Positions 1-64,000 of a DNA stretch of 64,000 bases are shown here, in pieces. How positions within the stretch are numbered: position 1 is the stretch's first letter; every line of letters starts with the position of its first letter. Origin of the DNA: Polynucleobacter duraquae (GTDB lineage Bacteria > Pseudomonadota > Gammaproteobacteria > Burkholderiales > Burkholderiaceae); NCBI RefSeq assembly GCF_000973625.1, contig NZ_CP007501.1:1364001-1428000 (forward strand), given 5' to 3'. The notes under the pieces are model-generated. The model was not told the origin of the DNA. It saw nothing but the letters and a program-made list of their open reading frames with translations, and ran no database searches. The translations under genes and the position numbers were made by a program.

Positions 1-466
1 TTCCAATATATTGACGCTTGAGCTCTTGCTCAGCTTTATCAATTAGTGCTTTATCATAGAAGCGGGCTTCAGCAACACCAACTGCTTTTAAAGATTTGCG
101 CACCACTTCCTGGTCAAACTCTTTCATCCCGGTAAATTCAATGCGGGAGATGGTGGGACGCTCCTCAACGATCACAATCAAAACATTGCCTTGAGCCTGA
201 ATCTGTACATCTCGGAAAAAACCAGTGCTATACAAAGCCTTAATTGCCTCAGCACTCTTTTCATCAGTCAAGGTGTCGCCCACTTGAACAGGCAAATAAC
301 TAAATACCGTTCCTGGCTCGACTCTTTGCAAGCCCTCAATTCGAATATCTTTGATCACAAAGGAGTCGGCAGCATGTGCATTTACACAAAAACTGGCAGC
401 AACAATCAGGACTAACTGAACAAGAAAGCGAGTCACAGAGCGAATAGAGGGAATCAGAAAATTCAA
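1..466 (-). CDS. bamA: BamA outer-membrane assembly factor, N-terminal part (cut by window edge)
   Basis: BamA is the outer-membrane barrel that inserts other beta-barrel proteins. Only about 155 N-terminal codons lie in the window. They read as a hydrophobic signal peptide ending near AHA|ADS, followed by POTRA-type sequence (SFVIKDIRIEGLQRV, then VEERPTISRIEFTG at the POTRA1/2 junction). The frame has no ATG near its start. A TTG at 466 overlaps the rseP stop as TTGA (466-463); an in-frame GTG at 436 is the alternative. The TTG gives the longer positively charged n-region, so I prefer it. No strong Shine-Dalgarno is visible, which fits translational coupling to rseP. The order rseP-bamA is the usual one in proteobacteria. 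Identity is secure; the exact start is less so. Confidence 0.9.
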   Translation of the reverse strand, partial: MNFLIPSIRSVTRFLVQLVLIVAASFCVNAHAADSFVIKDIRIEGLQRVEPGTVFSYLPVQVGDTLTDEKSAEAIKALYSTGFFRDVQIQAQGNVLIVIVEERPTISRIEFTGMKEFDQEVVRKSLKAVGVAEARFYDKALIDKAEQELKRQYIG

Positions 467-1596
467 AATGAAAGGTAGCGTTGCAAATCGTTAAACAAGG
501 CTAGCAAGGAAAGGGATATCAGAAGCAAAAAACCCACTTTTTGGAGCTTTTCCTGCAGTGATAAAGATATTCGCTTACCAGCAACCAACTCCCATGCATC
601 ATACAGGAGCTGACCCCCATCGAGCATTGGTAAAGGCACTAAATTCAAGAGTCCAATACTGATACTCATGAGAGCTAAAAAGGCTACAAATGGCTGCCAG
701 CCGACCTGGGCCGACTTACCTGCCATATCAGCAATACTTAAGGGCCCACCGAGCTGCTTTAGGGTCGTTTTACCCGTAAATAAACCCAGCATTAGCCGGA
801 AAGAGACCTTGGTTATCAGAGAAACGCGCTGGTATGCAAAACCTAAGGCACCTATCGGCCCTAACTTGAGCTCTATCCACTCCGAGGGTGGGGTCACCTG
901 GGGAAACAAGCCGAGAGCCTGAAATGGATCAGAATTAGGTGCAATTAGTGGTAAATCGTCCTGCTTGAAGAATTTAACGTGACGGCCACCAGCGGTATCC
1001 TGAATTTCTAAGGCAAAGCCTTGCTCACCAGTAAGTGCATTTAAGAGAAGCCAACGCAATGCATTCCAACTTGGGACCGGGTCAAACTCATCAAGAATAG
1101 GGGCACCACTGTAGTCAGATGAAAGGGATTGCCAACCTCGTACCTGATCACCTGCCGCCACCCCTAGTTTTGCGGCAATCGATTGCTCAGGAGGAGCTTG
1201 AAGTCGAGCAGGAAGCTGGGGTACACCCGAAACATAAATCACTGAGAACAAAATAACTGCCAATAGGAAGTTAGCGAAAGGCCCTGCAGCCACAATCATG
1301 GAGCGTTGCCATAGGGGCTTTACATCAAAGGATTGAGGACGCTCCTCTACTGAAATTATTTGTTCACGATCGCGGCCGTCCAACAATTTGACATAGCCAC
1401 CTAAAGGAATGGAAGCAAGAACCCACTCAGTGCTGTTACTCGCGCGATAAGTAAATAGCGGCTTACCAAATCCTAAGGCAAAGCGAAGAACTCTAACTCC
1501 ACATAAACGAGCTGCTAGGAAATGGCCATACTCATGAAAACTGACCAGCACACCAAGTGTGACTAAAAATGCAGCAAGTGTGATTAAGGCTTGCAT
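463..1596 (-). CDS. rseP: RseP/RIP-family site-2 zinc metalloprotease
   Basis: This is an intramembrane protease which, in model bacteria, cleaves anti-sigma factor RseA in the sigma-E envelope stress response and clears signal peptides. The zinc motif HEYGH is at residues 21-25 in the first membrane helix. The third ligand lies in the NLVPLPMLDGG motif at about 318-328. A PDZ-like region occupies roughly residues 130-200. At 377 residues it is clearly shorter than the roughly 450-residue E. coli protein, and I can make out only one convincing PDZ-like segment rather than two. It starts 12 nt after dxr and its TGA overlaps the proposed bamA TTG start, so it sits within the rpsB-bamA operon. 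Confidence 0.93.
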   Translation of the reverse strand: MQALITLAAFLVTLGVLVSFHEYGHFLAARLCGVRVLRFALGFGKPLFTYRASNSTEWVLASIPLGGYVKLLDGRDREQIISVEERPQSFDVKPLWQRSMIVAAGPFANFLLAVILFSVIYVSGVPQLPARLQAPPEQSIAAKLGVAAGDQVRGWQSLSSDYSGAPILDEFDPVPSWNALRWLLLNALTGEQGFALEIQDTAGGRHVKFFKQDDLPLIAPNSDPFQALGLFPQVTPPSEWIELKLGPIGALGFAYQRVSLITKVSFRLMLGLFTGKTTLKQLGGPLSIADMAGKSAQVGWQPFVAFLALMSISIGLLNLVPLPMLDGGQLLYDAWELVAGKRISLSLQEKLQKVGFLLLISLSLLALFNDLQRYLSF

Positions 1597-1608
1597 TAAA
1601 AGATCAAT

Positions 1609-2799
1609 CTATTTCTGAATGTTGCGAATAAATTGATTGGCTGCTTGACGAGCCTGAGCATCAACCCCAAGGATTACTTCTAAAGAATCCGCAGGGGCCG
1701 ATGGCAAAGCATTTAAACAGTGCTCCACTACCTTCGGAATGCTTAAGTAAGGTAGTCCATCGCCCAAGAAAGCGGCAACGGCAACTTCATTAGCGGCATT
1801 TAATACGGCAGGCGCAGTTCCCCCTGCCTTTGCAGCAGCAAACGCCAAGCTTAAACAAGGAAATTGATCAAAATTAGGCTCTGTAAAACTGAGGCTGCTC
1901 AACTGTGTCAGATTCAAAGGAGCAACACCAGCATCAATACGTTCAGGCCAAGCCAGTCCATAGGCAATCGGAGTGCGCATATCAGGTTGACCCATTTGCG
2001 CTAAAACCGAGCCATCGCGATAACGCACCATCGAGTGCACTACGCTCTGCGGGTGAATCAAAACCTTAATTTTTTCTAATGGCAGGCCAAACAACCAAAA
2101 AGCCTCAATGACCTCAAGACCTTTATTCATCATCGTCGCAGAATCAACCGAAATCTTTCGACCCATCACCCAATTCGGATGTGCGCAAGCTTGGTCGGGC
2201 GTAATGCCCGCTAAATCTGTGAGGGGTCTATCCCTAAATGGTCCACCAGAGGCAGTTAACCAAAGCTCTTCAACGCCCAAATGAACAGATGGAGTTTTTG
2301 TAAAGCGATCAGGTAAACATTGAAAGATTGCATTGTGCTCGCTATCAATCGGGAGCAATTCGCCACCGCCCGCTTTCATTGCCTGCATAAATAAATTACC
2401 CGACATCACGAGCGCTTCTTTGTTAGCGAGCAGTACTCGCTTACCCGCTTTTGCTGCTGCCAAGGTTGGGACTAGGCCGGCGGCCCCTACAATCGCTGCC
2501 ATTACGGTATCGCAACCCGACTCTATTACTGCGCTGACTAAAGCCTCGGGTCCATAGAGAACTTGAGTAGAAATCTTTTTCTCTTGTAACAGTTGACTCA
2601 GTTGAGCGGCACCATCAGCATCAGCCACCACTGCGATAGCAGGCTTGAACTCAATACATTGCTCGGCTAAACGCTCAATTTGTTTTGCGGCAGTCAGGGC
2701 TACCACTTTAAAACGATCAGGATGCGCGCGGATCACGTCTAAGGTATTAACACCAATCGATCCAGTTGACCCTAAGATAGCAAGCTGTTTAAGAGGCAT
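1609..2799 (-). CDS. dxr: 1-deoxy-D-xylulose 5-phosphate reductoisomerase
   Basis: Dxr converts DXP to 2-C-methyl-D-erythritol 4-phosphate, the committed step of the MEP isoprenoid pathway in the cytoplasm. The NADPH-binding motif [14 protein letters not shown] is at the very N-terminus. The metal/substrate region contains [13 protein letters not shown] and the flexible loop around [24 protein letters not shown]. The length of about 396 residues is typical. I chose the ATG at 2799, which overlaps the cdsA stop as TAATG and has a GGTGGA-like Shine-Dalgarno just upstream. A GTG at 2808 would add three residues. It sits between cdsA and rseP, and with uppS it links isoprenoid supply to cell-envelope synthesis. 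Confidence 0.95.
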
Positions 2800-3626
2800 T
2801 AAATCCACCCTGCTAGTAATGCAGCAATCGGCATTGTCGGAATGAGTGCATCAACGCGGTCTAGTACACCACCATGACCTGGTAATAGATGACTACTATC
2901 TTTGACGCCAGCCAAACGCTTTAACTGAGATTCAAATAAATCCCCAAAGACACTGAACGCTGTCAATACCGTGACCATCAGGAACATCGGCACCCAACCG
3001 AATTGAATAGCCCAAGCGCCAAATAAAGTATCACCTAGTGGTAAAAACGTGACGCACAAGAATGCATAGAGATAGCAAAGTAGTAAACCACCTAGCGCGC
3101 CCTCAATCGATTTCCCCGGGCTAATACTTACAGCTAGCTTATGTTTGCCAAACGCTTTACCGACAAAATAAGCGCCGATATCAGCAACCCAAACTAAAGC
3201 CATTGTTGTTAATAAAAAGACTAATCCCAACTCACGCAAGAAGACCAAAGCAAACCAGGTTGCTGGCAGAATAATCAAGCCCGTAATGCTGTAGAAAGGT
3301 TTGAATTTTTGAAGCGAGAGATTCATTCCTTTGGCTAAAATGAATGGCGCTAAAAAGAACCAAAACAAGACCGCCATCATGAGCAAAGAAAATTGCCATG
3401 TGATTGCTTGCATACCCAGCAACAATAAGATGATGACTAAACAAAAAACAGCATAGAGCCAGGCAGCCTTTTTAGCTTCCGGGGCAATCATGCGACTCCA
3501 TTCCCAAGCAGCGGCAACCAAGGCAATCAGGAAAAATATACCCAAGTAAATCGGTGGTAAGAAAAATAAAATAGGTAATAGCACTGCCATCAAGATGGTG
3601 GCAGTAATGATTCGAGTGATTAGCAT
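2799..3626 (-). CDS. cdsA: phosphatidate cytidylyltransferase (CDP-diacylglycerol synthase)
   Basis: CdsA makes CDP-diacylglycerol from phosphatidate and CTP at the inner membrane, the branch point for all phospholipids. The 275-residue protein is almost entirely hydrophobic helices. The C-terminal family signature is present: [12 protein letters not shown], then [19 protein letters not shown], then [14 protein letters not shown] with its metal-binding Asp residues. The stop codon overlaps the dxr ATG by one base (TAATG), and uppS ends 16 nt upstream of its start, so it is translated within the same operon. Length and motifs are standard. Confidence 0.95.
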
Positions 3627-3642
3627 GGAGAAATAAGGAGGG

Positions 3643-4416
3643 TTAGACTGCGTCGCTCAATGACTCAGACGCTAACTGAGCGCTAGTGCGTCCAAAGCGA
3701 CGCTCGCGCTGACTAAACCAGTCAAAAGCTATATGTAATTGAGCTTCATCAAAATCAGGCCAAAGAGTATCCGTGAAATATAACTCGGTATAGGCCAGTT
3801 GCCAAAGCAGAAAGTTGCTGACGCGCTGCTCGCCACCAGTTCGAATAAATAAATCTGGCTCTGGCGCATAGGCCATAGATAAATAGGGTTGTATTAATTC
3901 TTCAGAGACTTGCTCTGGTTCCAAACTCGGGTTGGCGACCAAAGATTGGCGCATCGCCTGCAAGATATCCCAGCGTCCACCATAGTTAGCGGCAATCGTG
4001 AGCGTAAGCCCTTTGCAGCCTGCTGTTTTTTCTTCTGAGAACTGCACCATCTCCTGAATCCCAGAATCAAAGCGGCTTAAATCCCCAATGAGACGAAGAC
4101 GGATGTCGTTTTCAGCCAAACGAGAGACTTCACCCTTTAAGGATTTCAGGAATAGCTTCATTAAAAAGCTAACTTCCTCTGGAGGGCGGCGCCAATTTTC
4201 AGAGCTGAAGGCAAACAGAGTGAGATATTCCACGCCTAGTTGGCGACACTCTTGAACAATCTTACGAACCGCACCTAAACCCTCTGAGTGACCCGCTACC
4301 CGTGGCATGAAACGCTTACTTGCCCAACGTCCGTTACCGTCCATGATGATGGCGACATGACGTGGAATAGCACTAACCTCTGGAATAACTAAGGTTGAGC
4401 TAGTGTGCTGTGTCAT
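3643..4416 (-). CDS. uppS: isoprenyl (undecaprenyl) diphosphate synthase
   Basis: UppS adds isopentenyl units in cis configuration to farnesyl diphosphate, giving the C55 carrier lipid for peptidoglycan and surface glycans. The N-terminal catalytic signature [13 protein letters not shown] places the Mg-binding Asp at about residue 26. The C-terminal signature [19 protein letters not shown] and the [13 protein letters not shown] segment are both present. Its 257 residues match the family. It sits between frr and cdsA, 29 nt downstream of frr, as in many proteobacteria. Confidence 0.95.
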
Positions 4417-4445
4417 AAGGCGAATAATGAGAATGAATCTGACGA

Positions 4446-5006
4446 TTAAACCGTCATGATCTCTTTTTCTTTTTCAGAAACGATCTTGTCGATCTCGACC
4501 ACTGCGCGATCAGTCATCTTCTGAATATCATCAGTCGCACGACGCTCATCATCCTCGGAAATTTCTTTATCTTTGGTAAGGCGCTTTAAATGCTCATTCG
4601 CATCGCGACGTAGATTACGTACGGCAATCTTCGTATCTTCACCCTCGTTTTTGACAACCTTAGTCAAATCACGGCGGCGTTCTTCAGTTAATGCAGGCAT
4701 AGGCACTCGAATCACAGTGCCTTGCGATGCTGGATTGAGACCCAAATCCGAATCACGAATCGCCTTTTCAATTACGGCAACCATCGTTTTTTCAAATGGT
4801 TGCACGTTAATCGTTCTAGCATCAGCCAAACCTAGGCTAGCCACTTGGCTTAGTGGTGTTGGATTGCCGTAGTAATCCACCTGGATGTGCTCCAAGATTC
4901 CAGGGTTTGCACGACCAGAGCGAATCTTCGCCAAATTGGTTTTCAGAGCCTCAAGAGACTTCTGCATCTTTTGATCGGTAGTGGTTTTAATTTCTGCTGC
5001 GGACAT
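4446..5006 (-). CDS. frr: ribosome recycling factor
   Basis: RRF splits the post-termination ribosome together with EF-G. The protein is a charged helical sequence with family landmarks: [21 protein letters not shown] near the N-terminus, [14 protein letters not shown], and [15 protein letters not shown] in the C-terminal helix. I chose the ATG at 5006, which follows an AGGAGG Shine-Dalgarno at good distance and gives the normal 186 residues; a TTG one codon earlier is possible but badly spaced. It lies 11 nt downstream of pyrH. Confidence 0.95.
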
Positions 5007-5017
5007 CAAGCCTCCTA

Positions 5018-5728
5018 TTAAACGTGTACTAAAGTACCTTCAGACTCACCCTGAACCACACGCATCAATGCGCCTGGCTTGAGAATCGAAAATACTTTGA
5101 TTGGTAATTTGCGATCACGGCACAATGCAAAAGCAGTTGCATCCATTACTTGCAAGTTTTTGATGATTGCCTCGTCAAAAGTCATTGTTTTATACAAAGT
5201 CGCTGTTGGGTCTTTCATTGGATCAGCGCTGTAAATACCATCTACCTTAGTAGCCTTAAGCACGATTTCAACGCCCATCTCTGCGCCGCGCAAAGCAGCT
5301 GCTGTGTCGGTAGTAAAGAATGGATTGCCCGTGCCAGCAGCAAAGATCACTACCTTACCCTCACTCAGAGCACGAATCGCACGAGGACGGATGTAAGGCT
5401 CGACCACTTGATCCATTCTTAAAGCAGACTGCACACGAGCTTCAACACCTTTTTGGCGCAAAGCATCTTGCAGCGCAAGAGAATTCATCATTGTGGCCAG
5501 CATTCCCATGTAGTCAGCGGTTGCACGATCCATACCGGCCGCACCGCCCGCTACACCTCGGAAAATATTTCCGCCACCAATCACGATAGCCAATTGAACG
5601 CCACTGTTTACTACGTCAGCTATTTCTTTCACCATGGAATCAATTGTGATTGGATTAATTCCAAAAGCATCATCCCCCATGAGGGCTTCACCAGAGAGTT
5701 TTAAGAGAACACGTTTGTAGGCTGGCAT
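5018..5728 (-). CDS. pyrH: uridylate (UMP) kinase
   Basis: PyrH phosphorylates UMP to UDP in pyrimidine nucleotide synthesis and is a hexameric amino-acid-kinase-fold enzyme. The N-terminal [12 protein letters not shown] nucleotide-binding segment, IGGGNIFRG, the [16 protein letters not shown] helix and the [16 protein letters not shown] substrate loop are all visible. Its 236 residues are the standard length. It is preceded by a terminator and its own -10-like element (5809-5814), so pyrH-frr-uppS-cdsA-dxr-rseP-bamA may form a transcription unit separate from rpsB-tsf. Confidence 0.96.
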
Positions 5729-5808
5729 CGTTTTATTTTCCGTAATTTGCTGGGCAATTTATCTGCTTAGCTTATTGATCTTTAAGTACTTTTTAATATC
5801 TTGCCCAA

Positions 5809-5814
5809 ATTATA
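5809..5814 (-). promoter_or_regulatory. candidate -10 element upstream of pyrH
   Basis: The minus strand reads TATAAT exactly here, between the tsf terminator and pyrH. A weak TTTGAT/CTTTGA -35-like hexamer lies 15-16 bp upstream. The placement is sensible for a pyrH promoter; the -35 match is poor. Confidence 0.4.
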
Positions 5815-5836
5815 AAGGGCTTGGCACAGATCAAAG

Positions 5837-5872
5837 AAAAGGGCATGGAAACCGAGGTTTATATGCCCTTTT
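5837..5872 (-). terminator. Rho-independent terminator after tsf
   Basis: A 10-bp perfect stem (AAAAGGGCAT / ATGCCCTTTT) encloses a 16-nt loop. On the minus strand the stem runs into TTTTCTTT. It lies 46 bases past the tsf stop and before pyrH. Confidence 0.75.
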
Positions 5873-5917
5873 GGGTATTACAGCCGTACCGGAAGAGCCC
5901 GGCAAGCTTGGAGCTAA

Positions 5918-6796
5918 TTAAGCGCCTTTAGCAGCGGCAACCTGAGCAGCAACTTCAGCTGCAAAGTCATCTTGACGCTTCTCAATGCCCTCGCCCACAA
6001 CAAACATAGTGAAACCCTTGATCGTGGTGTTAGCAGCTTTGAGCATTTGCTCAACAGATTGCTTGTCGTTTTTAACGAAAGTTTGGTTCAACAAAGAAAC
6101 CTCTTTGAGGTACTTCTGAATAGAACCTTCAACCATCTTCTCAACGATTTCTGGTGGTTTGCCAGATTCAGCAGCCTTTTGAACCGCAACACTACGCTCA
6201 ACAGCAATCGCTTCAGCAGGAACATCAGCCATCGACAAAGCCACTGGCTTCATTGCAGCAATATGCATTGCTACGTCTTTAGCTGCAGTCTCATCACCCT
6301 CGAACTCAACCATAACGCCAATACGAGTACCGTGGAGATAAGAAACCAACTTGTTGCTGCCAGCAAAACGCTTGAAGCGACGCGGCATGATGTTCTCGCC
6401 GATCTTACCGATCAAGGCGCTACGAACTTCATCCACAGTTTGGCCATTCATGGGTAATGCAAGTAAGGCAGCAACGTCGGCTGGATTCTTTTCAGAAATC
6501 AAATTTGCGCAGGCTTGTGTAAATGCCAAGAAATCATCATTTTTTGAAACGAAGTCAGTTTCGCAGTTCACTTCAAGCAAAGTACCTGTAGTGCCATTGA
6601 TCGCTGAAGCAACGATACCTTCAGCAGTAACACGGGATGCGGCTTTACCAGCTTTGCTACCGAGCTTTACACGCAGAATTTCTTCTGCACGAGCCATATC
6701 ACCATCAGCCTCAGTCAATGCTTTTTTGCACTCCATCATCGGAGCATCAGTCTTGGCGCGTAACTCGCCAACCATTGCAGCGGTAATAGCAGCCAT
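5918..6796 (-). CDS. tsf: translation elongation factor Ts
   Basis: EF-Ts is the nucleotide exchange factor for EF-Tu. The N-terminal UBA-like domain carries [20 protein letters not shown], and the core contains the EF-Tu contact [14 protein letters not shown]. Length (292 residues) is normal. Its ATG overlaps the rpsB stop by one base (TAATG), the conserved rpsB-tsf coupling. A strong intrinsic terminator follows. Confidence 0.97.
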
Positions 6797-7545
6797 TATT
6801 CAGCTTTCCCTTCTTCAACAAACTCTTCTTCGCCTTCTTTAACAGCAGTCAAGATTTCTTGAACCGAATTTGATTTACCTTCGAGGATTGCATCAGCAAT
6901 CCCACGAGCGTAGAGCAGAACAGCTTTGCTGGAGTCATCGTTACCAGGAATGATGTAATCAACACCTTCTGGTGAGTGGTTGGTATCCACTACAGCGATA
7001 ACAGGAATACCAAGCTTGTTAGCTTCAGTAATAGCAATCTTGTGATAGCCAACGTCCACTACGAAAATCGCATCAGGAACGCCGTTCAAGTCTTGAATAC
7101 CACCAAGTGCTTTTTGCAACTTGTCGAGATCGCGATCATTAGTCAACGCTTCTTTCTTGGAAAGCTTTTCCCAATCACCAGCTTCTTTAGCAACAGCCAT
7201 GTCCTTCAAACGCTTTAGGGAGCCTTTAACAGTTTTGAAGTTCGTGAGCGTACCGCCCAACCAACGGCTGTCGATATATGGCATACCAGCACGAGCAGCT
7301 TCTTCAGCAATGATCTCGCGTGATTGACGCTTAGTACCAACGAATAAGATAGTTCCACGGTTAGCAGCAACTTGTTTTGCAAATTTCAGGGCGTCCTGAA
7401 ACATTGGCAATGTTTTTTCTAAGTTGATGATGTGAATTTTGTTGCGATGGCCGAAAATGTAAGGGGCCATTCTTGGGGACCAGAAACGGGTTTGGTGACC
7501 AAAATGGCAACCGGCTTCCAGCATTTGACGCATAGTTACTGACAT
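6796..7545 (-). CDS. rpsB: 30S ribosomal protein S2
   Basis: S2 is a late-assembling small-subunit protein that helps recruit S1. The start is set at 7545 because [20 protein letters not shown] matches the family N-terminus and a TAGGAG Shine-Dalgarno lies six bases upstream; a longer frame open to 7617 would add 24 residues of untranslated leader. Landmarks include [26 protein letters not shown] and [17 protein letters not shown]. The length of 249 residues is standard. It is the first gene of the minus-strand operon and diverges from map. Confidence 0.96.
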
Positions 7546-7653
7546 AACTTCTCCTAAGGGTTGGTTTCTGAGATTGAGTCCTAGCTGCGCTAAAAAGCGC
7601 CACCCTGGAAGGCTCAACCCGCTATTTCAGATCAAAATTGACCTGAGAACGAA

Positions 7654-7659
7654 ATTATA
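7654..7659 (-). promoter_or_regulatory. candidate -10 of the rpsB promoter
   Basis: The minus strand carries a perfect TATAAT about 108 bases upstream of the rpsB start, in the 256-bp region divergent from map. No good -35 is seen at 16-18 bp. The resulting leader of about 100 nt contains a small GCGC-TTTTTA-GCGC hairpin (7587-7600). It could be where S2 autoregulates, but this is inference. Confidence 0.45.
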
Positions 7660-7801
7660 GCTTAAATATCAATGGTCTAGACGCCCCACCCCTGGCGCCT
7701 TACTAGAGAACCTGCCCAGAAATACCGTTAAATGGTGCATCTGCCTATTATTTAGGCATCTTCCCACTAGTAAAAAGCTTCAAGTCGTTGATAATCAAGG
7801 G

Positions 7802-8638
7802 ATGAACAGTGTATTTACCGCCGAAAAAGACATCCAAGGGATGCGCGAAGCTGGCCGCTTAGCCAGTGAAGTTCTTGACCACGTTGCCCCGCACGTGAAT
7901 GCTGGTGTCAGTACGGCTGAACTAGATCGCATCTGCCATGAATATATGCGCGATGTCCAAAAGACGATTCCAGCCCCACTGAACTACCAGCCACCCGGCT
8001 ACCCACCCTTCCCGGCATCGATCTGTACTTCGGTTAACGATGTGATCTGCCATGGCATCCCTGGTGAGAAGATTTTAAAAGCTGGGGATGTTGTCAACCT
8101 CGACATCACTGTGATTACGCCTGATGGCTACTACGGCGATACCAGCCGCATGTTTATGGTTGGTGAAGTTTCAGTATTAGCTAAACGCCTCACCCAAATT
8201 ACTTTTGAATGTATGTGGCTTGGTATTGCGCAAGTGAAGCCTGGCGCATCGCTCGGTGACATTGGCCATGTTATTCAGACCCATGCTGAAAAAGCCGGTT
8301 ATTCAGTTGTTCGTGAATACTGCGGTCATGGCATTGGCAAAGTGTTTCATCAAGATCCACAGATTCTTCACTACGGCCGTCCAGGCACCGGTGAAAAGTT
8401 AAAAGAAGGCATGACCTTCACTATTGAGCCGATGATCAATGCTGGTAAGCGCGATATTCGGACAATGCCTGATCAATGGACGGTGAAGACTAAAGACCGT
8501 AGCCTCTCAGCGCAATGGGAACACACACTTTTAGTGACAGCCACTGGCGTTGAAGTGTTAACTTGGTCAGAGGGCAGTAATCCAATTCCTGATTGCGTTA
8601 AAGGTCTGTCATTTAGACCAAATCTAGCCAACGCGTAA
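7802..8638 (+). CDS. map: type I methionine aminopeptidase
   Basis: MetAP removes the initiator methionine from nascent proteins. All five metal ligands of the pita-bread fold can be placed: D101, D113 (YGDTSRMF), H176 (YCGHGIGK), E209 (FTIEPMI) and E240 (QWEHTLLV). The substrate-binding H84 is in VICHGIPGEK. At 278 residues it is slightly longer than the E. coli enzyme (264), with a short C-terminal tail. It is the first gene of the plus-strand unit, divergent from rpsB, and is followed after 22 nt by glnD, a common betaproteobacterial order. Confidence 0.96.
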   Translation: MNSVFTAEKDIQGMREAGRLASEVLDHVAPHVNAGVSTAELDRICHEYMRDVQKTIPAPLNYQPPGYPPFPASICTSVNDVICHGIPGEKILKAGDVVNLDITVITPDGYYGDTSRMFMVGEVSVLAKRLTQITFECMWLGIAQVKPGASLGDIGHVIQTHAEKAGYSVVREYCGHGIGKVFHQDPQILHYGRPGTGEKLKEGMTFTIEPMINAGKRDIRTMPDQWTVKTKDRSLSAQWEHTLLVTATGVEVLTWSEGSNPIPDCVKGLSFRPNLANA

Positions 8639-8660
8639 TTACTAAACTAGCTCAAGCGCA

Positions 8661-11264
8661 ATGGGTCAAACTCTCGCAGCAATGAAACCTATTGTTGATA
8701 TTTCCAGCTTAAGGGCTGCACGAGAATTAGCCTATGATGACTTTCGCGAGCATCAAGTTGTTGGGCGATTAACCAAGCAACTGAGCAAGCTCAGCGATCA
8801 ACTCCTCATTAGTATATGGAACTCCTGTGATTTAAATTCGGATGCTGCACTTGTGGCAGTGGGTGGATTTGGCAGGGGCGCCCTCTTTCCCTATTCCGAT
8901 ATTGATATTCTGATTTTGCTGCCTGCAGATAAGCAATACTTTGAAGATGTTCTTGCCAGCAAGATTGAAAAGTTTGTAGCGCAATGCTGGGATACCGGAT
9001 TAGAAATTGGCTCCTCAGTGAGAACTGTTGCCGAGTGCATATCCGAGGCAGAACAAGACATTACTGTTCGCACCTCCCTTCTTGAATCACGACTCATCTG
9101 CGGCAAGAAAGCTCTCTTCAAAGAGTTTGAATCTGTTTATGAAAAGACTTTGGATCCAAAGTCATTTTTCCAGGCAAAGCTGGCTGAGCAAATCCAGCGT
9201 CATTACAAATATCAAGACACGCCCTACTCATTGGAGCCCAATTGCAAGGAGAGCCCTGGTGGCTTGCGTGACTTACAGGTGATTTCTTGGGTCAGCAAAG
9301 CTGCACATTTTGGTAATACCTTCAAGGATCTCAGTCTTGCAGGCTTGGTAACTCAACGTGAACTAACTGAGCTGAATCGCAACCAGCGTTTTTTAGAAAC
9401 TCTGCGCGCAAACTTGCATTTACTAGCGAAGCGTAGGCAGGATGTTTTGGTATTTGACTTACAGACACCATTAGCAGCGGCCGTGGGCATTACAGAAGAG
9501 TCCTCTAGACTGGCTAGTGAGGCCATCATGCGTCGCTACTACTGGGCGGCAAAAGCAGTCAGTCAATTAAACGATGTATTACTGCAAAATATTGAAGCGC
9601 TCCTTTTCCCTCAAGAATCTAAAACAACACATGCTATTGCTGGCGAGGGTAATGAATGCTTTATTGAGCGTCAAGGAGTCCTAGACATTACTGACCCTCA
9701 GTTATTTCAAAAGCATCCAGAACAAATTCTGCGGACCTTTTTAGTTTTTGCGCAAACATCCAACGTCAAGAGCTTATCGGCAACGATCTTTAGAGCTTTG
9801 TTTAACGCTCGCCAAAAAATGGATAGCCAATGGCGCAAAGATCCGGTCAACCGCGCACTATTTATTGAAATTCTTAAGGAGCCCGAGGGAGTCAGTCGCG
9901 CCTTCCAACTCATGAATCGGACCAGCGTACTTGGTCGCTATCTGCCAGCCTTTAGAAGAATCGTTGGCCAAATGCAGCATGACTTGTTTCATGTCTACAC
10001 AGTGGATCAACATATCCTGATGGTGCTGCGGAATGTGCGCCGCTTTATGGTGGTTGAGCATACACATGAGTTTCCTTTTTGTAGCAGCCTGATTGCCCAT
10101 TTTGAAAAGCCTTGGCTATTAGTCATTGCTGCACTCTTTCATGACATTGCCAAGGGGCGTGGGGGTGATCACTCCGAACTTGGTAAGACAGACATGCGCA
10201 AGTTTGCCAAAGATCATAGTTTAGATAAAGCAGATACTGAGCTCTTAATTTGGCTAGTTGCAGAACACTTAAACATGAGTCAAGTGGCTCAGAAAAAAGA
10301 TATTACCGATCCCGATGTAGTTCAAGCGTTTGCTAAAAAGGTGGGTGATGAGCGCCATCTCACTGCACTTTACCTGCTCACTGTTGCTGATGTCCGTGGA
10401 ACGAGCCCCAAAGTATGGAATGCCTGGAAAGGCAAACTATTAGAGGATCTTTATCGTGTCACTCTACGCGTATTAGGCGGAGCAAAGCCAGATGCCTCCT
10501 CAGAGCTAGCACAACATCAAGAAGAATCCCGCGCCAAGTTGCGCCTTTACGCAATTGAAGACTCTGCTTATGAAAATCTCTGGAAGCAATTGGATGTTGC
10601 CTTCTTCTTGCGCCAAGATGCCGCTGATATTGCTTGGTTAACTCGCCATCTACTGGATAAGGTGAATAGCGAAATCCCCGTTGTACGTGCTCGCCTCTCC
10701 CCAGTTGGCGAAGGATTACAGATTGCCGTCTATGTCAAAGACCAAGAAGACCTCTTTGCCAGAATTTGTGCCTACTTTGAGCGGCATGGTTTCTCAATTT
10801 GGGATGCCCGTATTCATACAACAAAGCATGGCTATGCACTCGATACCTTCCAAATTTCAGGAAGTAACTTAGTAGATGAAGGTGGTAGCTACCGTGATCT
10901 GATTCAACTAGTTGAATACGAATTGACAGCTGCACTACAACATAATGACCCATTACCATCACCCAGTATGGGTCGCCTATCGAGGCAATCACGCACATTC
11001 CCAATTCAGCCACGCGTACATATGACTCCAGATGAGCGCGGTCATTACTATGCTCTATCCCTCTCAGCGAGTGATCGCACTGGCTTACTCTATGTCATCT
11101 CCAGAATATTAGCCAAGCATCAAGTCTCATTACATACTGCACGCATCAATACATTAGGTGAGCGAGTGGAAGACGTATTTCTATTGGATGCGGCAAACTT
11201 GAGCAAGAACCCTAAGCTACAGATCTTGCTAGAGACAGATTTACTCGAGGCTTTAGGGGCTTAA
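8661..11264 (+). CDS. glnD: bifunctional [protein-PII] uridylyltransferase/uridylyl-removing enzyme
   Basis: GlnD senses glutamine and uridylylates or deuridylylates PII, setting nitrogen assimilation. The nucleotidyltransferase motif GGFGRG at about residues 68-73 is followed by D80 and D82 (PYSDIDIL). The central HD domain is marked by [17 protein letters not shown] near residue 490. Two ACT domains fill the C-terminus (around 690-770 and 800-867; [19 protein letters not shown] opens the second). Length 867 is typical. The first ATG is used; an internal ATG at 8682 is possible since the upstream Shine-Dalgarno is weak. Its 3' end overlaps the convergent Nudix gene by 4 nt. Confidence 0.95.
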
Positions 11265-11734
11265 GCGTGATCTTGCAGCTTTTGCAAGGCTCGTTTAATG
11301 CGCGGGCTAGTAATTTGATCAAAAGGCACCCATGCTTTTTGAATATCCTCAGGAGAATCTCGCTCCTCAATCACCTGCAATACAAATAAAAGATCAATAT
11401 GCAAATGTGCGCCCTCGCCTTTCTTTGGATTTGCAGGGATTTCATGCAGATCAATATCAACTGGATCTAATTGACCCTCGATAGACTCGCAAAGAATCCC
11501 CGTCTCCTCGTAAACTTCTCTTATTGCCGCCTCAATGGGAAACTCACCATCTTCAATGTGGCCGCCAGGCTGGAACCATTGCTTGATATAGGGATGAAAG
11601 ATGAGGAGAGCTTTACCATCCTTAATAACCAGACCACTTCCAGTAATGTGGCCCAACTGGTTGGATCTTGAAAATGGATTTTCTGAATCCAATATTCTCC
11701 GAGAGAGTGAAATGAAGGATAAAGGGGAATTCAT
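11261..11734 (-). CDS. Nudix hydrolase
   Basis: The Nudix box is complete at residues 58-80 ([20 protein letters not shown] followed by ETGI), with the REVYEE catalytic Glu pair. Such enzymes hydrolyse nucleoside diphosphates linked to another moiety; the substrate cannot be read from the sequence. The 157-residue protein is one compact Nudix fold with no extra domain and no signal peptide. It is convergent with glnD, overlapping by 4 nt, and stands alone on the minus strand downstream of ligA. Confidence 0.85.
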
Positions 11735-11889
11735 TACAAAAGTCTCTTTGTGCTGCGACCAATAAAATTGAAGATTGAGAACATATCTAGAGCTTGCTTA
11801 CCGTATTTTGATGCATGCTTCCCTCTCAAAGCCTTAAGCTTATAGAGGGGAAACAAAAATGCCTACCTGATGTTTGTGTAGGAAGTGAC

Positions 11890-14990
<3,101 letters not shown>

Positions 14991-17900
14991 TTAAGCTGCC
15001 TCCACCATCGATACTGCAGAAGAAATATCCACCGCCACAATACGCGATACACCCTGCTCTTGCATGGTGACACCAATCAACTGATGAGCGATTTCCATAG
15101 TGATCTTGTTATGTGAGATGAATACAAACTGAGTCTTATTAGACATTTTGGCAACCATCTGCGCATAACGCAAGGTGTTCGCATCATCTAGTGGTGCATC
15201 AACCTCATCGAGTAAGCAGAACGGTGCAGGATTGAGCAGGAAGAGAGAAAAGACTAGGGCAATTGCGGTTAGAGCTTTTTCGCCGCCGGATAACAAATAG
15301 ATGGAACTAAGCTTCTTGCCTGGAGGCTGAGCCATGACCTGAACACCAGCATCCAAGATCTCCTCACCAGTCATTACTAACTCCGCATGACCGCCACCAA
15401 ACAGCTCGGGGAATAACTTACCGAAATGGATGTTGACCTGATCAAAAGTGCCCTGCAAGAGATCACGGGTTTCTGCATCAATCTTAGCAATCGCATCCGT
15501 CAAGGTCTGCATTGCTTCGTTCAAGTCGGCTGATTGTGCATCCAAAAACTGTTTACGCTCACGCGAACTGGAGAGCTCGTCCAAGGCAGCCATATTAACC
15601 GGGCCTAAAGATTGAATCTCGGAGTTGAGTAGATTTACTTCAGCTTGCAGTGCCCCTACCTTCAGATCTGGACTGAAGCTTACCTCAAGTGCAGATAGGT
15701 CGGCTTCAGCATCTGACAACAAAGTTGCAAACTGCTCAAAGTTCAAACGGGCGGCCTGTTCGCGCAACTGTAAGTCGACCACTTTGTCACGCATAGGTTG
15801 AAGACTGCGCTCAATCTGCAAGCGCACTTCATCTGCTTCACGTAATTGATGCAATAGTGCATCTTGTTCTGTACGGGCATTCGACAATGCAGCTTCGCGA
15901 GCGCTACGAGCCAGCAAGAGGCCCTGTAATTTATCTTGTGCCTCTTCATCACTCAGAGTGTCCAGCTCTTGCTCGGAAGTAGCCTGCTTGTCCTGAATCT
16001 CCATGATCTGAACACGCGCAGTACTTTGATCACGTTGTAAGTCAGCAATCCGTTGCTGCAAAGAACGGGTTGTAAATGCAGCTTCTTGGGCAGACATCTC
16101 GGATGAGCGCAAAGATTCACGTAGGTGATCGCGCTCTTGAGTGGCTAGCTCCAGTTTTTCTTGAGCAATGGCTAGATTCTCTTGCAAGCCTTGCTTGGAT
16201 TCCTCTGACTGCGCAAGCTCTTCAGAGGATTGCTCTTGAGTTTGACTCAACTGCTCTATTTGCTGACGTAGCTCACTTAACTCACCCTGAATTTGCTCAG
16301 CGCGTTGACTGTACTTTTCTTCAGCTTGCGTTAGCTGCATTCTTTCTACTTCAAAGCCATGTACTTCTTGTACGGCATGCTCTGCGGCAATACGGGTTTG
16401 CTCAGCAGCTTGATGGGCAGCTTGGTAATTAGCAACACATTGATCTAGCTCACCTTGCAACTCACTCTGAATAAGCTTCTGTGCGCGTAATTGCTTCTCG
16501 AGACCTTCCATCTCTTGAGCACGTGCCAACATACCAGCTTGCTCAGAGTCTGCTGCATAAAGCTGGACACCCACACGGCTCACTAAGTGACCTTGCTGAG
16601 TAACGAAAGCACCGCCTGCAGGTAACTTCTCACGGCGATGTAATGCATCTTCCAGGCTATTAGCAATATAGATGTTATCTAACCACTCTTGCAATACAGC
16701 AGCTACGCGTGGTGCACCTGCACTTTGAACACGAGTTAATAGTGCAATGAAATCAGCTGGCACGGTAGTGTGCGCAGGAGAAATGTCTTCTGTGAGTAAA
16801 ATCGCTAAACGACTTGGAGGCGCATCATTGGCTAAGGCTAAAGTTTCTTGAACGCTCTTGGCTGTAACAGCGGCTAAGCGCTCGCGCAATACGGACTCTA
16901 AAGCGGCTTCCCAACCACTCTCGACTTTAAGCTCTTGCCATAAACGCTTACTCTCTTTTAAACCTTTGCTCTCAAGCCATGGGCCAATTTTGCCTTGCGC
17001 TTGAACGCTGGCCTGCAAGGCAGTTAGTGCAGTTAATTTAGCTTCGGTTTGCGCCAACTCTTGGTTAGCAGATTGAATCTGTTGTTGTGCGATATTACGA
17101 GCCTCATCGGCAGCAGGCACACGTTGTTGTGCCTCACCTGCTTTTTGTCTCGCTTCATCCACTTTACGTTGTGCCATCGCATGACGATCAATTGCCATTT
17201 GCAATGCTTCGGCATCAGGTCTGCGCATACCTGCGAGCTCAGCTTCAAGACGGGTATCGCGCCCCTTGAGTTCTTCTACTTGTGAAGTGATGGCTTTCAC
17301 ACGCTCACCTAAACTAGCTAAGCGCTGGTCAATCGTTGCTAAGTTCTCGCGCGCATCATTGAGTTCGCGCATATGAACTTGATAGGCCTCTTCGCGAGCT
17401 GGCATTTGCTCTTGCAAGCCAGATAAGTCCGCCATTAATGTTTGTTCTTTTTCAGCAGCCAAGCTGAGCTCATGCTCGGCAGAGCGTTGCGCTTGAGCGG
17501 CATCAGTTTCTTGAACGGTCCAACGTTGCAGTTGAGCTTGTAAATCTTGGGATTGTTGTTGCAGGCGCTGGCGCGCTTCTTGCACGTAACGAATTTGTGA
17601 TTCAACCTGACTCACATCAGCATTGGTTTGATACAAGTCTCCTTGAGCCTGAGAAACCTGATCTTGCAAAGCGTACTGCTCAGTGCGCATTGTCTCGAGC
17701 TCAGTCTCCACATGACGCATTTTGGCAGTCTGTTCTTCCAAGCTGACCTGTGTGTCACGAATACCGTTGGCATGACGCTCTTGCTCCTTGCCAGCTTCGG
17801 TCTGACGTACGAACCACAAAAGCTGCTGCTGAGATTTCATCTGCGTAGATAGTTCAGCGTGACGCTCAGCTACGGTTGCCTGTTTCTCTAAACGAGTGAC

Positions 17901-18512
17901 TTGTTGATCGAGTTCACGCAAAATATCTTCTACGCGCACTAAGTTTTCTTTTGTATCTTCAAGGCGGGAGGCGGTTTCTTTACGACGCTCTTTGTATTTA
18001 GAAACACCAGCTGCTTCTTCTAAGAAAACACGCAACTCTTCTGGCTTTGCTTCTAAGATTCGGTTGATAGTGCCCTGCCCAATAATGGCATAACCTCTAG
18101 GGCCCATACCGGTGCCTAAGAAAATATCTTGAATGTCTTTACGGCGCACAACTTGATTATTGACGTAATAACTAGAATTACCATCGCGTGTCAAAACGCG
18201 CTTAATACCCAATTCAGTAAATGCACTCCACTGACCTTGAGCGCGTCCTTCAGAATTATCAAAAATAAGTTCGACGCTGGCACGACCCGACGGTTTACGC
18301 AAACCAGAGCCATTAAAAATGACGTCTTGCATGGATTCGCCACGCAATTCACTAGCGCGAGACTCACCCAAAACCCAACGCACGGCGTCAATAATGTTCG
18401 ACTTTCCGCAACCATTAGGACCCACAACACCGATCAATTGACCTGGCATTTCAAAATGGGTTGGGTCGACGAAAGACTTAAAGCCGGAAAGTTTGATGGA
18501 TTTCAGTTGCAC
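14991..18512 (-). CDS. smc: chromosome segregation ATPase SMC
   Basis: SMC forms the condensin-like ring that organises the chromosome. Walker A GPNGCGKS is at residues 31-38. Two long Gln/Glu/Ala-rich coiled coils (about 170-480 and 680-1000) flank the hinge (about 510-650, with GKIGPWLESKGL). The C-terminal head has the LSGGEKALTAIALVFSL signature and Walker B CLLDEVDAPLDDAN. At 1173 residues it is full length. It leads a smc-zipA-ligA operon and diverges from dapD. Confidence 0.97.
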   Translation of the reverse strand: MQLKSIKLSGFKSFVDPTHFEMPGQLIGVVGPNGCGKSNIIDAVRWVLGESRASELRGESMQDVIFNGSGLRKPSGRASVELIFDNSEGRAQGQWSAFTELGIKRVLTRDGNSSYYVNNQVVRRKDIQDIFLGTGMGPRGYAIIGQGTINRILEAKPEELRVFLEEAAGVSKYKERRKETASRLEDTKENLVRVEDILRELDQQVTRLEKQATVAERHAELSTQMKSQQQLLWFVRQTEAGKEQERHANGIRDTQVSLEEQTAKMRHVETELETMRTEQYALQDQVSQAQGDLYQTNADVSQVESQIRYVQEARQRLQQQSQDLQAQLQRWTVQETDAAQAQRSAEHELSLAAEKEQTLMADLSGLQEQMPAREEAYQVHMRELNDARENLATIDQRLASLGERVKAITSQVEELKGRDTRLEAELAGMRRPDAEALQMAIDRHAMAQRKVDEARQKAGEAQQRVPAADEARNIAQQQIQSANQELAQTEAKLTALTALQASVQAQGKIGPWLESKGLKESKRLWQELKVESGWEAALESVLRERLAAVTAKSVQETLALANDAPPSRLAILLTEDISPAHTTVPADFIALLTRVQSAGAPRVAAVLQEWLDNIYIANSLEDALHRREKLPAGGAFVTQQGHLVSRVGVQLYAADSEQAGMLARAQEMEGLEKQLRAQKLIQSELQGELDQCVANYQAAHQAAEQTRIAAEHAVQEVHGFEVERMQLTQAEEKYSQRAEQIQGELSELRQQIEQLSQTQEQSSEELAQSEESKQGLQENLAIAQEKLELATQERDHLRESLRSSEMSAQEAAFTTRSLQQRIADLQRDQSTARVQIMEIQDKQATSEQELDTLSDEEAQDKLQGLLLARSAREAALSNARTEQDALLHQLREADEVRLQIERSLQPMRDKVVDLQLREQAARLNFEQFATLLSDAEADLSALEVSFSPDLKVGALQAEVNLLNSEIQSLGPVNMAALDELSSSRERKQFLDAQSADLNEAMQTLTDAIAKIDAETRDLLQGTFDQVNIHFGKLFPELFGGGHAELVMTGEEILDAGVQVMAQPPGKKLSSIYLLSGGEKALTAIALVFSLFLLNPAPFCLLDEVDAPLDDANTLRYAQMVAKMSNKTQFVFISHNKITMEIAHQLIGVTMQEQGVSRIVAVDISSAVSMVEAA

Positions 18513-18623
18513 GGCGTACTTTGCAGGGAAAAAGGGGGTTCAAATAAGGGGGCAAAAATTATTACTAAAGTGGGAAGATGATAGCAAGCTTAAGGCTCCC
18601 CACACGGGTTTTTGCCCCACCGA

Positions 18624-18629
18624 TATAAT
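18624..18629 (+). promoter_or_regulatory. candidate -10 upstream of dapD
   Basis: A perfect TATAAT lies 57 bases before the dapD ATG in the 174-bp smc/dapD divergent region. No convincing -35 is seen at standard spacing. Confidence 0.4.
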
Positions 18630-18686
18630 GATCAATCTATATCCAGGGACAAAATCCCTTAACAATCTGATAGTTAACTGAAAAGC

Positions 18687-19514
18687 ATGAGCAAATCACC
18701 ACAAAGCATCATCGATCAAGCCTGGGAAAACCGCGCAAACCTGTCTCCTGAGGCCGTTTCTGGAGAAATCCGCAATGCCGTGAACGCCGTTCTCGAGGGC
18801 CTCAATACAGGCAGTATTCGCGTTGCTGAGCGCCTCAGTGTTGGCAAATGGGAAGTAAACCAATGGGTTAAAAAGGCAGTTTTGCTGTCTTTTCGTCTGG
18901 AAGACAACAAACCAATGGGCGCTGGTGGCTATACCCAGTTCTACGACAAGGTGCCGAGCAAGTTTGAGCACTACACCGCAGAAGACTTCGCCAATGGCGG
19001 TTTCCGCGTTGTTCCGCCTGCAATGGCTCGTCGTGGCTCATTTATTGGCAAAAATGCCGTTTTAATGCCCTCCTACGTCAATATCGGCGCTTACGTGGGT
19101 GAAGGCACCATGGTCGATACTTGGGCAACCGTAGGGTCATGTGCCCAAATCGGTAAAAACGTGCATTTATCTGGTGGTGTTGGTATTGGTGGTGTTTTGG
19201 AGCCAATTCAAGCAGGTCCAGTGATTATTGAAGATAACTGCTTTATTGGCGCCCGATCCGAGGTCGTTGAAGGCGTGATTATTGAAGAAAATGCTGTTCT
19301 CTCCATGGGCGTTTACATTGGTCAAAGCACCAAGATCTACGACCGCGAAACCGGTGAGATCCATTACGGCCGTGTACCAGCAGGTTCTGTTGTGGTGCCA
19401 GGCTCCCTTCCTTCCGCTTGTGGCAAGTACAGCCTGTACGCTGCAATCATCGTGAAGAAGGTAGATGCTCAAACTAGAGCTAAGACTGCGATTAACGAAC
19501 TGTTACGTGATTAA
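18687..19514 (+). CDS. dapD: 2,3,4,5-tetrahydropyridine-2,6-dicarboxylate N-succinyltransferase
   Basis: DapD succinylates tetrahydrodipicolinate in the succinylase branch of lysine/meso-diaminopimelate synthesis. The protein has the N-terminal helical domain and then left-handed beta-helix hexapeptide repeats ([50 protein letters not shown]). Length 275 is exactly typical. dapE follows after 17 nt, so two consecutive enzymes of the pathway are co-transcribed. Confidence 0.97.
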
Positions 19515-19531
19515 GTCTTAAAGCTAAATAT

Positions 19532-20683
19532 ATGAGTGCCACCCTAGAGTTAACTGAAGCCCTCATCTCCTGCCGCTCGGTCACCCCGGCGGACGGAGGC
19601 TGTCAGGACCTCATTGCCAAACGCCTTCAAGCTATTGGTTTTCACACAGAGAGCGTAGTGAGTGGTCCCGAGAATTTTCAGGTTACTAATTTGTGGGCAA
19701 TCAAAAAAGGTGTGTCTGGAGATCAAGGTAAGGTCTTAGTGTTTGCTGGCCACACTGATGTTGTGCCAACTGGCCCACTAGAGAAGTGGACCAATGATCC
19801 GTTTACCCCAACCATCAGAGATGGCATGCTGTACGGTCGTGGGGCTGCGGATATGAAAACCTCTTTAGCAGGATTTGTGGTCGCTACCGAAGAATTTGTC
19901 ATCACCCATCCAGATCACAAAGGCACGATTGCCTTTTTGATTACAAGCGATGAAGAAGGTCCAGCTAACGACGGCACTGTCATCATGTGCGAGCGCTTGC
20001 AAAAACAAGGCCAGCGTTTAGATTACTGCGTGATTGGTGAGCCAACTTCAGTTGATCAACTCGGTGACATGATTAAAAATGGTCGCCGCGGATCACTCTC
20101 CGGCAAGCTTCGGGTTAAAGGTATTCAGGCGCATATCGCCTACCCTCACCTGGGTAAAAATCCGATTCACCTTTCAGCACCTGCAATTCAAGCGCTAGTT
20201 GAGACTGAGTGGGATAAAGGTAACCAGTATTTCCAGCCTACGAGCTTTCAGATTTCGAATATTCATGCAGGTACTGGTGCGAACAACGTCATTCCTGGCG
20301 AGCTAGCGATTGATTTCAACTTCCGTTTCTCCACTGAGAGTAAGCCAGAGGAATTGCGTAGCCGCCTAGAAGGAATTCTCAAAGCTGCAGGTCTCGATTT
20401 TGAAATTGATTGGGTCTTAGGTGGTAGCCCATTTATTACTGGTGATGGCGCCCTTGCTGGCGCCCTACGTAAGGCCATTAAGGCTGAAACCAAAATTGAT
20501 ACAGAACTCTCCACTACTGGCGGCACAAGTGATGGTCGCTTTATTGCGAAGATCTGCAAAGAAGTTGTCGAATTTGGCCCGCTCAATGCGACTAGCCATA
20601 AGATTGATGAGTGCGTGATTGTGAATGATGTTGTGCCACTCAAAAATATCTATCGCAAGACACTCGAGCAACTGGTTGCTTAA
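19532..20683 (+). CDS. dapE: succinyl-diaminopimelate desuccinylase
   Basis: DapE hydrolyses N-succinyl-LL-diaminopimelate to LL-diaminopimelate and succinate. It is a dinuclear zinc M20 peptidase-like enzyme. Zinc ligands can be placed at H74 ([11 protein letters not shown]), D107 (GRGAADMKT) and the EEG of [11 protein letters not shown], with the dimerisation domain in between and a late His in [10 protein letters not shown]. Length 383 is standard. It follows dapD closely and precedes prmB. Confidence 0.97.
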
Positions 20684-20720
20684 GACTGTTTAGTCAATTA
20701 CTTTTTTATAAACATTCCTT

Positions 20721-21617
20721 ATGGACCCTGCGCCCCAGCAATCTCTGACGCTTGATCAATGTATTGATCAGATTGCACAAGAACTAGAAACGGCAGATTT
20801 GCATTATGGTCATGGTGCCATTGATGCGCAGAGTGAAGCCCTCTGGATTGTCAGCAAACAACTTGACTTCAGCCCTACAGATGCACTCGATCACTTAGAG
20901 CAAGTGATGAGTGCCGAGCAAATTGCCCGAGCGCTTGAAGTGACACAAACCCGCATCTCCACACGTAAGCCATTAGCTTATATCTTGGGTGAAGCCTGGT
21001 TAATGGGTGTGCCTTTTTTCTCTAGTGAGCAGAGCATTGTTCCCCGCTCCTGGATAGCTGAGCTCATCGTAGATGGTTCATTGGAGCCCTGGCTGCCTGC
21101 TGATGGCAAAGCACTAGATCTTTGTACCGGCAATGGCTCTTTAGCAATTTTATTAGCCTTAGCATGCCCTGATATTCATGTGAGTGCATGTGACATTAGT
21201 TTGCCTGCATTAGCAGTGGCGTCTCGCAATCTCGATCGTCATAGCCTGACTTCACAGATAGAGCTTTTTGAAGGTGATCTATGGGATGCACTACCAGAGC
21301 CTCATGAAGATAATCTCTTTGATCTCATCATTTGTAATCCGCCTTACGTTAATGCAAATTCGATGAATGCCCTGCCTACTGAATACCAGGCGGAGCCTGC
21401 TATTGCATTAGCAGGTGGCGATGATGGGATGGATCTGATTCGAAAGATTATTGCTGGTGCTCCCGACTATTTATCTGAGCGTGGTGCCATTTTGATTGAG
21501 ATTGGCAATGAGTATGAGAACTTTAAAAAGGCTTTCCCACAAATCCCAGTCATTTGGATGGAAGTATCTGCAGGCGATGAGCAAGTACTACTGATTCAAG
21601 CAGAAGACTTGCGCTAA
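20721..21617 (+). CDS. prmB: ribosomal protein L3 glutamine N5-methyltransferase
   Basis: PrmB methylates a glutamine in ribosomal protein L3 using S-adenosylmethionine. The SAM site DLCTGNGSLAI is at residues 133-143, and the catalytic/substrate motif NPPYV at 206-210 is diagnostic of the PrmB/PrmC (HemK) group. The VPRSWIAELI segment before the SAM motif fits PrmB rather than PrmC. Length 298 is typical. It is the last gene of the dapD-dapE-prmB run and converges on radA with 15 nt between stops. Confidence 0.9.
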   Translation: MDPAPQQSLTLDQCIDQIAQELETADLHYGHGAIDAQSEALWIVSKQLDFSPTDALDHLEQVMSAEQIARALEVTQTRISTRKPLAYILGEAWLMGVPFFSSEQSIVPRSWIAELIVDGSLEPWLPADGKALDLCTGNGSLAILLALACPDIHVSACDISLPALAVASRNLDRHSLTSQIELFEGDLWDALPEPHEDNLFDLIICNPPYVNANSMNALPTEYQAEPAIALAGGDDGMDLIRKIIAGAPDYLSERGAILIEIGNEYENFKKAFPQIPVIWMEVSAGDEQVLLIQAEDLR

Positions 21618-21632
21618 ATTACATCCTGAGAT

Positions 21633-22997
21633 TTAACTAAGCTCCGCTGCAGCAGAGATCGCTTGATCAATACGTTCTACTGGTATCACCCTTAATCCCG
21701 GAATCTTTGCCTTAGGCATGTTGGCCTTCGGGATGATTGCTACAGTAAATCCAAGTTTAGCGGCCTCTTTCAAGCGTTCCTGACCCCGTGGGCAGGGGCG
21801 AATTTCTCCAGCTAACCCAACCTCACCAAATACAATCAACTCCTTGGGTAGGGCCTTATTGCGAATTGAAGACTGAATTGCTAGCAACACTGCTAAGTCA
21901 GCTGCTGGCTCTGAGATCTTCACACCACCAACCGCGTTTAAGAAGACATCCTGATCAAAGCAGGCAACACCAGCATGACGATGTAACACCGCTAAGAGCA
22001 TGGCTAAACGCGCTTGCTCCAAACCAACTGCCAAGCGACGTGGATTAGGAATATGCGCAGTGTCTACTAGCGCCTGAATTTCTACCAACAGTGGGCGACT
22101 GCCCTCTTGTGTAACCAATACGCAGGCACCCGGAACCATCTCCGCATGCTGCGAAAGAAAAATCGCCGATGGGTTTGCAACGCCACGCAGACCTTTTTCG
22201 GTCATAGCAAACACACCTAACTCATTGACTGCGCCAAAACGATTTTTAATCGAGCGCACTAATCTAAATGAGGAATGCGTGTCACCCTCAAAATACAAGA
22301 CGGTATCTACAATATGTTCCAGTACACGAGGGCCCGCTAAATGACCATCTTTAGTAACGTGGCCCACCATCAAGACGCAGATACCACTTGATTTAGCGGC
22401 CCTGGTTAATTGTGCTGCACACTCTCGTACTTGCGCAACCGAACCTGGAGCTGAGCTGAGCACCTCCGAATACAAAGTCTGAATGGAATCGACCACCAAG
22501 ACCTGTGGCTTCACCGTATCCATAATGGATAAGAGCTTTTCTAACTGAATCTCAGCGAGCACTTCTAATTGTGGCGCATCGAGTGCAATACGTTTTGCAC
22601 GTAATGCAATTTGCGCTGCAGACTCTTCGCCACTGCTATAGAGCACGTTCATACCAGCAGCACTCATCTCAGCAAGGGCTTGGAGCAAGAGAGTAGATTT
22701 ACCAATCCCAGGATCGCCACCTAAGAGCACAACACCACCAGGAACTAATCCACCACCTAGTACGCGATCAAACTCTTCTACGCCAGTGCTAAAGCGCGGG
22801 AGATCTTCGGCCGAAATAGCAGAAAGCTTTTGGCGGGGAAGTGACTGCGCCAATCCCTGAAAGCGGGTGTTTGAGCTCACCTCAGGCAAGCCCTCCTCCA
22901 GCGTATTCCATGCCTGGCATGAGGGGCACTGACCTTGCCATTTGGCAAAGGTCCCGCCGCATGACTGACAGATATAGATTGTTTTTATTTTAGCCAA
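21633..22997 (-). CDS. radA: DNA repair ATPase RadA/Sms
   Basis: RadA promotes branch migration in recombinational repair. An N-terminal four-cysteine zinc finger (CQSCGGTFAKWQGQCPSC), the RecA-like ATPase with Walker A GDPGIGKST, the RadA-specific KNRFG motif and a C-terminal Lon-like domain (VGGVKISEPAADLAVLLA) appear in order. Family members begin MAKxK; here that maps to TTG 22997 (LAKIKTIYIC), 4 nt after the upstream stop. An ATG at 23051 would add 18 residues and overlap the upstream gene by 50 nt, so I prefer the TTG. Confidence 0.93.
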   Translation of the reverse strand: MAKIKTIYICQSCGGTFAKWQGQCPSCQAWNTLEEGLPEVSSNTRFQGLAQSLPRQKLSAISAEDLPRFSTGVEEFDRVLGGGLVPGGVVLLGGDPGIGKSTLLLQALAEMSAAGMNVLYSSGEESAAQIALRAKRIALDAPQLEVLAEIQLEKLLSIMDTVKPQVLVVDSIQTLYSEVLSSAPGSVAQVRECAAQLTRAAKSSGICVLMVGHVTKDGHLAGPRVLEHIVDTVLYFEGDTHSSFRLVRSIKNRFGAVNELGVFAMTEKGLRGVANPSAIFLSQHAEMVPGACVLVTQEGSRPLLVEIQALVDTAHIPNPRRLAVGLEQARLAMLLAVLHRHAGVACFDQDVFLNAVGGVKISEPAADLAVLLAIQSSIRNKALPKELIVFGEVGLAGEIRPCPRGQERLKEAAKLGFTVAIIPKANMPKAKIPGLRVIPVERIDQAISAAAELS

Positions 22998-23001
22998 AGG
23001 A

Positions 23002-23511
23002 TTAATCGAGCTGAGTGCCCGCTTTGTTTTCTTGAGCACGTTTAGGTGCATCTTTACGGCGCTGTTCTAAATCGGCTGCACGAGCGGCTGCTGCTTTTTG
23101 CTTCTCTTCAAATTCTTTTTGATTGGCTAAGCGCTCAGCCGCTTTTTCAGCAGAAGCACGTTCAGCAATCTTGGTGGCATCGCGTTGATCTTTAATGCTG
23201 GCGCGTAACTTGCGCTGCACCTCATGCAACTCTACCTCTTGCACACGAATGGGATCAATTTCTTTGCGATATTGCGCACGTGAATCTTTTAAGCAGTCAT
23301 TTACCCAATACTTTTGATAACACTCTGAATTGGTTTTATCCCAGCGATACTTAGCCCAGTCACGTTGCAACTCGAGGTCACGTTCAATCTTATCCAGTTG
23401 CTCCAACTGGGCTTCCTCAGCAGGAGTAGCGAGTACTAGGCTGCTAAAGGAGCAAGTCAATAGAAATGCCCCCAATGACAGCATTGAACGCAAGGTGCCG
23501 AGCTTTCTCAA
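23002..23511 (-). CDS. small exported coiled-coil protein of unknown function
   Basis: I do not recognise a named family. The N-terminus is a clear Sec signal peptide (basic MRKLGTLR, hydrophobic core, cleavage near VLA|TPAEE). The mature part, about 140 residues, is highly charged and helical with two Cys residues (SECYQKY, NDCLKD) that could form a periplasmic disulphide, then a Glu/Lys/Ala-rich coiled coil. It starts at TTG 23511 overlapping the kup stop as TTGA; an internal ATG at 23484 would cut into the signal peptide. It sits between kup and radA in one minus-strand unit. Confidence 0.75.
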
Positions 23512-25448
23512 ATCTCTACCTTTGCACCGAGTTCAACTAAGCGATTGGTAGGAATCTTGAAAAAGTCCGATGGCTTGGCTGCGTTTTGCATCATCCAACC
23601 AAACAGCTTCTCTCTCCATAAGGCCATTCCAGGATTTGCCGATGGAACAATAGTGTCACGAGAAACAAAGAAGGAGGTATCCATCACATTAAATTGAATG
23701 TTTTCTTGCTTTTGCAGCAAGTCCAAGACTTTATTGATATCTGGTGATTCTTTAAAGCCATGTACCGCTCTCACCAAATAAATACCGCCCCCAAAGTCCT
23801 TCATCGTAATGCGCTCACTGTCACTAACATAGGGCACATCCCAAGTACTTAATTTGACAAAAAAGATACGCTCATGCATCACGCGGTTGTGTTTTAAATT
23901 ATGCAACATCGCGATCGGCACAAAATCTACGTGGGCCGTCAGAAAAATAGCAGTGCCCTCGACGCGATGAGGTGGGTGGGCTAACAAACTAGAGACAAAG
24001 GCCTGTAAAGGTATGGCGCCTTCTTCTACTTTAGCGCGCAATAACTTCCGCCCACGATACCAAGTAATTAAACAAGTAAAAATGATAAGGCCTAGAAATA
24101 ATGGATACCAGCCACCATCTTTGATCTTAATTAAATTAGCTGACCAAAAGGCAAAATCTAAAGCAAAGAAGATGGCTGTTAAACAAAGCACCAGGAAAAT
24201 GTTCATTTTCCATTCACGGTACATCACTACGCCTAATAAAATTGCAGTAATCATCATGGTGGATGTCACAGAAATTCCATAAGCAGCTGCTAAGTTCACT
24301 GACTCTCTAAACTCAATAATGGTAACAACCACCATAAATAAGAGGGCCCAATTCACCACGGGAATATAAATTTGTCCCTGTTCTGAATCGGAGGTATGCA
24401 TGATGGTCATGCGCGGCATAAAACCAAGCAATATAGCTTGGCTCACCAAAGAGTAAGCGCCTGAAATCACCGCCTGGGATGCAATGACTGTAGCTGCAGT
24501 AGCAAGACCAACAACAGGCCATAAAGCCCAATCAGGAACCATTAAATAAAATGGGTTTGAGGCAGCCTCTGGATTGGATAACAAGAGTGCGCCTTGCCCT
24601 AAGTAGTTAATTAACAGACTAGGCAAGACAACAATGAGCCAAGCATATCGGACAGGATTTCTTCCAAAGTGCCCCATGTCTAAGTAGAGCGCTTCGACAC
24701 CAGTAACAACAAGGACAACAGCGCCCATGACAATATAGGCAGTTGTTGGGTGATCTAGCACAAACTGCACTGCATACATTGGATTAATTGCACCAATGAT
24801 TTGAGGCGCTGCGCCTATGTTAATGAGGCCTAATGCCGCGAGAGTAATAAACCAAGTGAGTGTGACCGGGCCAAATAGATTACCAACAGCCGCCGTGCCA
24901 TATTTTTGAATCAAGAATAAGGCAACCAAGATTGTTAAGGAAATGGGGATGATAAATTTATGCAGCCCAGGCGCTGCAATTTCGATACCCTCAACAGCGG
25001 ATAACACTGAAATTGCTGGAGTAATCACAGACTCTCCCAAGAGCATACAAGCTCCAAGCATTCCTAAAATCATTAAAAAGAAGTAACTCTTCGATTTACT
25101 ATCAAATGTTCTTAGTGCCAAAGCCATCAGAGATAAAACGCCACCCTCACCTTTGTTATCAGCCCGCATCACAAATAAAACATACTTAAAGGTCACTACT
25201 AAGATTAATGACCAAATCATCATTGCGATTACACCAAACAATGCCTCTGGTGAAAACGGGATGCCGTGCTTAGGATCAAAACATTCTTTGAGGGCATATA
25301 AAGGGCTAGTGCCAATATCACCAAACACTACGCCAATAGCGGCAAGCATCATCGTCGCAAGACCTTTTTTATGGCTGTTCTGATCGTCATGCAGATCAAC
25401 TGGCTTTAATAAAGTCGAATTCGAAAATTCAGGGTTGCTAATTGACAT
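23508..25448 (-). CDS. kup: Kup-family low-affinity potassium transporter
   Basis: Kup imports K+ with protons. The N-terminal landmark [19 protein letters not shown], about twelve hydrophobic helices to around residue 440, and a hydrophilic cytoplasmic C-terminal domain ([20 protein letters not shown]) are all as in the family. The 646-residue length matches E. coli Kup (622) with a slightly longer N-terminus. Its 3' end overlaps the next gene by 4 nt. The initiator tRNA gene lies upstream on the opposite strand. Confidence 0.95.
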
Positions 25449-25562
25449 TTGAAAGCCCTTAGTGAATGTTGCGTGGCAATATGTTACTCCTTATGCATGC
25501 TGACTCTACAGTCTTTTTTCAATGAAAAAACAGCCCTGTTAAGTGCTATTTCAAGGATTCGC

Positions 25563-25592
25563 TCGACAGAGCTGGTCGAAAAATGGTAGAAT
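25563..25592 (+). promoter_or_regulatory. promoter of the initiator tRNA gene
   Basis: TCGACA (25563-25568) and TAGAAT (25587-25592) are separated by 18 bp, and the tRNA 5' end follows 12 bp later. Each hexamer differs by one base from the sigma-70 consensus. Confidence 0.65.
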
Positions 25593-25604
25593 CTTAGCTT
25601 CAGA

Positions 25605-25681
<77 letters not shown>

Positions 25682-25687
25682 AACAGT

Positions 25688-25730
25688 AAAAGGCTTTAAA
25701 GGCGATTGTGTCTTTGAAGCCTTTTTGCTT
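25688..25730 (+). terminator. intrinsic terminator after tRNA-fMet
   Basis: The stem AAAAGGCTT / AAGCCTTTT, with an inner AAAG/CTTT pairing, is followed by TTTTTGCTTTTTT. It begins 6 nt after the tRNA CCA end. Confidence 0.75.
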
Positions 25731-25736
25731 TTTTGC

Positions 25737-25788
25737 TGTGCATGGGTTATGTATTGATTAGACATCAATAACCCATTAATTAAGCACA
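25737..25788. repeat. large imperfect hairpin just inside the islet
   Basis: Outer arms TGTGC (25737-25741) and GCACA (25784-25788) continue into perfect 9-bp arms ATGGGTTAT (25742-25750) and ATAACCCAT (25768-25776), with a 7-nt bulge on the distal side. It sits about 55 bp from the tRNA end. It could be an arm-type recombinase site, a terminator remnant or an RNA structure; the sequence alone does not decide. Confidence 0.5.
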
Positions 25789-25935
25789 TGGAAGACCAGT
25801 TGGGCATCGGCTGAAGGGCGCTTACCCCGTCCTTCTAAATGCCCCACCCCAGCTTCTGAATCTACATTGAATATCAATGCATCTTATGCATTAATTGCAT
25901 AAAGAATATTACGTCCATTTCTCCAAATTAATTAG

Positions 25936-26913
25936 CTAAATAAAAACTAAATCCGTGCTTCCATTTGTCTTGCTATCTTTGTACAAGCTATATAAAGAAT
26001 TTAAACTAACCTCATTGAGTTCGAGGACATGCAAAGGTCGATTTAAATCATAAATGGCAGTAAATTTACTTTTCAATAATGCCTTCTTAAAATTCTCGAA
26101 ACAGTTAGCTCTATCCATGCCATACGGCCAAAATTCTGTAACTAGAGGCAATCCTGCATCGAGCACATGACTGGCGCCCTCAAGAATGAAGCCTTCATAT
26201 CCTTGAGTGTCCATCCACATAACTCCAGCATCTAATTTATGCACTTGAAATAGGCTATCAAGTGTTGTAGATGACACATCAATAGTTTTTCTATTGCCCT
26301 CATCATAGCCTGCATCCCCTGTTTCATCAGTTACCCTCACTCTGTGGTCGCCATGATTCTCGCTTGAGAGCTCAAACTGTAAAACCTTATTAGCATGATT
26401 TCCTAGGGCTGCATTTCTAGGAATCACTGATGCCTGAAGGTCGTTTAAAAGAATATTGGCAGTGAGTAGTTTGTAATTTAATGGGTCTGGTTCTATTGCT
26501 ATTGCAGTCTTAAAATAACCTCTTTTGACGGCAGGGATACATATAGTCCCTATGTTTGCACCGATATCAATTAATAATTCTTGTGGCGAATTAAGATTTA
26601 ATAGCTTAAATACGAACTCCATTTTTTCAAAATCAAATGGCTCACCTCCATTTACAAAAGTACTCCTTCCTATTGCTTGGTCGTTAGACGAAACAACAAA
26701 TAGCTCAGATTGTCCCGCCGAAAGAAGTAGCCCCCCCCTCATGAACGAGGAGGTATTTCTGGCTGCATCAAATATGCTTTGGAGTAACACACGTTTAAAG
26801 ATATGACATGTGAAGATTGACTTCAATGTCAAATAAGAGATTTTTCTTGGCAAATAAAAAAATTTCCATTTAAGGCTGGTTCCCTTAAACCATTGAATTA
26901 TTTTTTTGCTCAT
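25936..26913 (-). CDS. FkbM-family SAM-dependent methyltransferase
   Basis: The SAM-binding motif LLIDIGANIGTICIPAV, followed by the acidic post-I motif IAIEPDPLNYKLLTAN, is characteristic of FkbM methyltransferases, which O-methylate sugars or other hydroxyl groups. The MWMDTQGYEGFILEGA segment (motif around WxDxQGxE) and VTEFWP complete the family pattern. The 325-residue protein has about 110 N-terminal residues before the SAM domain with no signal peptide. It lies in the tRNA-bounded islet, in AT-rich DNA, downstream of the formyltransferase gene but separated from it by a terminator, so it probably has its own promoter. A role in decorating a surface glycan is plausible; the substrate is unknown. 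Confidence 0.8.
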   Translation of the reverse strand: MSKKIIQWFKGTSLKWKFFYLPRKISYLTLKSIFTCHIFKRVLLQSIFDAARNTSSFMRGGLLLSAGQSELFVVSSNDQAIGRSTFVNGGEPFDFEKMEFVFKLLNLNSPQELLIDIGANIGTICIPAVKRGYFKTAIAIEPDPLNYKLLTANILLNDLQASVIPRNAALGNHANKVLQFELSSENHGDHRVRVTDETGDAGYDEGNRKTIDVSSTTLDSLFQVHKLDAGVMWMDTQGYEGFILEGASHVLDAGLPLVTEFWPYGMDRANCFENFKKALLKSKFTAIYDLNRPLHVLELNEVSLNSLYSLYKDSKTNGSTDLVFI

Positions 26914-27119
26914 TTTTAACTTATCCTAAATTTATATATTTAATTATATAAATTAAATTAAATATTTGTAATTATATAGCTTAATTAGCTAGTGCCGTAA
27001 TCTGATTCGCTGGACTACTGTTAAAAAAATTTGTTGCCGCTGATTAATCAAACCAAAGAAACTATTTGTTGGTAGTTTGGTAGACCCTATTACAGAAGGT
27101 TTGATGGTTTTTTTACGAC
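26914..27119. other. AT-rich intergenic region upstream of the FkbM gene
   Basis: The first 80 bases are almost entirely A and T (TTTATATATTTAATTATATA and similar), far from the window's average. Several TATAAT-like strings occur on the minus strand, suitable for an FkbM-gene promoter. The rest holds no open frame or repeat that I can support. Confidence 0.5.
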
Positions 27120-27146
27120 TAAAAAAATGCCCGCATAAAGCGGGCA
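27120..27146 (-). terminator. intrinsic terminator after the formyltransferase gene
   Basis: A 7-bp perfect G-C-rich stem (TGCCCGC 27128-27134 / GCGGGCA 27140-27146) with a 5-nt loop runs into seven T residues on the minus strand (27121-27127). It lies 30 nt past the formyltransferase stop. Confidence 0.85.
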
Positions 27147-27175
27147 AAGGCACCACATACAACGGAGGAGACTAC

Positions 27176-27922
27176 TCAAATATTTACCAGCTCTTTAGTT
27201 CTGATAAATTTTTGCCCACAAACAACTTGAAAATCACTTTGATCCAGATAACCCTCTGGTCTATCGCTATTCTCAAGTTCATAAATATTTCCACGCTCTA
27301 TTAATTTCAATTTATGGTCAAAGTCATAGCCGAATGCTCTGATACGCAGATCTAACTCTTCCCTACTAATATCCCTAGTGATTCTTAAGTAAGCCATGTA
27401 GTCTGCTTTGGTAAATTTCTTATTTCCCCACGGGATTGGATAAGAAATCAGCGGCGTCTCGTTTAGCAACTCTTTCTTCTTTTGACCAAAGAGCGCCAAC
27501 ATGCTATCCATGGTCAGCCTATACAAGTCAAAAGCATTGGCATTTTTTGGTACAGGGAACGCGTGAATTCCATTGATCTTTCCCGTGTCCACCAATTCAT
27601 CCATTTCATGGACTGTCGTTCCGTAGACTTCATCCCCTTCGTAGATCGCCATCTCCAACGAAGCATAGCCTGGTCGAATTGGAGGTCCTGGATGAAAGTT
27701 ATAAGCGCCGTATTTCAGCTTCTTAATGATTGATAAGGGAACAATCACCCCGCTGAGATAAGCAATCAACCTAGAACGATCTAAAAGCGAATGTGGCAAC
27801 GCAATCAAGCTAGCTAAGTCATTGAGCAAAATAATTTCTACCGCAGGGTTAATACCTTTAAGTTCCGAAGAGAACTTTTCATAGTGCTCGCCATTATGAA
27901 GAAGAATGATTGAATTAATCAT
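27176..27922 (-). CDS. formyltransferase-family protein (substrate unknown)
   Basis: The catalytic core of the methionyl-tRNA/GAR/sugar formyltransferase fold is present: N and H in YNFHPGPPIRPGYAS and the Asp in MDELVDTGKI, the N-H-D triad that transfers formyl from 10-formyl-tetrahydrofolate. The protein is short (248 residues from ATG 27922; a TTG at 27928 is also possible) and lacks the C-terminal tRNA-binding OB fold of Fmt. The last 70 residues (TKADYMAYLRITRDISREEL) are a different helical tail. Small enzymes of this type formylate amino sugars in surface glycans, which would fit the FkbM neighbour. It overlaps the membrane-protein gene upstream by 8 nt, so the two are co-translated. 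Confidence 0.72.
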   Translation of the reverse strand: MINSIILLHNGEHYEKFSSELKGINPAVEIILLNDLASLIALPHSLLDRSRLIAYLSGVIVPLSIIKKLKYGAYNFHPGPPIRPGYASLEMAIYEGDEVYGTTVHEMDELVDTGKINGIHAFPVPKNANAFDLYRLTMDSMLALFGQKKKELLNETPLISYPIPWGNKKFTKADYMAYLRITRDISREELDLRIRAFGYDFDHKLKLIERGNIYELENSDRPEGYLDQSDFQVVCGQKFIRTKELVNI

Positions 27923-28493
27923 TTTCAACAGCCCTTGTATGGCGCTGAAGCCATGAACTATGTTTAAGGGAAAAGGATAGAAGCAAAACTATCGCCATAG
28001 TTCCAAAGAAACCCGACATTACGGTGACGAGACTCTCTCTTAAATAATTGCCAGAGGAAATAACGTTAAATTCAAAAAGTACAAACGTATATGAAAAGCC
28101 ATGAATAACACTACAAAACAATGCGAGCCCAACGATCTTAAGATAAGTAATATTTTCAATATCTGGACTAACATTCATTACCTTTAATGCCAACTTAACT
28201 GAAGCCCAAAAAACAATAGCGTTTTCCAAGGCGATCATCAAGGGAAGAGTCGAACCATATTCTGGATGCTGTATTGACTGCCTAACTAAAACGCCAATAG
28301 CAAGCCCAATAGCTCCCCAGATATCAAAAAGCAAAACACACAATACTTTGACGCCAGTCGGCAGATAAAAGAAGGTTGAGAAATCGTTATTTCTCAATAC
28401 ATCTGGCAAGTAACTCATAGGCAGAAAAGCCAAAAAGTAGAGGGCAATAGAGATTGCTATCTTTATTAGGGCACCTGTGAGTAGACTCTTCAT
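27915..28493 (-). CDS. multi-pass membrane protein, MASE1-like, unknown function
   Basis: The 192 residues form about five or six hydrophobic helices (IAISIALYFLAFLPMSYL, VKVLCVLLFDIWGAIGLAIG, MIALENAIVFWASVKLAL, IVGLALFCSVIHGFSYTFV, VTVMSGFFGTMAIVLLLS). The FFYLPTGVKVLCVLLF stretch resembles the start of MASE1 sensor domains, but no GGDEF, kinase or other output domain follows. It may be a stand-alone sensor or a small carrier; I am not sure. It is the first gene of a two-gene unit with the formyltransferase and diverges from the winged-helix gene across 80 bp. Confidence 0.6.
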   Translation of the reverse strand: MKSLLTGALIKIAISIALYFLAFLPMSYLPDVLRNNDFSTFFYLPTGVKVLCVLLFDIWGAIGLAIGVLVRQSIQHPEYGSTLPLMIALENAIVFWASVKLALKVMNVSPDIENITYLKIVGLALFCSVIHGFSYTFVLFEFNVISSGNYLRESLVTVMSGFFGTMAIVLLLSFSLKHSSWLQRHTRAVEND

Positions 28494-28573
28494 CTATATT
28501 GTCGTAAGATTTAGTTAATTGATCTTACCCGATAATACTAAAAAATAGTACTCTTAAAACAGCTACGAGACCT

Positions 28574-28909
28574 ATGGGAAATACCTACCTTCGTTTTTTT
28601 CGGCTCATGTCTGCGATTAACAACCCAGCATTTCCAACGCTGGACGACACTTCAAGAAAAATACTGGAGGTCGTTTCGGCGGAAGCCTATCTTTCTAACC
28701 GCTATTTGACGGTCAAGCAACTGATAGAAATGAATGCTCTAGGCTCAAAAGCAAACCTTCATAGCAGGCTTCTTGGTTTGGTAGAAAGCGGCTATATAAA
28801 GCTGGTTCCCCAATCTGATGCCCGCTATAAAGATATCATTCCCACAGCTAAAACAAAGAAATACTTTGACACACTAAGCAAGGCAATTAAAAAGTCGCTA
28901 GAAGCCTAA
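28574..28909 (+). CDS. small winged-helix-like DNA-binding protein
   Basis: The 111-residue protein reads as a MarR-like helix-turn-helix: a helix DDTSRKILEVVSAEAYLSNR, then LTVKQLIEMNALGSKANLHS as the putative recognition region, RLLGLVESGYIKLVP as helix and wing, and a basic C-terminal helix. No effector domain is present. It is divergent from the membrane-protein/formyltransferase pair, the usual position for a local regulator. The Shine-Dalgarno is weak; an internal ATG at 28607 is the alternative start. Confidence 0.6.
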   Translation: MGNTYLRFFRLMSAINNPAFPTLDDTSRKILEVVSAEAYLSNRYLTVKQLIEMNALGSKANLHSRLLGLVESGYIKLVPQSDARYKDIIPTAKTKKYFDTLSKAIKKSLEA

Positions 28910-28936
28910 AGAGAAATATTCACAGCGCAATAATCG

Positions 28937-28974
28937 CCCGAAGGTCGTAGATTCAAATCCTGCCCCCGCAACTA
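28937..28974 (+). repeat. direct repeat, distal copy (attR-like tRNA-fMet 3' fragment)
   Basis: The sequence from CCCGAAGGTCGTAG to the ACTA end matches the tRNA 3' half with two substitutions (G to A in the T arm; C to T in the final CCA). There is no 5' half, so it is not a functional tRNA. Confidence 0.85.
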
Positions 28975-28987
28975 GTATTACAGCTCT

Positions 28988-29015
28988 AAGCCCTTACTTT
29001 TAAGGGCTTTTTGCT
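28988..29015 (+). terminator. orphan intrinsic terminator beside the distal tRNA fragment
   Basis: Perfect 9-bp arms AAGCCCTTA / TAAGGGCTT with a 4-nt loop are followed by TTTTTGCTTTT. It lies 13 nt past the tRNA-end copy, as a tRNA terminator would. It is most likely the original tRNA-fMet terminator displaced by the insertion. Confidence 0.7.
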
Positions 29016-29093
29016 TTTCTGGGATTTGGAATCTACAAGCGCCTAATGCATACCTTAAAAATTTTTCTTTGCTGCATCACTCTTTCCAGTGCT

Positions 29094-29171
29094 TTATAGC
29101 CCCTTTGGCTTTTTAATGGCCTCATGAAAACCACCATCAGCAGCCAGCTCAATTGCACTTGGATATTTCAT
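29094..29171 (-). CDS. possible 25-residue ORF or 5' remnant of a gene
   Basis: The minus strand reads ATG and 25 codons (MKYPSAIELAADGGFHEAIK then KPKGL) after an AGGAGGG Shine-Dalgarno spaced five bases away. Start and ribosome site are excellent, but the frame closes at once. It may be a microprotein or the surviving start of a gene broken near the islet boundary. It lies 44 nt past the comEC stop. Confidence 0.25.
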   Translation of the reverse strand: MKYPSAIELAADGGFHEAIKKPKGL

Positions 29172-29215
29172 CTTCCCTCCTCTAGGTCAATACTTTTTCA
29201 CACTGGCACCGCCAA

Positions 29216-31714
29216 TCATTTACCCACTTCTATCGGAAGGCGATGCCACAGCCTTTGGGAATACCTTCTCTGAAACAGGGGGTCTTCATTTAACTTGTTT
29301 GCGTTATAAAAACTCCAAACCTGTGCACCAGTAGTTGGTGTTTGATAAAACGGAATATTCATACCTTGGTATCGAGCAGTGACTGTTGGGTGTGGATGAC
29401 CGTATCGATTGCGATATCCATTTTGGGCAAATGCTTGATTAGGACTGAGCGCTGTTAAGAGTTCGTGAGATGAGGATGTTTTGCTACCGTGGTGTGGTGC
29501 CATGAATATCAAATTCTTATCCTTAAGATGATTGAGAGCTGTTTGAGTTAAGTGCTCGGTGATTTCAGCCTCACCCTGCTTTTCTACATCACCCGTTAAC
29601 CAGAATGAAGTTCCCTGGTTGCGAACTTCCAAAACACAACTGACTTCATTTGGTTTTCTAGGATGCTGATCCTCAAAAACTGTCTGCTCATTTGGATGCC
29701 AAATATAAAAGTCAAGCCCATCCCATGACCATCGCTGACCAAAGCGACAGGGAATGGCAGGAATCTTTCTCTCTTCCAAATTGGTGAGCAAGGGGTTAGT
29801 ACTGAGTAAGGATCCCATCATGGATTCAAAGCCAATTTCTTCTAGTAGAGTTGCGGCGCCTCCAATGTGATCACTATCACTATGACTAATGACCATGCGA
29901 TCAATTTGATGAATCCCCCTACCCCTCAAATACGGCAAGATGATTCTTTGACCAGCGTTATCTTTTCCCTGAATGGGTCCGGTGTCGTATAGCAATCGTT
30001 TTGTTTTAGTTTCGATGAGGACTGCCGTACCTTGACCTATATCTAGTACCGTCGCGCGGAACTCGCCTTTTCCCAAATGACCATTAGTCAACGGCTGCAT
30101 AAATAGAGTTGCGCACAACACGAGTCCTATCACTCTCGACACCCAAGCCTCTTGCATAGATCCAGGACGAATCGCTATGATGATTCCAATAATGGATAAG
30201 GCTATCGCCCACCAACTAGGCTGGCTAGACCAAGCGATCGACCATTTCCAGTTCGCCATCCATGCAAGCATGATGGCCAAGTAGTCCATCGTGGCATGTG
30301 CTGGTATCAATAACAACCTACCAATGAAGTCAGGCAACAAAGCACCAGCAATCGCTAAGGGAGTTACAACGTAACTCACTATGGGAATAGCAATGGCATT
30401 TGCCAGTGGTGAAACGATCGAGACTTGATAAAACCAATATAAGGTCAATGGTAAAAGTGCGATGGTAACGACCGCCTGAACCCGGCAGGCTTCACGGAGG
30501 GCTTGAATCACTCTATCTTTCCAATGAACTTCTAGCTCTCTACCAGTAGGTAGGCCCAGCAAACCATCAGAATCTTGCATGGCATACAAAATCGCCGCCA
30601 CTGCTCCAAACGAAAGCCAGAAACCCGGCGTATAAGGTGCCATCGGATCAATGACTAGTACAAAAAATAGAGCCCACCACCAGATATCAAAAGACCGAGG
30701 ATTTCTGCCGGACCATAAGGCAAATGCAACTACTCCCACCATATACATCGTTCGCTGCGCTGGAATCTGAAAGCCTGCTAACCATGCATACACAAAGGCC
30801 GTCAAAAAACCTGCTGCAGCAGCGACCTTACCAACTGGGACTAAAAGTGGCAGCGTGTTACGACGCCAGAGTAATGTGGCCAGCATGGCGCCAAATCCAG
30901 CCAACATCGTTACATGCAGGCCCGATATGGAAATAAGATGTCCGATCCCAGTAGCATTAAATACACGCCAATCTTCTTGGTCGATTGCATTTTGATCGCC
31001 CATCACCAAGGCAGCAATCACTCCGCCATAGCGCGCATCTCTTGGTAGCAAGCGCTTAATCTTTTGTCTTAACTTCCAACGCTGATACTCCATGGCTAGA
31101 GCAAATTCTGTAAAGGCAATATCTTTCTCAAGGATTAGCTTTCCTGACCTAACTGATCCACTGGCACCAAAGTCTTGATGGAAGGACCAGCGCTCAAAAT
31201 CAAAAGTATGGGGATTGAGAGATCCATAAGGTCGTTTGATTTTGACCTTAAATTCCCAGCGCTGACCCGGAATGACTTCGGGCACATCCTGAGGATTACG
31301 CCATGCGGGCTGCCAACTCAAATAGATCTGCGGAGGAAATGATTCAATCCTCTTGCGCCCCAAAAATGCCTGATCTACCTCAAAGGAAAACTTGGCGCTA
31401 CTTAAAGAGCTTTGTGGCAAGGCATTCACTCTACCCTCGAGCACAAGATCTTTACCTTCATGCTCTATGGATAGAACATTACTTAAGCGGTCCTGCGCGT
31501 AGTGTGCATTCCAAGCAAAACCCAAGCTACAACAACAGGCTGCTAGTAATGCGCCGCTAACATGATGAGATTGAAGCAATACATAATTAACACGAGCACC
31601 AAGCAGAGAGGCAAGGACAACTGCTGCACATATCCAGCGCCAATACTCTGGCACAGTAGATAAAAATAAAAGTAGCGATCCCCCGGCGATAAACGCCGCA
31701 ATATTGGTGCGCAA
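29216..31714 (-). CDS. comEC: ComEC/Rec2-family DNA uptake channel
   Basis: ComEC forms the inner-membrane channel that imports single-stranded DNA during natural transformation. The three-part family layout is visible: N-terminal hydrophobic segments and OB-like domain, the competence core (ALVMGDQNAIDQEDWRVFNA, then TGIGHLISISGLHVTMLAG) with many membrane helices, and a C-terminal metallo-beta-lactamase domain with HSDSDHIGGA. At 832 residues it is full length. The first usable codon is TTG 31714, just after the tatD stop; a later start is possible. Its presence implies competence potential, but no other com genes lie in the window. Confidence 0.92.
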   Translation of the reverse strand: MRTNIAAFIAGGSLLLFLSTVPEYWRWICAAVVLASLLGARVNYVLLQSHHVSGALLAACCCSLGFAWNAHYAQDRLSNVLSIEHEGKDLVLEGRVNALPQSSLSSAKFSFEVDQAFLGRKRIESFPPQIYLSWQPAWRNPQDVPEVIPGQRWEFKVKIKRPYGSLNPHTFDFERWSFHQDFGASGSVRSGKLILEKDIAFTEFALAMEYQRWKLRQKIKRLLPRDARYGGVIAALVMGDQNAIDQEDWRVFNATGIGHLISISGLHVTMLAGFGAMLATLLWRRNTLPLLVPVGKVAAAAGFLTAFVYAWLAGFQIPAQRTMYMVGVVAFALWSGRNPRSFDIWWWALFFVLVIDPMAPYTPGFWLSFGAVAAILYAMQDSDGLLGLPTGRELEVHWKDRVIQALREACRVQAVVTIALLPLTLYWFYQVSIVSPLANAIAIPIVSYVVTPLAIAGALLPDFIGRLLLIPAHATMDYLAIMLAWMANWKWSIAWSSQPSWWAIALSIIGIIIAIRPGSMQEAWVSRVIGLVLCATLFMQPLTNGHLGKGEFRATVLDIGQGTAVLIETKTKRLLYDTGPIQGKDNAGQRIILPYLRGRGIHQIDRMVISHSDSDHIGGAATLLEEIGFESMMGSLLSTNPLLTNLEERKIPAIPCRFGQRWSWDGLDFYIWHPNEQTVFEDQHPRKPNEVSCVLEVRNQGTSFWLTGDVEKQGEAEITEHLTQTALNHLKDKNLIFMAPHHGSKTSSSHELLTALSPNQAFAQNGYRNRYGHPHPTVTARYQGMNIPFYQTPTTGAQVWSFYNANKLNEDPLFQRRYSQRLWHRLPIEVGK

Positions 31715-31718
31715 GTTT

Positions 31719-32579
31719 TTAAGAGGCGGATTGGAGGTTTGGGTTGTCAGTCATTAGGGATGACCAACGGGGTAATGCTTGCATGGCATTTTGCCAAACT
31801 GCTTTTGAAAATACTTCTTTACTGACTCCACGAATGTCTGCCAATTGGCTAGCGATTCTGGGAAGCAAAGCTGGTTCATTGAACTTGCCACCCTCCTCTT
31901 TTAACCAGGCCGGCGGAATGTCAGGGGAATCGGTTTCAGTAACAATGCTTTCTAAAGGCAACTCTTTTAAGAGGCGGCGAATCTGTAACGCTCGATCGTA
32001 GGTTGCGGCGCCTCCAAATCCCAACTTGAATCCCAGCTCAATAAATTGTTCAGCCTGCTGATGACTGCCATTAAAGGCATGCGCGATACCGCTAGGAACC
32101 GTTCTTTTACGGAGCGCTTTAAGAATGGCATCCTGCGAACGGCGTACATGCAAAATCACTGGCAATTGAAATTGCTGTGCCAAATCTAATTGTTTGTGAA
32201 AGAAAAATTCTTGCCGCTGAGGATCGAGACCCTCAACAAAATAATCCAAGCCAATCTCACCAATACCCACAAATCGAGGATCATCTAATGATTGCTCAAT
32301 TTGCCCTTGAAGAACATCGATGTCGCTATCTTGCGCTCGATTAATGTAAAGCGGATGAATGCCTAGCGTGTAGACCAATCCTGGGATTTGATTGCCATGC
32401 TGGCTTGCTAAATGTTTAGCTGGTATCCAATCAGAGGCCTGAACCGCAGGCAGCAAAATGGCTTTGACGCCTTTATCGGCCGCACCTGAAATAATCTCTG
32501 GGAGAGAGCCTCTAAACTCTGGAGCATCTACATGGCAATGGGTATCCACCCATGCAAGGTCTGTATTCACTTCACTCAT
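31719..32579 (-). CDS. TatD-family metal-dependent hydrolase
   Basis: The TIM-barrel metal site is shown by [12 protein letters not shown] at residues 11-22, GEIGLDYF with the bridging Glu, [13 protein letters not shown], and [11 protein letters not shown] with the final Asp. TatD-family enzymes are 3'-5' DNA exonucleases or DNases implicated in repair and apoptosis-like DNA decay. Length 286 is slightly above average (about 260). It overlaps lolD by 4 nt (ATGA) and precedes comEC by 4 nt. Which TatD paralogue it represents cannot be told. Confidence 0.88.
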
Positions 32580-33271
32580 TGTACGAAGGTCTTTAATACT
32601 CCGCGCTCTAAATGCAAAATCCGGTCACAACGTTTTGCGCGAATAGGATCATGGGTCACGATCACAAATGCAGTACCCTGCTCACGAGCAATATCTAGCA
32701 TCAAGTCAAATACGCCGTCAGCAGTTTCGGTATCGAGATTACCCGTCGGCTCATCCGCTAGAACACAAGTGGGATTACCAACTAGCGCACGGGCCACTGC
32801 AACACGCTGACGCTCACCACCAGACAGTTCGCCTGGCGTATGCTGAACACGCTTTGCCAGACCAACTGCATTCAACATCACGCTCGCTCGCTCCTTAGAC
32901 TCTTCATTACTTAAGCCACGAATACGCAAAGGTAGCGCAACATTCTCAACAGCACTGAATTCATCCAAAAGATGGTGGAATTGATAAATAAAACCCAGAT
33001 TGTGATTGCGTAGTTGATCTAATTTACTTACCGACAGTTTGTGGAGATTCTGCCCAGCAAGCATAACAGTGCCGGCACTAGGGCTGTCTAAGCCACCCAA
33101 TAGATGCAACAAGGTACTTTTACCTGAACCAGAAGATCCTACGATGGCAACCTTCTCAGAAGCGCTTACCTGTAAATCAATTTCCTTCAGGACATCAACT
33201 GCAGTAGGTCCTTTGCCATAGGTCTTTGCTAAACCCGATGCACTCAGAATAATTTGATTGGAATTACTCAT
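32576..33271 (-). CDS. lolD: lipoprotein-releasing ABC transporter ATP-binding protein
   Basis: LolD powers release of outer-membrane lipoproteins from the inner membrane to LolA. Walker [10 protein letters not shown], the family-typical [19 protein letters not shown] segment, signature [15 protein letters not shown] and Walker [13 protein letters not shown] are all present. The start is set at ATG 33271 ([11 protein letters not shown]), giving 231 residues as in the family; an upstream extension in frame is unlikely. It overlaps the lolC/E gene by 8 nt. Confidence 0.95.
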
Positions 33272-34526
33272 AGCGCAATGCCTCCGCAGGCTGAACTTGA
33301 GCAGCTCGGCGACTTGGGTATAAGGTGGCCAGCACAGAAAGGCCAAAAGCCATTAGGCCAACAGTAAGGACATCAGACAAACGAACATCCGATGGCAACT
33401 CACTAATAAAGTACACATCGCGAGGCAAGAATCGTACACGGAAGATGGCTTCAATTGCAGGAACGATCACATCAATATTTAAAGCAATCAGGAGGCCCAA
33501 GCCAACACCGGCTAGAGAGCCAAGTAGACCAATCGCTAAACCTTGCACCAAGAAGATTCGCTGAATGAGTCCAGGACTTGCGCCCATGGTTCTTAAGATC
33601 GCAATATCAGCTTGCTTCTCATTTACTGTCATCACCAGGGTAGATACCAAATTAAAAGCGGCAACCGCAATAATCAAGGTCAGAATGATGAACATCATCT
33701 TGCGTTCAGTTTGAACAGCAGCAAACCAATTGCGATTGGAGCGCGACCAGTCGCTCACCCACAACGCTTGTGGCACAACTTGAGCCAATTCAGAGGCAAT
33801 CTCTGGTGCACGCTGCATATCATCAACCTTCACGCGTAAGCCTGATGGATCTTGCAAACGTAATAAAGCTGCGGCATCTTTCCAATGCATGATAGCTAAA
33901 GAGCTGTCATATTCATAATGACCACTGTCCACGATGCCGACGACTTGTAGTGTTCGCATTCTGGGCATAGCGCCTGCCGGTGTGAGATCACTTTCTGGCA
34001 CTATTAAATTCACTCGATCACCAAGGCGAGCACCAACCATATTGGCAAGCTGTGCACCTAAAGCAACCCCAAAGGCGCCTGGCTTCAAATCATCGATGCT
34101 GCCGGTGACGAACTGCTTTGGCAAATCAGAGACCTTGCCCTCCTCACTTGGAAGTACCCCACGAATAGACACGCCACGCATCACATTCTCACGACTGAGT
34201 AGACCTTGCGAGGCGACCATCGGAGCGACACCTACAACGTGGGGCTGGGCAGCTACCTTCAGTGCAATCGGCTCCCAATTCGCTAAACCATCTGGGGCGG
34301 TAATCTCCACATGAGAAAGAACGGATAACATGCGATCGCGCACTTCCTTCTGAAAACCATTCATGACTGAGAGCACCACAATCAGGGCGGCAACGCCCAA
34401 AGCGATACCTGCAGTGGAGATTCCAGAAATAAAAGAAAGGAAGCCATCACGCTTACCTACCGTCTTGCGACGCTTGGATCGGGTATAACGCAGACCAATT
34501 TCTAGCTCAATAGGGAGTCTCAACAT
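33264..34526 (-). CDS. lolC: lipoprotein-releasing system transmembrane protein LolC/LolE
   Basis: This is the membrane subunit of the Lol ABC transporter. One N-terminal helix ([22 protein letters not shown], with FLSFISGIS before it), a periplasmic MacB-like domain of about 200 residues and three C-terminal helices form the FtsX-type architecture. The family ending QPAEALRYE is present. Only one such gene lies next to lolD, so it is probably a single LolF-like subunit serving both LolC and LolE roles, as in many betaproteobacteria; that is inference. Confidence 0.9.
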
Positions 34527-34572
34527 ACTTACAGTTTAGTGAATTAAACGAGCAAACCAATGGATTCTGTAA

Positions 34573-35553
34573 ATGCCACCTAAAATCAGGGGAATGACTG
34601 CTAATTTGACCTCCCAAACAAGTACTTTGCGACGCTTTACCCTGATGGTGTCAGGGGAGGATGCTATTGACGCTGGATTAGAGCGAGATACCCCGCCCAG
34701 CGGACTTCCGCAAGAGCGCTTTCTATTGGGTGATCGACTGCCGATTGCCCCAGTCTTACTATTGGGTCAAAGCGACCTAGCAGTTAACCCAAATGAAGTG
34801 ATTGCCTGCCTTCAGCCAGTCCACTTTCATGCTACCCGAGATCATTTAATCCTCATGGCTCAAAGTCAGATTGATCTGACAGCAAATGAATCCGCCAACT
34901 TGCTACAAGTTGCCCTCCCCTTCATCGAAGAAGATTTTAGAAACAAGGTGTTATTTCAGGGACAGCGTGATTGGTTCATTCCAGCAGGTCCATTTATCAG
35001 TCTTGCGACGCACTCTATTGATCAAGCGCATGGTCGCAATATTGATTGGTGGATGCCGCGCGATACAAACGTGACTGGAGTTGCTAAGCTTTGGCGCAAA
35101 CTCCAAAATGAAATTCAGATGCTTTGGCACATTGATCCGGTCAATCAGGAACGCGAACAACGTGGATATCCCAGCATCAACTCCTTATGGATTAGCGGTA
35201 TCGGCAAACTAGCTGATATTCAGACCCCTCGATTGCTAGAGAATGTAAATCAGCTATATGGCGATCACCCCGTCTTGGTTGGGTTAGCCAAATATCTTGC
35301 AATCCGTCAGCAGCGTGAGATTGATTTCTCAAAGCTACAAAATACCTTTGCATGGATTGATCGTCCCGAGATCATTTGGGACAGCTTGAGAAAAGCGCTT
35401 TTGAGTAAAGAGTTAGATGAAATCGAAGTGATCGATTTTCCTCAGGGTCAAACTCGCCACAGAATCCTCACAGCCAAGGACTTAAACAAAAAGTCATGGG
35501 CCTTCTGGAAAAAATCAGAACCTTTAACTTGGCAAGAAATCATTTCAGAATGA
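34573..35553 (+). CDS. conserved protein coupled to recJ, function unknown
   Basis: I recognise this as the conserved betaproteobacterial gene preceding recJ, sometimes labelled phosphoglycerate-mutase-like or regulator, but I cannot place catalytic residues. The 326-residue protein has no signal peptide or membrane helix. It is rich in Trp (DWWMPRD, WRKLQNEIQMLWHIDP, NSLWISGIGKL) and has a C-terminal FWKKSEPLTWQEI. Its TGA overlaps the recJ ATG as ATGA, so translation is coupled. It diverges from lolC/E across 46 bp. Confidence 0.7.
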   Translation: MPPKIRGMTANLTSQTSTLRRFTLMVSGEDAIDAGLERDTPPSGLPQERFLLGDRLPIAPVLLLGQSDLAVNPNEVIACLQPVHFHATRDHLILMAQSQIDLTANESANLLQVALPFIEEDFRNKVLFQGQRDWFIPAGPFISLATHSIDQAHGRNIDWWMPRDTNVTGVAKLWRKLQNEIQMLWHIDPVNQEREQRGYPSINSLWISGIGKLADIQTPRLLENVNQLYGDHPVLVGLAKYLAIRQQREIDFSKLQNTFAWIDRPEIIWDSLRKALLSKELDEIEVIDFPQGQTRHRILTAKDLNKKSWAFWKKSEPLTWQEIISE

Positions 35554-37295
35554 GTCTTTTTTCTCAGCGCCCTTTTTCTGATCGCACCGCTAGCTGGTTA
35601 CAGCAAAGTGGTCTGCACCCGTTATTAGCAAGGCTGTATGCAGCTCGTGGTATTGATAAACCAGAAGAGCTTTCTTTAGATCTAAAGCAACTACTCTCAC
35701 CAGTAGAGCTAAAGAACTGCATTAGTACTGCTGCCTTACTGGCCAATATTTTGGAGCGCAAAGAATCCATGCTGGTAGTAGCAGACTATGACTGTGATGG
35801 CGCTACTGCATGTGCTGTTGCACTGCGTGGATTGAAAATGCTGGGTGGGCCAGATACCCCTATTAAGTTTTTGGTGCCCAATCGTTTTACGATGGGCTAT
35901 GGACTAACACCAGAGGTGGTAGATCTTGCCGCTCAGCAAACCCCCAAACCTAAATATCTCATCACAGTCGATAACGGGATCGCCAGTGAAGCTGGGGTAG
36001 ACCGAGCTCGCGAGCTGGGAATGGAAGTCATCGTGACTGACCACCACCTACCAGGTGATCGACTGCCCAAAGCCACTGCAATCGTCAATCCAAATCAACC
36101 AGGCTGTAGCTTCCCAAGCAAAGCACTTGCTGGTGTGGGTGTGATGTTCTATTTATTAGTTGCCCTAAGAGCAGAACTTCGCAAGCGTGAAAAATTTACT
36201 GCTGAGACTCAACCTAAGATTGAGAGCCTATTGGATCTCGTGGCCTTAGGCACCGTAGCAGATGTGGCACAGCTTGATCGCAATAATCGCATCTTGGTTT
36301 CCAATGGTCTTAAACGCATTCGCACAGGAGTATCGCAAGCTGGTATTCAGGCGCTGTTTCAGGCGGCTGTGCGGGATCCTCGCAAAGCGAATACCTTTGA
36401 TCTAGGTTTTGCTATCGGCCCTCGCTTAAATGCAGCAGGACGTCTAGCGGACATGACTTTAGGTATTCGCCTATTGATTTGCGATAAGCCCGACGAAGCC
36501 ATTGAGTTAGCTTACGAACTTGATCGTATTAATCGTGAGCGGCGTGTCATTGAGGGTGGCATGCAAGAAGCTGCTCTCGCTCACCTCGCTGAAGATCAAT
36601 TAGCAGGCACCATGGCAGAGCGTTCCAGTATCTGCCTTTGGAATGCAGAGTGGCATCAGGGAGTAGTTGGCATCGTCGCCTCTCGTCTGAAAGAACGCTT
36701 TAATCGTCCCGCGATTGTCTTTGCTCCAGCTGATGGCGCTAGCGGTGAGGAGTTGCGTGGCTCTGGTAGATCATTGACAGGCTTTCATCTACGCGATGCC
36801 TTGGATATTGTTTCTAAGCGTGAGCCTGGCTTAATTCTGAAGTTTGGTGGACATGCCATGGCGGCTGGTCTTAGCATTAGAAAAGGTGATTTTGAAAAGT
36901 TTGACACCGTGTTTCAACAGGTTGCCAATGGCTTACTCAATGATGAATTGCTAGAGCGTCGCCATATTCATGATGGGCCACTAGATCTATCTGAATTCAC
37001 ACCCGAAACAGGCGATCTCTTGGCTGAAGAAATCTGGGGTCAAGGCTTTCCTCAGCCCATTTTTTATGGTGAGTTTGAGATTGGACAGCAAAGCCTCATG
37101 AAAGAAAAACACCTGCGCCTGCAGCTTCGTCCAATTGGAATCGGTCCATTGGCTAGCAAGCCATTTACTGGAGTCTGGTTTAACCATACCCAATCCTTAC
37201 CAGCCAAGGCCAAGCTGGCCTATCGCCTAGTCACTGACCGTTTTCAAGGACAGGCACGCGTACAACTCATGATTGAGGCCCATGACGAGGGTTAA
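35550..37295 (+). CDS. recJ: single-stranded-DNA-specific exonuclease RecJ
   Basis: RecJ is a 5'-3' ssDNA exonuclease in recombination and mismatch repair. DHH-family motifs are in place: [12 protein letters not shown] (DYDCDG at residues 79-84), [19 protein letters not shown], and the DHHA1 segment [13 protein letters not shown] with [13 protein letters not shown]-terminal OB fold follows. The start at ATG 35550 overlaps the upstream stop (ATGA) and gives the family N-terminus; length 581 is typical. Confidence 0.96.
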
Positions 37296-37323
37296 GCTGC
37301 AATAACCCCCTTATAATCAGGGG

Positions 37324-38428
37324 ATGGAAGCCGAACAACTCAACATTATTTCAAATACCCTGTCCGATCTGCTCACTCGTGAGCAAGCACTTCGGGGGTA
37401 TCTTTGACTTCGAAGTAAAGTCACGACGCCTTACGGAAGTGAACTCCATTCTTGAAGATCCTACTATCTGGGATGATCAAAAGAAAGCGCAGGCCCTCGG
37501 CAAAGAGAAGAAATTGCTCGACGGCGTGGTTGCTACTCTCACTGATTTAAATAGCAACATCACTGGCGCACTCGAGTTATTCGATATGGCTAAAGACGAA
37601 AGTGATTTTGAAACGATTAGTGCGATCGAGCATGATGTCGAGAGCTATAGCAAGATCATTCATGATTTAGAGTTCCGCCGCATGTTCCATAACGAAATGG
37701 ATCCATGCAGTTGCTTTATTGATATCCAAGCAGGAGCCGGCGGCACTGAAGCCTGCGATTGGGCCAGCATGCTCTATCGCCAATACTTAAAGTATTGCGA
37801 ACGCAAAGGCTACAAGACAGAAATCCTAGAAGAATCCGATGGTGATGTTGCCGGCATCAAGAGTGCCACCATCAAGGTCGATGGTGAATATGCTTACGGG
37901 CACCTGCGCTCAGAGACTGGTGTGCACCGTTTAGTACGCAAGTCACCTTTTGATTCGTCTAATGGTCGCCATACTTCTTTTGCCAGCATCTATGTATACC
38001 CAGAGATTGATGACTCGATTGAGATTGACGTTAATCCAGCAGATATTCGCACCGACACCTATCGCGCCTCTGGTGCGGGTGGCCAGCACATTAACAAAAC
38101 CGACTCTGCTGTTCGCTTAACCCACCTTCCCACCGGAATCGTGGTGCAATGTCAGAACGACCGAAGCCAGCACCGTAATAGAGCTGAAGCGATGACAATG
38201 CTGAAATCACGACTGTACGAGCATGAGATGCAAAAGCGTCGTGTAGAGCAGGATAAATTAGAGGCCACTAAAACCGATGTGGGCTGGGGTCATCAAATCC
38301 GCTCTTACGTGCTGGACCAAAGTCGCATCAAAGACTTGCGTACTAACGTTGAGATATCAAATACACAAAAGGTATTAGATGGTGACCTTGATGCCTTTAT
38401 TGAAGCCAGCCTGAAACAAGGCGTTTGA
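37324..38428 (+). CDS. prfB: peptide chain release factor 2, with programmed +1 frameshift
   Basis: RF2 terminates translation at UAA and UGA. The gene starts at ATG 37324; its first 27 codons end at an in-frame TGA (37405-37407). A +1 shift there continues into the long frame ([12 protein letters not shown]). The mature protein is about 367 residues. The anticodon-like tripeptide SPF (RKSPFDSSN) and the peptidyl-hydrolysis motif GGQ ([16 protein letters not shown]) are both present. lysS follows after 34 nt, the widespread prfB-lysS pairing. An annotation that ignores the shift would miss the N-terminus. Confidence 0.96.
37393..37408 (+). promoter_or_regulatory. prfB autoregulatory +1 frameshift site
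   Basis: CGG GGG TAT CTT TGA C contains the internal Shine-Dalgarno-like G-run, the slippery CTT and the UGA-C stop context known from E. coli prfB. Low RF2 causes pausing at UGA and a +1 shift, so RF2 regulates its own synthesis. Confidence 0.95.
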
Positions 38429-38462
38429 TTCATTACCCCCATTCCAGTTATTAATATTCCAT

Positions 38463-40019
38463 ATGAACGATCCAGTGAATTCAACTCCTAACCAATCTAC
38501 AGCCACTGAAGCCGTAGATGAAAACCATATCATCGCCGAGCGTCGTGAGAAATTAGCCAAGCTACGTGAAGGTGGTATCGCGTTTCCAAACGACTTCGTA
38601 CCAACCCACTTAGCAGCAGATCTTCATACTCACTATGACAGCCTCACTAAAGAGGAATTGGCCGCTAAGAAAGTGCATGTCAAAGTGGCTGGCCGCATGG
38701 TACTCAAGCGGGTGATGGGTAAAGCCAGCTTTGCCACCATTCAAGATCGTAGTGGCCAGATTCAGTTCTACATTAATGATGAAATTAGCGGTGCTGATAT
38801 TCATGGTGCATTCAAGCACTGGGATATGGGAGACTTTATCTCCGCTGAAGGTAATTTATTCAAGACCAATAAAGGCGAGCTCTCCGTTGAATGCAGCAAG
38901 CTGCGCCTGCTGAGCAAGTCTTTACGTCCTCTGCCAGATAAGTTTCATGGTCTATCAGACCTAGAAACCAAGTACCGTCAACGTTACGTTGACTTGATCG
39001 TCAATCCAGAAAGTCGCAATACCTTCAGGGCTCGTAGCAATACGATTGCTTCTTTGCGTCGCCATATGCTCGATGCAGACTTCATGGAAGTTGAAACACC
39101 CATGCTTCATCCGATTCCTGGTGGCGCAACTGCAAAGCCCTTCATTACGCACCACAATGCCTTGGATATGCAGATGTTCTTGCGTATTGCGCCAGAGCTG
39201 TACTTGAAGCGCCTTGTGGTTGGCGGCTTTGAGCGTGTGTTTGAAATCAATCGTAACTTCCGTAATGAGGGTGTTAGCCCACGTCATAATCCAGAATTTA
39301 CGATGATGGAATTCTATGCAGCCTATACCGATTACCGCTGGTTAATGGATTTCACGGAAGGCTTAATTCGCTCTGCTGCAATGGATGCGCAAGGTACTGC
39401 TGTTCTAACCCACCAAGGTCGTGAACTTGATCTCAGTAAACCTTTTCAGTGCTTAACAATTACTGAAGCCATCCTGAAATATTGTGGCCAATCTAACAAG
39501 ATCTATGAAGCAGCTCAATTAGAAGATGCTGCATTCATTCGCGCTGAATTGAAAAAAGGTGGTGAGAATCCAGACTCTCCTACCCTCAAGAGCGCCGGTA
39601 TCGGCGCCCTTCAACTCGCTCTGTTTGAATTAGTGGCTGAGTCACATCTTTGGGAACCAACTTACATCATCGATTACCCAATCGAAGTAAGTCCTCTTGC
39701 CCGTGAATCCGATACCCGCCCTGGCATTACCGAACGCTTTGAGCTATTCATTACCGGCCGTGAAATCGCCAACGGCTTCTCTGAGTTGAATGATGCTGAA
39801 GATCAAGCCAATCGCTTCCGTAAGCAAGTAGAGCAAAAAGAAGCAGGTGATGAAGAGGCAATGTACTTTGACCATGACTTCATTCGTGCACTGGAATATG
39901 GCATGCCCCCGACTGGTGGTTGCGGTATTGGCATTGACCGCTTAGTCATGTTGCTAACTGACGTACCCAATATTCGTGATGTGATTTTGTTCCCGCATCT
40001 GCGTCGCGAAGAAGAGTAA
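38463..40019 (+). CDS. lysS: lysyl-tRNA synthetase, class II
   Basis: LysS charges tRNA-Lys. An N-terminal OB-fold anticodon-binding domain ([18 protein letters not shown]) precedes the class II core with motif 2 [20 protein letters not shown] and motif 3 [14 protein letters not shown]. Length 518 is normal. It follows prfB and ends in a strong terminator. Confidence 0.97.
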
Positions 40020-40049
40020 GTAGTTAGAACATCTTCTCCGTAAATCAAA

Positions 40050-40080
40050 AGCCGCAGAATGCAAACTCTGCGGCTTTTTT
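40050..40080 (+). terminator. intrinsic terminator after lysS
   Basis: A 9-bp stem AGCCGCAGA (40050-40058) / TCTGCGGCT (40067-40075) is followed by a T run. It lies 30 nt past the lysS stop and may also serve the convergent OsmC-like gene. Confidence 0.9.
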
Positions 40081-40099
40081 TCGACTACATCAGGAATGG

Positions 40100-40552
40100 T
40101 TAAATAGCTGGATATAACTTCGTGCTCTCGCTATCAATGACAGTCACATTCACCGGAATACCAAGACTCACACTAGAAGATACAGTACAGAAGTCCTGAA
40201 ACTGCGCTAATACACGCTCGAGGTTCTCCAGAGTATTTCCTGGAACACCAATCCGAATCTCTACATTGATGGCCAATATGCGTAAACGGTTTTCTGCGTT
40301 TCTACCTATTTCACAATTGGCCTTCGTTTCGATTGGCTCAGGATTTTGCTTAAACTTTCTGAGCGCAAAGAGCAGCGAATCAGACAGGCAATTCGCCACA
40401 CCCGCCAATAAGAACTGTGATGGCGTAGCGCCTTGTGATTTTCCCAGGGGTGGTGGCTCATCGCCATAAACAGGATCACGCTCTTCGTTGTAATAAATAG
40501 CAAATTGGTAATCAGCTTGCTGAACTAGTCTTACGGAAGGATCGCTACTCAT
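40100..40552 (-). CDS. OsmC-family protein
   Basis: The fold is suggested by the central helix with a reactive Cys (FLLAGVANCLSDSLLFALRK) and flanking strands. OsmC/Ohr proteins reduce organic hydroperoxides with two cysteines. Here the first expected Cys region ahead of that helix has none, and the second Cys falls late (FQDFCTVSSSVSLGIPV), the spacing seen in YhfA-like members. At 150 residues it is a normal size. It is followed on the minus strand by nothing but the lysS terminator. Peroxidase activity is uncertain. Confidence 0.78.
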   Translation of the reverse strand: MSSDPSVRLVQQADYQFAIYYNEERDPVYGDEPPPLGKSQGATPSQFLLAGVANCLSDSLLFALRKFKQNPEPIETKANCEIGRNAENRLRILAINVEIRIGVPGNTLENLERVLAQFQDFCTVSSSVSLGIPVNVTVIDSESTKLYPAI

Positions 40553-40580
40553 AAAAACTCCAATAACTTAAAACGCTATC

Positions 40581-41066
40581 TTAATAGATAGCAGGAATTA
40601 ACTTTTTGACTCTACGCTGGTAGTCTCGATAATCTGGAAAACGCTCTACCAACCAGACTTCCTCCCGCCTTGCTTTGATATCAAATAAGAAAAATAGGCC
40701 AATCGCATAGATCAAGATATAAATGCCGGGGAAGATGAGTAGCCAAGCAATTGCTGCTAAGAGCACCCCAAAGTAGATCGGGTGCCTTACAAATTGATAT
40801 AAGCCATTTTGAATCAGAATGGCATTGTCTTTTGGGCAAGGTAGAGGGGTGAGATTTTTACCGAGATTAATCACGGCGATTACCATGATTAAAGTGGCTA
40901 GCAAGCCAATCGCAATGCCACAAGACTGGAGAATGGAAGCAAGGGGTTCGGATCTGATTAAAAGAGAGCCTTGAGGGCCGAATAAGATCAGGCCAATCAG
41001 AATTCCCTGTACCACCACATACCATGCACCTCTTTCAAAGATCGATTGATGTGGCGATGAAGTCAT
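40581..41066 (-). CDS. isoprenylcysteine carboxyl methyltransferase-like membrane protein
   Basis: The 161-residue protein has four hydrophobic segments and the C-terminal ICMT/PEMT-type signature: GLYQFVRHPIYFGVLLA (conserved RHPxY) followed by a helix and EEVWLVERFPDYRDYQRRV (the E..L...FP.Y..Y pattern). Bacterial members are integral-membrane SAM-dependent methyltransferases of mostly unknown substrate. It lies 28 nt upstream of the OsmC-like gene on the same strand and may be co-transcribed with it. Confidence 0.8.
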   Translation of the reverse strand: MTSSPHQSIFERGAWYVVVQGILIGLILFGPQGSLLIRSEPLASILQSCGIAIGLLATLIMVIAVINLGKNLTPLPCPKDNAILIQNGLYQFVRHPIYFGVLLAAIAWLLIFPGIYILIYAIGLFFLFDIKARREEVWLVERFPDYRDYQRRVKKLIPAIY

Positions 41067-41106
41067 GGCGTGGCCTTATGAAGATAAGACCACAGTCTAG
41101 CTTGAA

Positions 41107-41400
41107 TTAGTACGTTAATGCCTTATTAAAGTGCTCATCAATGCTAGCCTCATCTTGGGTCAACACATGTTGTGCAATCAGGAAAACCCCTGAAATAAAG
41201 CTGAGGCAAACTAGCACTCCAAAAGCATGATATTGATTTAGGCCACTCTGATTAAGGGCATTGAGATACTGGGCGCTATCCAGGGCCAGGTGGGTGGATA
41301 AGCTCAGTAGAGCCAAACCCAAAAATATCTGGATGATGGTTAAAAATAAGGGCTTTTGGACTTTGGGCTTAGCAGACATAGGATTCTCTCGATTAGGCAT
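41107..41400 (-). CDS. small two-helix membrane protein, unknown function
   Basis: I do not recognise a family. The 97 residues carry two hydrophobic helices (FLTIIQIFLGLALLSLSTHLA and YHAFGVLVCLSFISGVFLIAQ) with a short loop and an acidic C-terminus. An internal ATG (MSAKPKVQKP) at 41379 gives a shorter product with a good basic n-region. It is 40 nt upstream of the ICMT-like gene on the same strand. Confidence 0.55.
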   Translation of the reverse strand: MPNRENPMSAKPKVQKPLFLTIIQIFLGLALLSLSTHLALDSAQYLNALNQSGLNQYHAFGVLVCLSFISGVFLIAQHVLTQDEASIDEHFNKALTY

Positions 41401-41529
41401 AAAAGAATCATAGGGGGCTAGCCTACATAAGTAAAAGAATCCCTTTTTATAAGCTTAAATACTTTTTTATCTATAGAACCATCCCTAGAATGAGGATAAT
41501 TAGGTTTTATACCTTAATAATTCGTATTT

Positions 41530-42306
41530 ATGGCTGCCTACAACACTGAAACCGTCCTCACTGTTCATCACTGGAATGACACCCTGTTTAGCTTTACAAC
41601 CACCAGAAACAAAGGTTTACGCTTCCGTAGCGGCCATTTCTTGATGATTGGTTTAGAAGTTGAAGGCAAGCCATTAGTTCGCGCCTACAGTGTTGCAAGC
41701 CCTAACTATGAAGAGCATCTAGAGTTTTTAAGCATCAAAGTTCAAGATGGCCCCCTCACCTCTCGTCTTCAGAAGATTCAGGTAGGCGACCCCGTTTTGG
41801 TGAGCGAGAAATCCGTGGGCACCCTAGTCATAGATGACTTGAACCCAGGAAAACACCTCTACTTATTTAGCACCGGGACGGGATTGGCGCCTTTCATGAG
41901 CATTATTCGTGATCCGGATACTTATGAGAAATTTGAGAAAGTAGTCTTAATTCATGGTGTTCGTTTGGTAAGCGAGCTGGCCTACGGTGATTACATTAAA
42001 GATGAGCTCACTCAAGACGAATATATTGGTGAAATCATTCGCGAGAAATTAATCTACTACCCAACGGTGACGCGCGAGGCTTTTAAACACACTGGTCGAT
42101 TAACTACCGCGATTGAGTCAGGCCAACTATTTAAAGATATTGGCTTACCCCCATTAGATCCAGCAGTCGATCGCGCCATGATCTGCGGTAGCCCATCCAT
42201 GCTAAAAGAAACCGCTGAAATGCTAGACTCCAAGGGCTTCAAGGTATCTCCTAGCCTTGGTCAATTGGGTGACTATGTATTTGAGCGCGCATTCGTAGAA
42301 AAGTAA
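41530..42306 (+). CDS. fpr: ferredoxin/flavodoxin-NADP+ reductase
   Basis: Fpr transfers electrons between NADPH and ferredoxin or flavodoxin. The FAD-binding motif RAYSVASP, the NADP-binding region FSTGTGLAPFMSIIRDP and the C-terminal CGSPSMLKETAEML with the terminal VFERAFVEK are all as in bacterial FPRs. Length 258 matches E. coli Fpr (248) closely. It stands alone on the plus strand. It could supply electrons to the Fe-S cluster system or to oxidative-stress repair. Confidence 0.93.
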   Translation: MAAYNTETVLTVHHWNDTLFSFTTTRNKGLRFRSGHFLMIGLEVEGKPLVRAYSVASPNYEEHLEFLSIKVQDGPLTSRLQKIQVGDPVLVSEKSVGTLVIDDLNPGKHLYLFSTGTGLAPFMSIIRDPDTYEKFEKVVLIHGVRLVSELAYGDYIKDELTQDEYIGEIIREKLIYYPTVTREAFKHTGRLTTAIESGQLFKDIGLPPLDPAVDRAMICGSPSMLKETAEMLDSKGFKVSPSLGQLGDYVFERAFVEK

Positions 42307-42369
42307 AAAGCCTATATACCCAAAAGTAATTAAGTTATCGCTATATGTTTCTTGTGGATATATAGACAA

Positions 42370-42404
42370 CTTGGTAAATTAGTTCTCATAAGAAATTTAC
42401 CAAG
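42370..42404 (+). promoter_or_regulatory. inverted repeat overlapping the ribosome site of the 54-residue protein
   Basis: Perfect 11-bp arms CTTGGTAAATT (42370-42380) and AATTTACCAAG (42394-42404) are separated by 13 nt. The right arm runs into the Shine-Dalgarno AAGGA (42402-42406) before ATG 42413. In RNA, the stem would pair AAG of the Shine-Dalgarno; as DNA it could be an operator. Confidence 0.55.
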
Positions 42405-42412
42405 GAATTGAG

Positions 42413-42577
42413 ATGTCCCCTGTCCGAGAGCACTACAACCCGATTATTACGCAGTTATTGCGTGAACATGATCGCTTGCCACATGAGAATGTGGCTGAAC
42501 GAAAAAACTTCCAACGCAGAATTCTGTTCTTGATGACCACTATCAAGATGGAAGAGTTTGAGGACTCTTACAGTTAA
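42413..42577 (+). CDS. 54-residue protein of unknown function
   Basis: An open frame from ATG 42413 to TAA encodes 54 residues (MSPVREHYNPIITQLLREHD at the start), preceded by AAGGA at seven bases. The sequence is charged and helical with no membrane segment or signal peptide. Composition looks like a real soluble protein (RKNFQRRILFLMTTIKMEEF), and it fills the gap between fpr and the suyZ-like gene with which it converges (9 nt between stops). I do not recognise a family. Confidence 0.6.
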   Translation: MSPVREHYNPIITQLLREHDRLPHENVAERKNFQRRILFLMTTIKMEEFEDSYS

Positions 42578-42586
42578 AAATCTTTC

Positions 42587-43582
42587 TTACAAAGAGCTGC
42601 TAATAAAGATTAATCCGATTACAGCAATAAATACAGTTTCAACAACCAACATGACTACGGGTTGCCAACCTAATTTGGCCAACTCCTGAAAGTTGGTTTT
42701 CAGTCCAGCCGCGCCAATAGCAATTACCAACATCCAACGGGACATTTCACCAATAGATTGGGTAACTGAGCTTGGCAAAATCTGCATAGATGCAACGACT
42801 GATAGCGCCACAAACCCCAATAAGAATATCGGTATCAGGCGTAGACTTCCCCATCCTAAATGTTGAGATGATTTTTCAGCACCAAAGAAAATAGAGATAA
42901 ATAAAACGACAGGCAACAGAAGAGCGACGCGGAAAAGCTTCACAACAGTCGCTACATCCCCCGCCTCAGGGCCAAACAACATGCCCGCAGCAACTACCTG
43001 CGCCACATCATGAATGGTAGCCCCCAGAAAGATGCCAGCAGGTAAAGCGGTGATATCGAGCAACTGCAAGGCGAAAGGGTATACCACCATGGCTATAGTG
43101 GAGAGGACGGTTACCCCAACTACTACCAGGAGAGTAAATCGCTCATTCTCTTTTGTTTTTGGCAGAACTGAAGCTACCGCTAAAGCTGCTGAAGCTCCGC
43201 AAATACCAACGGATCCACCCGCAATCAATCCAAAATCTGGGGACAGCTTTAAGAGTTTGGCCAAGAAGAATCCCAAGGCTACCGTGGCAGCAACTGCAAA
43301 CATCACCATTAATCCGGTATTCAAACCAATTGCGCCAATATCAGCAAATGTAATCCGAATACCTAGAAATGCCACACCCAAACGGAGAACCGTTTTGGCG
43401 CAAAAATCAATTCCTGACTTTACTGCCTCATTGAGATATAAAAAATGGAGCGACAAACCAATCAGTAATGCGTACAACAACTGGGGGCCACCATAGTTCT
43501 CAGAAAGAAAACTGGTGGACATGGCAATGAGTAGGCAAACCAAAAGTCCTGGAGTATTTTTCCGAATGGTGGTCAACATCAA
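42587..43582 (-). CDS. suyZ: YeiH/SuyZ-family (COG2855) putative sulfate/sulfite exporter
   Basis: The 331 residues form about ten hydrophobic helices with the YeiH-family landmarks GVAFLGIRITFADIG, GGSVGICGASAALAVASVL and FLGATIHDVAQVVAAGMLFG. In Paracoccus pantotrophus, the COG2855 gene suyZ is co-transcribed with suyAB and is the proposed exporter of the sulfate formed from sulfolactate. Here it is the last gene of an operon whose first genes look like comC-suyA-suyB, one base after the GntR regulator. The symbol is by context; outside such operons YeiH function is undefined. Confidence 0.78.
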   Translation of the reverse strand: MMLTTIRKNTPGLLVCLLIAMSTSFLSENYGGPQLLYALLIGLSLHFLYLNEAVKSGIDFCAKTVLRLGVAFLGIRITFADIGAIGLNTGLMVMFAVAATVALGFFLAKLLKLSPDFGLIAGGSVGICGASAALAVASVLPKTKENERFTLLVVVGVTVLSTIAMVVYPFALQLLDITALPAGIFLGATIHDVAQVVAAGMLFGPEAGDVATVVKLFRVALLLPVVLFISIFFGAEKSSQHLGWGSLRLIPIFLLGFVALSVVASMQILPSSVTQSIGEMSRWMLVIAIGAAGLKTNFQELAKLGWQPVVMLVVETVFIAVIGLIFISSSL

Positions 43583-43583
43583 A

Positions 43584-44303
43584 CTAAGCTACCAACTCAC
43601 TGAAATACTCATGTTGAGTAGTATTTAAAGTAGAAACACGCCACTCTAGAGGCTCATCCTGAATGCCCAGCGCCACTCTTCGAATAACTAGTACGGGAGA
43701 CTCCGGATTTAATCCTAGCCATTCAGCGTGCTGTTTGCCTGCTAGGCCGGCACGCAAACGCTCGCTACTTCGCACAACAGTTTGGCCGTATTCCATTTGA
43801 TACATCTGATAAATACTACCTTTACGTTCAATAAAGTCTGCACGGGTTAAATTTTTAAACCTCTGCTTATCCAAGGTGATCTGATCGATCATGACGCACT
43901 GATCTTCCAATGACAGGCGATTGGTAATTCTCCAAACGGGTGCACCCTCTTTTATCCCTAACTTACTCGCCTCTTCCTTATTGGCAGTAGCGCTAATTAG
44001 GGAGACTAATTCAACTTTGGGGTAAACCTTTTTCTCAGCATCGTGTTTAACAATGTGAAAAAAATAATACAAAAGTCTTTTGAGATCATGCTCAACAACA
44101 TAGGTTCCCCTGCCTTGGCGTCGAACTACGATACCTTCCGCAACCAACTCGTCCACCGCTTTGCGCAGGGTACCTATAGATACATCTAACTCTTTTGACA
44201 AATCCTTTTCGGCAGGCAATGCCTGCCCCATAGGATATCGACCCCTGACCAGATCCTCGGTGATCTTTTGCTTAACTTCCTCGTAAGCGGTCAGGTTTCT
44301 CAT
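43584..44303 (-). CDS. GntR-family transcriptional regulator (HutC/UTRA type)
   Basis: An N-terminal winged helix (GQALPAEKDLSKELDVSIGT, then LRKAVDELVAEGIVVRRQGRGTYV) is followed by a UTRA ligand domain ending RRVALGIQDEPLEWRVSTLN. Length 239 is standard. It sits inside the operon between the sulfo-lyase large subunit (9 nt gap) and suyZ (1 nt gap), so it almost certainly controls this operon and its own expression. Its ligand would be a pathway sulfonate. The 30-bp palindrome at 46938-46967 is the natural candidate operator. Confidence 0.9.
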   Translation of the reverse strand: MRNLTAYEEVKQKITEDLVRGRYPMGQALPAEKDLSKELDVSIGTLRKAVDELVAEGIVVRRQGRGTYVVEHDLKRLLYYFFHIVKHDAEKKVYPKVELVSLISATANKEEASKLGIKEGAPVWRITNRLSLEDQCVMIDQITLDKQRFKNLTRADFIERKGSIYQMYQMEYGQTVVRSSERLRAGLAGKQHAEWLGLNPESPVLVIRRVALGIQDEPLEWRVSTLNTTQHEYFSELVA

Positions 44304-44312
44304 GCTGCAGTC

Positions 44313-45485
44313 TTATGCTGATTCGTATAAACGAGTCAATACGAACTCACGGTGACCGAGAATTTCAGAAGCAGTCAATTCACCATCAGCCGTACGCTTC
44401 AAGCAATCTAACAACTTGTTTCCTGCTTCATCCATATTCTCTTCGCGACGCAATAAGCCAGACACATCAACGTCGATATGCTCACCCATCGTGCGGACAG
44501 TCTTTGGATTAGCGCAAATCTTAATGACTGGAAGAATTGCATTACCGATCACATTACCCTGACCCGTTGGGAAGAAATGCGCAGTGAAGCCGGCGGCTGC
44601 ACACAAGGTGACCATTTCAGCAGCAGCTGATGATGAGTCCATAAAATGCAAACCAGGAATCTTCGGCTCCTCACCTTTATCCAGCACGCTATCCACAATA
44701 CATTTCTTACCAATTTTCTGGATATTACCCAAAGCCTTCTCTTCAATGGTTGTTAAACCACCTGCAATATTGCCTTTGGTTGGCTGAGAGTCAGAGAGAT
44801 CACTCGTCTTATGACGCTCAATCACATCCTGGTAGCGATCAAACATCTCGCGGAACTTTTTCTTCACTTCAGGAGTACGGCAACGCGCTTCAACTAAATG
44901 CTCGCCACCAGTTAACTCAGTAGTTTCACCAAACACCATGGTGGAGCCAATTTCATATAACTTATCAAAAGCATCACCCACGGTTGGGTTTGCACCACAT
45001 CCAGAAGTCGTATCGGATTCACCGCATTTGGTAGAAACCCATAGCTCAGATAATGGAGCAGAAACACGTTTTTGCTTAGATGCATGCTTCATCATGTTGT
45101 AGGCAGCTTTACTAGCGGAAGCAATGGTTGCTGTGTCGCCATTACCTTCGATCCAGAATCCCTCAACTGGCTTGCCTGATGCCTTGATGCCATCAACGAT
45201 AATTTTTGTCCATTGCGGCTCAATACCGATTACCACTACAGCAGCAACGTTCGGATTAGAACCTGTACCAATTAAGGTGCGAAAGTGTAAATCCAAGTCA
45301 GCTCCGAACTGTAAACGACCATAGGAGTGAGGGATTGCCATCGTTCCTTTGATGTTATTGGCTACTGCTTCACAGGCTGCATTGGATAAGTCATCCAAAG
45401 GCAAAATCAATACGTGATTACGAATACCCATGCGGCCGTTTTCACGGCGATAACCTAAAAAGGTCGCGTCTTTCAAATTAGTCAT
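44313..45485 (-). CDS. suyB: (2R)-sulfolactate sulfo-lyase large subunit (UxaA family)
   Basis: SuyAB cleaves 3-sulfolactate to pyruvate and sulfite. The 390-residue protein (about 42 kDa, as published for SuyB) belongs to the altronate/galactarate dehydratase large-subunit family: [19 protein letters not shown] at the N-terminus, [20 protein letters not shown], and cysteines in [20 protein letters not shown] that probably hold the Fe-S or iron centre. The assignment to sulfolactate rather than altronate rests on neighbours: a separate small SAF subunit, a COG2855 exporter and an Ldh2 dehydrogenase, with no uronate pathway genes. UxaA-type hydroxyacid dehydratase remains the alternative. Confidence 0.78.
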
Positions 45486-45527
45486 TTTTTATATCTCTCT
45501 CAATGAATAGGTAGGTCAGGTACCGGA

Positions 45528-45809
45528 TTACCAGCGCTTAGTTTTTACGTTTTGGACGTGAAGATGCTCGCCCTTTTTGATTGGGGCTACTACCTTGCCA
45601 ATATCAACGCCGTATTTCATTACCGTGTCACCTGGCTTGAAATCGTTCAATGAAATTTTGTGACCAATAGGAATGTCACTTTCAGACTTGATATTTAGAG
45701 TAAGGTCACCATCCATAACCCAACCAATTAGGTCTGTTCCAGCCTTTACATCCTCGACTACTACTACACCTACGCCATCTGCTGGCTCATGCACGACAAA
45801 GTGGATCAT
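45528..45809 (-). CDS. suyA: (2R)-sulfolactate sulfo-lyase small subunit (SAF domain)
   Basis: This 93-residue protein is a single SAF domain, the small subunit of split UxaA-type lyases. Landmarks are VHEPADGVGVVVVEDVKAGT, IPIGHKISLNDFKPGD and KYGVDIGKVVAPIKKGEHLH. Its size (about 10 kDa) is close to the 8-kDa alpha subunit reported from Paracoccus. It lies 42 nt upstream of suyB and 33 nt downstream of the Ldh2 gene, all on one strand. Altronate dehydratases are usually single-chain with this domain fused; the split favours SuyA. Confidence 0.78.
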   Translation of the reverse strand: MIHFVVHEPADGVGVVVVEDVKAGTDLIGWVMDGDLTLNIKSESDIPIGHKISLNDFKPGDTVMKYGVDIGKVVAPIKKGEHLHVQNVKTKRW

Positions 45810-45842
45810 TACTATCTCCTCAATAATCTCGTTTATAAAAAA

Positions 45843-46853
45843 CTACTCAGTCCATGACTGGCGAATGCCAGTCTGAATTTCTTCCACAACCACATCTGAA
45901 ACTGTGACGCCATCACTCAATCCTGTAGCGCGCTGCTGAAAACGACGTTGTCCAGGAAGACGGGTACCAGCATCGGCACTTAAAACCTGCAAGAAATCCT
46001 GAATACGGCTAGCGAAAATAGATGCGCCCGCCAAACCAGGATCAATCGTTAATATCAACTGTCCAATACGCGGGCGATTACCTTTAGGATCAAAAAAGGA
46101 ATCCGCCTCATAAGAAAAGCGACTACCTGAAAGTCCAACTACTAGCAATTCAACAATGAGGGCAAGCAAGGCTCCTTTATCGCCACCCAAAGGAAGCATT
46201 AAGCCCTTCAAGCCCTCTTGCGGATCAGTAGTCGGCTTACCATCTGCAGTCAATGCCCAGCCTTCTGGAATGGCTTGACCATTTTTTGCTGCAACCAATA
46301 GCTTTCCGCGGGCTACTGCGGAAAGTGACATGTCTATAACTAAAGGATCGCCGCCAGGGGTAGGGAAAGCCGCAGCTAGGGGATTAGTTCCAAAGATGGC
46401 TCTGCTACCACCAACCATTGGCATAGCAGCTGGAGTATTTCCAAACAACAAGGAGACGTAACCTGCTCGTGCCGCAGCTTCAACATAATGCCCCGCAACA
46501 CCAAAATGATGGCTATTAGTCACAGCCACTAAACCAAGACCATTTTTTGAAGCTAGACTCACCGACAGGTCAGTTGCAAACCGTAGTGCAGGAAAAGCTA
46601 GGCCATCACGCGCATCGACCAAAGCAGCTGCCGTTTTAAATGGCCGAACCCTTAACTTAGGATCTAGCTCAATTCGGCCATTTTTTGCATGTGCAGCATA
46701 TTGGGGAACTCTCGCCAAGCCATGCGAAGCCAACCCATCCAACTCCGCCAGTGCCAGAAACTGTGCAGTCTCATAAGCCGCCTTTGAATTGATACCGGCA
46801 GCCTGAAGGCCTTTGTTTGCTAGCTCAAGAATCTCTGGATAGCTCAGATTCAT
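45843..46853 (-). CDS. comC: Ldh2-family (malate/L-sulfolactate) dehydrogenase, ComC-like
   Basis: The protein has the Ldh2 fold landmarks: the catalytic His in TNSHHFGVAGHYVEAA, the cofactor-binding GTNPLAAAFPTPGGDPLVID, and GDKGALLALIVELLVVGLSG near the C-terminal half. Family members oxidise or reduce 2-hydroxy acids with NAD(P); ComC of methanogens and of Chromohalobacter acts on (R/L)-sulfolactate. As the first gene of the suyAB operon it probably interconverts sulfopyruvate and the sulfolactate isomer that SuyAB cleaves. No partner (S)-specific dehydrogenase (SlcC) is in the window. The specific substrate is inferred from context. Confidence 0.75.
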   Translation of the reverse strand: MNLSYPEILELANKGLQAAGINSKAAYETAQFLALAELDGLASHGLARVPQYAAHAKNGRIELDPKLRVRPFKTAAALVDARDGLAFPALRFATDLSVSLASKNGLGLVAVTNSHHFGVAGHYVEAAARAGYVSLLFGNTPAAMPMVGGSRAIFGTNPLAAAFPTPGGDPLVIDMSLSAVARGKLLVAAKNGQAIPEGWALTADGKPTTDPQEGLKGLMLPLGGDKGALLALIVELLVVGLSGSRFSYEADSFFDPKGNRPRIGQLILTIDPGLAGASIFASRIQDFLQVLSADAGTRLPGQRRFQQRATGLSDGVTVSDVVVEEIQTGIRQSWTE

Positions 46854-47140
46854 GAATGCTCCCCATGAATGAAGTCGCCTAAATACAGGGTTTTCAGGGC
46901 TTGACTAGATCTAGCTTTAGGGAACAAAATAACTGACATATCTGAATCATATAGATGATTTAGATATCTTGCAATACCCAATTCGTGGTGCAGCGCAGAA
47001 AGTATCTTGAAGCACTGCAGGAGGAATGGAGGAGACAGAAGTAATGAATAAGCATATAACTATTAAATAGCAGTTGAGTATATTTTTTTCATAGCGAAAT
47101 AGCTAAGATATAAAGATCAAATTACCACTGGAGGTCACCG
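46854..47140. promoter_or_regulatory. divergent control region of the sulfolactate locus
   Basis: This 287-bp gap separates the minus-strand dehydrogenase operon from the plus-strand solute-binding protein gene. It holds the 30-bp palindrome, purine-rich ribosome-site-like strings (47019-47035) and a TATATTTTTTT stretch. The binding-protein gene has its own Shine-Dalgarno GGAGG six bases before ATG 47141. Confidence 0.6.
46938..46967. promoter_or_regulatory. 30-bp near-perfect palindrome, candidate operator
   Basis: Arms ATATCTGAATCAT (46938-46950) and ATGATTTAGATAT (46955-46967) match at 12 of 13 positions around a 4-bp ATAG centre. Position and size suit a dimeric regulator such as the GntR protein of the adjacent operon, possibly controlling both directions. 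Confidence 0.65.
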
Positions 47141-48127
47141 ATGTTGAAGATTCAAAAATTGAAGATAAGCAGACGTTTAGTTTTACTTGCAGGAGCGCTG
47201 ACTCTTGCATTCCCCCAATTAGCAACAGCACAATCCTGGCCAACAAAGCCGATTAAATTAATCATTCCTTTTGCAGCCGGCGGCACCACCGATATTCTTG
47301 GCCGACTCTTAGCTCAGCAGTTAACAAAAGATTTAGGACAAAACGTCATTGTTGAAAATAAAGGCGGTGCTGGTGGCAATATCGCTGCTGAATTTGTAGC
47401 GCAAGCACCAGCAGATGGCTATACCATCATGCTCGCCTCAGGCAGTATGCTTACCGTGAATCCCAGTTTATATAAAAGATTGCCAGTAAATTACAGCAAA
47501 GATTTTGTGAACATTACTAATGTTGCTAGCGGCCCCATGTTGCTATCTGTCAGCAGCAAAATCCCAGTCAAGAATTTAAATGAATTTATTACCTATGCAA
47601 AAACTAAGGATCTGAATTTTGGCTCTGCAGGCATTGGAAGCCAAGTTCATATGGCCGCTGAAAACCTAACCTACTCTGCCAACATTCCGGCGACTCATGT
47701 TCCATATAAGGGTGAATCTGCTGCCATCAATGACTTAGTGTCTGGGCAAATCGACTTTATGGTTGGCAACCTCACTGCCGCAACAGGTTTTGCCAAAGCT
47801 GGTCAGATTAAGCCGCTTGCTGTAACTAGCGCTAAACGTGTCAAGCAACTTCCCGATGTTCCAACAGTTGCCGAAAGCGGAATCCCCGGATTTGAAAGCA
47901 CTGGTTGGTTTGGTTTAGTGGCACCGGCCAACACTCCTAAGGTCATTACGGACAAAATCTATGATGCCACTGTGAAAGCGGTGAAGTCAGATGCCATGCA
48001 AAAGAGCTTGGAGCTTAATGGCTTAACCCCGGTTGTGAATTCTCAGAAAGACTTTGATGCTCAGATTAAAGCTGAGTTAGTTAACTGGGAAAAAGTAATT
48101 AAGGGTCGCAACATTAGCACCCAGTAA
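47141..48127 (+). CDS. Bug-family (tripartite tricarboxylate transporter type) solute-binding protein
   Basis: This is a periplasmic substrate-binding protein for carboxylate uptake. A signal peptide (basic KISRR, hydrophobic LVLLAGALTLAFPQLATA, cleavage near AQS) precedes the family start WPTKPIKLIIPFAAGGTTDI. Other landmarks are ENKGGAGGNIAAEFVAQAPA and PATHVPYKGESAAINDLVSG, and the C-terminal PDVPTVAESGIPGFESTGWFG. Length 328 is standard. It diverges from the suy operon; in Chromohalobacter a TTT transporter (SlcHFG) imports sulfolactate, so that substrate is plausible. No TctA/TctB membrane genes are nearby, so it must borrow them or act otherwise. Confidence 0.88.
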   Translation: MLKIQKLKISRRLVLLAGALTLAFPQLATAQSWPTKPIKLIIPFAAGGTTDILGRLLAQQLTKDLGQNVIVENKGGAGGNIAAEFVAQAPADGYTIMLASGSMLTVNPSLYKRLPVNYSKDFVNITNVASGPMLLSVSSKIPVKNLNEFITYAKTKDLNFGSAGIGSQVHMAAENLTYSANIPATHVPYKGESAAINDLVSGQIDFMVGNLTAATGFAKAGQIKPLAVTSAKRVKQLPDVPTVAESGIPGFESTGWFGLVAPANTPKVITDKIYDATVKAVKSDAMQKSLELNGLTPVVNSQKDFDAQIKAELVNWEKVIKGRNISTQ

Positions 48128-48138
48128 GAATTACTAGC

Positions 48139-48180
48139 GGAATATAAAAAGCGAGGATTTATCCTCGCTTTTTATATTCC
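48139..48180. terminator. long bidirectional terminator between the binding-protein and TauE/SafE genes
   Basis: A perfect 20-bp inverted repeat (GGAATATAAAAAGCGAGGAT / its complement) with a 2-nt centre. The G-C-rich top flanked by A and T runs gives a terminator shape on both strands (GCGAGGA hairpin then TTTTTATATT). It lies between two convergent genes. Confidence 0.85.
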
Positions 48181-48192
48181 CTGAAAAATATT

Positions 48193-48936
48193 TTACGTTA
48201 GCTGTCTAAACAATAACATTGAACCCGCAAATACTAATATCGACCCATAGGCGATGCGCATGGAAGTGTTGCTTAGCTTCGTGTGAACATGTGAGCCTGT
48301 CCATATCCCCAAGAAAGTGACAGGCATTAAGCAAACCGCGAGGCCGATTACCTCCCAGCTCAAGATGAGTCCCGTGACCAACATTAAGGTGAGCCGCAAA
48401 AATGTCAGCATAAAAATAGCGAATGCCATAGTTGCACGAAGCACTTTGGGATTATTAATTCTTAAGCCAAGGTAAGAGACATACACTGGTCCACCAGTTG
48501 CAAAAAGAGCTGTAAATACACCGCCAAAGAATCCAAATGGCACTGCCCACCATCTGTTAATTGGATCCCGAGAATCAACATTTCTTTGAACCAAAACACG
48601 CACGCCGTTAACAGCTGCAAATATCCCAAGAATCAGTAGCAAGGGTTCGCTTGGTGCCTTTACCAATAAAAAGATACCCAAGACCATTCCGACTAAGCTA
48701 AAAGGAAATAGCCATTTCAATTCTTGGATATTTGCATCGCTGGATGACTTTCTACCGATGTAAAGCGAAGCGCAGATATCAATGATGACCATCATGGGAA
48801 CTACAACCTTGAGGGGGTATATCTGTACCAGCAAAGGGACGGCTACTATTGACGAGCCAAATCCTGAAACTCCAAAGATGAAGAATCCACAAAGAACTAT
48901 TAAAGCTGATAGCGCAAATGAGGCCGGCTCAATCAA
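48193..48936 (-). CDS. TauE/SafE-family sulfite/organosulfonate exporter
   Basis: The 247 residues form about eight hydrophobic helices with the family repeats GVSGFGSSIVAVPLLVQIYP and FGFFGGVFTALFATGGPVYV. TauE/SafE proteins are putative exporters of sulfite or sulfoacetate in sulfonate pathways. Start is taken as TTG 48936, 10 nt after the flavoprotein stop, so it is the last gene of the Fe-S/cytochrome/fumarase/flavoprotein operon. Together with suyZ it gives this locus two candidate sulfur-oxyanion exporters. Confidence 0.82.
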   Translation of the reverse strand: MIEPASFALSALIVLCGFFIFGVSGFGSSIVAVPLLVQIYPLKVVVPMMVIIDICASLYIGRKSSSDANIQELKWLFPFSLVGMVLGIFLLVKAPSEPLLLILGIFAAVNGVRVLVQRNVDSRDPINRWWAVPFGFFGGVFTALFATGGPVYVSYLGLRINNPKVLRATMAFAIFMLTFLRLTLMLVTGLILSWEVIGLAVCLMPVTFLGIWTGSHVHTKLSNTSMRIAYGSILVFAGSMLLFRQLT

Positions 48937-48946
48937 TTCAAAAATA

Positions 48947-50665
48947 TTAAGCCTCTACCAAAATAGTCTCGCCAGGCTTCACCATCGTAAATTGAACTGG
49001 CCTGTTTTTAATTTCTAATCCTTCTATACCCAGATGGACAGCGGTAAAGTAAGACTCCTCCAAAGAGCCGGGCTGCGGAAAATCTTCACGATAATGCGCT
49101 CCTCTTGAGTTTTCTCGGGCAAGAGCAGCATCTGCTACCGACTTGCTCACTAAGATCAGGTTACTTAAATTCATCCAATCTTGCCAAGTAATGCTGTACT
49201 CCCTCTGGATGTCGCCAACCCCTATTTGGTGCAGCTGCTGATCTAGTTGATCGAGCTTCACGCGAGCACGTAACAAGCTTTCTCTTGTTCTGGAAATGCC
49301 CACGTCATCCCACATACATTCTGCTAGGGCATCACGAATCGATTCAATATCGCCAGCCGGTCTCTCCAATGGGGCCTCATGCGCCTTGATGCTAGCAAGT
49401 ACCTCTTCCATATTGCACTCTTGCAGACTCTGGGACACAACCCAATTTGCCATCTCTTCACCGGCAATGCCGCCAAATACAGTTGAATTAGCTACACCAT
49501 TGCCACCCAGGCGATTTGCTCCGTGCACCCCTCCAGTATCTTCACCTGCTGCAAATAAACCTGGTAACTCGGTACTGCAATCCGCCTTGAAAATTAATCC
49601 GCCCATCATGTAATGCGCAGTTGGAACGACCTCTACGAGATCTCCGGCCAAATCAAAACCGCTGTCCGCACAACGCTCGACCATGCCTTTAAATAGCTTG
49701 CGCACATTATCAGGACCTAAGTGACTCATCTGAATATAGACACCGCCGTTTGGTGTAGATCTACCTGCACGAATTTCAGAATTAATCGATCGCGAAACGA
49801 TATCCCGAGTAGCCCGTTCATTGCGCGGATCGTAGTTACCCATGAAGCGTTCTTTATTGCCATTGAGCAAATATCCGCCTGCGCCACGTAATCCTTCCTC
49901 AAGTACGGTTCCCGTCATCCTAGTGCCAGGTCCCGCCAGTAAGCCGGTAGGATGAAATTGCACCATCTCCATATCGCGCAGAGTAAGACCTGCACGAAGT
50001 GCCATAGCCAAGCCATCACAGCTCTTATCACCCGATGGTGTGTGGTACTTGTACATGGTAGGTCCACCACCGGTAGCCAGCAGAACTGCCTTTGCTCGCA
50101 CTAGGGTGAATTGACCAGTCGTCATATCGAGCATCAATACACCAGCGAGAGACTTTCCATCAGCACTATGAATTAACTCGACTGCCCTATGCTCCTCAAG
50201 TCGATGAATTCCTCTTGCCCATACTTGCTCAGCCAGTCGACTGATAATTTCAATTCCAGTTAAATCGCCCTTGTGAACTGTCCGGTCAAAAGTTTGCCCC
50301 GCAAATGCTTTTTGATGAACTGTGCCATCTGGATTGCGATCAAAGAAACAGCCGAGCTCATTCTCAAGCTCACGAATACGTTCAACCGACTTATTTACCA
50401 ATGTCCATGCCAACTCTTGGTCCGACAACCATTTACCACCTTCGATTGTGTCCATAAAATGACGTTCAACAGAGTCGCCCTCTGCCAGCGCCACGTTATA
50501 ACCACCTTGCACCATGCGAGTACAACCACATTTACCCAGCAATCCTTTTACGGCAATGGTGATGTGCAGATTTGGATTAGTTTGGTGGGCGTGTAGAGCT
50601 GCAAAAAGCCCTGCACCGCCAGAACCTAGAATGAGAATGTCTGTCTCAAGAGTAGTGATATTCAT
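48947..50665 (-). CDS. SdhA/FrdA-like flavoprotein without the covalent-FAD histidine
   Basis: The 572 residues show the fumarate reductase/succinate dehydrogenase flavoprotein plan: dinucleotide site ILGSGGAGLFAALHA near residue 12, active-site FHPTG, LEEGLRGAGGYLLN, the catalytic PTAHYMMGG and ANRLGGNGVANS. Where SdhA/FrdA have the FAD-linked His (SHT in the E. coli protein), this one reads GKCGCTRMVQGG, with Cys48 in the corresponding place, so FAD is probably not bound through His. Such His-lacking variants of E. coli FrdA keep fumarate reduction but lose succinate oxidation. It overlaps the fumarase beta gene by 4 nt and ends an unusual Fe-S-first operon. Substrate may not be succinate. 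Confidence 0.85.
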   Translation of the reverse strand: MNITTLETDILILGSGGAGLFAALHAHQTNPNLHITIAVKGLLGKCGCTRMVQGGYNVALAEGDSVERHFMDTIEGGKWLSDQELAWTLVNKSVERIRELENELGCFFDRNPDGTVHQKAFAGQTFDRTVHKGDLTGIEIISRLAEQVWARGIHRLEEHRAVELIHSADGKSLAGVLMLDMTTGQFTLVRAKAVLLATGGGPTMYKYHTPSGDKSCDGLAMALRAGLTLRDMEMVQFHPTGLLAGPGTRMTGTVLEEGLRGAGGYLLNGNKERFMGNYDPRNERATRDIVSRSINSEIRAGRSTPNGGVYIQMSHLGPDNVRKLFKGMVERCADSGFDLAGDLVEVVPTAHYMMGGLIFKADCSTELPGLFAAGEDTGGVHGANRLGGNGVANSTVFGGIAGEEMANWVVSQSLQECNMEEVLASIKAHEAPLERPAGDIESIRDALAECMWDDVGISRTRESLLRARVKLDQLDQQLHQIGVGDIQREYSITWQDWMNLSNLILVSKSVADAALARENSRGAHYREDFPQPGSLEESYFTAVHLGIEGLEIKNRPVQFTMVKPGETILVEA

Positions 50666-51273
50666 GAGGAAATTCCTAAGCTCTTTAGTACAGCCTCTTT
50701 GTTACGTGCAACGTCACTTTTTACTTCTTGATAAATACTACCGCCATGACTATCCATCGCTACTAGCAAAGGTCCAAAGTCTTTAATCTTGAAACGCCAA
50801 AGAGACTCTGGATTGAGATCGTCCATATCCACATCTTCAATTTGCTCAATCCACGTTGTCTCTAGTGCTGCTGTACCTCCGATAATTGCAAGATACACGC
50901 CACCAATTTCCTGAAAAGCTGCCGCAGATTCTTCGCGCATACCGCCCTTACCTACAATCATTCGCACGCCATTCTCGGTCATCAGTGGACGCGTAAAACG
51001 CTCCATGCGATCTGATGTGGTTGTGCCAATACAGATTGCTTGATATCCAGCTGGGAATTCCTCACTCACCGCCACCTTGCGCACATTAGGAGCCGTATGA
51101 ATTACTGCATGACCATGGAGATCAAAGCGAGTTTTTCGACCCTTATCAAACAAGTGAATCTGCGTGGCATCTCGAATACCAAATAAGGTATTTTGTAGAG
51201 TCACGGTGTCATTAATACGCAGCTTTCGAATATCCGATTCGCTAACAGGAGTTGGAAGGTTATAGTGGGCCAT
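50662..51273 (-). CDS. class I fumarase/tartrate dehydratase-type beta subunit
   Basis: The C-terminal domain of class I fumarases is recognised from RINDTVTLQNTLFGIRDATQ, CIGTTTSDRMERFTRPLMTE, IVGKGGMREESAAAF and the closing VAMDSHGGSIYQEV. At 203 residues it is the separate beta subunit of the two-subunit form, which hydrates fumarate, mesaconate or dehydrates tartrate depending on the member. It follows the alpha subunit by 8 nt and overlaps the flavoprotein ATG (ATGA). Which dicarboxylate it handles cannot be read directly. Confidence 0.88.
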   Translation of the reverse strand: MAHYNLPTPVSESDIRKLRINDTVTLQNTLFGIRDATQIHLFDKGRKTRFDLHGHAVIHTAPNVRKVAVSEEFPAGYQAICIGTTTSDRMERFTRPLMTENGVRMIVGKGGMREESAAAFQEIGGVYLAIIGGTAALETTWIEQIEDVDMDDLNPESLWRFKIKDFGPLLVAMDSHGGSIYQEVKSDVARNKEAVLKSLGISS

Positions 51274-51281
51274 CTTAATTC

Positions 51282-52157
51282 CTAAAATCCGTAAGTCACA
51301 CCATCAGGCGTGAAGGTTGCTCGCGCTCTACGAGCTGAGTGGCACTGCATATTGACAGCTACTGGATTTAAGGTGATATGAGTATGGGCAAGCTCTATAT
51401 GCACGGCAAACGCTGTGCCATCACCACCCAAGCCTTGAGGACCAATGCCTAATTTGTTCACGGCAGCAGTTAATTCTTGCTCTAACTTGGCGCCTTCTTC
51501 ATCGCTACATACGCTACCCAATGCTCTTGTAGCAGCACGCTTAGCCATTGCGACACATTGCTCAGAGGTGCCACCGATACCAACACCGACGATGGTTGGC
51601 GGACAAGTCTTGCCTCCCGCAGAAACAACGCTATCAATAACAAAGGCTTTAACGCCATTAATTCCATCAGCAGGAATGGCCATCTTCAAAAAAGAATTGT
51701 TTTCTGAACCGCTTCCTTTTGGAACCATCTCGATTTCAATCATCTCATCATCATCACAAAAATCGATGCTGATTGCTGGCATATCAATACCGCAGGATGT
51801 GTGATTATTCTTGCGCGTGATCGGATGCACTACAGAAGATCTCAATGGGTATTCAGTAGTTGCACGCTCGCAACCTTTACGAATCGCCGCCTTGAGCTCC
51901 ATGCCATCTAGCTGCACATTACGGCCAATCTTGACCTTATAAATTGGTAAACCAGTATCTTGGCAAAGTAGATTGTCCTCACGCTCGGCAACAGCAATGT
52001 TGGTGATCATGGTTTTGAGAACCACTTGAGCGCGTGCATCTGATTCGCCTTGATTTAAGCGCTCAATACCAGCTTTAACATCATCTGGCAGCACCTTTAA
52101 AGCACGAATATAGAGCTCCTTGCAAGCCTCCTCAACTGCTTTCATTTGTAGCTGCAT
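51282..52157 (-). CDS. class I fumarase/tartrate dehydratase-type alpha subunit
   Basis: This subunit carries the [4Fe-4S] cluster of class I hydro-lyases. Candidate cluster cysteines are in LLCQDTGLPIY, GGKTCPPTIVGVGIGG and NMQCHSARRARATF, all at family-typical spots. Length 291 is standard for the separate alpha chain. It follows the cytochrome b anchor gene by 11 nt and precedes beta by 8 nt. Fumarate hydration is the default prediction; tartrate, mesaconate or a substituted fumarate are alternatives given the unusual operon. Confidence 0.88.
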   Translation of the reverse strand: MQLQMKAVEEACKELYIRALKVLPDDVKAGIERLNQGESDARAQVVLKTMITNIAVAEREDNLLCQDTGLPIYKVKIGRNVQLDGMELKAAIRKGCERATTEYPLRSSVVHPITRKNNHTSCGIDMPAISIDFCDDDEMIEIEMVPKGSGSENNSFLKMAIPADGINGVKAFVIDSVVSAGGKTCPPTIVGVGIGGTSEQCVAMAKRAATRALGSVCSDEEGAKLEQELTAAVNKLGIGPQGLGGDGTAFAVHIELAHTHITLNPVAVNMQCHSARRARATFTPDGVTYGF

Positions 52158-52168
52158 AAATTATCCAA

Positions 52169-52528
52169 TCAGTTTGCTAAATACAAAAATAGAAGGCCGC
52201 AAGCAATACCAAACAAAATAGCTACTTGGGTCCAAGCCTTACGCAATCCGCGCCATGGGCCAAATTCAATCATGATGAGTCGAATTCCGCCCACCAAATG
52301 GACCGCCAATAAAATAACCAGCGCCCACTCGCCGAATTTAAAAACCCAAAAGTCCGTTAAGCCTAAGGAGCGCTCAAACCCAGTAGCGCCACGTAAAGAC
52401 TGCGAAAGCATTAAGAAATGTAAGGGAATGAAGCAAGCCAGTAGCAGCCCGGAGAATCTATGGCATGCATATGCAAAGTAAGAGAGGTGAGACTTTGCGC
52501 GTAAATCGAGCTTTGGTCTTGAGCTCAT
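52169..52528 (-). CDS. succinate dehydrogenase-type cytochrome b anchor (second)
   Basis: The 119 residues form three membrane helices with the SdhC-like HRFSGLLLACFIPLHFLML, containing the HRxSG pattern, and a His in the second helix (LLAVHLVGGIRL) suited to heme b. It overlaps the upstream anchor gene by the ATGA arrangement at 52525-52528. With the Fe-S protein and flavoprotein it would complete a membrane-bound quinone-linked oxidoreductase. Confidence 0.78.
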   Translation of the reverse strand: MSSRPKLDLRAKSHLSYFAYACHRFSGLLLACFIPLHFLMLSQSLRGATGFERSLGLTDFWVFKFGEWALVILLAVHLVGGIRLIMIEFGPWRGLRKAWTQVAILFGIACGLLFLYLAN

Positions 52529-52875
52529 AACGCACCCCCGGTAAAGACACCAATCACTGCTGTAGTCCCTAAGACGAGTATGAGAACCGCTAGCAGCGAA
52601 GATAGGGCTTTAGAAATAAATCCCTTAGAAAACGTTTCTTCGAGAATATTAGCCAAGCCAATAGGCGCATGTACAAAACAGGCTAAAACAAAAATCTCAT
52701 AAAAAATAGCAAAGGCAATATTACCTTGAGTGCGCCCCAGAATCTCCTCAGCAGTTAAGCCGCCACGTATTGCATAGAAAATAATGACAAGATGGATGCT
52801 GACGCAAAGACCCAAAACCATGGCGCTGATTCTCTGGGCATACCAAAGCTTTGCCTGCATCACGGCTTGACTCAT
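52525..52875 (-). CDS. succinate dehydrogenase-type cytochrome b anchor (first)
   Basis: Three helices are visible, with AQRISAMVLGLCVSIHLVII resembling the SdhC first helix and HAPIGLANILEETF carrying another candidate heme-ligand His. I set the start at ATG 52875, which overlaps the Fe-S gene's TGA as ATGA and gives 116 residues; an upstream start at 52887 adds four. Having two cytochrome-like anchors suggests a two-subunit SdhCD-type membrane domain. Confidence 0.75.
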   Translation of the reverse strand: MSQAVMQAKLWYAQRISAMVLGLCVSIHLVIIFYAIRGGLTAEEILGRTQGNIAFAIFYEIFVLACFVHAPIGLANILEETFSKGFISKALSSLLAVLILVLGTTAVIGVFTGGAL

Positions 52876-53603
52876 AACTTGCCCCACTTGCTTCCTCGTA
52901 CAGCAGCTCTTGCTACTAACTTTTTCAATCCGGCAATACTAGCCGTAGGTTCAAGTTTCTTAGGGCAACGCTCTGTACAGGATCCCTGCGTATGACATGC
53001 ATGGCAACCTTCATCACCAGCAACGGCACGTAGGCGATCTAATTGCTGTACATCACGCACATCATTCGTTAAGGTCCAGGCACGATTCAAGGCGGCTGGA
53101 CCGAGGTAGTTAGGGCGGCTCTGCACAACTTCACAAGAGGAATAGCACACTCCACAACCGATGCATTCGATACCAGCATTGGCTAATTGACGTTCAGGTG
53201 ACTGCGGCTCTACTCTTGCAAAATCATCATGACGGGTTTTATCCCCCTTGAAGAAACCAACCGCACCCTTCCACTTATTAAAGAACTCTCGCATATCAGT
53301 AGCAAGGTCTTTAATGACTGGTAGATTATTCAAGGGGGCAATCTCCAGGGAGTCCCCTTCAACAATCTGGGAAACGTGAGTACGACATGTCCAGCGAGCA
53401 ACGCCGTTCACTGTCATGGCGCAAGAACCACACATACCCACCCGACAAGCAAATCGGTAGCTGAGGGTTGGGTCTAGCTTACGCTGAATAAAGGTAACGA
53501 CATCCAATACCGTTTGATTTGGATTGCGAGGCACCAAATACTCAACAAACTCACCCTCTTGAGCACCGCGCCATACTTTGACTTTGAGATCTGAATTAGA
53601 CAT
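52872..53603 (-). CDS. SdhB/FrdB-like iron-sulfur protein
   Basis: All three cluster motifs are present: plant-type [2Fe-2S] CRVGMCGSCAMTVNG with a later Cys, [4Fe-4S] CIGCGVCYSSC, and [3Fe-4S] CHACHTQGSCTERCPKKLEP. Length 243 is standard. It relays electrons between the flavoprotein and the membrane anchors. It is the first gene of the operon, the reverse of the usual order in which flavoprotein precedes Fe-S protein. It diverges from the LysR gene across 82 AT-rich bases. Confidence 0.9.
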   Translation of the reverse strand: MSNSDLKVKVWRGAQEGEFVEYLVPRNPNQTVLDVVTFIQRKLDPTLSYRFACRVGMCGSCAMTVNGVARWTCRTHVSQIVEGDSLEIAPLNNLPVIKDLATDMREFFNKWKGAVGFFKGDKTRHDDFARVEPQSPERQLANAGIECIGCGVCYSSCEVVQSRPNYLGPAALNRAWTLTNDVRDVQQLDRLRAVAGDEGCHACHTQGSCTERCPKKLEPTASIAGLKKLVARAAVRGSKWGKL

Positions 53604-53685
53604 GGGCTAATTATATAGATAGATAGTAAAAAATAAATCGAATATAATTTTCTACGAGATAAATTAATACTTTATATTAAAACCT

Positions 53686-54585
53686 ATGTCCAGCATCCGA
53701 GTGCTCAAGAACTTTCTAGCTATTTCCAGGCACAAGAGCGTGGCAGCCGCTGCACGTGAAATAGGTCTTACGGCTGCCGCCGCAGGACAGCAATTGCAAC
53801 AGCTAGAAGCAGATATTGGTGTAGAGCTATTTGATAGAACCAAACGATCTATGACGCTTAATCATCATGGAAGATCGTTGGTCGAACCCATTCAAGAGAT
53901 CATTGCGCGCTATGAGGCTCTAGGATCAGACTTTAAATCTGAACTCAGTGGCACCATTGTTCTAGGCGCACTAGTCTCCACTTTAATGGGCGCTTTTGGA
54001 AATACATTAAATGAGCTCAAGCAGAACTACCCAGAGCTTGAAATTAAACTCATTGCAGGCCTTTCTAGCAACTTTCTAGAGCAAGTAATCGAAGGCAACC
54101 TAGATGCAGCAATAGTGACTGAGTCACCCTATGCATTACCCCAAAATGTTCAATGGACCGAGCTATATACAGAGCCTATGATTGTCATCCATCCAGCAGT
54201 TAAAAATAAGAAAGGGTTAACGCCGAAGCAGTTGGCCGATGAATTTCCGTTTATCCGTTTTGAACGAAATACTTGGACTGGCCATCTCGTAGATCAAACC
54301 ATTCGAGCAAATAAGCTCAACATTAAAGAAGGTATGGAGCTCAATTCTGTAGAGGCAATCATTGAGCTTGTAAGACAAGGGCTTGGATATTCAATTGTTC
54401 CCAAGCTAGCCAACGTTTCTTGGGAAAACGATCGCCAATTAAAGATATCTCAATTACCTGGAAAAACAATTTACCGAAAAGTGGGCTTACTAGAAAAACG
54501 TAAGCATTCTCGTGAAAATATTACTCAAGAGATTAAGAAATACTTCTTAGATGAAGTGATTGCAAAAAGAAAAACCACCCCGTAG
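53686..54585 (+). CDS. LysR-family transcriptional regulator
   Basis: An N-terminal winged helix (SRHKSVAAAAREIGLTAAAA, then GQQLQQLEADIGVELFDR) precedes a periplasmic-binding-fold effector domain ending VRQGLGYSIVPKLANVSW. Length 299 is typical. It is divergent from the Fe-S/cytochrome/fumarase/flavoprotein/exporter operon, so it is the likely activator of it, with a dicarboxylate or sulfonate inducer. The terminator hairpin overlaps its stop codon. Confidence 0.92.
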   Translation: MSSIRVLKNFLAISRHKSVAAAAREIGLTAAAAGQQLQQLEADIGVELFDRTKRSMTLNHHGRSLVEPIQEIIARYEALGSDFKSELSGTIVLGALVSTLMGAFGNTLNELKQNYPELEIKLIAGLSSNFLEQVIEGNLDAAIVTESPYALPQNVQWTELYTEPMIVIHPAVKNKKGLTPKQLADEFPFIRFERNTWTGHLVDQTIRANKLNIKEGMELNSVEAIIELVRQGLGYSIVPKLANVSWENDRQLKISQLPGKTIYRKVGLLEKRKHSRENITQEIKKYFLDEVIAKRKTTP

Positions 54586-54593
54586 GGTGGTTT
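54572..54593 (-). terminator. terminator hairpin shared by the LysR gene end and the minus-strand unit
   Basis: Perfect 9-bp arms AAACCACCC / GGGTGGTTT with a 4-nt loop. The minus strand continues TTCTTTTTGC, a better T-tract than the plus strand, so it probably ends the DUF3300/Rap1a-like transcript as well as the LysR one. It overlaps the LysR stop codon. Confidence 0.7.
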
Positions 54594-54736
54594 GAAATAA
54601 ATCTATGGAGGCACTACCTAAGAATGAACAACAACTTCATCGTATTCCATCAATAGCCTCCCCCGACAAGGAATTGCTTACTTAATGTGCACAATGCCTC
54701 AGATTGGTGCAATAGCTAATACTACCCAAGTGCCTG

Positions 54737-55105
54737 CTATTTGCAGGGATACCTTGCTTCAAAGAAGCGGACCAGCGTCTTAGCTGCGCGCTCCTGATTA
54801 AATTGGGGATTACTTTGGTTCCAAGCCAAGAACTCCTGAAGAATGACTTCTCTTGTGCCAGCTTCCGATGAGAAGCAAATGCTCGGCTTTTGTTTTGCAT
54901 TTCGGTTAGCAAGGTAAGTCTGATAAACACCCTCACCAAAGCCAAAGCAAAAGTTCTGAGCATCTGTATCGTTGAGGTTTTTGCATAGCTCAACCAATGC
55001 AGCAGTGGAGGCATCATTTTTAGGCAGATCAGACTGAGCAAAAGCATTTGCCTGCGACAGCAAGACTGCACCAATGATAAGTGGGATTATCCGGAATAGT
55101 TTCAT
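54737..55105 (-). CDS. exported Rap1a/Tai-like protein
   Basis: A signal peptide (KLFRIIPLIIGAVLLSQANAFAQ) precedes a small domain with the pattern of the Rap1a/Tai immunity family: FCFGFGEGVYQTYLANR, then a Cys (SICFSSEAGTREVILQEFLA), NPQFNQERAAKTLVRFFEAR and a final PC. Rap1a proteins neutralise type VI effectors in Serratia; stand-alone members with no effector are common and their role is unknown. No effector gene is visible here. It is 17 nt downstream of the DUF3300-type gene. Confidence 0.65.
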   Translation of the reverse strand: MKLFRIIPLIIGAVLLSQANAFAQSDLPKNDASTAALVELCKNLNDTDAQNFCFGFGEGVYQTYLANRNAKQKPSICFSSEAGTREVILQEFLAWNQSNPQFNQERAAKTLVRFFEARYPCK

Positions 55106-55122
55106 AGTGTCTTCTTTATAGA

Positions 55123-56238
55123 TTAGCGCCTAAATCCACCCATACGACCACCGCCAAAACCGCCGCGACCACCAAATCGATCATCATTCATTCGATCAGC
55201 ACGCGCTTGCTCTCGCATCGCATTTTCTTGGACTGCCTCACGATTGGTATTTGGATTACTACGATCTTGCTGGTAATCATTTCTTGCCTCTTGATTTAGG
55301 CGGTCAGCTTGAGCGCGCTCTTGTGGCGTAGCATTTTTCTGAAAGGCGCTATCTGCGCGCTGCCCCGCCGCTCTTGCGGCTTGTCGATCTTGCGGGCTAG
55401 CATTATTTTTCCAATCATTCAGAAGTCGCTGTTGGTTCTGAATGCTACTAGGGCCAATCAGCCCCCTATTCGTTCTTCCAGGAGAGTTTGTATTATTCAC
55501 ATTAATCGTGCCGTCAGACCAACTAGGCGTGGACCAAAATGCACCACCTACTGCCATCCCAAGTCCAAAAGACATCATTCCCCAGGCGGGGTTATAAGCA
55601 GGATATGGCGGGTAGTCTGGATAAGGCCACGCTCCATAAACAACCGTGGGGTTATAGCTCGGCACGTAGACCACTTGAGTATTGGCGGGACCAATTAATA
55701 CGTTCGAGTTAGCATCAGTACTGACTGTAATTTGCTGATTTGACTTGAGAGTTCCAGCTTGAACGGCGCGTTTGCGTAAAACCTGCACCGCCTTCATCGT
55801 ATCTGCAGGTTGTAGCTTGTAGGCATTACCCAAATTTTGGGTCCACTGCAACTTACTACCCATCATATTGAATGCTTGCGGGAATGCGATCAGTGACTTC
55901 ACACTATCGTTCCATGATTGTGCTTTGAGGGCATCTTGCAATGCAGTGCCATTTAGACTGGAATTGCTGTTACGCCAGTTATAGGCTTCAGCCACCTCTA
56001 GTGGATAAGTTGATGCCAACAGCATCAAAGACAGTAAGGAGTCCGGGTATAAGGCAATCGGAGAGAGTAAGGACTGCAATTGCTCTGATGAAATCAACTG
56101 TGGCGAACTGTTATAGCCCCCACTTTGAGTGTAGGACTGTGGATAGTCGATATTTTGATAGGGATCACTATTATTTGAGCAAGCGCCCAAAAGTGAAATA
56201 ACACTAATGCAGTAGCACGCCTTATATTGAATATTCAT
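55123..56238 (-). CDS. DUF3300-type lipoprotein
   Basis: The start is set at ATG 56238, preceded by GGAGG, because the product then begins with a lipoprotein signal (YCISVISLLGAC, lipobox LLGAC at about residues 17-21); a longer frame to 56334 would overlap fdx. The DUF3300 core is recognised from LLSPIALYPDSLLSLMLLAS and TYPLEVAEAYNWRN, then a Tyr/Pro-rich YPDYPPYPAYNPAWG and a tail rich in Gln/Arg/Asn ending in Arg/Gly repeats (GRGGFGGGRMGGFRR). It sits 49 nt downstream of fdx. Function is unknown. Confidence 0.8.
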   Translation of the reverse strand: MNIQYKACYCISVISLLGACSNNSDPYQNIDYPQSYTQSGGYNSSPQLISSEQLQSLLSPIALYPDSLLSLMLLASTYPLEVAEAYNWRNSNSSLNGTALQDALKAQSWNDSVKSLIAFPQAFNMMGSKLQWTQNLGNAYKLQPADTMKAVQVLRKRAVQAGTLKSNQQITVSTDANSNVLIGPANTQVVYVPSYNPTVVYGAWPYPDYPPYPAYNPAWGMMSFGLGMAVGGAFWSTPSWSDGTINVNNTNSPGRTNRGLIGPSSIQNQQRLLNDWKNNASPQDRQAARAAGQRADSAFQKNATPQERAQADRLNQEARNDYQQDRSNPNTNREAVQENAMREQARADRMNDDRFGGRGGFGGGRMGGFRR

Positions 56239-56287
56239 ACGCTCGTTAATCCTCCAATAATGATAGAGTTTAATACCGGGTTTGAAT

Positions 56288-56626
56288 TTAGTGGTTTTCT
56301 TTAGCGTGATTGATAGAGTACTTCGGTATCTCAATAACTAAGTCCTGGCGCGCCACAATAGCCTGGCAAGATAAGCGAGACTGAGGATTGAGTCCCCATG
56401 CACGGTCTAACAAATCTTCTTCATTCTCATCAGGCTCATTCAGACTCTGATAACCCTCTCTCACAATCACGTGACAGGTAGTACAAGCGCAGACCATATC
56501 GCAGGCATGCTCAATCGGAATATGGTTTTCTAGCAAGGCTTCACAAACAGAAGTGCCTGGAGTCACTTCAAGCACCGCACCTTCAGGGCAATACTCGCTA
56601 TGGGGTAGAACGACGATCTGAGTCAT
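56288..56626 (-). CDS. fdx: ISC-type [2Fe-2S] ferredoxin
   Basis: Fdx donates electrons for Fe-S cluster assembly on IscU. The cluster cysteines are in HACDMVCACTTCHVIV with the fourth in RLSCQAIV. Length 112 matches E. coli Fdx (111). It is the last isc gene, 18 nt after hscA, and precedes the DUF3300-type gene. Confidence 0.95.
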   Translation of the reverse strand: MTQIVVLPHSEYCPEGAVLEVTPGTSVCEALLENHIPIEHACDMVCACTTCHVIVREGYQSLNEPDENEEDLLDRAWGLNPQSRLSCQAIVARQDLVIEIPKYSINHAKENH

Positions 56627-56644
56627 TTGGGTAATTTTCTTTTC

Positions 56645-58510
56645 TTAAATTTCTGCAACATTCTTACCGGCCAATGCCCTCTTAATACTGGCATTCATAC
56701 GCTTTTGAGCAAACTCGTCGGTAGCCTTGGCAGCATGATCGACTGCTTTTCTGAGAATGGCGCTATCAGCTTCTTCTGTAAGTAACTTTTGCAAGACGGC
56801 CATTTCTTGATCAACCTCAGCCTGCTCTTGAGAGTTCAATAATCCACGATCAGAATCCAAAGCAGTTTGTACGGCATCTAGTAATCGTTGGGCATTCACT
56901 TGCTCTTCACGCAAAGATCTTGAGAGAAGATCTATTTTGGCCGAGGCAAATCCATCTTGCAGCATGCGGGCAATTTCAGCATCAGTCAAACCATATGATG
57001 GCTTAATATCTATTGAGGCTTGCACACCTGAACCCTGCTCCATGGCGCTAACGGAAAGTAATCCATCTGCATCCACTTGATAGGTCACCCGAATACGGGC
57101 AGCCCCGGCAGCCATTGGTGGGATGCCACGCAATTCAAACTTGCCTAAGGAGCGGCAGTCTTGTGCCAACTCTCTCTCGCCCTGCACCACCTGAATCGCT
57201 AAAGCGGTTTGGCCATCTTTGAAGGTTGTGAAATCCTGAGCACGCGCTACCGGAATAGGTGTGTTGCGAGGAATAATTTTTTCTACCAAACCACCCATGG
57301 TTTCAATGCCAAGAGACAGCGGAATGACATCTAAGAGGAGCCACTCATCATCCTTGCTTTGATTACCAGCAAGTAAGTCAGCTTGCATTGCAGCGCCTAA
57401 AGCAACAACCTGATCTGGATTGAGATTGTTTAAGGGTTTGGTACCAAAGAGCTCGCCCACCGCACGTTGCACCTGAGGCATGCGAGTTGCTCCACCAACC
57501 ATCACGACACCTTTGACTTCATCAGTTTTAAGGCCTGCATCGCGCAAAGCCTTCTTCACAGCAACTAAAGTCTTATTGATTAAGTTTTGGGTGATTTCAA
57601 AAAACTGAGCTTGGCTAACTCCCACATTAATCACAGTGCCATCTGCAAGGGCTTCATGAACGCGTGCTAACGGGTTATGACTCAATTGCTCTTTCGCATG
57701 TTTGCAAGAGAGCAAGAGCTTACGGTGATCCTGAATCGATAGTGGTGGAAGCTTAGCTTGCTCAATCACCCAACAATAGAGACGATGGTCAAAATCATCA
57801 CCGCCCAAAGCAGAATCGCCACCAGTAGAGAGCACCTCAAATACCCCTCTGCTCATACGCAAAATGGAGATATCAAAAGTGCCGCCACCTAAATCGTAAA
57901 CTGCGTAGATACCCTCGGAGGCGTTATCCAAACCGTAAGCAATGGCAGCAGCGGTAGGCTCATTGAGTAGACGTAAAACTTCAATACCAGCCAACTTCGC
58001 AGCATCTTTAGTTGCTTGACGTTGAGCATCATCAAAATAAGCGGGCACAGTAATCACCGCACCAACGATGTCGTCATTTACCGAGTCTTCCGCCAACTGG
58101 CGCAAGCGTGCCAGAATTTCTGCTGAAACTTCAATGGGGCTCTTATCACCCGCCACTGTTTTGATCTTTAACATCCCGGGCTCGTCTACAAAGTCGTAAG
58201 GAGTGCTTTCGATATTCTCTACATCCACAATACCCCGGCCCATGAAACGTTTCACAGAAACAATCGTGTTTTTAGGATCAGAGACAATACTTTCGGCAGC
58301 CTCGAAACCCGCTTGAGTTCTGCCATTTGGGAGATAACGCACCACTGAAGGGAGTAATTCGCGCCCCTCTGAATCAGGGAGAACTTGAGGTAAGGCATCC
58401 CGCACAATTGCGACTAAGGAGTTAGTAGTACCTAAATCAATACCTACCGCAATCCGACGCTGATGCGGAGCAAGTGATTTACCAGGTTCGGAGATTTGTA
58501 ATAAGGCCAT
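56645..58510 (-). CDS. hscA: Fe-S assembly Hsp70 chaperone HscA
   Basis: HscA is the DnaK-like ATPase that, with HscB, releases clusters from IscU. The N-terminal phosphate-binding [14 protein letters not shown], connect motif [13 protein letters not shown] and the substrate-binding domain ([20 protein letters not shown]) are in order. Length 621 is typical of HscA, shorter than DnaK. It lies between hscB (18 nt) and fdx. Confidence 0.96.
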
Positions 58511-58528
58511 GGGGTCTAGAGTGTAAAG

Positions 58529-59068
58529 CTATACCAAAGCTGAGATAGCATCATCTAGCTCTAGCGCAAACTTATCAATAAAAAGCAGCCCTCTGAGTAA
58601 CTCAGCTGCGCGCTCATAGTTTTTAGCTCTATCAATAGCCTGTGTAATTTCTACCAGGATATCTTGTTTGGCTTGATCAACCTCTTCAGCTAGAGCTTCG
58701 AGAGCCCCAAGATCCTCATCTTGGTCTTCGAGACTTTCACGCCATTCCATTTGCTTCATCAGAAAAGCAGCAGGCATGGCCGTATTGGTCTCAAGACGCG
58801 CATCCACTTTGTGGAGTTGGCAAAGATAGAGCCCGCGCTGAATGGGATTTTTCAAAGTTTGAAATGCTGTATTTGCTAGGGTAGCCATTTGCATTGCCAA
58901 TCTTTGCTCGGTATCGCTACCGCGAGCATGGCGATCAGGATGTACTTCTTTTTGGATCGCCAAATAGGCTTGATCTAGTGCAGACAAATCGAGATTGAAT
59001 TGCTGCTCTAAACCAAAGAAATTAAAGTAATTGTCAGACGCGGAAGGATTCACCACAACCACACTCAT
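58529..59068 (-). CDS. hscB: Fe-S assembly J-domain co-chaperone HscB
   Basis: The J-domain has the HPDR motif ([13 protein letters not shown]) around residue 43, and the C-terminal IscU-binding helical domain includes [14 protein letters not shown]. Length 179 matches the family (171 in E. coli). Its ATG lies inside iscA, a 35-nt overlap; no better start is visible in frame since the N-terminal [11 protein letters not shown] is family-typical. Confidence 0.94.
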
Positions 59069-59357
59069 CTTTTACATTCGGGTTTTGGAACTTAAAGCCT
59101 TCGTTCAAACCTTCACGTACAAAGTCTAATTCGGTGCCATCTAAATAGGCCAAGCTCTTAGGATCAATAAAGATAGTGATGCCATTAGATTCAAATTTTG
59201 CATCTTCAGGGGCAGCCTCATCCACGTACTCCAATTGATAGGCTAAGCCCGAGCAACCAGTGGTGCGAACACCCAAGCGTAAGCCGCAACCTTTTCCGCG
59301 CTTATCTAAATTGCGCTGAACATGTTTTGCTGCTTTGTCGGTTAAGGTAATTGCCAT
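59034..59357 (-). CDS. iscA: A-type Fe-S carrier IscA
   Basis: IscA passes iron or Fe-S clusters to target proteins. The three conserved cysteines are present in [11 protein letters not shown] and DECGCGESF. The start at ATG 59357 gives [14 protein letters not shown], the family N-terminus, and 107 residues; the frame stays open upstream but that part belongs to iscU. It is 19 nt downstream of iscU and overlaps hscB. Confidence 0.95.
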
Positions 59358-59376
59358 GATGAAAGCCTCTTTATCT

Positions 59377-59763
59377 TTACAGGGCCGGATGCTTTTCTTT
59401 GTAATCAGCCACTGCTGCCTTAATGGCATCTTCAGCCAAGATAGAGCAGTGAATTTTTACTGGTGGCAAAGCCAACTCTTCAGCAATCAAGGAGTTCTTA
59501 ATCTCCAAGGCTTGATCCAAAGTTTTACCTTTAACCCACTCAGTGACTAGTGAAGATGATGCAATCGCAGAACCACAACCATAGGTCTTGAACTTGGCAT
59601 CTTCAATCACACCCTGATCGTTTACACGAATCTGTAACTTCATCACGTCACCACACGCAGGTGCGCCAACCATGCCGGTACCTACTTGGTCATCGCCTTT
59701 TTCAAAAGAACCCACATTGCGGGGATTTTCATAATGATCAATTACTTTGTCGCTATATGCCAT
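59377..59763 (-). CDS. iscU: Fe-S cluster scaffold IscU
   Basis: IscU builds [2Fe-2S] clusters from IscS-derived sulfur. The three cluster Cys are in [28 protein letters not shown] and [12 protein letters not shown], and the HscA recognition motif LPPVK is present. Length 128 is exactly standard. It follows iscS by 68 nt. Confidence 0.97.
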
Positions 59764-59831
59764 GGTGTTTTCTCGCTATCTCTTTTATCTTTAATCTTGC
59801 TTCAATATATTCAATGCTGATTCAATAATTC

Positions 59832-61091
59832 TTAGTGAGCTGCCCACTGGATGGTGCTGAGGTCAATACCATCCTTAAACATTTCCCACAAAGGTGAAAG
59901 TTCACGTAACTTCGCAATCTTCTCTTTTACTAATTTGATTGTGAAATCCACTTCTTCTTCAGTAGTAAAGCGTCCCAAAGTAAAACGAATTGAGCTATGC
60001 GCCAATTCATCATTGCGGCCAAGAGCACGCAAAACATAAGAAGGCTCCAAGGATGCTGAAGTACATGCAGAACCAGAAGAGATCGCTAGGTCTTTCAAGG
60101 CCATCAACATCGATTCGCCCTCAACGTAATTAAAGCTGATGTTCAGGTTATGCGGAACACGATGATCCATGTCTCCGTTGACGTAAACCTCTTCAATATC
60201 CTTCAAACCATTAAGCAAGCGATCGCGCAAAGCACGAATACGAGCATTGCCCGAAGCCATCTCAAGACGTGCGATACGGAAAGCTTCACCTAAACCAACG
60301 ATTTGATGAACGGCTAAGGTGCCTGAACGCATACCGCGCTCATGACCGCCACCATGAATCTGTGCCTCAATACGAATACGGGGCTTACGACGCACAAACA
60401 AGGCGCCAATACCTTTAGGGCCATAAGACTTATGAGCAGAAAAGCTCATTAAATCTACTTTAGTTTTTTCTAAATCAATTTCTACTTTGCCGGTAGCTTG
60501 CGCTGCATCCACATGAAAAATCACACCACGTGAGCGGCATAACTCGCCAATACCTGGAATATCTTGGATTACGCCAATCTCATTATTGACGTACATCACT
60601 GACAACAAAATAGTGCCCGGCTTCATTGCCGCTTCTAGCTGAGCAAAATCAATCAAACCATTTGGAAGAACATCTAAGTAAGTAACTTCAAAACCTTCGC
60701 GCTCAAGTTCGCGGCAAGTATCTAAAGTAGCCTTGTGCTCTGTCTTCACAGTAATGATGTGATTGCCACGATCTTTATAAAAGTGCGCCGCACCCTTAAG
60801 CGCTAAATTAATACTTTCAGTCGCGCCGCTAGTAAATACGATCTCTCTTGGGTCGGCATGGACTAACTGAGCCACTTCTGAACGCGCCCACTCAACCGCT
60901 TCCTCTGCAGCCCAACCGTAGGCATGGCTACGAGATGCAGCATTACCAAACTGCTCACGCAAGTAAGGCAACATCTTGTCTACCACGCGCGGGTCAATCG
61001 GCGTAGTCGCCGAATAGTCCATATAAACCGGAAAATGCTTAGGACTAAACATCGGGATTGACTGCTGGGGAATGTCTTGTGGTGCGTTCAT
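59832..61091 (-). CDS. iscS: cysteine desulfurase IscS
   Basis: IscS is the PLP enzyme that removes sulfur from cysteine for Fe-S clusters and tRNA thiolation. The PLP lysine is in [14 protein letters not shown], and the catalytic Cys loop is [17 protein letters not shown]. The protein is 419 residues, with about 15 more at the N-terminus ([20 protein letters not shown]) than E. coli IscS before [11 protein letters not shown]. iscR lies 43 nt upstream. Confidence 0.97.
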
Positions 61092-61134
61092 TTTTTGCTT
61101 ATCGATTTATAGGTAAAGAGATGAATCTCTTGGA

Positions 61135-61704
61135 TTAACTTTGCCGAGCTAAATTAAAAACAGAATTCACTAGAGGACGCTTCGGGGCATCTTCTTTTTT
61201 TGCTGCGACTGCTGGTACTGGCTTTTCTGCCCTAACACTGTCAGTCTTGATTTTCTTGGGGCGCAAATCCTGCAACACGATTCCGCGTCCAGATTGCTGA
61301 TGTACCAAGTCTCGTAATGACACGGAACTCAGGTACTCCACCATCTTGGCATTCAGGTTCGACCAAAGATCATGAGTCATGCAATGACCTTGGCTTTCTT
61401 CGTCGGTATGACAGTTGCCCTTACCGCCGCATTGAGTTGCGTCCAGGGGCTCATCAACGGCCACAATAATGTCGGCCACGCTAATTTCCTCGGATTTACG
61501 GGCTAGGGTGTAACCACCACCAGGTCCACGAGTACTTTCAACGATATTGAAGCGGCGTAACTTGCCGAAAAGTTGCTCTAAATAAGAGAGGGAAATCTTC
61601 TGTCTTTGGCTAATTCCGGCCAAAGTTACAGGCCCGTGCGTCTCACGCAGGGCTAAGTCGATCATTGCGGTTACTGCAAAACGGCCTTTAGTTGTAAGTC
61701 TCAT
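61135..61704 (-). CDS. iscR: Fe-S cluster-sensing Rrf2 regulator IscR
   Basis: IscR represses isc when its [2Fe-2S] cluster is full. The winged helix (MRLTTKGRFAVTAMIDLALR, ISQRQKISLSYLEQLFGKLR) and the three cluster cysteines (TQCGGKGNCHTDEESQGHCM) are all present. At 189 residues it is longer than E. coli IscR (162) because of a C-terminal basic/Ala-Pro tail (KTDSVRAEKPVPAVAAKKED). It heads the isc operon; a degenerate GACTG/TGTC arrangement upstream could be an IscR site, but I do not rely on it. Confidence 0.95.
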   Translation of the reverse strand: MRLTTKGRFAVTAMIDLALRETHGPVTLAGISQRQKISLSYLEQLFGKLRRFNIVESTRGPGGGYTLARKSEEISVADIIVAVDEPLDATQCGGKGNCHTDEESQGHCMTHDLWSNLNAKMVEYLSSVSLRDLVHQQSGRGIVLQDLRPKKIKTDSVRAEKPVPAVAAKKEDAPKRPLVNSVFNLARQS

Positions 61705-61822
61705 ATGTCACCTTGGTAATGGATTGTTATGGACAGCTAACAGTCGGGCGGGTAATACCCGACCATTCCACTCAACTTTACCATATACCCCACTAAATTG
61801 CTCAGGCATTAACCCCTCAGGT

Positions 61823-63976
61823 CTAAATGGCGTCCCGGGAACGAGCCCCAAACGCCATTTCCTTCACCTTAGTCAATCTGTCGCGGGTAGAGGCGGCCTT
61901 TTCAAACTCCAAATTCTTGGCCTCAGAGTTCATTTGCTTCTCTAAACGCTTGATTTCGCCCGCCAGGTCCTTCTCGCTCATATCCTCATAGCGTGCCCGC
62001 TCCTGCTCAACTTGCATCTCAGAGCGCTTCTCTTTGACGTCATAGACCCCGTCAATAATGTCTTTAATGCGCTTTTTAACGCCACGGGGCTCAATCCCAT
62101 TAGCCTTATTGAAGGCAATTTGTTTGGTACGGCGACGCTCCGTTTCGCCCATCGCCCGCTTCATGGAGTCGGTAATACGGTCGGCATACAAAATCGCCTT
62201 ACCTTTGACGTTTCGTGCCGCTCTACCAATGGTTTGAATCAAACTGCGCTCAGAACGCAAGAAGCCCTCTTTATCTGCATCCAAAATGGCGACTAGAGAG
62301 ACCTCTGGAATATCTAGGCCCTCGCGTAATAAATTAATACCTACCAATACGTCAAAGACACCTAAACGTAAGTCACGCAGAATTTCCACTCTCTCCACCG
62401 TATCAATATCGGAGTGTACGTAGCGTACCTTTACTCCGTTATCCGATAAGTAATCCGTGAGTTGCTCAGCCATACGTTTTGTTAATACCGTTACTAAAAC
62501 ACGCTCATGGACTTTGACTCGCTCATGAATCTGATTCAGCAAATCATCTACCTGAGTACTTGCTGGCAATACTTCAATTTCTGGGTCGACCAATCCGGTT
62601 GGTCTTGCTACTTGCTCTACCACTTGTCCGGTGTGCGTATTTTCATAATCAGCCGGTGTTGCAGAAACAAAGACGGTTTGACGCATTTTGGTTTCAAACT
62701 CAGTAAATTTGAGTGGGCGGTTATCCATTGCTGAAGGCAAGCGGAATCCAAACTCTACTAAGGTATGTTTGCGAGACTTGTCGCCGTTGTACATCGCATT
62801 GAGCTGACCGATGAGGACATGACTCTCATCTAAAAACATGAGTGCATCATTGGGCAGGTAGTCGACCAAGGTAGGCGGCGCCTCACCAGGCATAGCGCCT
62901 GAGAGGTGGCGGGAATAGTTCTCAATGCCTTTGCAGAAGCCTAATTCGTTGAGCATCTCTAGGTCAAAGCGGGTACGCTGCTCTAAACGCTGCGCTTCAA
63001 CCAGCTTACCGTCTTTTACAAATTCATCTAAGCGAATGCGTAACTCTGCTTTGATCGTTTCAATTGCTTTGAGAACCGTATCACGCGGCGTGACGTAGTG
63101 CGAGCTTGGATAAACGGTAAAGCGTGGAATCTTCTGACGAATTTTTCCAGTGAGTGGATCAAAGAATTGCAAGCTCTCGATAACATCATCGAAGAGCTCA
63201 ACGCGTACGGCTAATTCATTATGCTCAGCCGGAAAAATATCAATCGTGTCGCCCCGAACTCGGAAAACACCACGCTTAAAGTCGGTTTCATTGCGATCGT
63301 ATTGCATCGCAATTAAGCGCATCAAAATATCGCGCTGACTCATCTTGTCGCCAGGACGTAAAGTCATCACCATGCTGTGATAGTCGCCTGGATTACCAAT
63401 ACCGTAAATTGCGGATACGGTTGCTACGATGATGACATCTCGTCGCTCTAATAAACTCTTGGTAGCAGACAGTCGCATTTGCTCGATATGCTCATTGATT
63501 GATGAATCCTTTTCAATAAACAAATCGCGTGTCGGAACGTAGGCCTCCGGCTGGTAGTAATCGTAGTAACTAACAAAGTACTCCACCGCATTTTTAGGGA
63601 AGAATTCCCGAAACTCACTATAGAGCTGGGCAGCTAGGGTCTTGTTTGGGGCAAAAATGATGGCGGGACGACCTGTTATGGCAATCACATTAGCCATAGT
63701 GAAGGTCTTACCCGAGCCAGTCACGCCCAACAGCGTCTGAAAGGTCAACCCATCCTCAATACCAGCCACTAACGCATCAATTGCGGCCGGCTGATCGCCT
63801 GCGGGCGGAAATGGCTGATAGAGCTGAAACGGGGAATCTGGGAAGGAAACGAATTTAGCTGGGTTTAAATCGTGGCCTACCTCGCCCAAAGGATCGGCTA
63901 CAGGGGTTTTCTTGCTTTCGGCAACTGGGGAATTCGAGGAAGTTTTAGGCAACTTGGGGGGCATCTCAGCTATCAT
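61823..63976 (-). CDS. uvrB: excinuclease ABC subunit B
   Basis: UvrB is the damage-verifying helicase of nucleotide excision repair. Walker [12 protein letters not shown], the beta-hairpin region [12 protein letters not shown], helicase motif [29 protein letters not shown] motif [13 protein letters not shown] and the C-terminal UVR motif ([20 protein letters not shown]) are all present. At 717 residues it exceeds E. coli UvrB (673) by a low-complexity N-terminal extension of about 45 residues ([20 protein letters not shown]). An ATG four codons in (63964) is an alternative start. It stands alone, on the same strand as isc and downstream. Confidence 0.97.
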
Positions 63977-64000
63977 TTCAACTGTAAGTTTTAGTTCACA

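Follow-up and report, generated by a model that had tools for sequence, protein, structure and literature searches.

A sulfolactate sulfo-lyase operon in Polynucleobacter duraquae and its linked complex-II-like neighbour: a candidate pathway for 3-sulfopropionate degradation

Results

The suy operon

The window analysed here, a 64,000-nt stretch of the Polynucleobacter duraquae genome, carries five adjoining minus-strand genes in the order comC-suyA-suyB-gntR-suyZ, with intergenic gaps of 33, 42, 9 and 1 nt (Table 1). The initial annotation had described a five-gene operon in one direction, and we found all of its open reading frames at the same coordinates. The gene order is not a matter of chance, since the same order recurs in relatives and gntR lies immediately downstream of suyB in all 51 Polynucleobacter-type loci; suyA is present in 49 of these.

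Table 1 Features of the suy operon and the adjoining genes, by position in the window
Feature	Position	Strand	Basis
suyZ, PF03601 (YeiH/COG2855-type) putative sulfite/sulfate exporter	42587..43582	-	Cons_hypoth698; TTG start
gntR, GntR/UTRA regulator within the operon	43584..44303	-	Pfam GntR + UTRA
suyB, predicted large subunit of (R)-sulfolactate sulfo-lyase, 390 aa	44313..45485	-	GD_AH_second + GD_AH_C
suyA, predicted small subunit of (R)-sulfolactate sulfo-lyase, 93 aa	45528..45809	-	SAF domain
comC-like Ldh_2 dehydrogenase, probable (R)-sulfolactate/sulfopyruvate dehydrogenase	45843..46853	-	Pfam Ldh_2
slcC remnant (SlcC residues 8-31), deletion scar in the comC leader	46886..46957	-	sequence match
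TctC/Bug substrate-binding protein, candidate sulfonate receptor	47141..48127	+	Pfam
TauE/SafE exporter	48193..48936	-	Pfam
FrdA-like flavoprotein, proposed 3-sulfopropionate dehydrogenase flavoprotein	48947..50665	-	Pfam, NCBIfam, alignment, tree, linkage
Class-I-fumarase-like beta subunit (type I), proposed sulfoacrylate hydratase	50662..51273	-	Pfam, NCBIfam, comparisons
Class-I-fumarase-like alpha subunit (type I), proposed sulfoacrylate hydratase	51282..52157	-	Pfam, NCBIfam, comparisons
Complex-II-like membrane subunit	52169..52528	-	Sdh_cyt
Complex-II-like membrane subunit	52525..52887	-	Sdh_cyt
Complex-II-like iron-sulfur subunit	52872..53603	-	SdhB/FrdB-like
Divergent LysR, likely regulator of the complex-II-like operon	53686..54585	+	position

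SuyB shares 74% identity with its counterpart in Cupriavidus pinatubonensis, and 29-31% with UxaA, GarD and a paralogue from the same genome. The initial annotation had suggested a phylogeny of the large subunit as a check, and in our tree, built from 22 rows by a quick method and with long branches to the outgroup, the SuyB group was separate from UxaA and GarD. On the identity values and the tree, we rejected an altronate or galactarate dehydratase. The gene for a small SAF-type subunit, 56% identical to C. pinatubonensis SuyA and with a SAF domain scoring 21.8 bits against a Pfam cut-off of 21, adjoins that for the large UxaA-core subunit, as in the two-subunit enzyme. The earlier identification of SuyAB as a sulfolactate sulfo-lyase is thus supported, and by sequence the protein is predicted to be a new member of a known enzyme kind. 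SuyB proteins are described in a passage of PMC6336799 as being without Cys residues common to the rest of the superfamily. In our alignment, by its own columns rather than the numbering of that paper, four columns are Cys in UxaA, GarD and the paralogue from the same genome, and every SuyB row has lost three of them and kept one; split relatives with 34-41% identity show the same pattern. Generic names were expected to hide the pathway. Among the 120 rows listed, this is true of the NCBI rows, labelled UxaA family hydrolase, but not of many JGI rows, which read '(2R)-sulfolactate sulfo-lyase subunit beta'.

SuyZ shares 45% identity with the exporter adjoining suyAB in Paracoccus versutus, and scores below the TIGR00698 cut-off (144 versus 232.6). 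ComC is 45% identical to a homologue near suyAB in Sinorhizobium mexicanum. Its best model is the NCBIfam L-sulfolactate dehydrogenase, yet its 214 bits fall short of the equivalog cut-off of 500, as do the 217 bits of the comC-like protein in another cluster (L106). The sulfolactate dehydrogenase function given to ComC earlier remains likely, mainly from its context and its resemblance to the S. mexicanum homologue, but does not reach equivalog level.

The operon had been called complete. However, slcC has been deleted here, leaving a remnant, whereas 31 of 43 comparable loci keep the gene. In these 43 Polynucleobacter-type loci, which have both a Bug gene and comC, slcC lies between the two in 30 and is absent from 12; the remaining locus (L029) has slcC beside comC in another arrangement. 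The window likewise has no slcC, and the remnant there matches SlcC at 62.5% (E 4e-6, for a search limited to this stretch). The same remnant was found in nine of the 12 other loci without slcC (E up to 0.008). A search of the rest of the genome gave no close SlcC (best 30%).

The adjoining complex-II-like operon

Positions 48193-53603 encode SdhB-, SdhC- and SdhD-like subunits, an FrdA-like flavoprotein, a split class-I-fumarase-like hydratase and TauE. The earlier sequence-only reading had missed this linked operon, a possible supplier of (R)-sulfolactate. A LysR gene divergent from the complex-II-like genes also occurs in L062, L066, L074, L114 and L115. In some other genera (L101, L104, L106, L107, L112 and L114) the cluster itself includes a Bug gene, flanked by the membrane-subunit genes and ttdA. 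The functional unit probably extends past the end given for the suy operon, to about position 54585. The same genome also has an ordinary succinate dehydrogenase (SDH) flavoprotein and another class-I fumarase gene, and the pair in the window is therefore unneeded for the TCA cycle.

The flavoprotein belongs to a clade apart from SdhA, FrdA and NadB (100% SH-aLRT, quick method). It scores below the cut-offs of all 25 SdhA/FrdA/NadB-type NCBIfam models listed of 35, its best scores being 526.6 versus 718 (TfrA), 438.5 versus 567.3 (sdhA_frdA) and 364 versus 453 (nadB). Where linked flavoproteins have database names, these are fumarate reductase, L-aspartate oxidase or FAD-binding protein. The catalytic Arg of FrdA, two His and a second Arg are kept. 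By contrast, the His that carries covalent FAD (8-alpha-histidyl FAD) is replaced throughout, by Cys in 56 of 56 rows of one alignment and by Gly in 42 of 42 clade rows of the other, the two alignments disagreeing on the residue that faces it. New invariant residues are a Thr-to-Glu change beside a conserved Glu, Val to Arg in the flavin loop, and Ala to Lys or Arg. All were present in 42 of 42 clade rows versus none of seven outgroup rows, and again in 56 of 56 rows of the other alignment, in which the gene from the window was entered twice.

Fumerase and Fumerase_C domains were found in the alpha and beta subunits of the hydratase, which we call type I. The subunits are 31% and 34% identical to E. 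coli TtdA and TtdB, respectively; among solved structures the two-chain fumarase 7xky is the best match by sequence, and scores for the NCBIfam tartrate dehydratase models are below cut-off. Against a curated model for fumarate hydratase, the alpha subunit scores above the cut-off (312.6 versus 276), so a plain fumarase is possible. Of 51 type I loci, many of which were selected by SuyB, 48 have SuyB at a distance of up to 20 kb. A type II fumarase-like hydratase is 30-38% identical to type I; the alpha subunit at L165, for example, is 78% identical to type II and 33% to type I. Of 12 type II loci, three have an MMSDH gene, and one of these three supplied the query. For haloarchaea, the case for a third hydratase, of XcbC type, was weakened: the ArgH-family protein at L162 scores best to argH (323 bits, cut-off 279.5) and may therefore be a true argininosuccinate lyase, with 260 bits for XcbC (cut-off 575), no more than for other ArgH-type models.

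Linkage of the flavoprotein and SuyB

Among 300 genomes of the order, SuyB was found in 51, the flavoprotein in 39 and both in 38 (Fisher p 8e-36, a value inflated, like the other co-occurrence p values here, by relatedness of the genomes). At genus level, each of the 20 genera with the flavoprotein also has SuyB, which occurs in 24 of the 134 genera. Within Polynucleobacter, SuyB is present in 59 of 64 flavoprotein genomes versus 72 of 151 overall (p 6e-23). The association has exceptions on both sides: 13 of 51 SuyB genomes in the order and 13 of 72 in the genus are without the flavoprotein, and five of the 64 flavoprotein genomes in the genus are without SuyB. As a yardstick, hpsN, a known sulfonate gene, was found in nine of the 300 genomes, eight of them with SuyB.

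The two genes are also close together, the flavoprotein gene lying within 25 kb of suyB on one contig in 30 of 38 genomes, P. duraquae included. It is downstream on the same strand in 27 of these 30, upstream in P. duraquae and on the opposite strand in two; this mostly uniform order may reflect one inherited cluster. In L106 the genes form a single cluster (gntR / suyA-suyB-slcC-comC-sdhB-two membrane subunits-Bug-ttdA-ttdB-frdA), and other such clusters occur in other genera. In several relatives, sulfite exporters lie near the complex-II-like enzyme, in some together with a sulfite oxidase or dehydrogenase. A thiamine enzyme in the clusters of relatives was rejected as Xsc (192 and 200 bits, cut-off 676). 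Gene content of GC-rich loci was taken from tblastn, since ORF calls mislabel such loci. At the scale of the phylum, SuyB occurs in five of nine flavoprotein genomes, and outside the family in two of six (p 0.009); beyond the order the flavoprotein is paired with a distant hydratase type, often without SuyB.

Discussion

The reading that we favour, with modest confidence, is that the two adjoining, linked operons form one pathway for degradation of 3-sulfopropionate via sulfoacrylate and (R)-sulfolactate. Uptake of 3-sulfopropionate, a succinate analogue among sulfonates, would be aided by the Bug-type receptor. Its oxidation to 3-sulfoacrylate, a fumarate analogue, would fall to the complex-II-like enzyme (48947-53603), with electrons passing to quinone, and the split hydratase would add water to give (R)-3-sulfolactate, the analogue of L-malate. 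SuyAB would then release pyruvate and sulfite, with SuyZ and TauE exporting sulfite or sulfate, and ComC could interconvert (R)-sulfolactate and sulfopyruvate. The last step, assigned to SuyAB by homology, is the only one with characterised relatives behind it; we infer both initial reactions, as well as the substrate and the direction. By established naming rules, adding water to the same face as in the formation of L-(S)-malate yields L-(R)-sulfolactate, on which SuyAB acts. A racemase would therefore be unneeded, which fits the loss of slcC here. Two features of the flavoprotein count against the route. Flavoproteins without covalent FAD may oxidise succinate-like substrates poorly, as with E. 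coli FRD variants, unless a Cys of the KCGCT motif binds FAD; and an additional, invariant Glu close to the substrate site is unexpected if the substrate is an anion. Next to type I clusters we recognised no gene for 3-sulfopropionate synthesis. The open-licence papers searched yielded neither the genes of the route nor anything relevant on sulfosuccinate genes, on sulfolactate in Polynucleobacter or in connection with SDH or fumarase, or on sulfoacrylic acid with coenzyme M. Free sulfolactate or cysteate may also be a growth substrate.

It is unlikely, in our view, that this is a plain sulfolactate or cysteate operon beside genes that serve ordinary C4-dicarboxylates. SuyAB and ComC would suffice for (R)-sulfolactate or sulfopyruvate, 13 of the 51 SuyB genomes manage without the flavoprotein, and the alpha subunit passes as a fumarate hydratase. 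However, a chance neighbourhood is hard to hold against co-occurrence in 38 of 39 genomes and co-location in 30 of 38, over 20 genera; the genome already has the ordinary enzymes, and the flavoprotein, with its invariant changes at the active site, forms a clade of its own. Bug receptors take di- and tricarboxylates as ligands, and the complex-II fold suits a C4 skeleton. Both would fit a route from sulfosuccinate through sulfofumarate and sulfomalate, then by oxidation and decarboxylation to sulfopyruvate, which would give ComC a role in forming (R)-sulfolactate for SuyAB. We consider this route quite unlikely: it calls for one more dehydrogenase and for a decarboxylase, both missing from the cluster in the window, the MMSDH genes of type II loci fit a C3 product, malonate semialdehyde, and the Roseovarius precedent, a thesis as cited in PMC11489063, is a C3 compound.

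That the complex and hydratase are sulfite-tolerant copies of SDH and fumarase, keeping the TCA cycle running during sulfite release, is improbable. The co-occurrence with a sulfite-releasing enzyme and exporters speaks for it, but loss of the covalent-FAD His and the invariant substrate-site changes argue against plain succinate oxidation, and four genomes of the phylum have the flavoprotein without SuyB, the one sulfite source compared. A non-covalent flavin favours reduction, and the flavoprotein resembles fumarate reductases, as would befit a sulfoacrylate reductase turning sulfolactate into 3-sulfopropionate as an electron sink. Against this very improbable role, SuyAB, the sulfite exporters and the sulfite-oxidising enzymes point to breakdown, in hosts that we take to be mostly aerobic.

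More tentatively than for the pathway at this locus, we propose that an unrecognised, widespread branch of complex II oxidises 3-sulfopropionate and is paired with different hydratases: possibly type I, giving (R)-sulfolactate for SuyAB, type II, and perhaps an ArgH-family protein in haloarchaea. In type II loci without SuyAB, the other carbon may be hydrated, with loss of sulfite and conversion of malonate semialdehyde to acetyl-CoA. The branch would parallel, for sulfonates, the steps from succinate through fumarate to malate. If the favoured reading is true, the locus provides candidate genes for 3-sulfopropionate breakdown and an added route for the return of sulfur from organosulfonates to sulfite by freshwater bacteria; proteins labelled fumarate reductase, L-aspartate oxidase and fumarate hydratase would be sulfonate enzymes. 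Many genomes would then need new labels, given that 39 of the 300 sampled from the order have the flavoprotein. According to PMC11489063, a fermenting bacterium forms 3-sulfopropionate from sulfoquinovose and DHPS, and others form it from homotaurine; in a passage of a 2026 review its breakdown by Bilophila is called unclear (PMC12890257).

Comparison with known systems

The flavoprotein complex resembles succinate dehydrogenase/fumarate reductase in its four subunits, usual domains, and catalytic Arg and His, and differs in the absent covalent-FAD His, the invariant Glu, Arg and Lys/Arg at the site, and its separate clade. The hydratase, like class I fumarase and TtdAB, has both subunits. The suy genes resemble hpsRNOUP-suyAB of C. 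pinatubonensis (strain HN-2 record) in SuyB and SuyA, with a Bug gene downstream there. In that organism SuyAB is described as the final step from DHPS through sulfolactate to pyruvate and sulfite (passages in PMC11382572 and PMC12890257). The feeder there is HpsN/O/P, whereas here the complex-II-like enzyme and hydratase stand in its place; an HpsN-type DHPS feeder was rejected, with no HpsN match in the P. duraquae genome at E 1e-130. The P. versutus cluster gntR-suyA-suyB-suyZ shares SuyA, SuyB (62%), SuyZ and GntR. As had been noted initially, the regulator is placed differently, divergent and upstream of suyA there and inside the operon here; no comC adjoins suyAB in P. versutus, whose complex-II-like cluster lies about 22 kb from suyAB with the other hydratase type. 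The same intermediates as we propose appear in a Konstanz thesis (J. Mayer) on Roseovarius nubinhibens ISM, from homotaurine through 3-sulfopropionate and sulfoacrylate to sulfolactate; the sentence of PMC11489063 that cites it names no genes. R. nubinhibens differs in degrading sulfolactate via Xsc and CuyA, not SuyAB, going by a reference title in PMC4334477.

The suy operon and the identity of SuyB

The initial annotation had described a sulfolactate degradation operon, and we recovered all five of its ORFs as described, on the minus strand, separated by gaps of 33, 42, 9 and 1 nt and encoding the expected Pfam domains, in a host genome that is a single contig of 2.03 Mb. It had also argued that the split lyase is SuyAB, (R)-sulfolactate sulfo-lyase, rather than an altronate dehydratase. 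In agreement with this, a tree of 22 rows, built by a quick method and with long outgroup branches, separates UxaA, GarD and the host's own paralogue, all 29–31% identical to SuyB, from 17 SuyB rows. Four Cys columns are common to UxaA, GarD and the paralogue; the SuyB rows lose three of these and keep one, as do split relatives of 34–41% identity. PMC6336799 reports that conserved Cys residues are lost in SuyAB, but the pattern does not set SuyB apart from these split relatives. The paralogue, the second UxaA/GarD-family gene of the host genome, has a 518-codon open frame and 31% identity to SuyB.

Forty-three Polynucleobacter-type loci hold both comC and a gene for a Bug (TctC-type substrate-binding) protein, and slcC lies between the two in 30 of them, beside comC in a different place in one, and is absent from 12. 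Residues 8–31 of SlcC are still matched in the window, and the same remnant is found in nine of the 12 slcC-less loci. SlcC and ComC are described as a racemase pair in an excerpt of PMC12421959. Since slcC is reduced to a remnant, this pair is broken in the window's lineage, unless one of the three SlcC relatives elsewhere in the genome (28–30% identity) substitutes for it. Separately, the SuyB match in a one-contig Polynucleobacter genome (G399) covers only residues 160–390, in a 231-codon frame, which suggests pathway decay in that genome. A contig filed as Thermoflexus hugenholtzii (locus L028) carries a Polynucleobacter-type suy cluster with SuyB 89% identical, and is probably a mis-binned MAG contig.

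Table. Features of the window and of compared genomes (L, loci; G and C, sampled genomes and their contigs)
Feature	Location	Strand	Remarks
comC	window 45843-46853	-	
suyA	window 45528-45809	-	
suyB	window 44313-45485	-	
gntR	window 43584-44303	-	
suyZ	window 42587-43582	-	
SlcC remnant	window 46886-46957		
Bug gene	upstream of suy operon	+	
sdhB-sdhC-sdhD-ttdA-ttdB-frdA-tauE operon	window 48193-53603, upstream of suy operon	-	overlaps or gaps ≤11 nt
LysR gene			divergent from sdhB-...-tauE operon
ISC genes	window 56288-61704		ferredoxin, hscA, hscB, iscA, iscU, iscS, iscR-like; read from ORFs
Second UxaA/GarD-family gene	own genome (L001) 610303-610731		
Partial SuyB	G399:C1:1095241-1095933		
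Second flavoprotein	G325:C15:10885-12552		
Thiamine-diphosphate enzyme	L106 13549-15174; L114 6483-8123; L123 12946-14571		adjoins FrdA-like gene
Sulfatase-family gene (f108)	L111 3338-4903; L110		downstream of suyB
NIPSNAP-family gene	L122 13636-13950; L126 14485-14799; L127 15141-15467		adjoins type II clusters

SuyB is linked to a complex-II-like flavoprotein

The neighbouring operon encodes complex-II-like subunits, including an FrdA-like flavoprotein, a class-I-fumarase-like hydratase (TtdAB) and TauE; the ISC iron-sulfur assembly genes lie just past this Fe-S-rich operon. The earliest hint of a link to suyAB was that matches to ttdA, ttdB and frdA adjoin suyAB in Massilia, Herminiimonas and others. 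We searched one set of 300 genomes of the order with SuyB (E 1e-110), the FrdA-like protein (E 1e-170) and HpsN (E 1e-130), which gave 51, 39 and nine positives, respectively. SuyB was present in 38 of the 39 FrdA genomes (Fisher p = 8e-36, inflated by relatedness). Because relatedness inflates this value, we recounted by genus: all 20 FrdA genera fall within the 24 SuyB genera, of 134. As a yardstick, SuyB accompanies the known sulfonate gene hpsN in eight of nine HpsN genomes of the order.

The two genes are within 25 kb on one contig in 30 of the 38 genomes, on separate contigs in seven and 1.9 Mb apart in one. In 27 of these close pairs the two genes share a strand and frdA follows suyB; in the host genome frdA is upstream, and in two pairs the strands are opposite. 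Both the distances and the intervening genes differ. Within the genus (151 genomes), 72 have SuyB, 64 FrdA and 59 both, leaving five with FrdA and no SuyB. Across 388 genomes of the phylum the counts are 14, nine and five (p = 3e-6); outside the host's family, SuyB occurs in two of six FrdA genomes (p = 0.009).

Gene content varies among genera. Cultured carriers of the cluster include Polynucleobacter bastaniensis (L004) and Polynucleobacter hallstattensis (L052), and it is also present in Massilia and Methylobacterium. In locus L106 the order is gntR / suyA suyB slcC comC sdhB, two membrane subunits, Bug, ttdA, ttdB, frdA; in L104 and L112, suyA and suyB are followed by a thiamine-diphosphate enzyme, complex-II genes, Bug, ttdAB, frdA and comC. 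The L101 cluster has no comC, and hps genes intervene in L111. Of 29 loci compared, eight hold the thiamine enzyme (family f39) and six a binding protein of the NMT1 type (family f65), both typed with Pfam. We considered Xsc for the thiamine enzyme, which adjoins the FrdA-like gene in other genera; it scores far under the Xsc cut-off and resembles acetolactate synthase or 2-hydroxyacyl-CoA lyase. Two related genomes carry a sulfatase-family gene with a choline-sulfatase C-terminus.

A distinct flavoprotein clade

The flavoprotein falls under the cut-off of all 25 NCBIfam models shown of 35, including SdhA, FrdA, TfrA and NadB. In an alignment of 56 flavoprotein rows, which counts the window's gene twice, Arg288, His233, His356 and Arg391 (E. 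coli FrdA gene numbering) are invariant, whereas the covalent-FAD His45 is lost, Thr245 is Glu, Val47 is Arg and Ala128 is Lys. The residue opposite His45 is Cys or Gly, the two alignments differing. In the second alignment the signature is found in 42 of 42 clade rows and none of seven outgroup rows; the clade rows include Rhodococcus jostii (with Arg for Lys) and a haloarchaeon, each 51% identical. The clade has 100% SH-aLRT support, by a quick method and with some long branches. One Polynucleobacter genome encodes a second flavoprotein of this kind, 52% identical.

On two haloarchaeal plasmids the flavoprotein (49–51%) lies beside genes for SdhB-like, ArgH-family, TauE and split UxaA proteins, to which the Haloarcula cluster adds an Ldh gene; the large UxaA proteins are 34–35% identical to SuyB. 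None of the annotated genes adjoining these clusters (L162, L166) is a membrane subunit. XcbC forms sulfoacrylate. The ArgH-family protein of L162 scores 323 with the argH model (cut-off 279.5) and 260 with the XcbC model (cut-off 575).

Two hydratase types differ in their association with SuyB

Of 78 FrdA-bearing loci, we set aside 10 shorter than 9 kb and five more without a ttdA match over 60% of its length. Among the remaining 63, type I hydratase (at least 63% identical to the window's) is found in 51 loci, 48 of which have SuyB within 20 kb (exceptions L107, L114 and L156). Type II (at least 66% identical to that of Paracoccus versutus) is found in 12, none with SuyB within 20 kb; the sole one with SuyB nearly so close is that of P. 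versutus, at 23 kb. Since SuyB itself was the criterion by which many type I loci entered the set, and some loci nearly duplicate others, the co-occurrence in 38 of 39 genomes is the figure free of this bias. The two types share 32–38% identity in the alpha subunit and 23–27% in the beta subunit, and all four genomes of the phylum with FrdA and no SuyB have type II.

Several type II loci contain YeiH-type or TauE exporters, NIPSNAP, or sulfite oxidase/dehydrogenase, and an MMSDH dehydrogenase gene is present in three of 12, one being the source of the query. Given these three loci and the lack of SuyAB nearby, type II hydratase may serve direct sulfite loss via 3-hydroxy-3-sulfopropionate; alternatively, type II genomes may use Xsc or CuyA. 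The NIPSNAP-family protein is small, and its type II hosts are Paracoccus, Pseudorhizobium and Pseudomonas.

A putative route from 3-sulfopropionate

With a sulfonate in place of one carboxylate, succinate, fumarate, malate and oxaloacetate would become 3-sulfopropionate, 3-sulfoacrylate, 3-sulfolactate and sulfopyruvate, and the whole cluster would form a line running from 3-sulfopropionate to pyruvate and sulfite. By the naming rules, the face of addition that yields L-(S)-malate would yield L-(R)-sulfolactate, the SuyAB substrate. We infer both the substrate and the direction of this complex-II-like route. The missing covalent-flavin His, the extra Glu and an alpha subunit that scores over a fumarase cut-off argue against it.

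The intermediates of the proposed route appear in a thesis on Roseovarius, as cited in PMC11489063; that paper states that 3-sulfopropionate degradation was otherwise unreported and shows that Bilophila can use the compound, by a mechanism that an excerpt of a 2026 review (PMC12890257) calls unclear. Among the best 40 of 316 plasmid records, SuyB matches form two ranks, 13 of at least 57.8% identity and the next of at most 41.5%, and the upper rank includes P. versutus (62%) and Cupriavidus pinatubonensis HN-2 (74%). The HN-2 cluster, hpsN-hpsO-MFS-dehydrogenase-suyA-suyB, agrees with the hpsRNOUPsuyAB arrangement published for this species, as given in an excerpt of PMC11382572.
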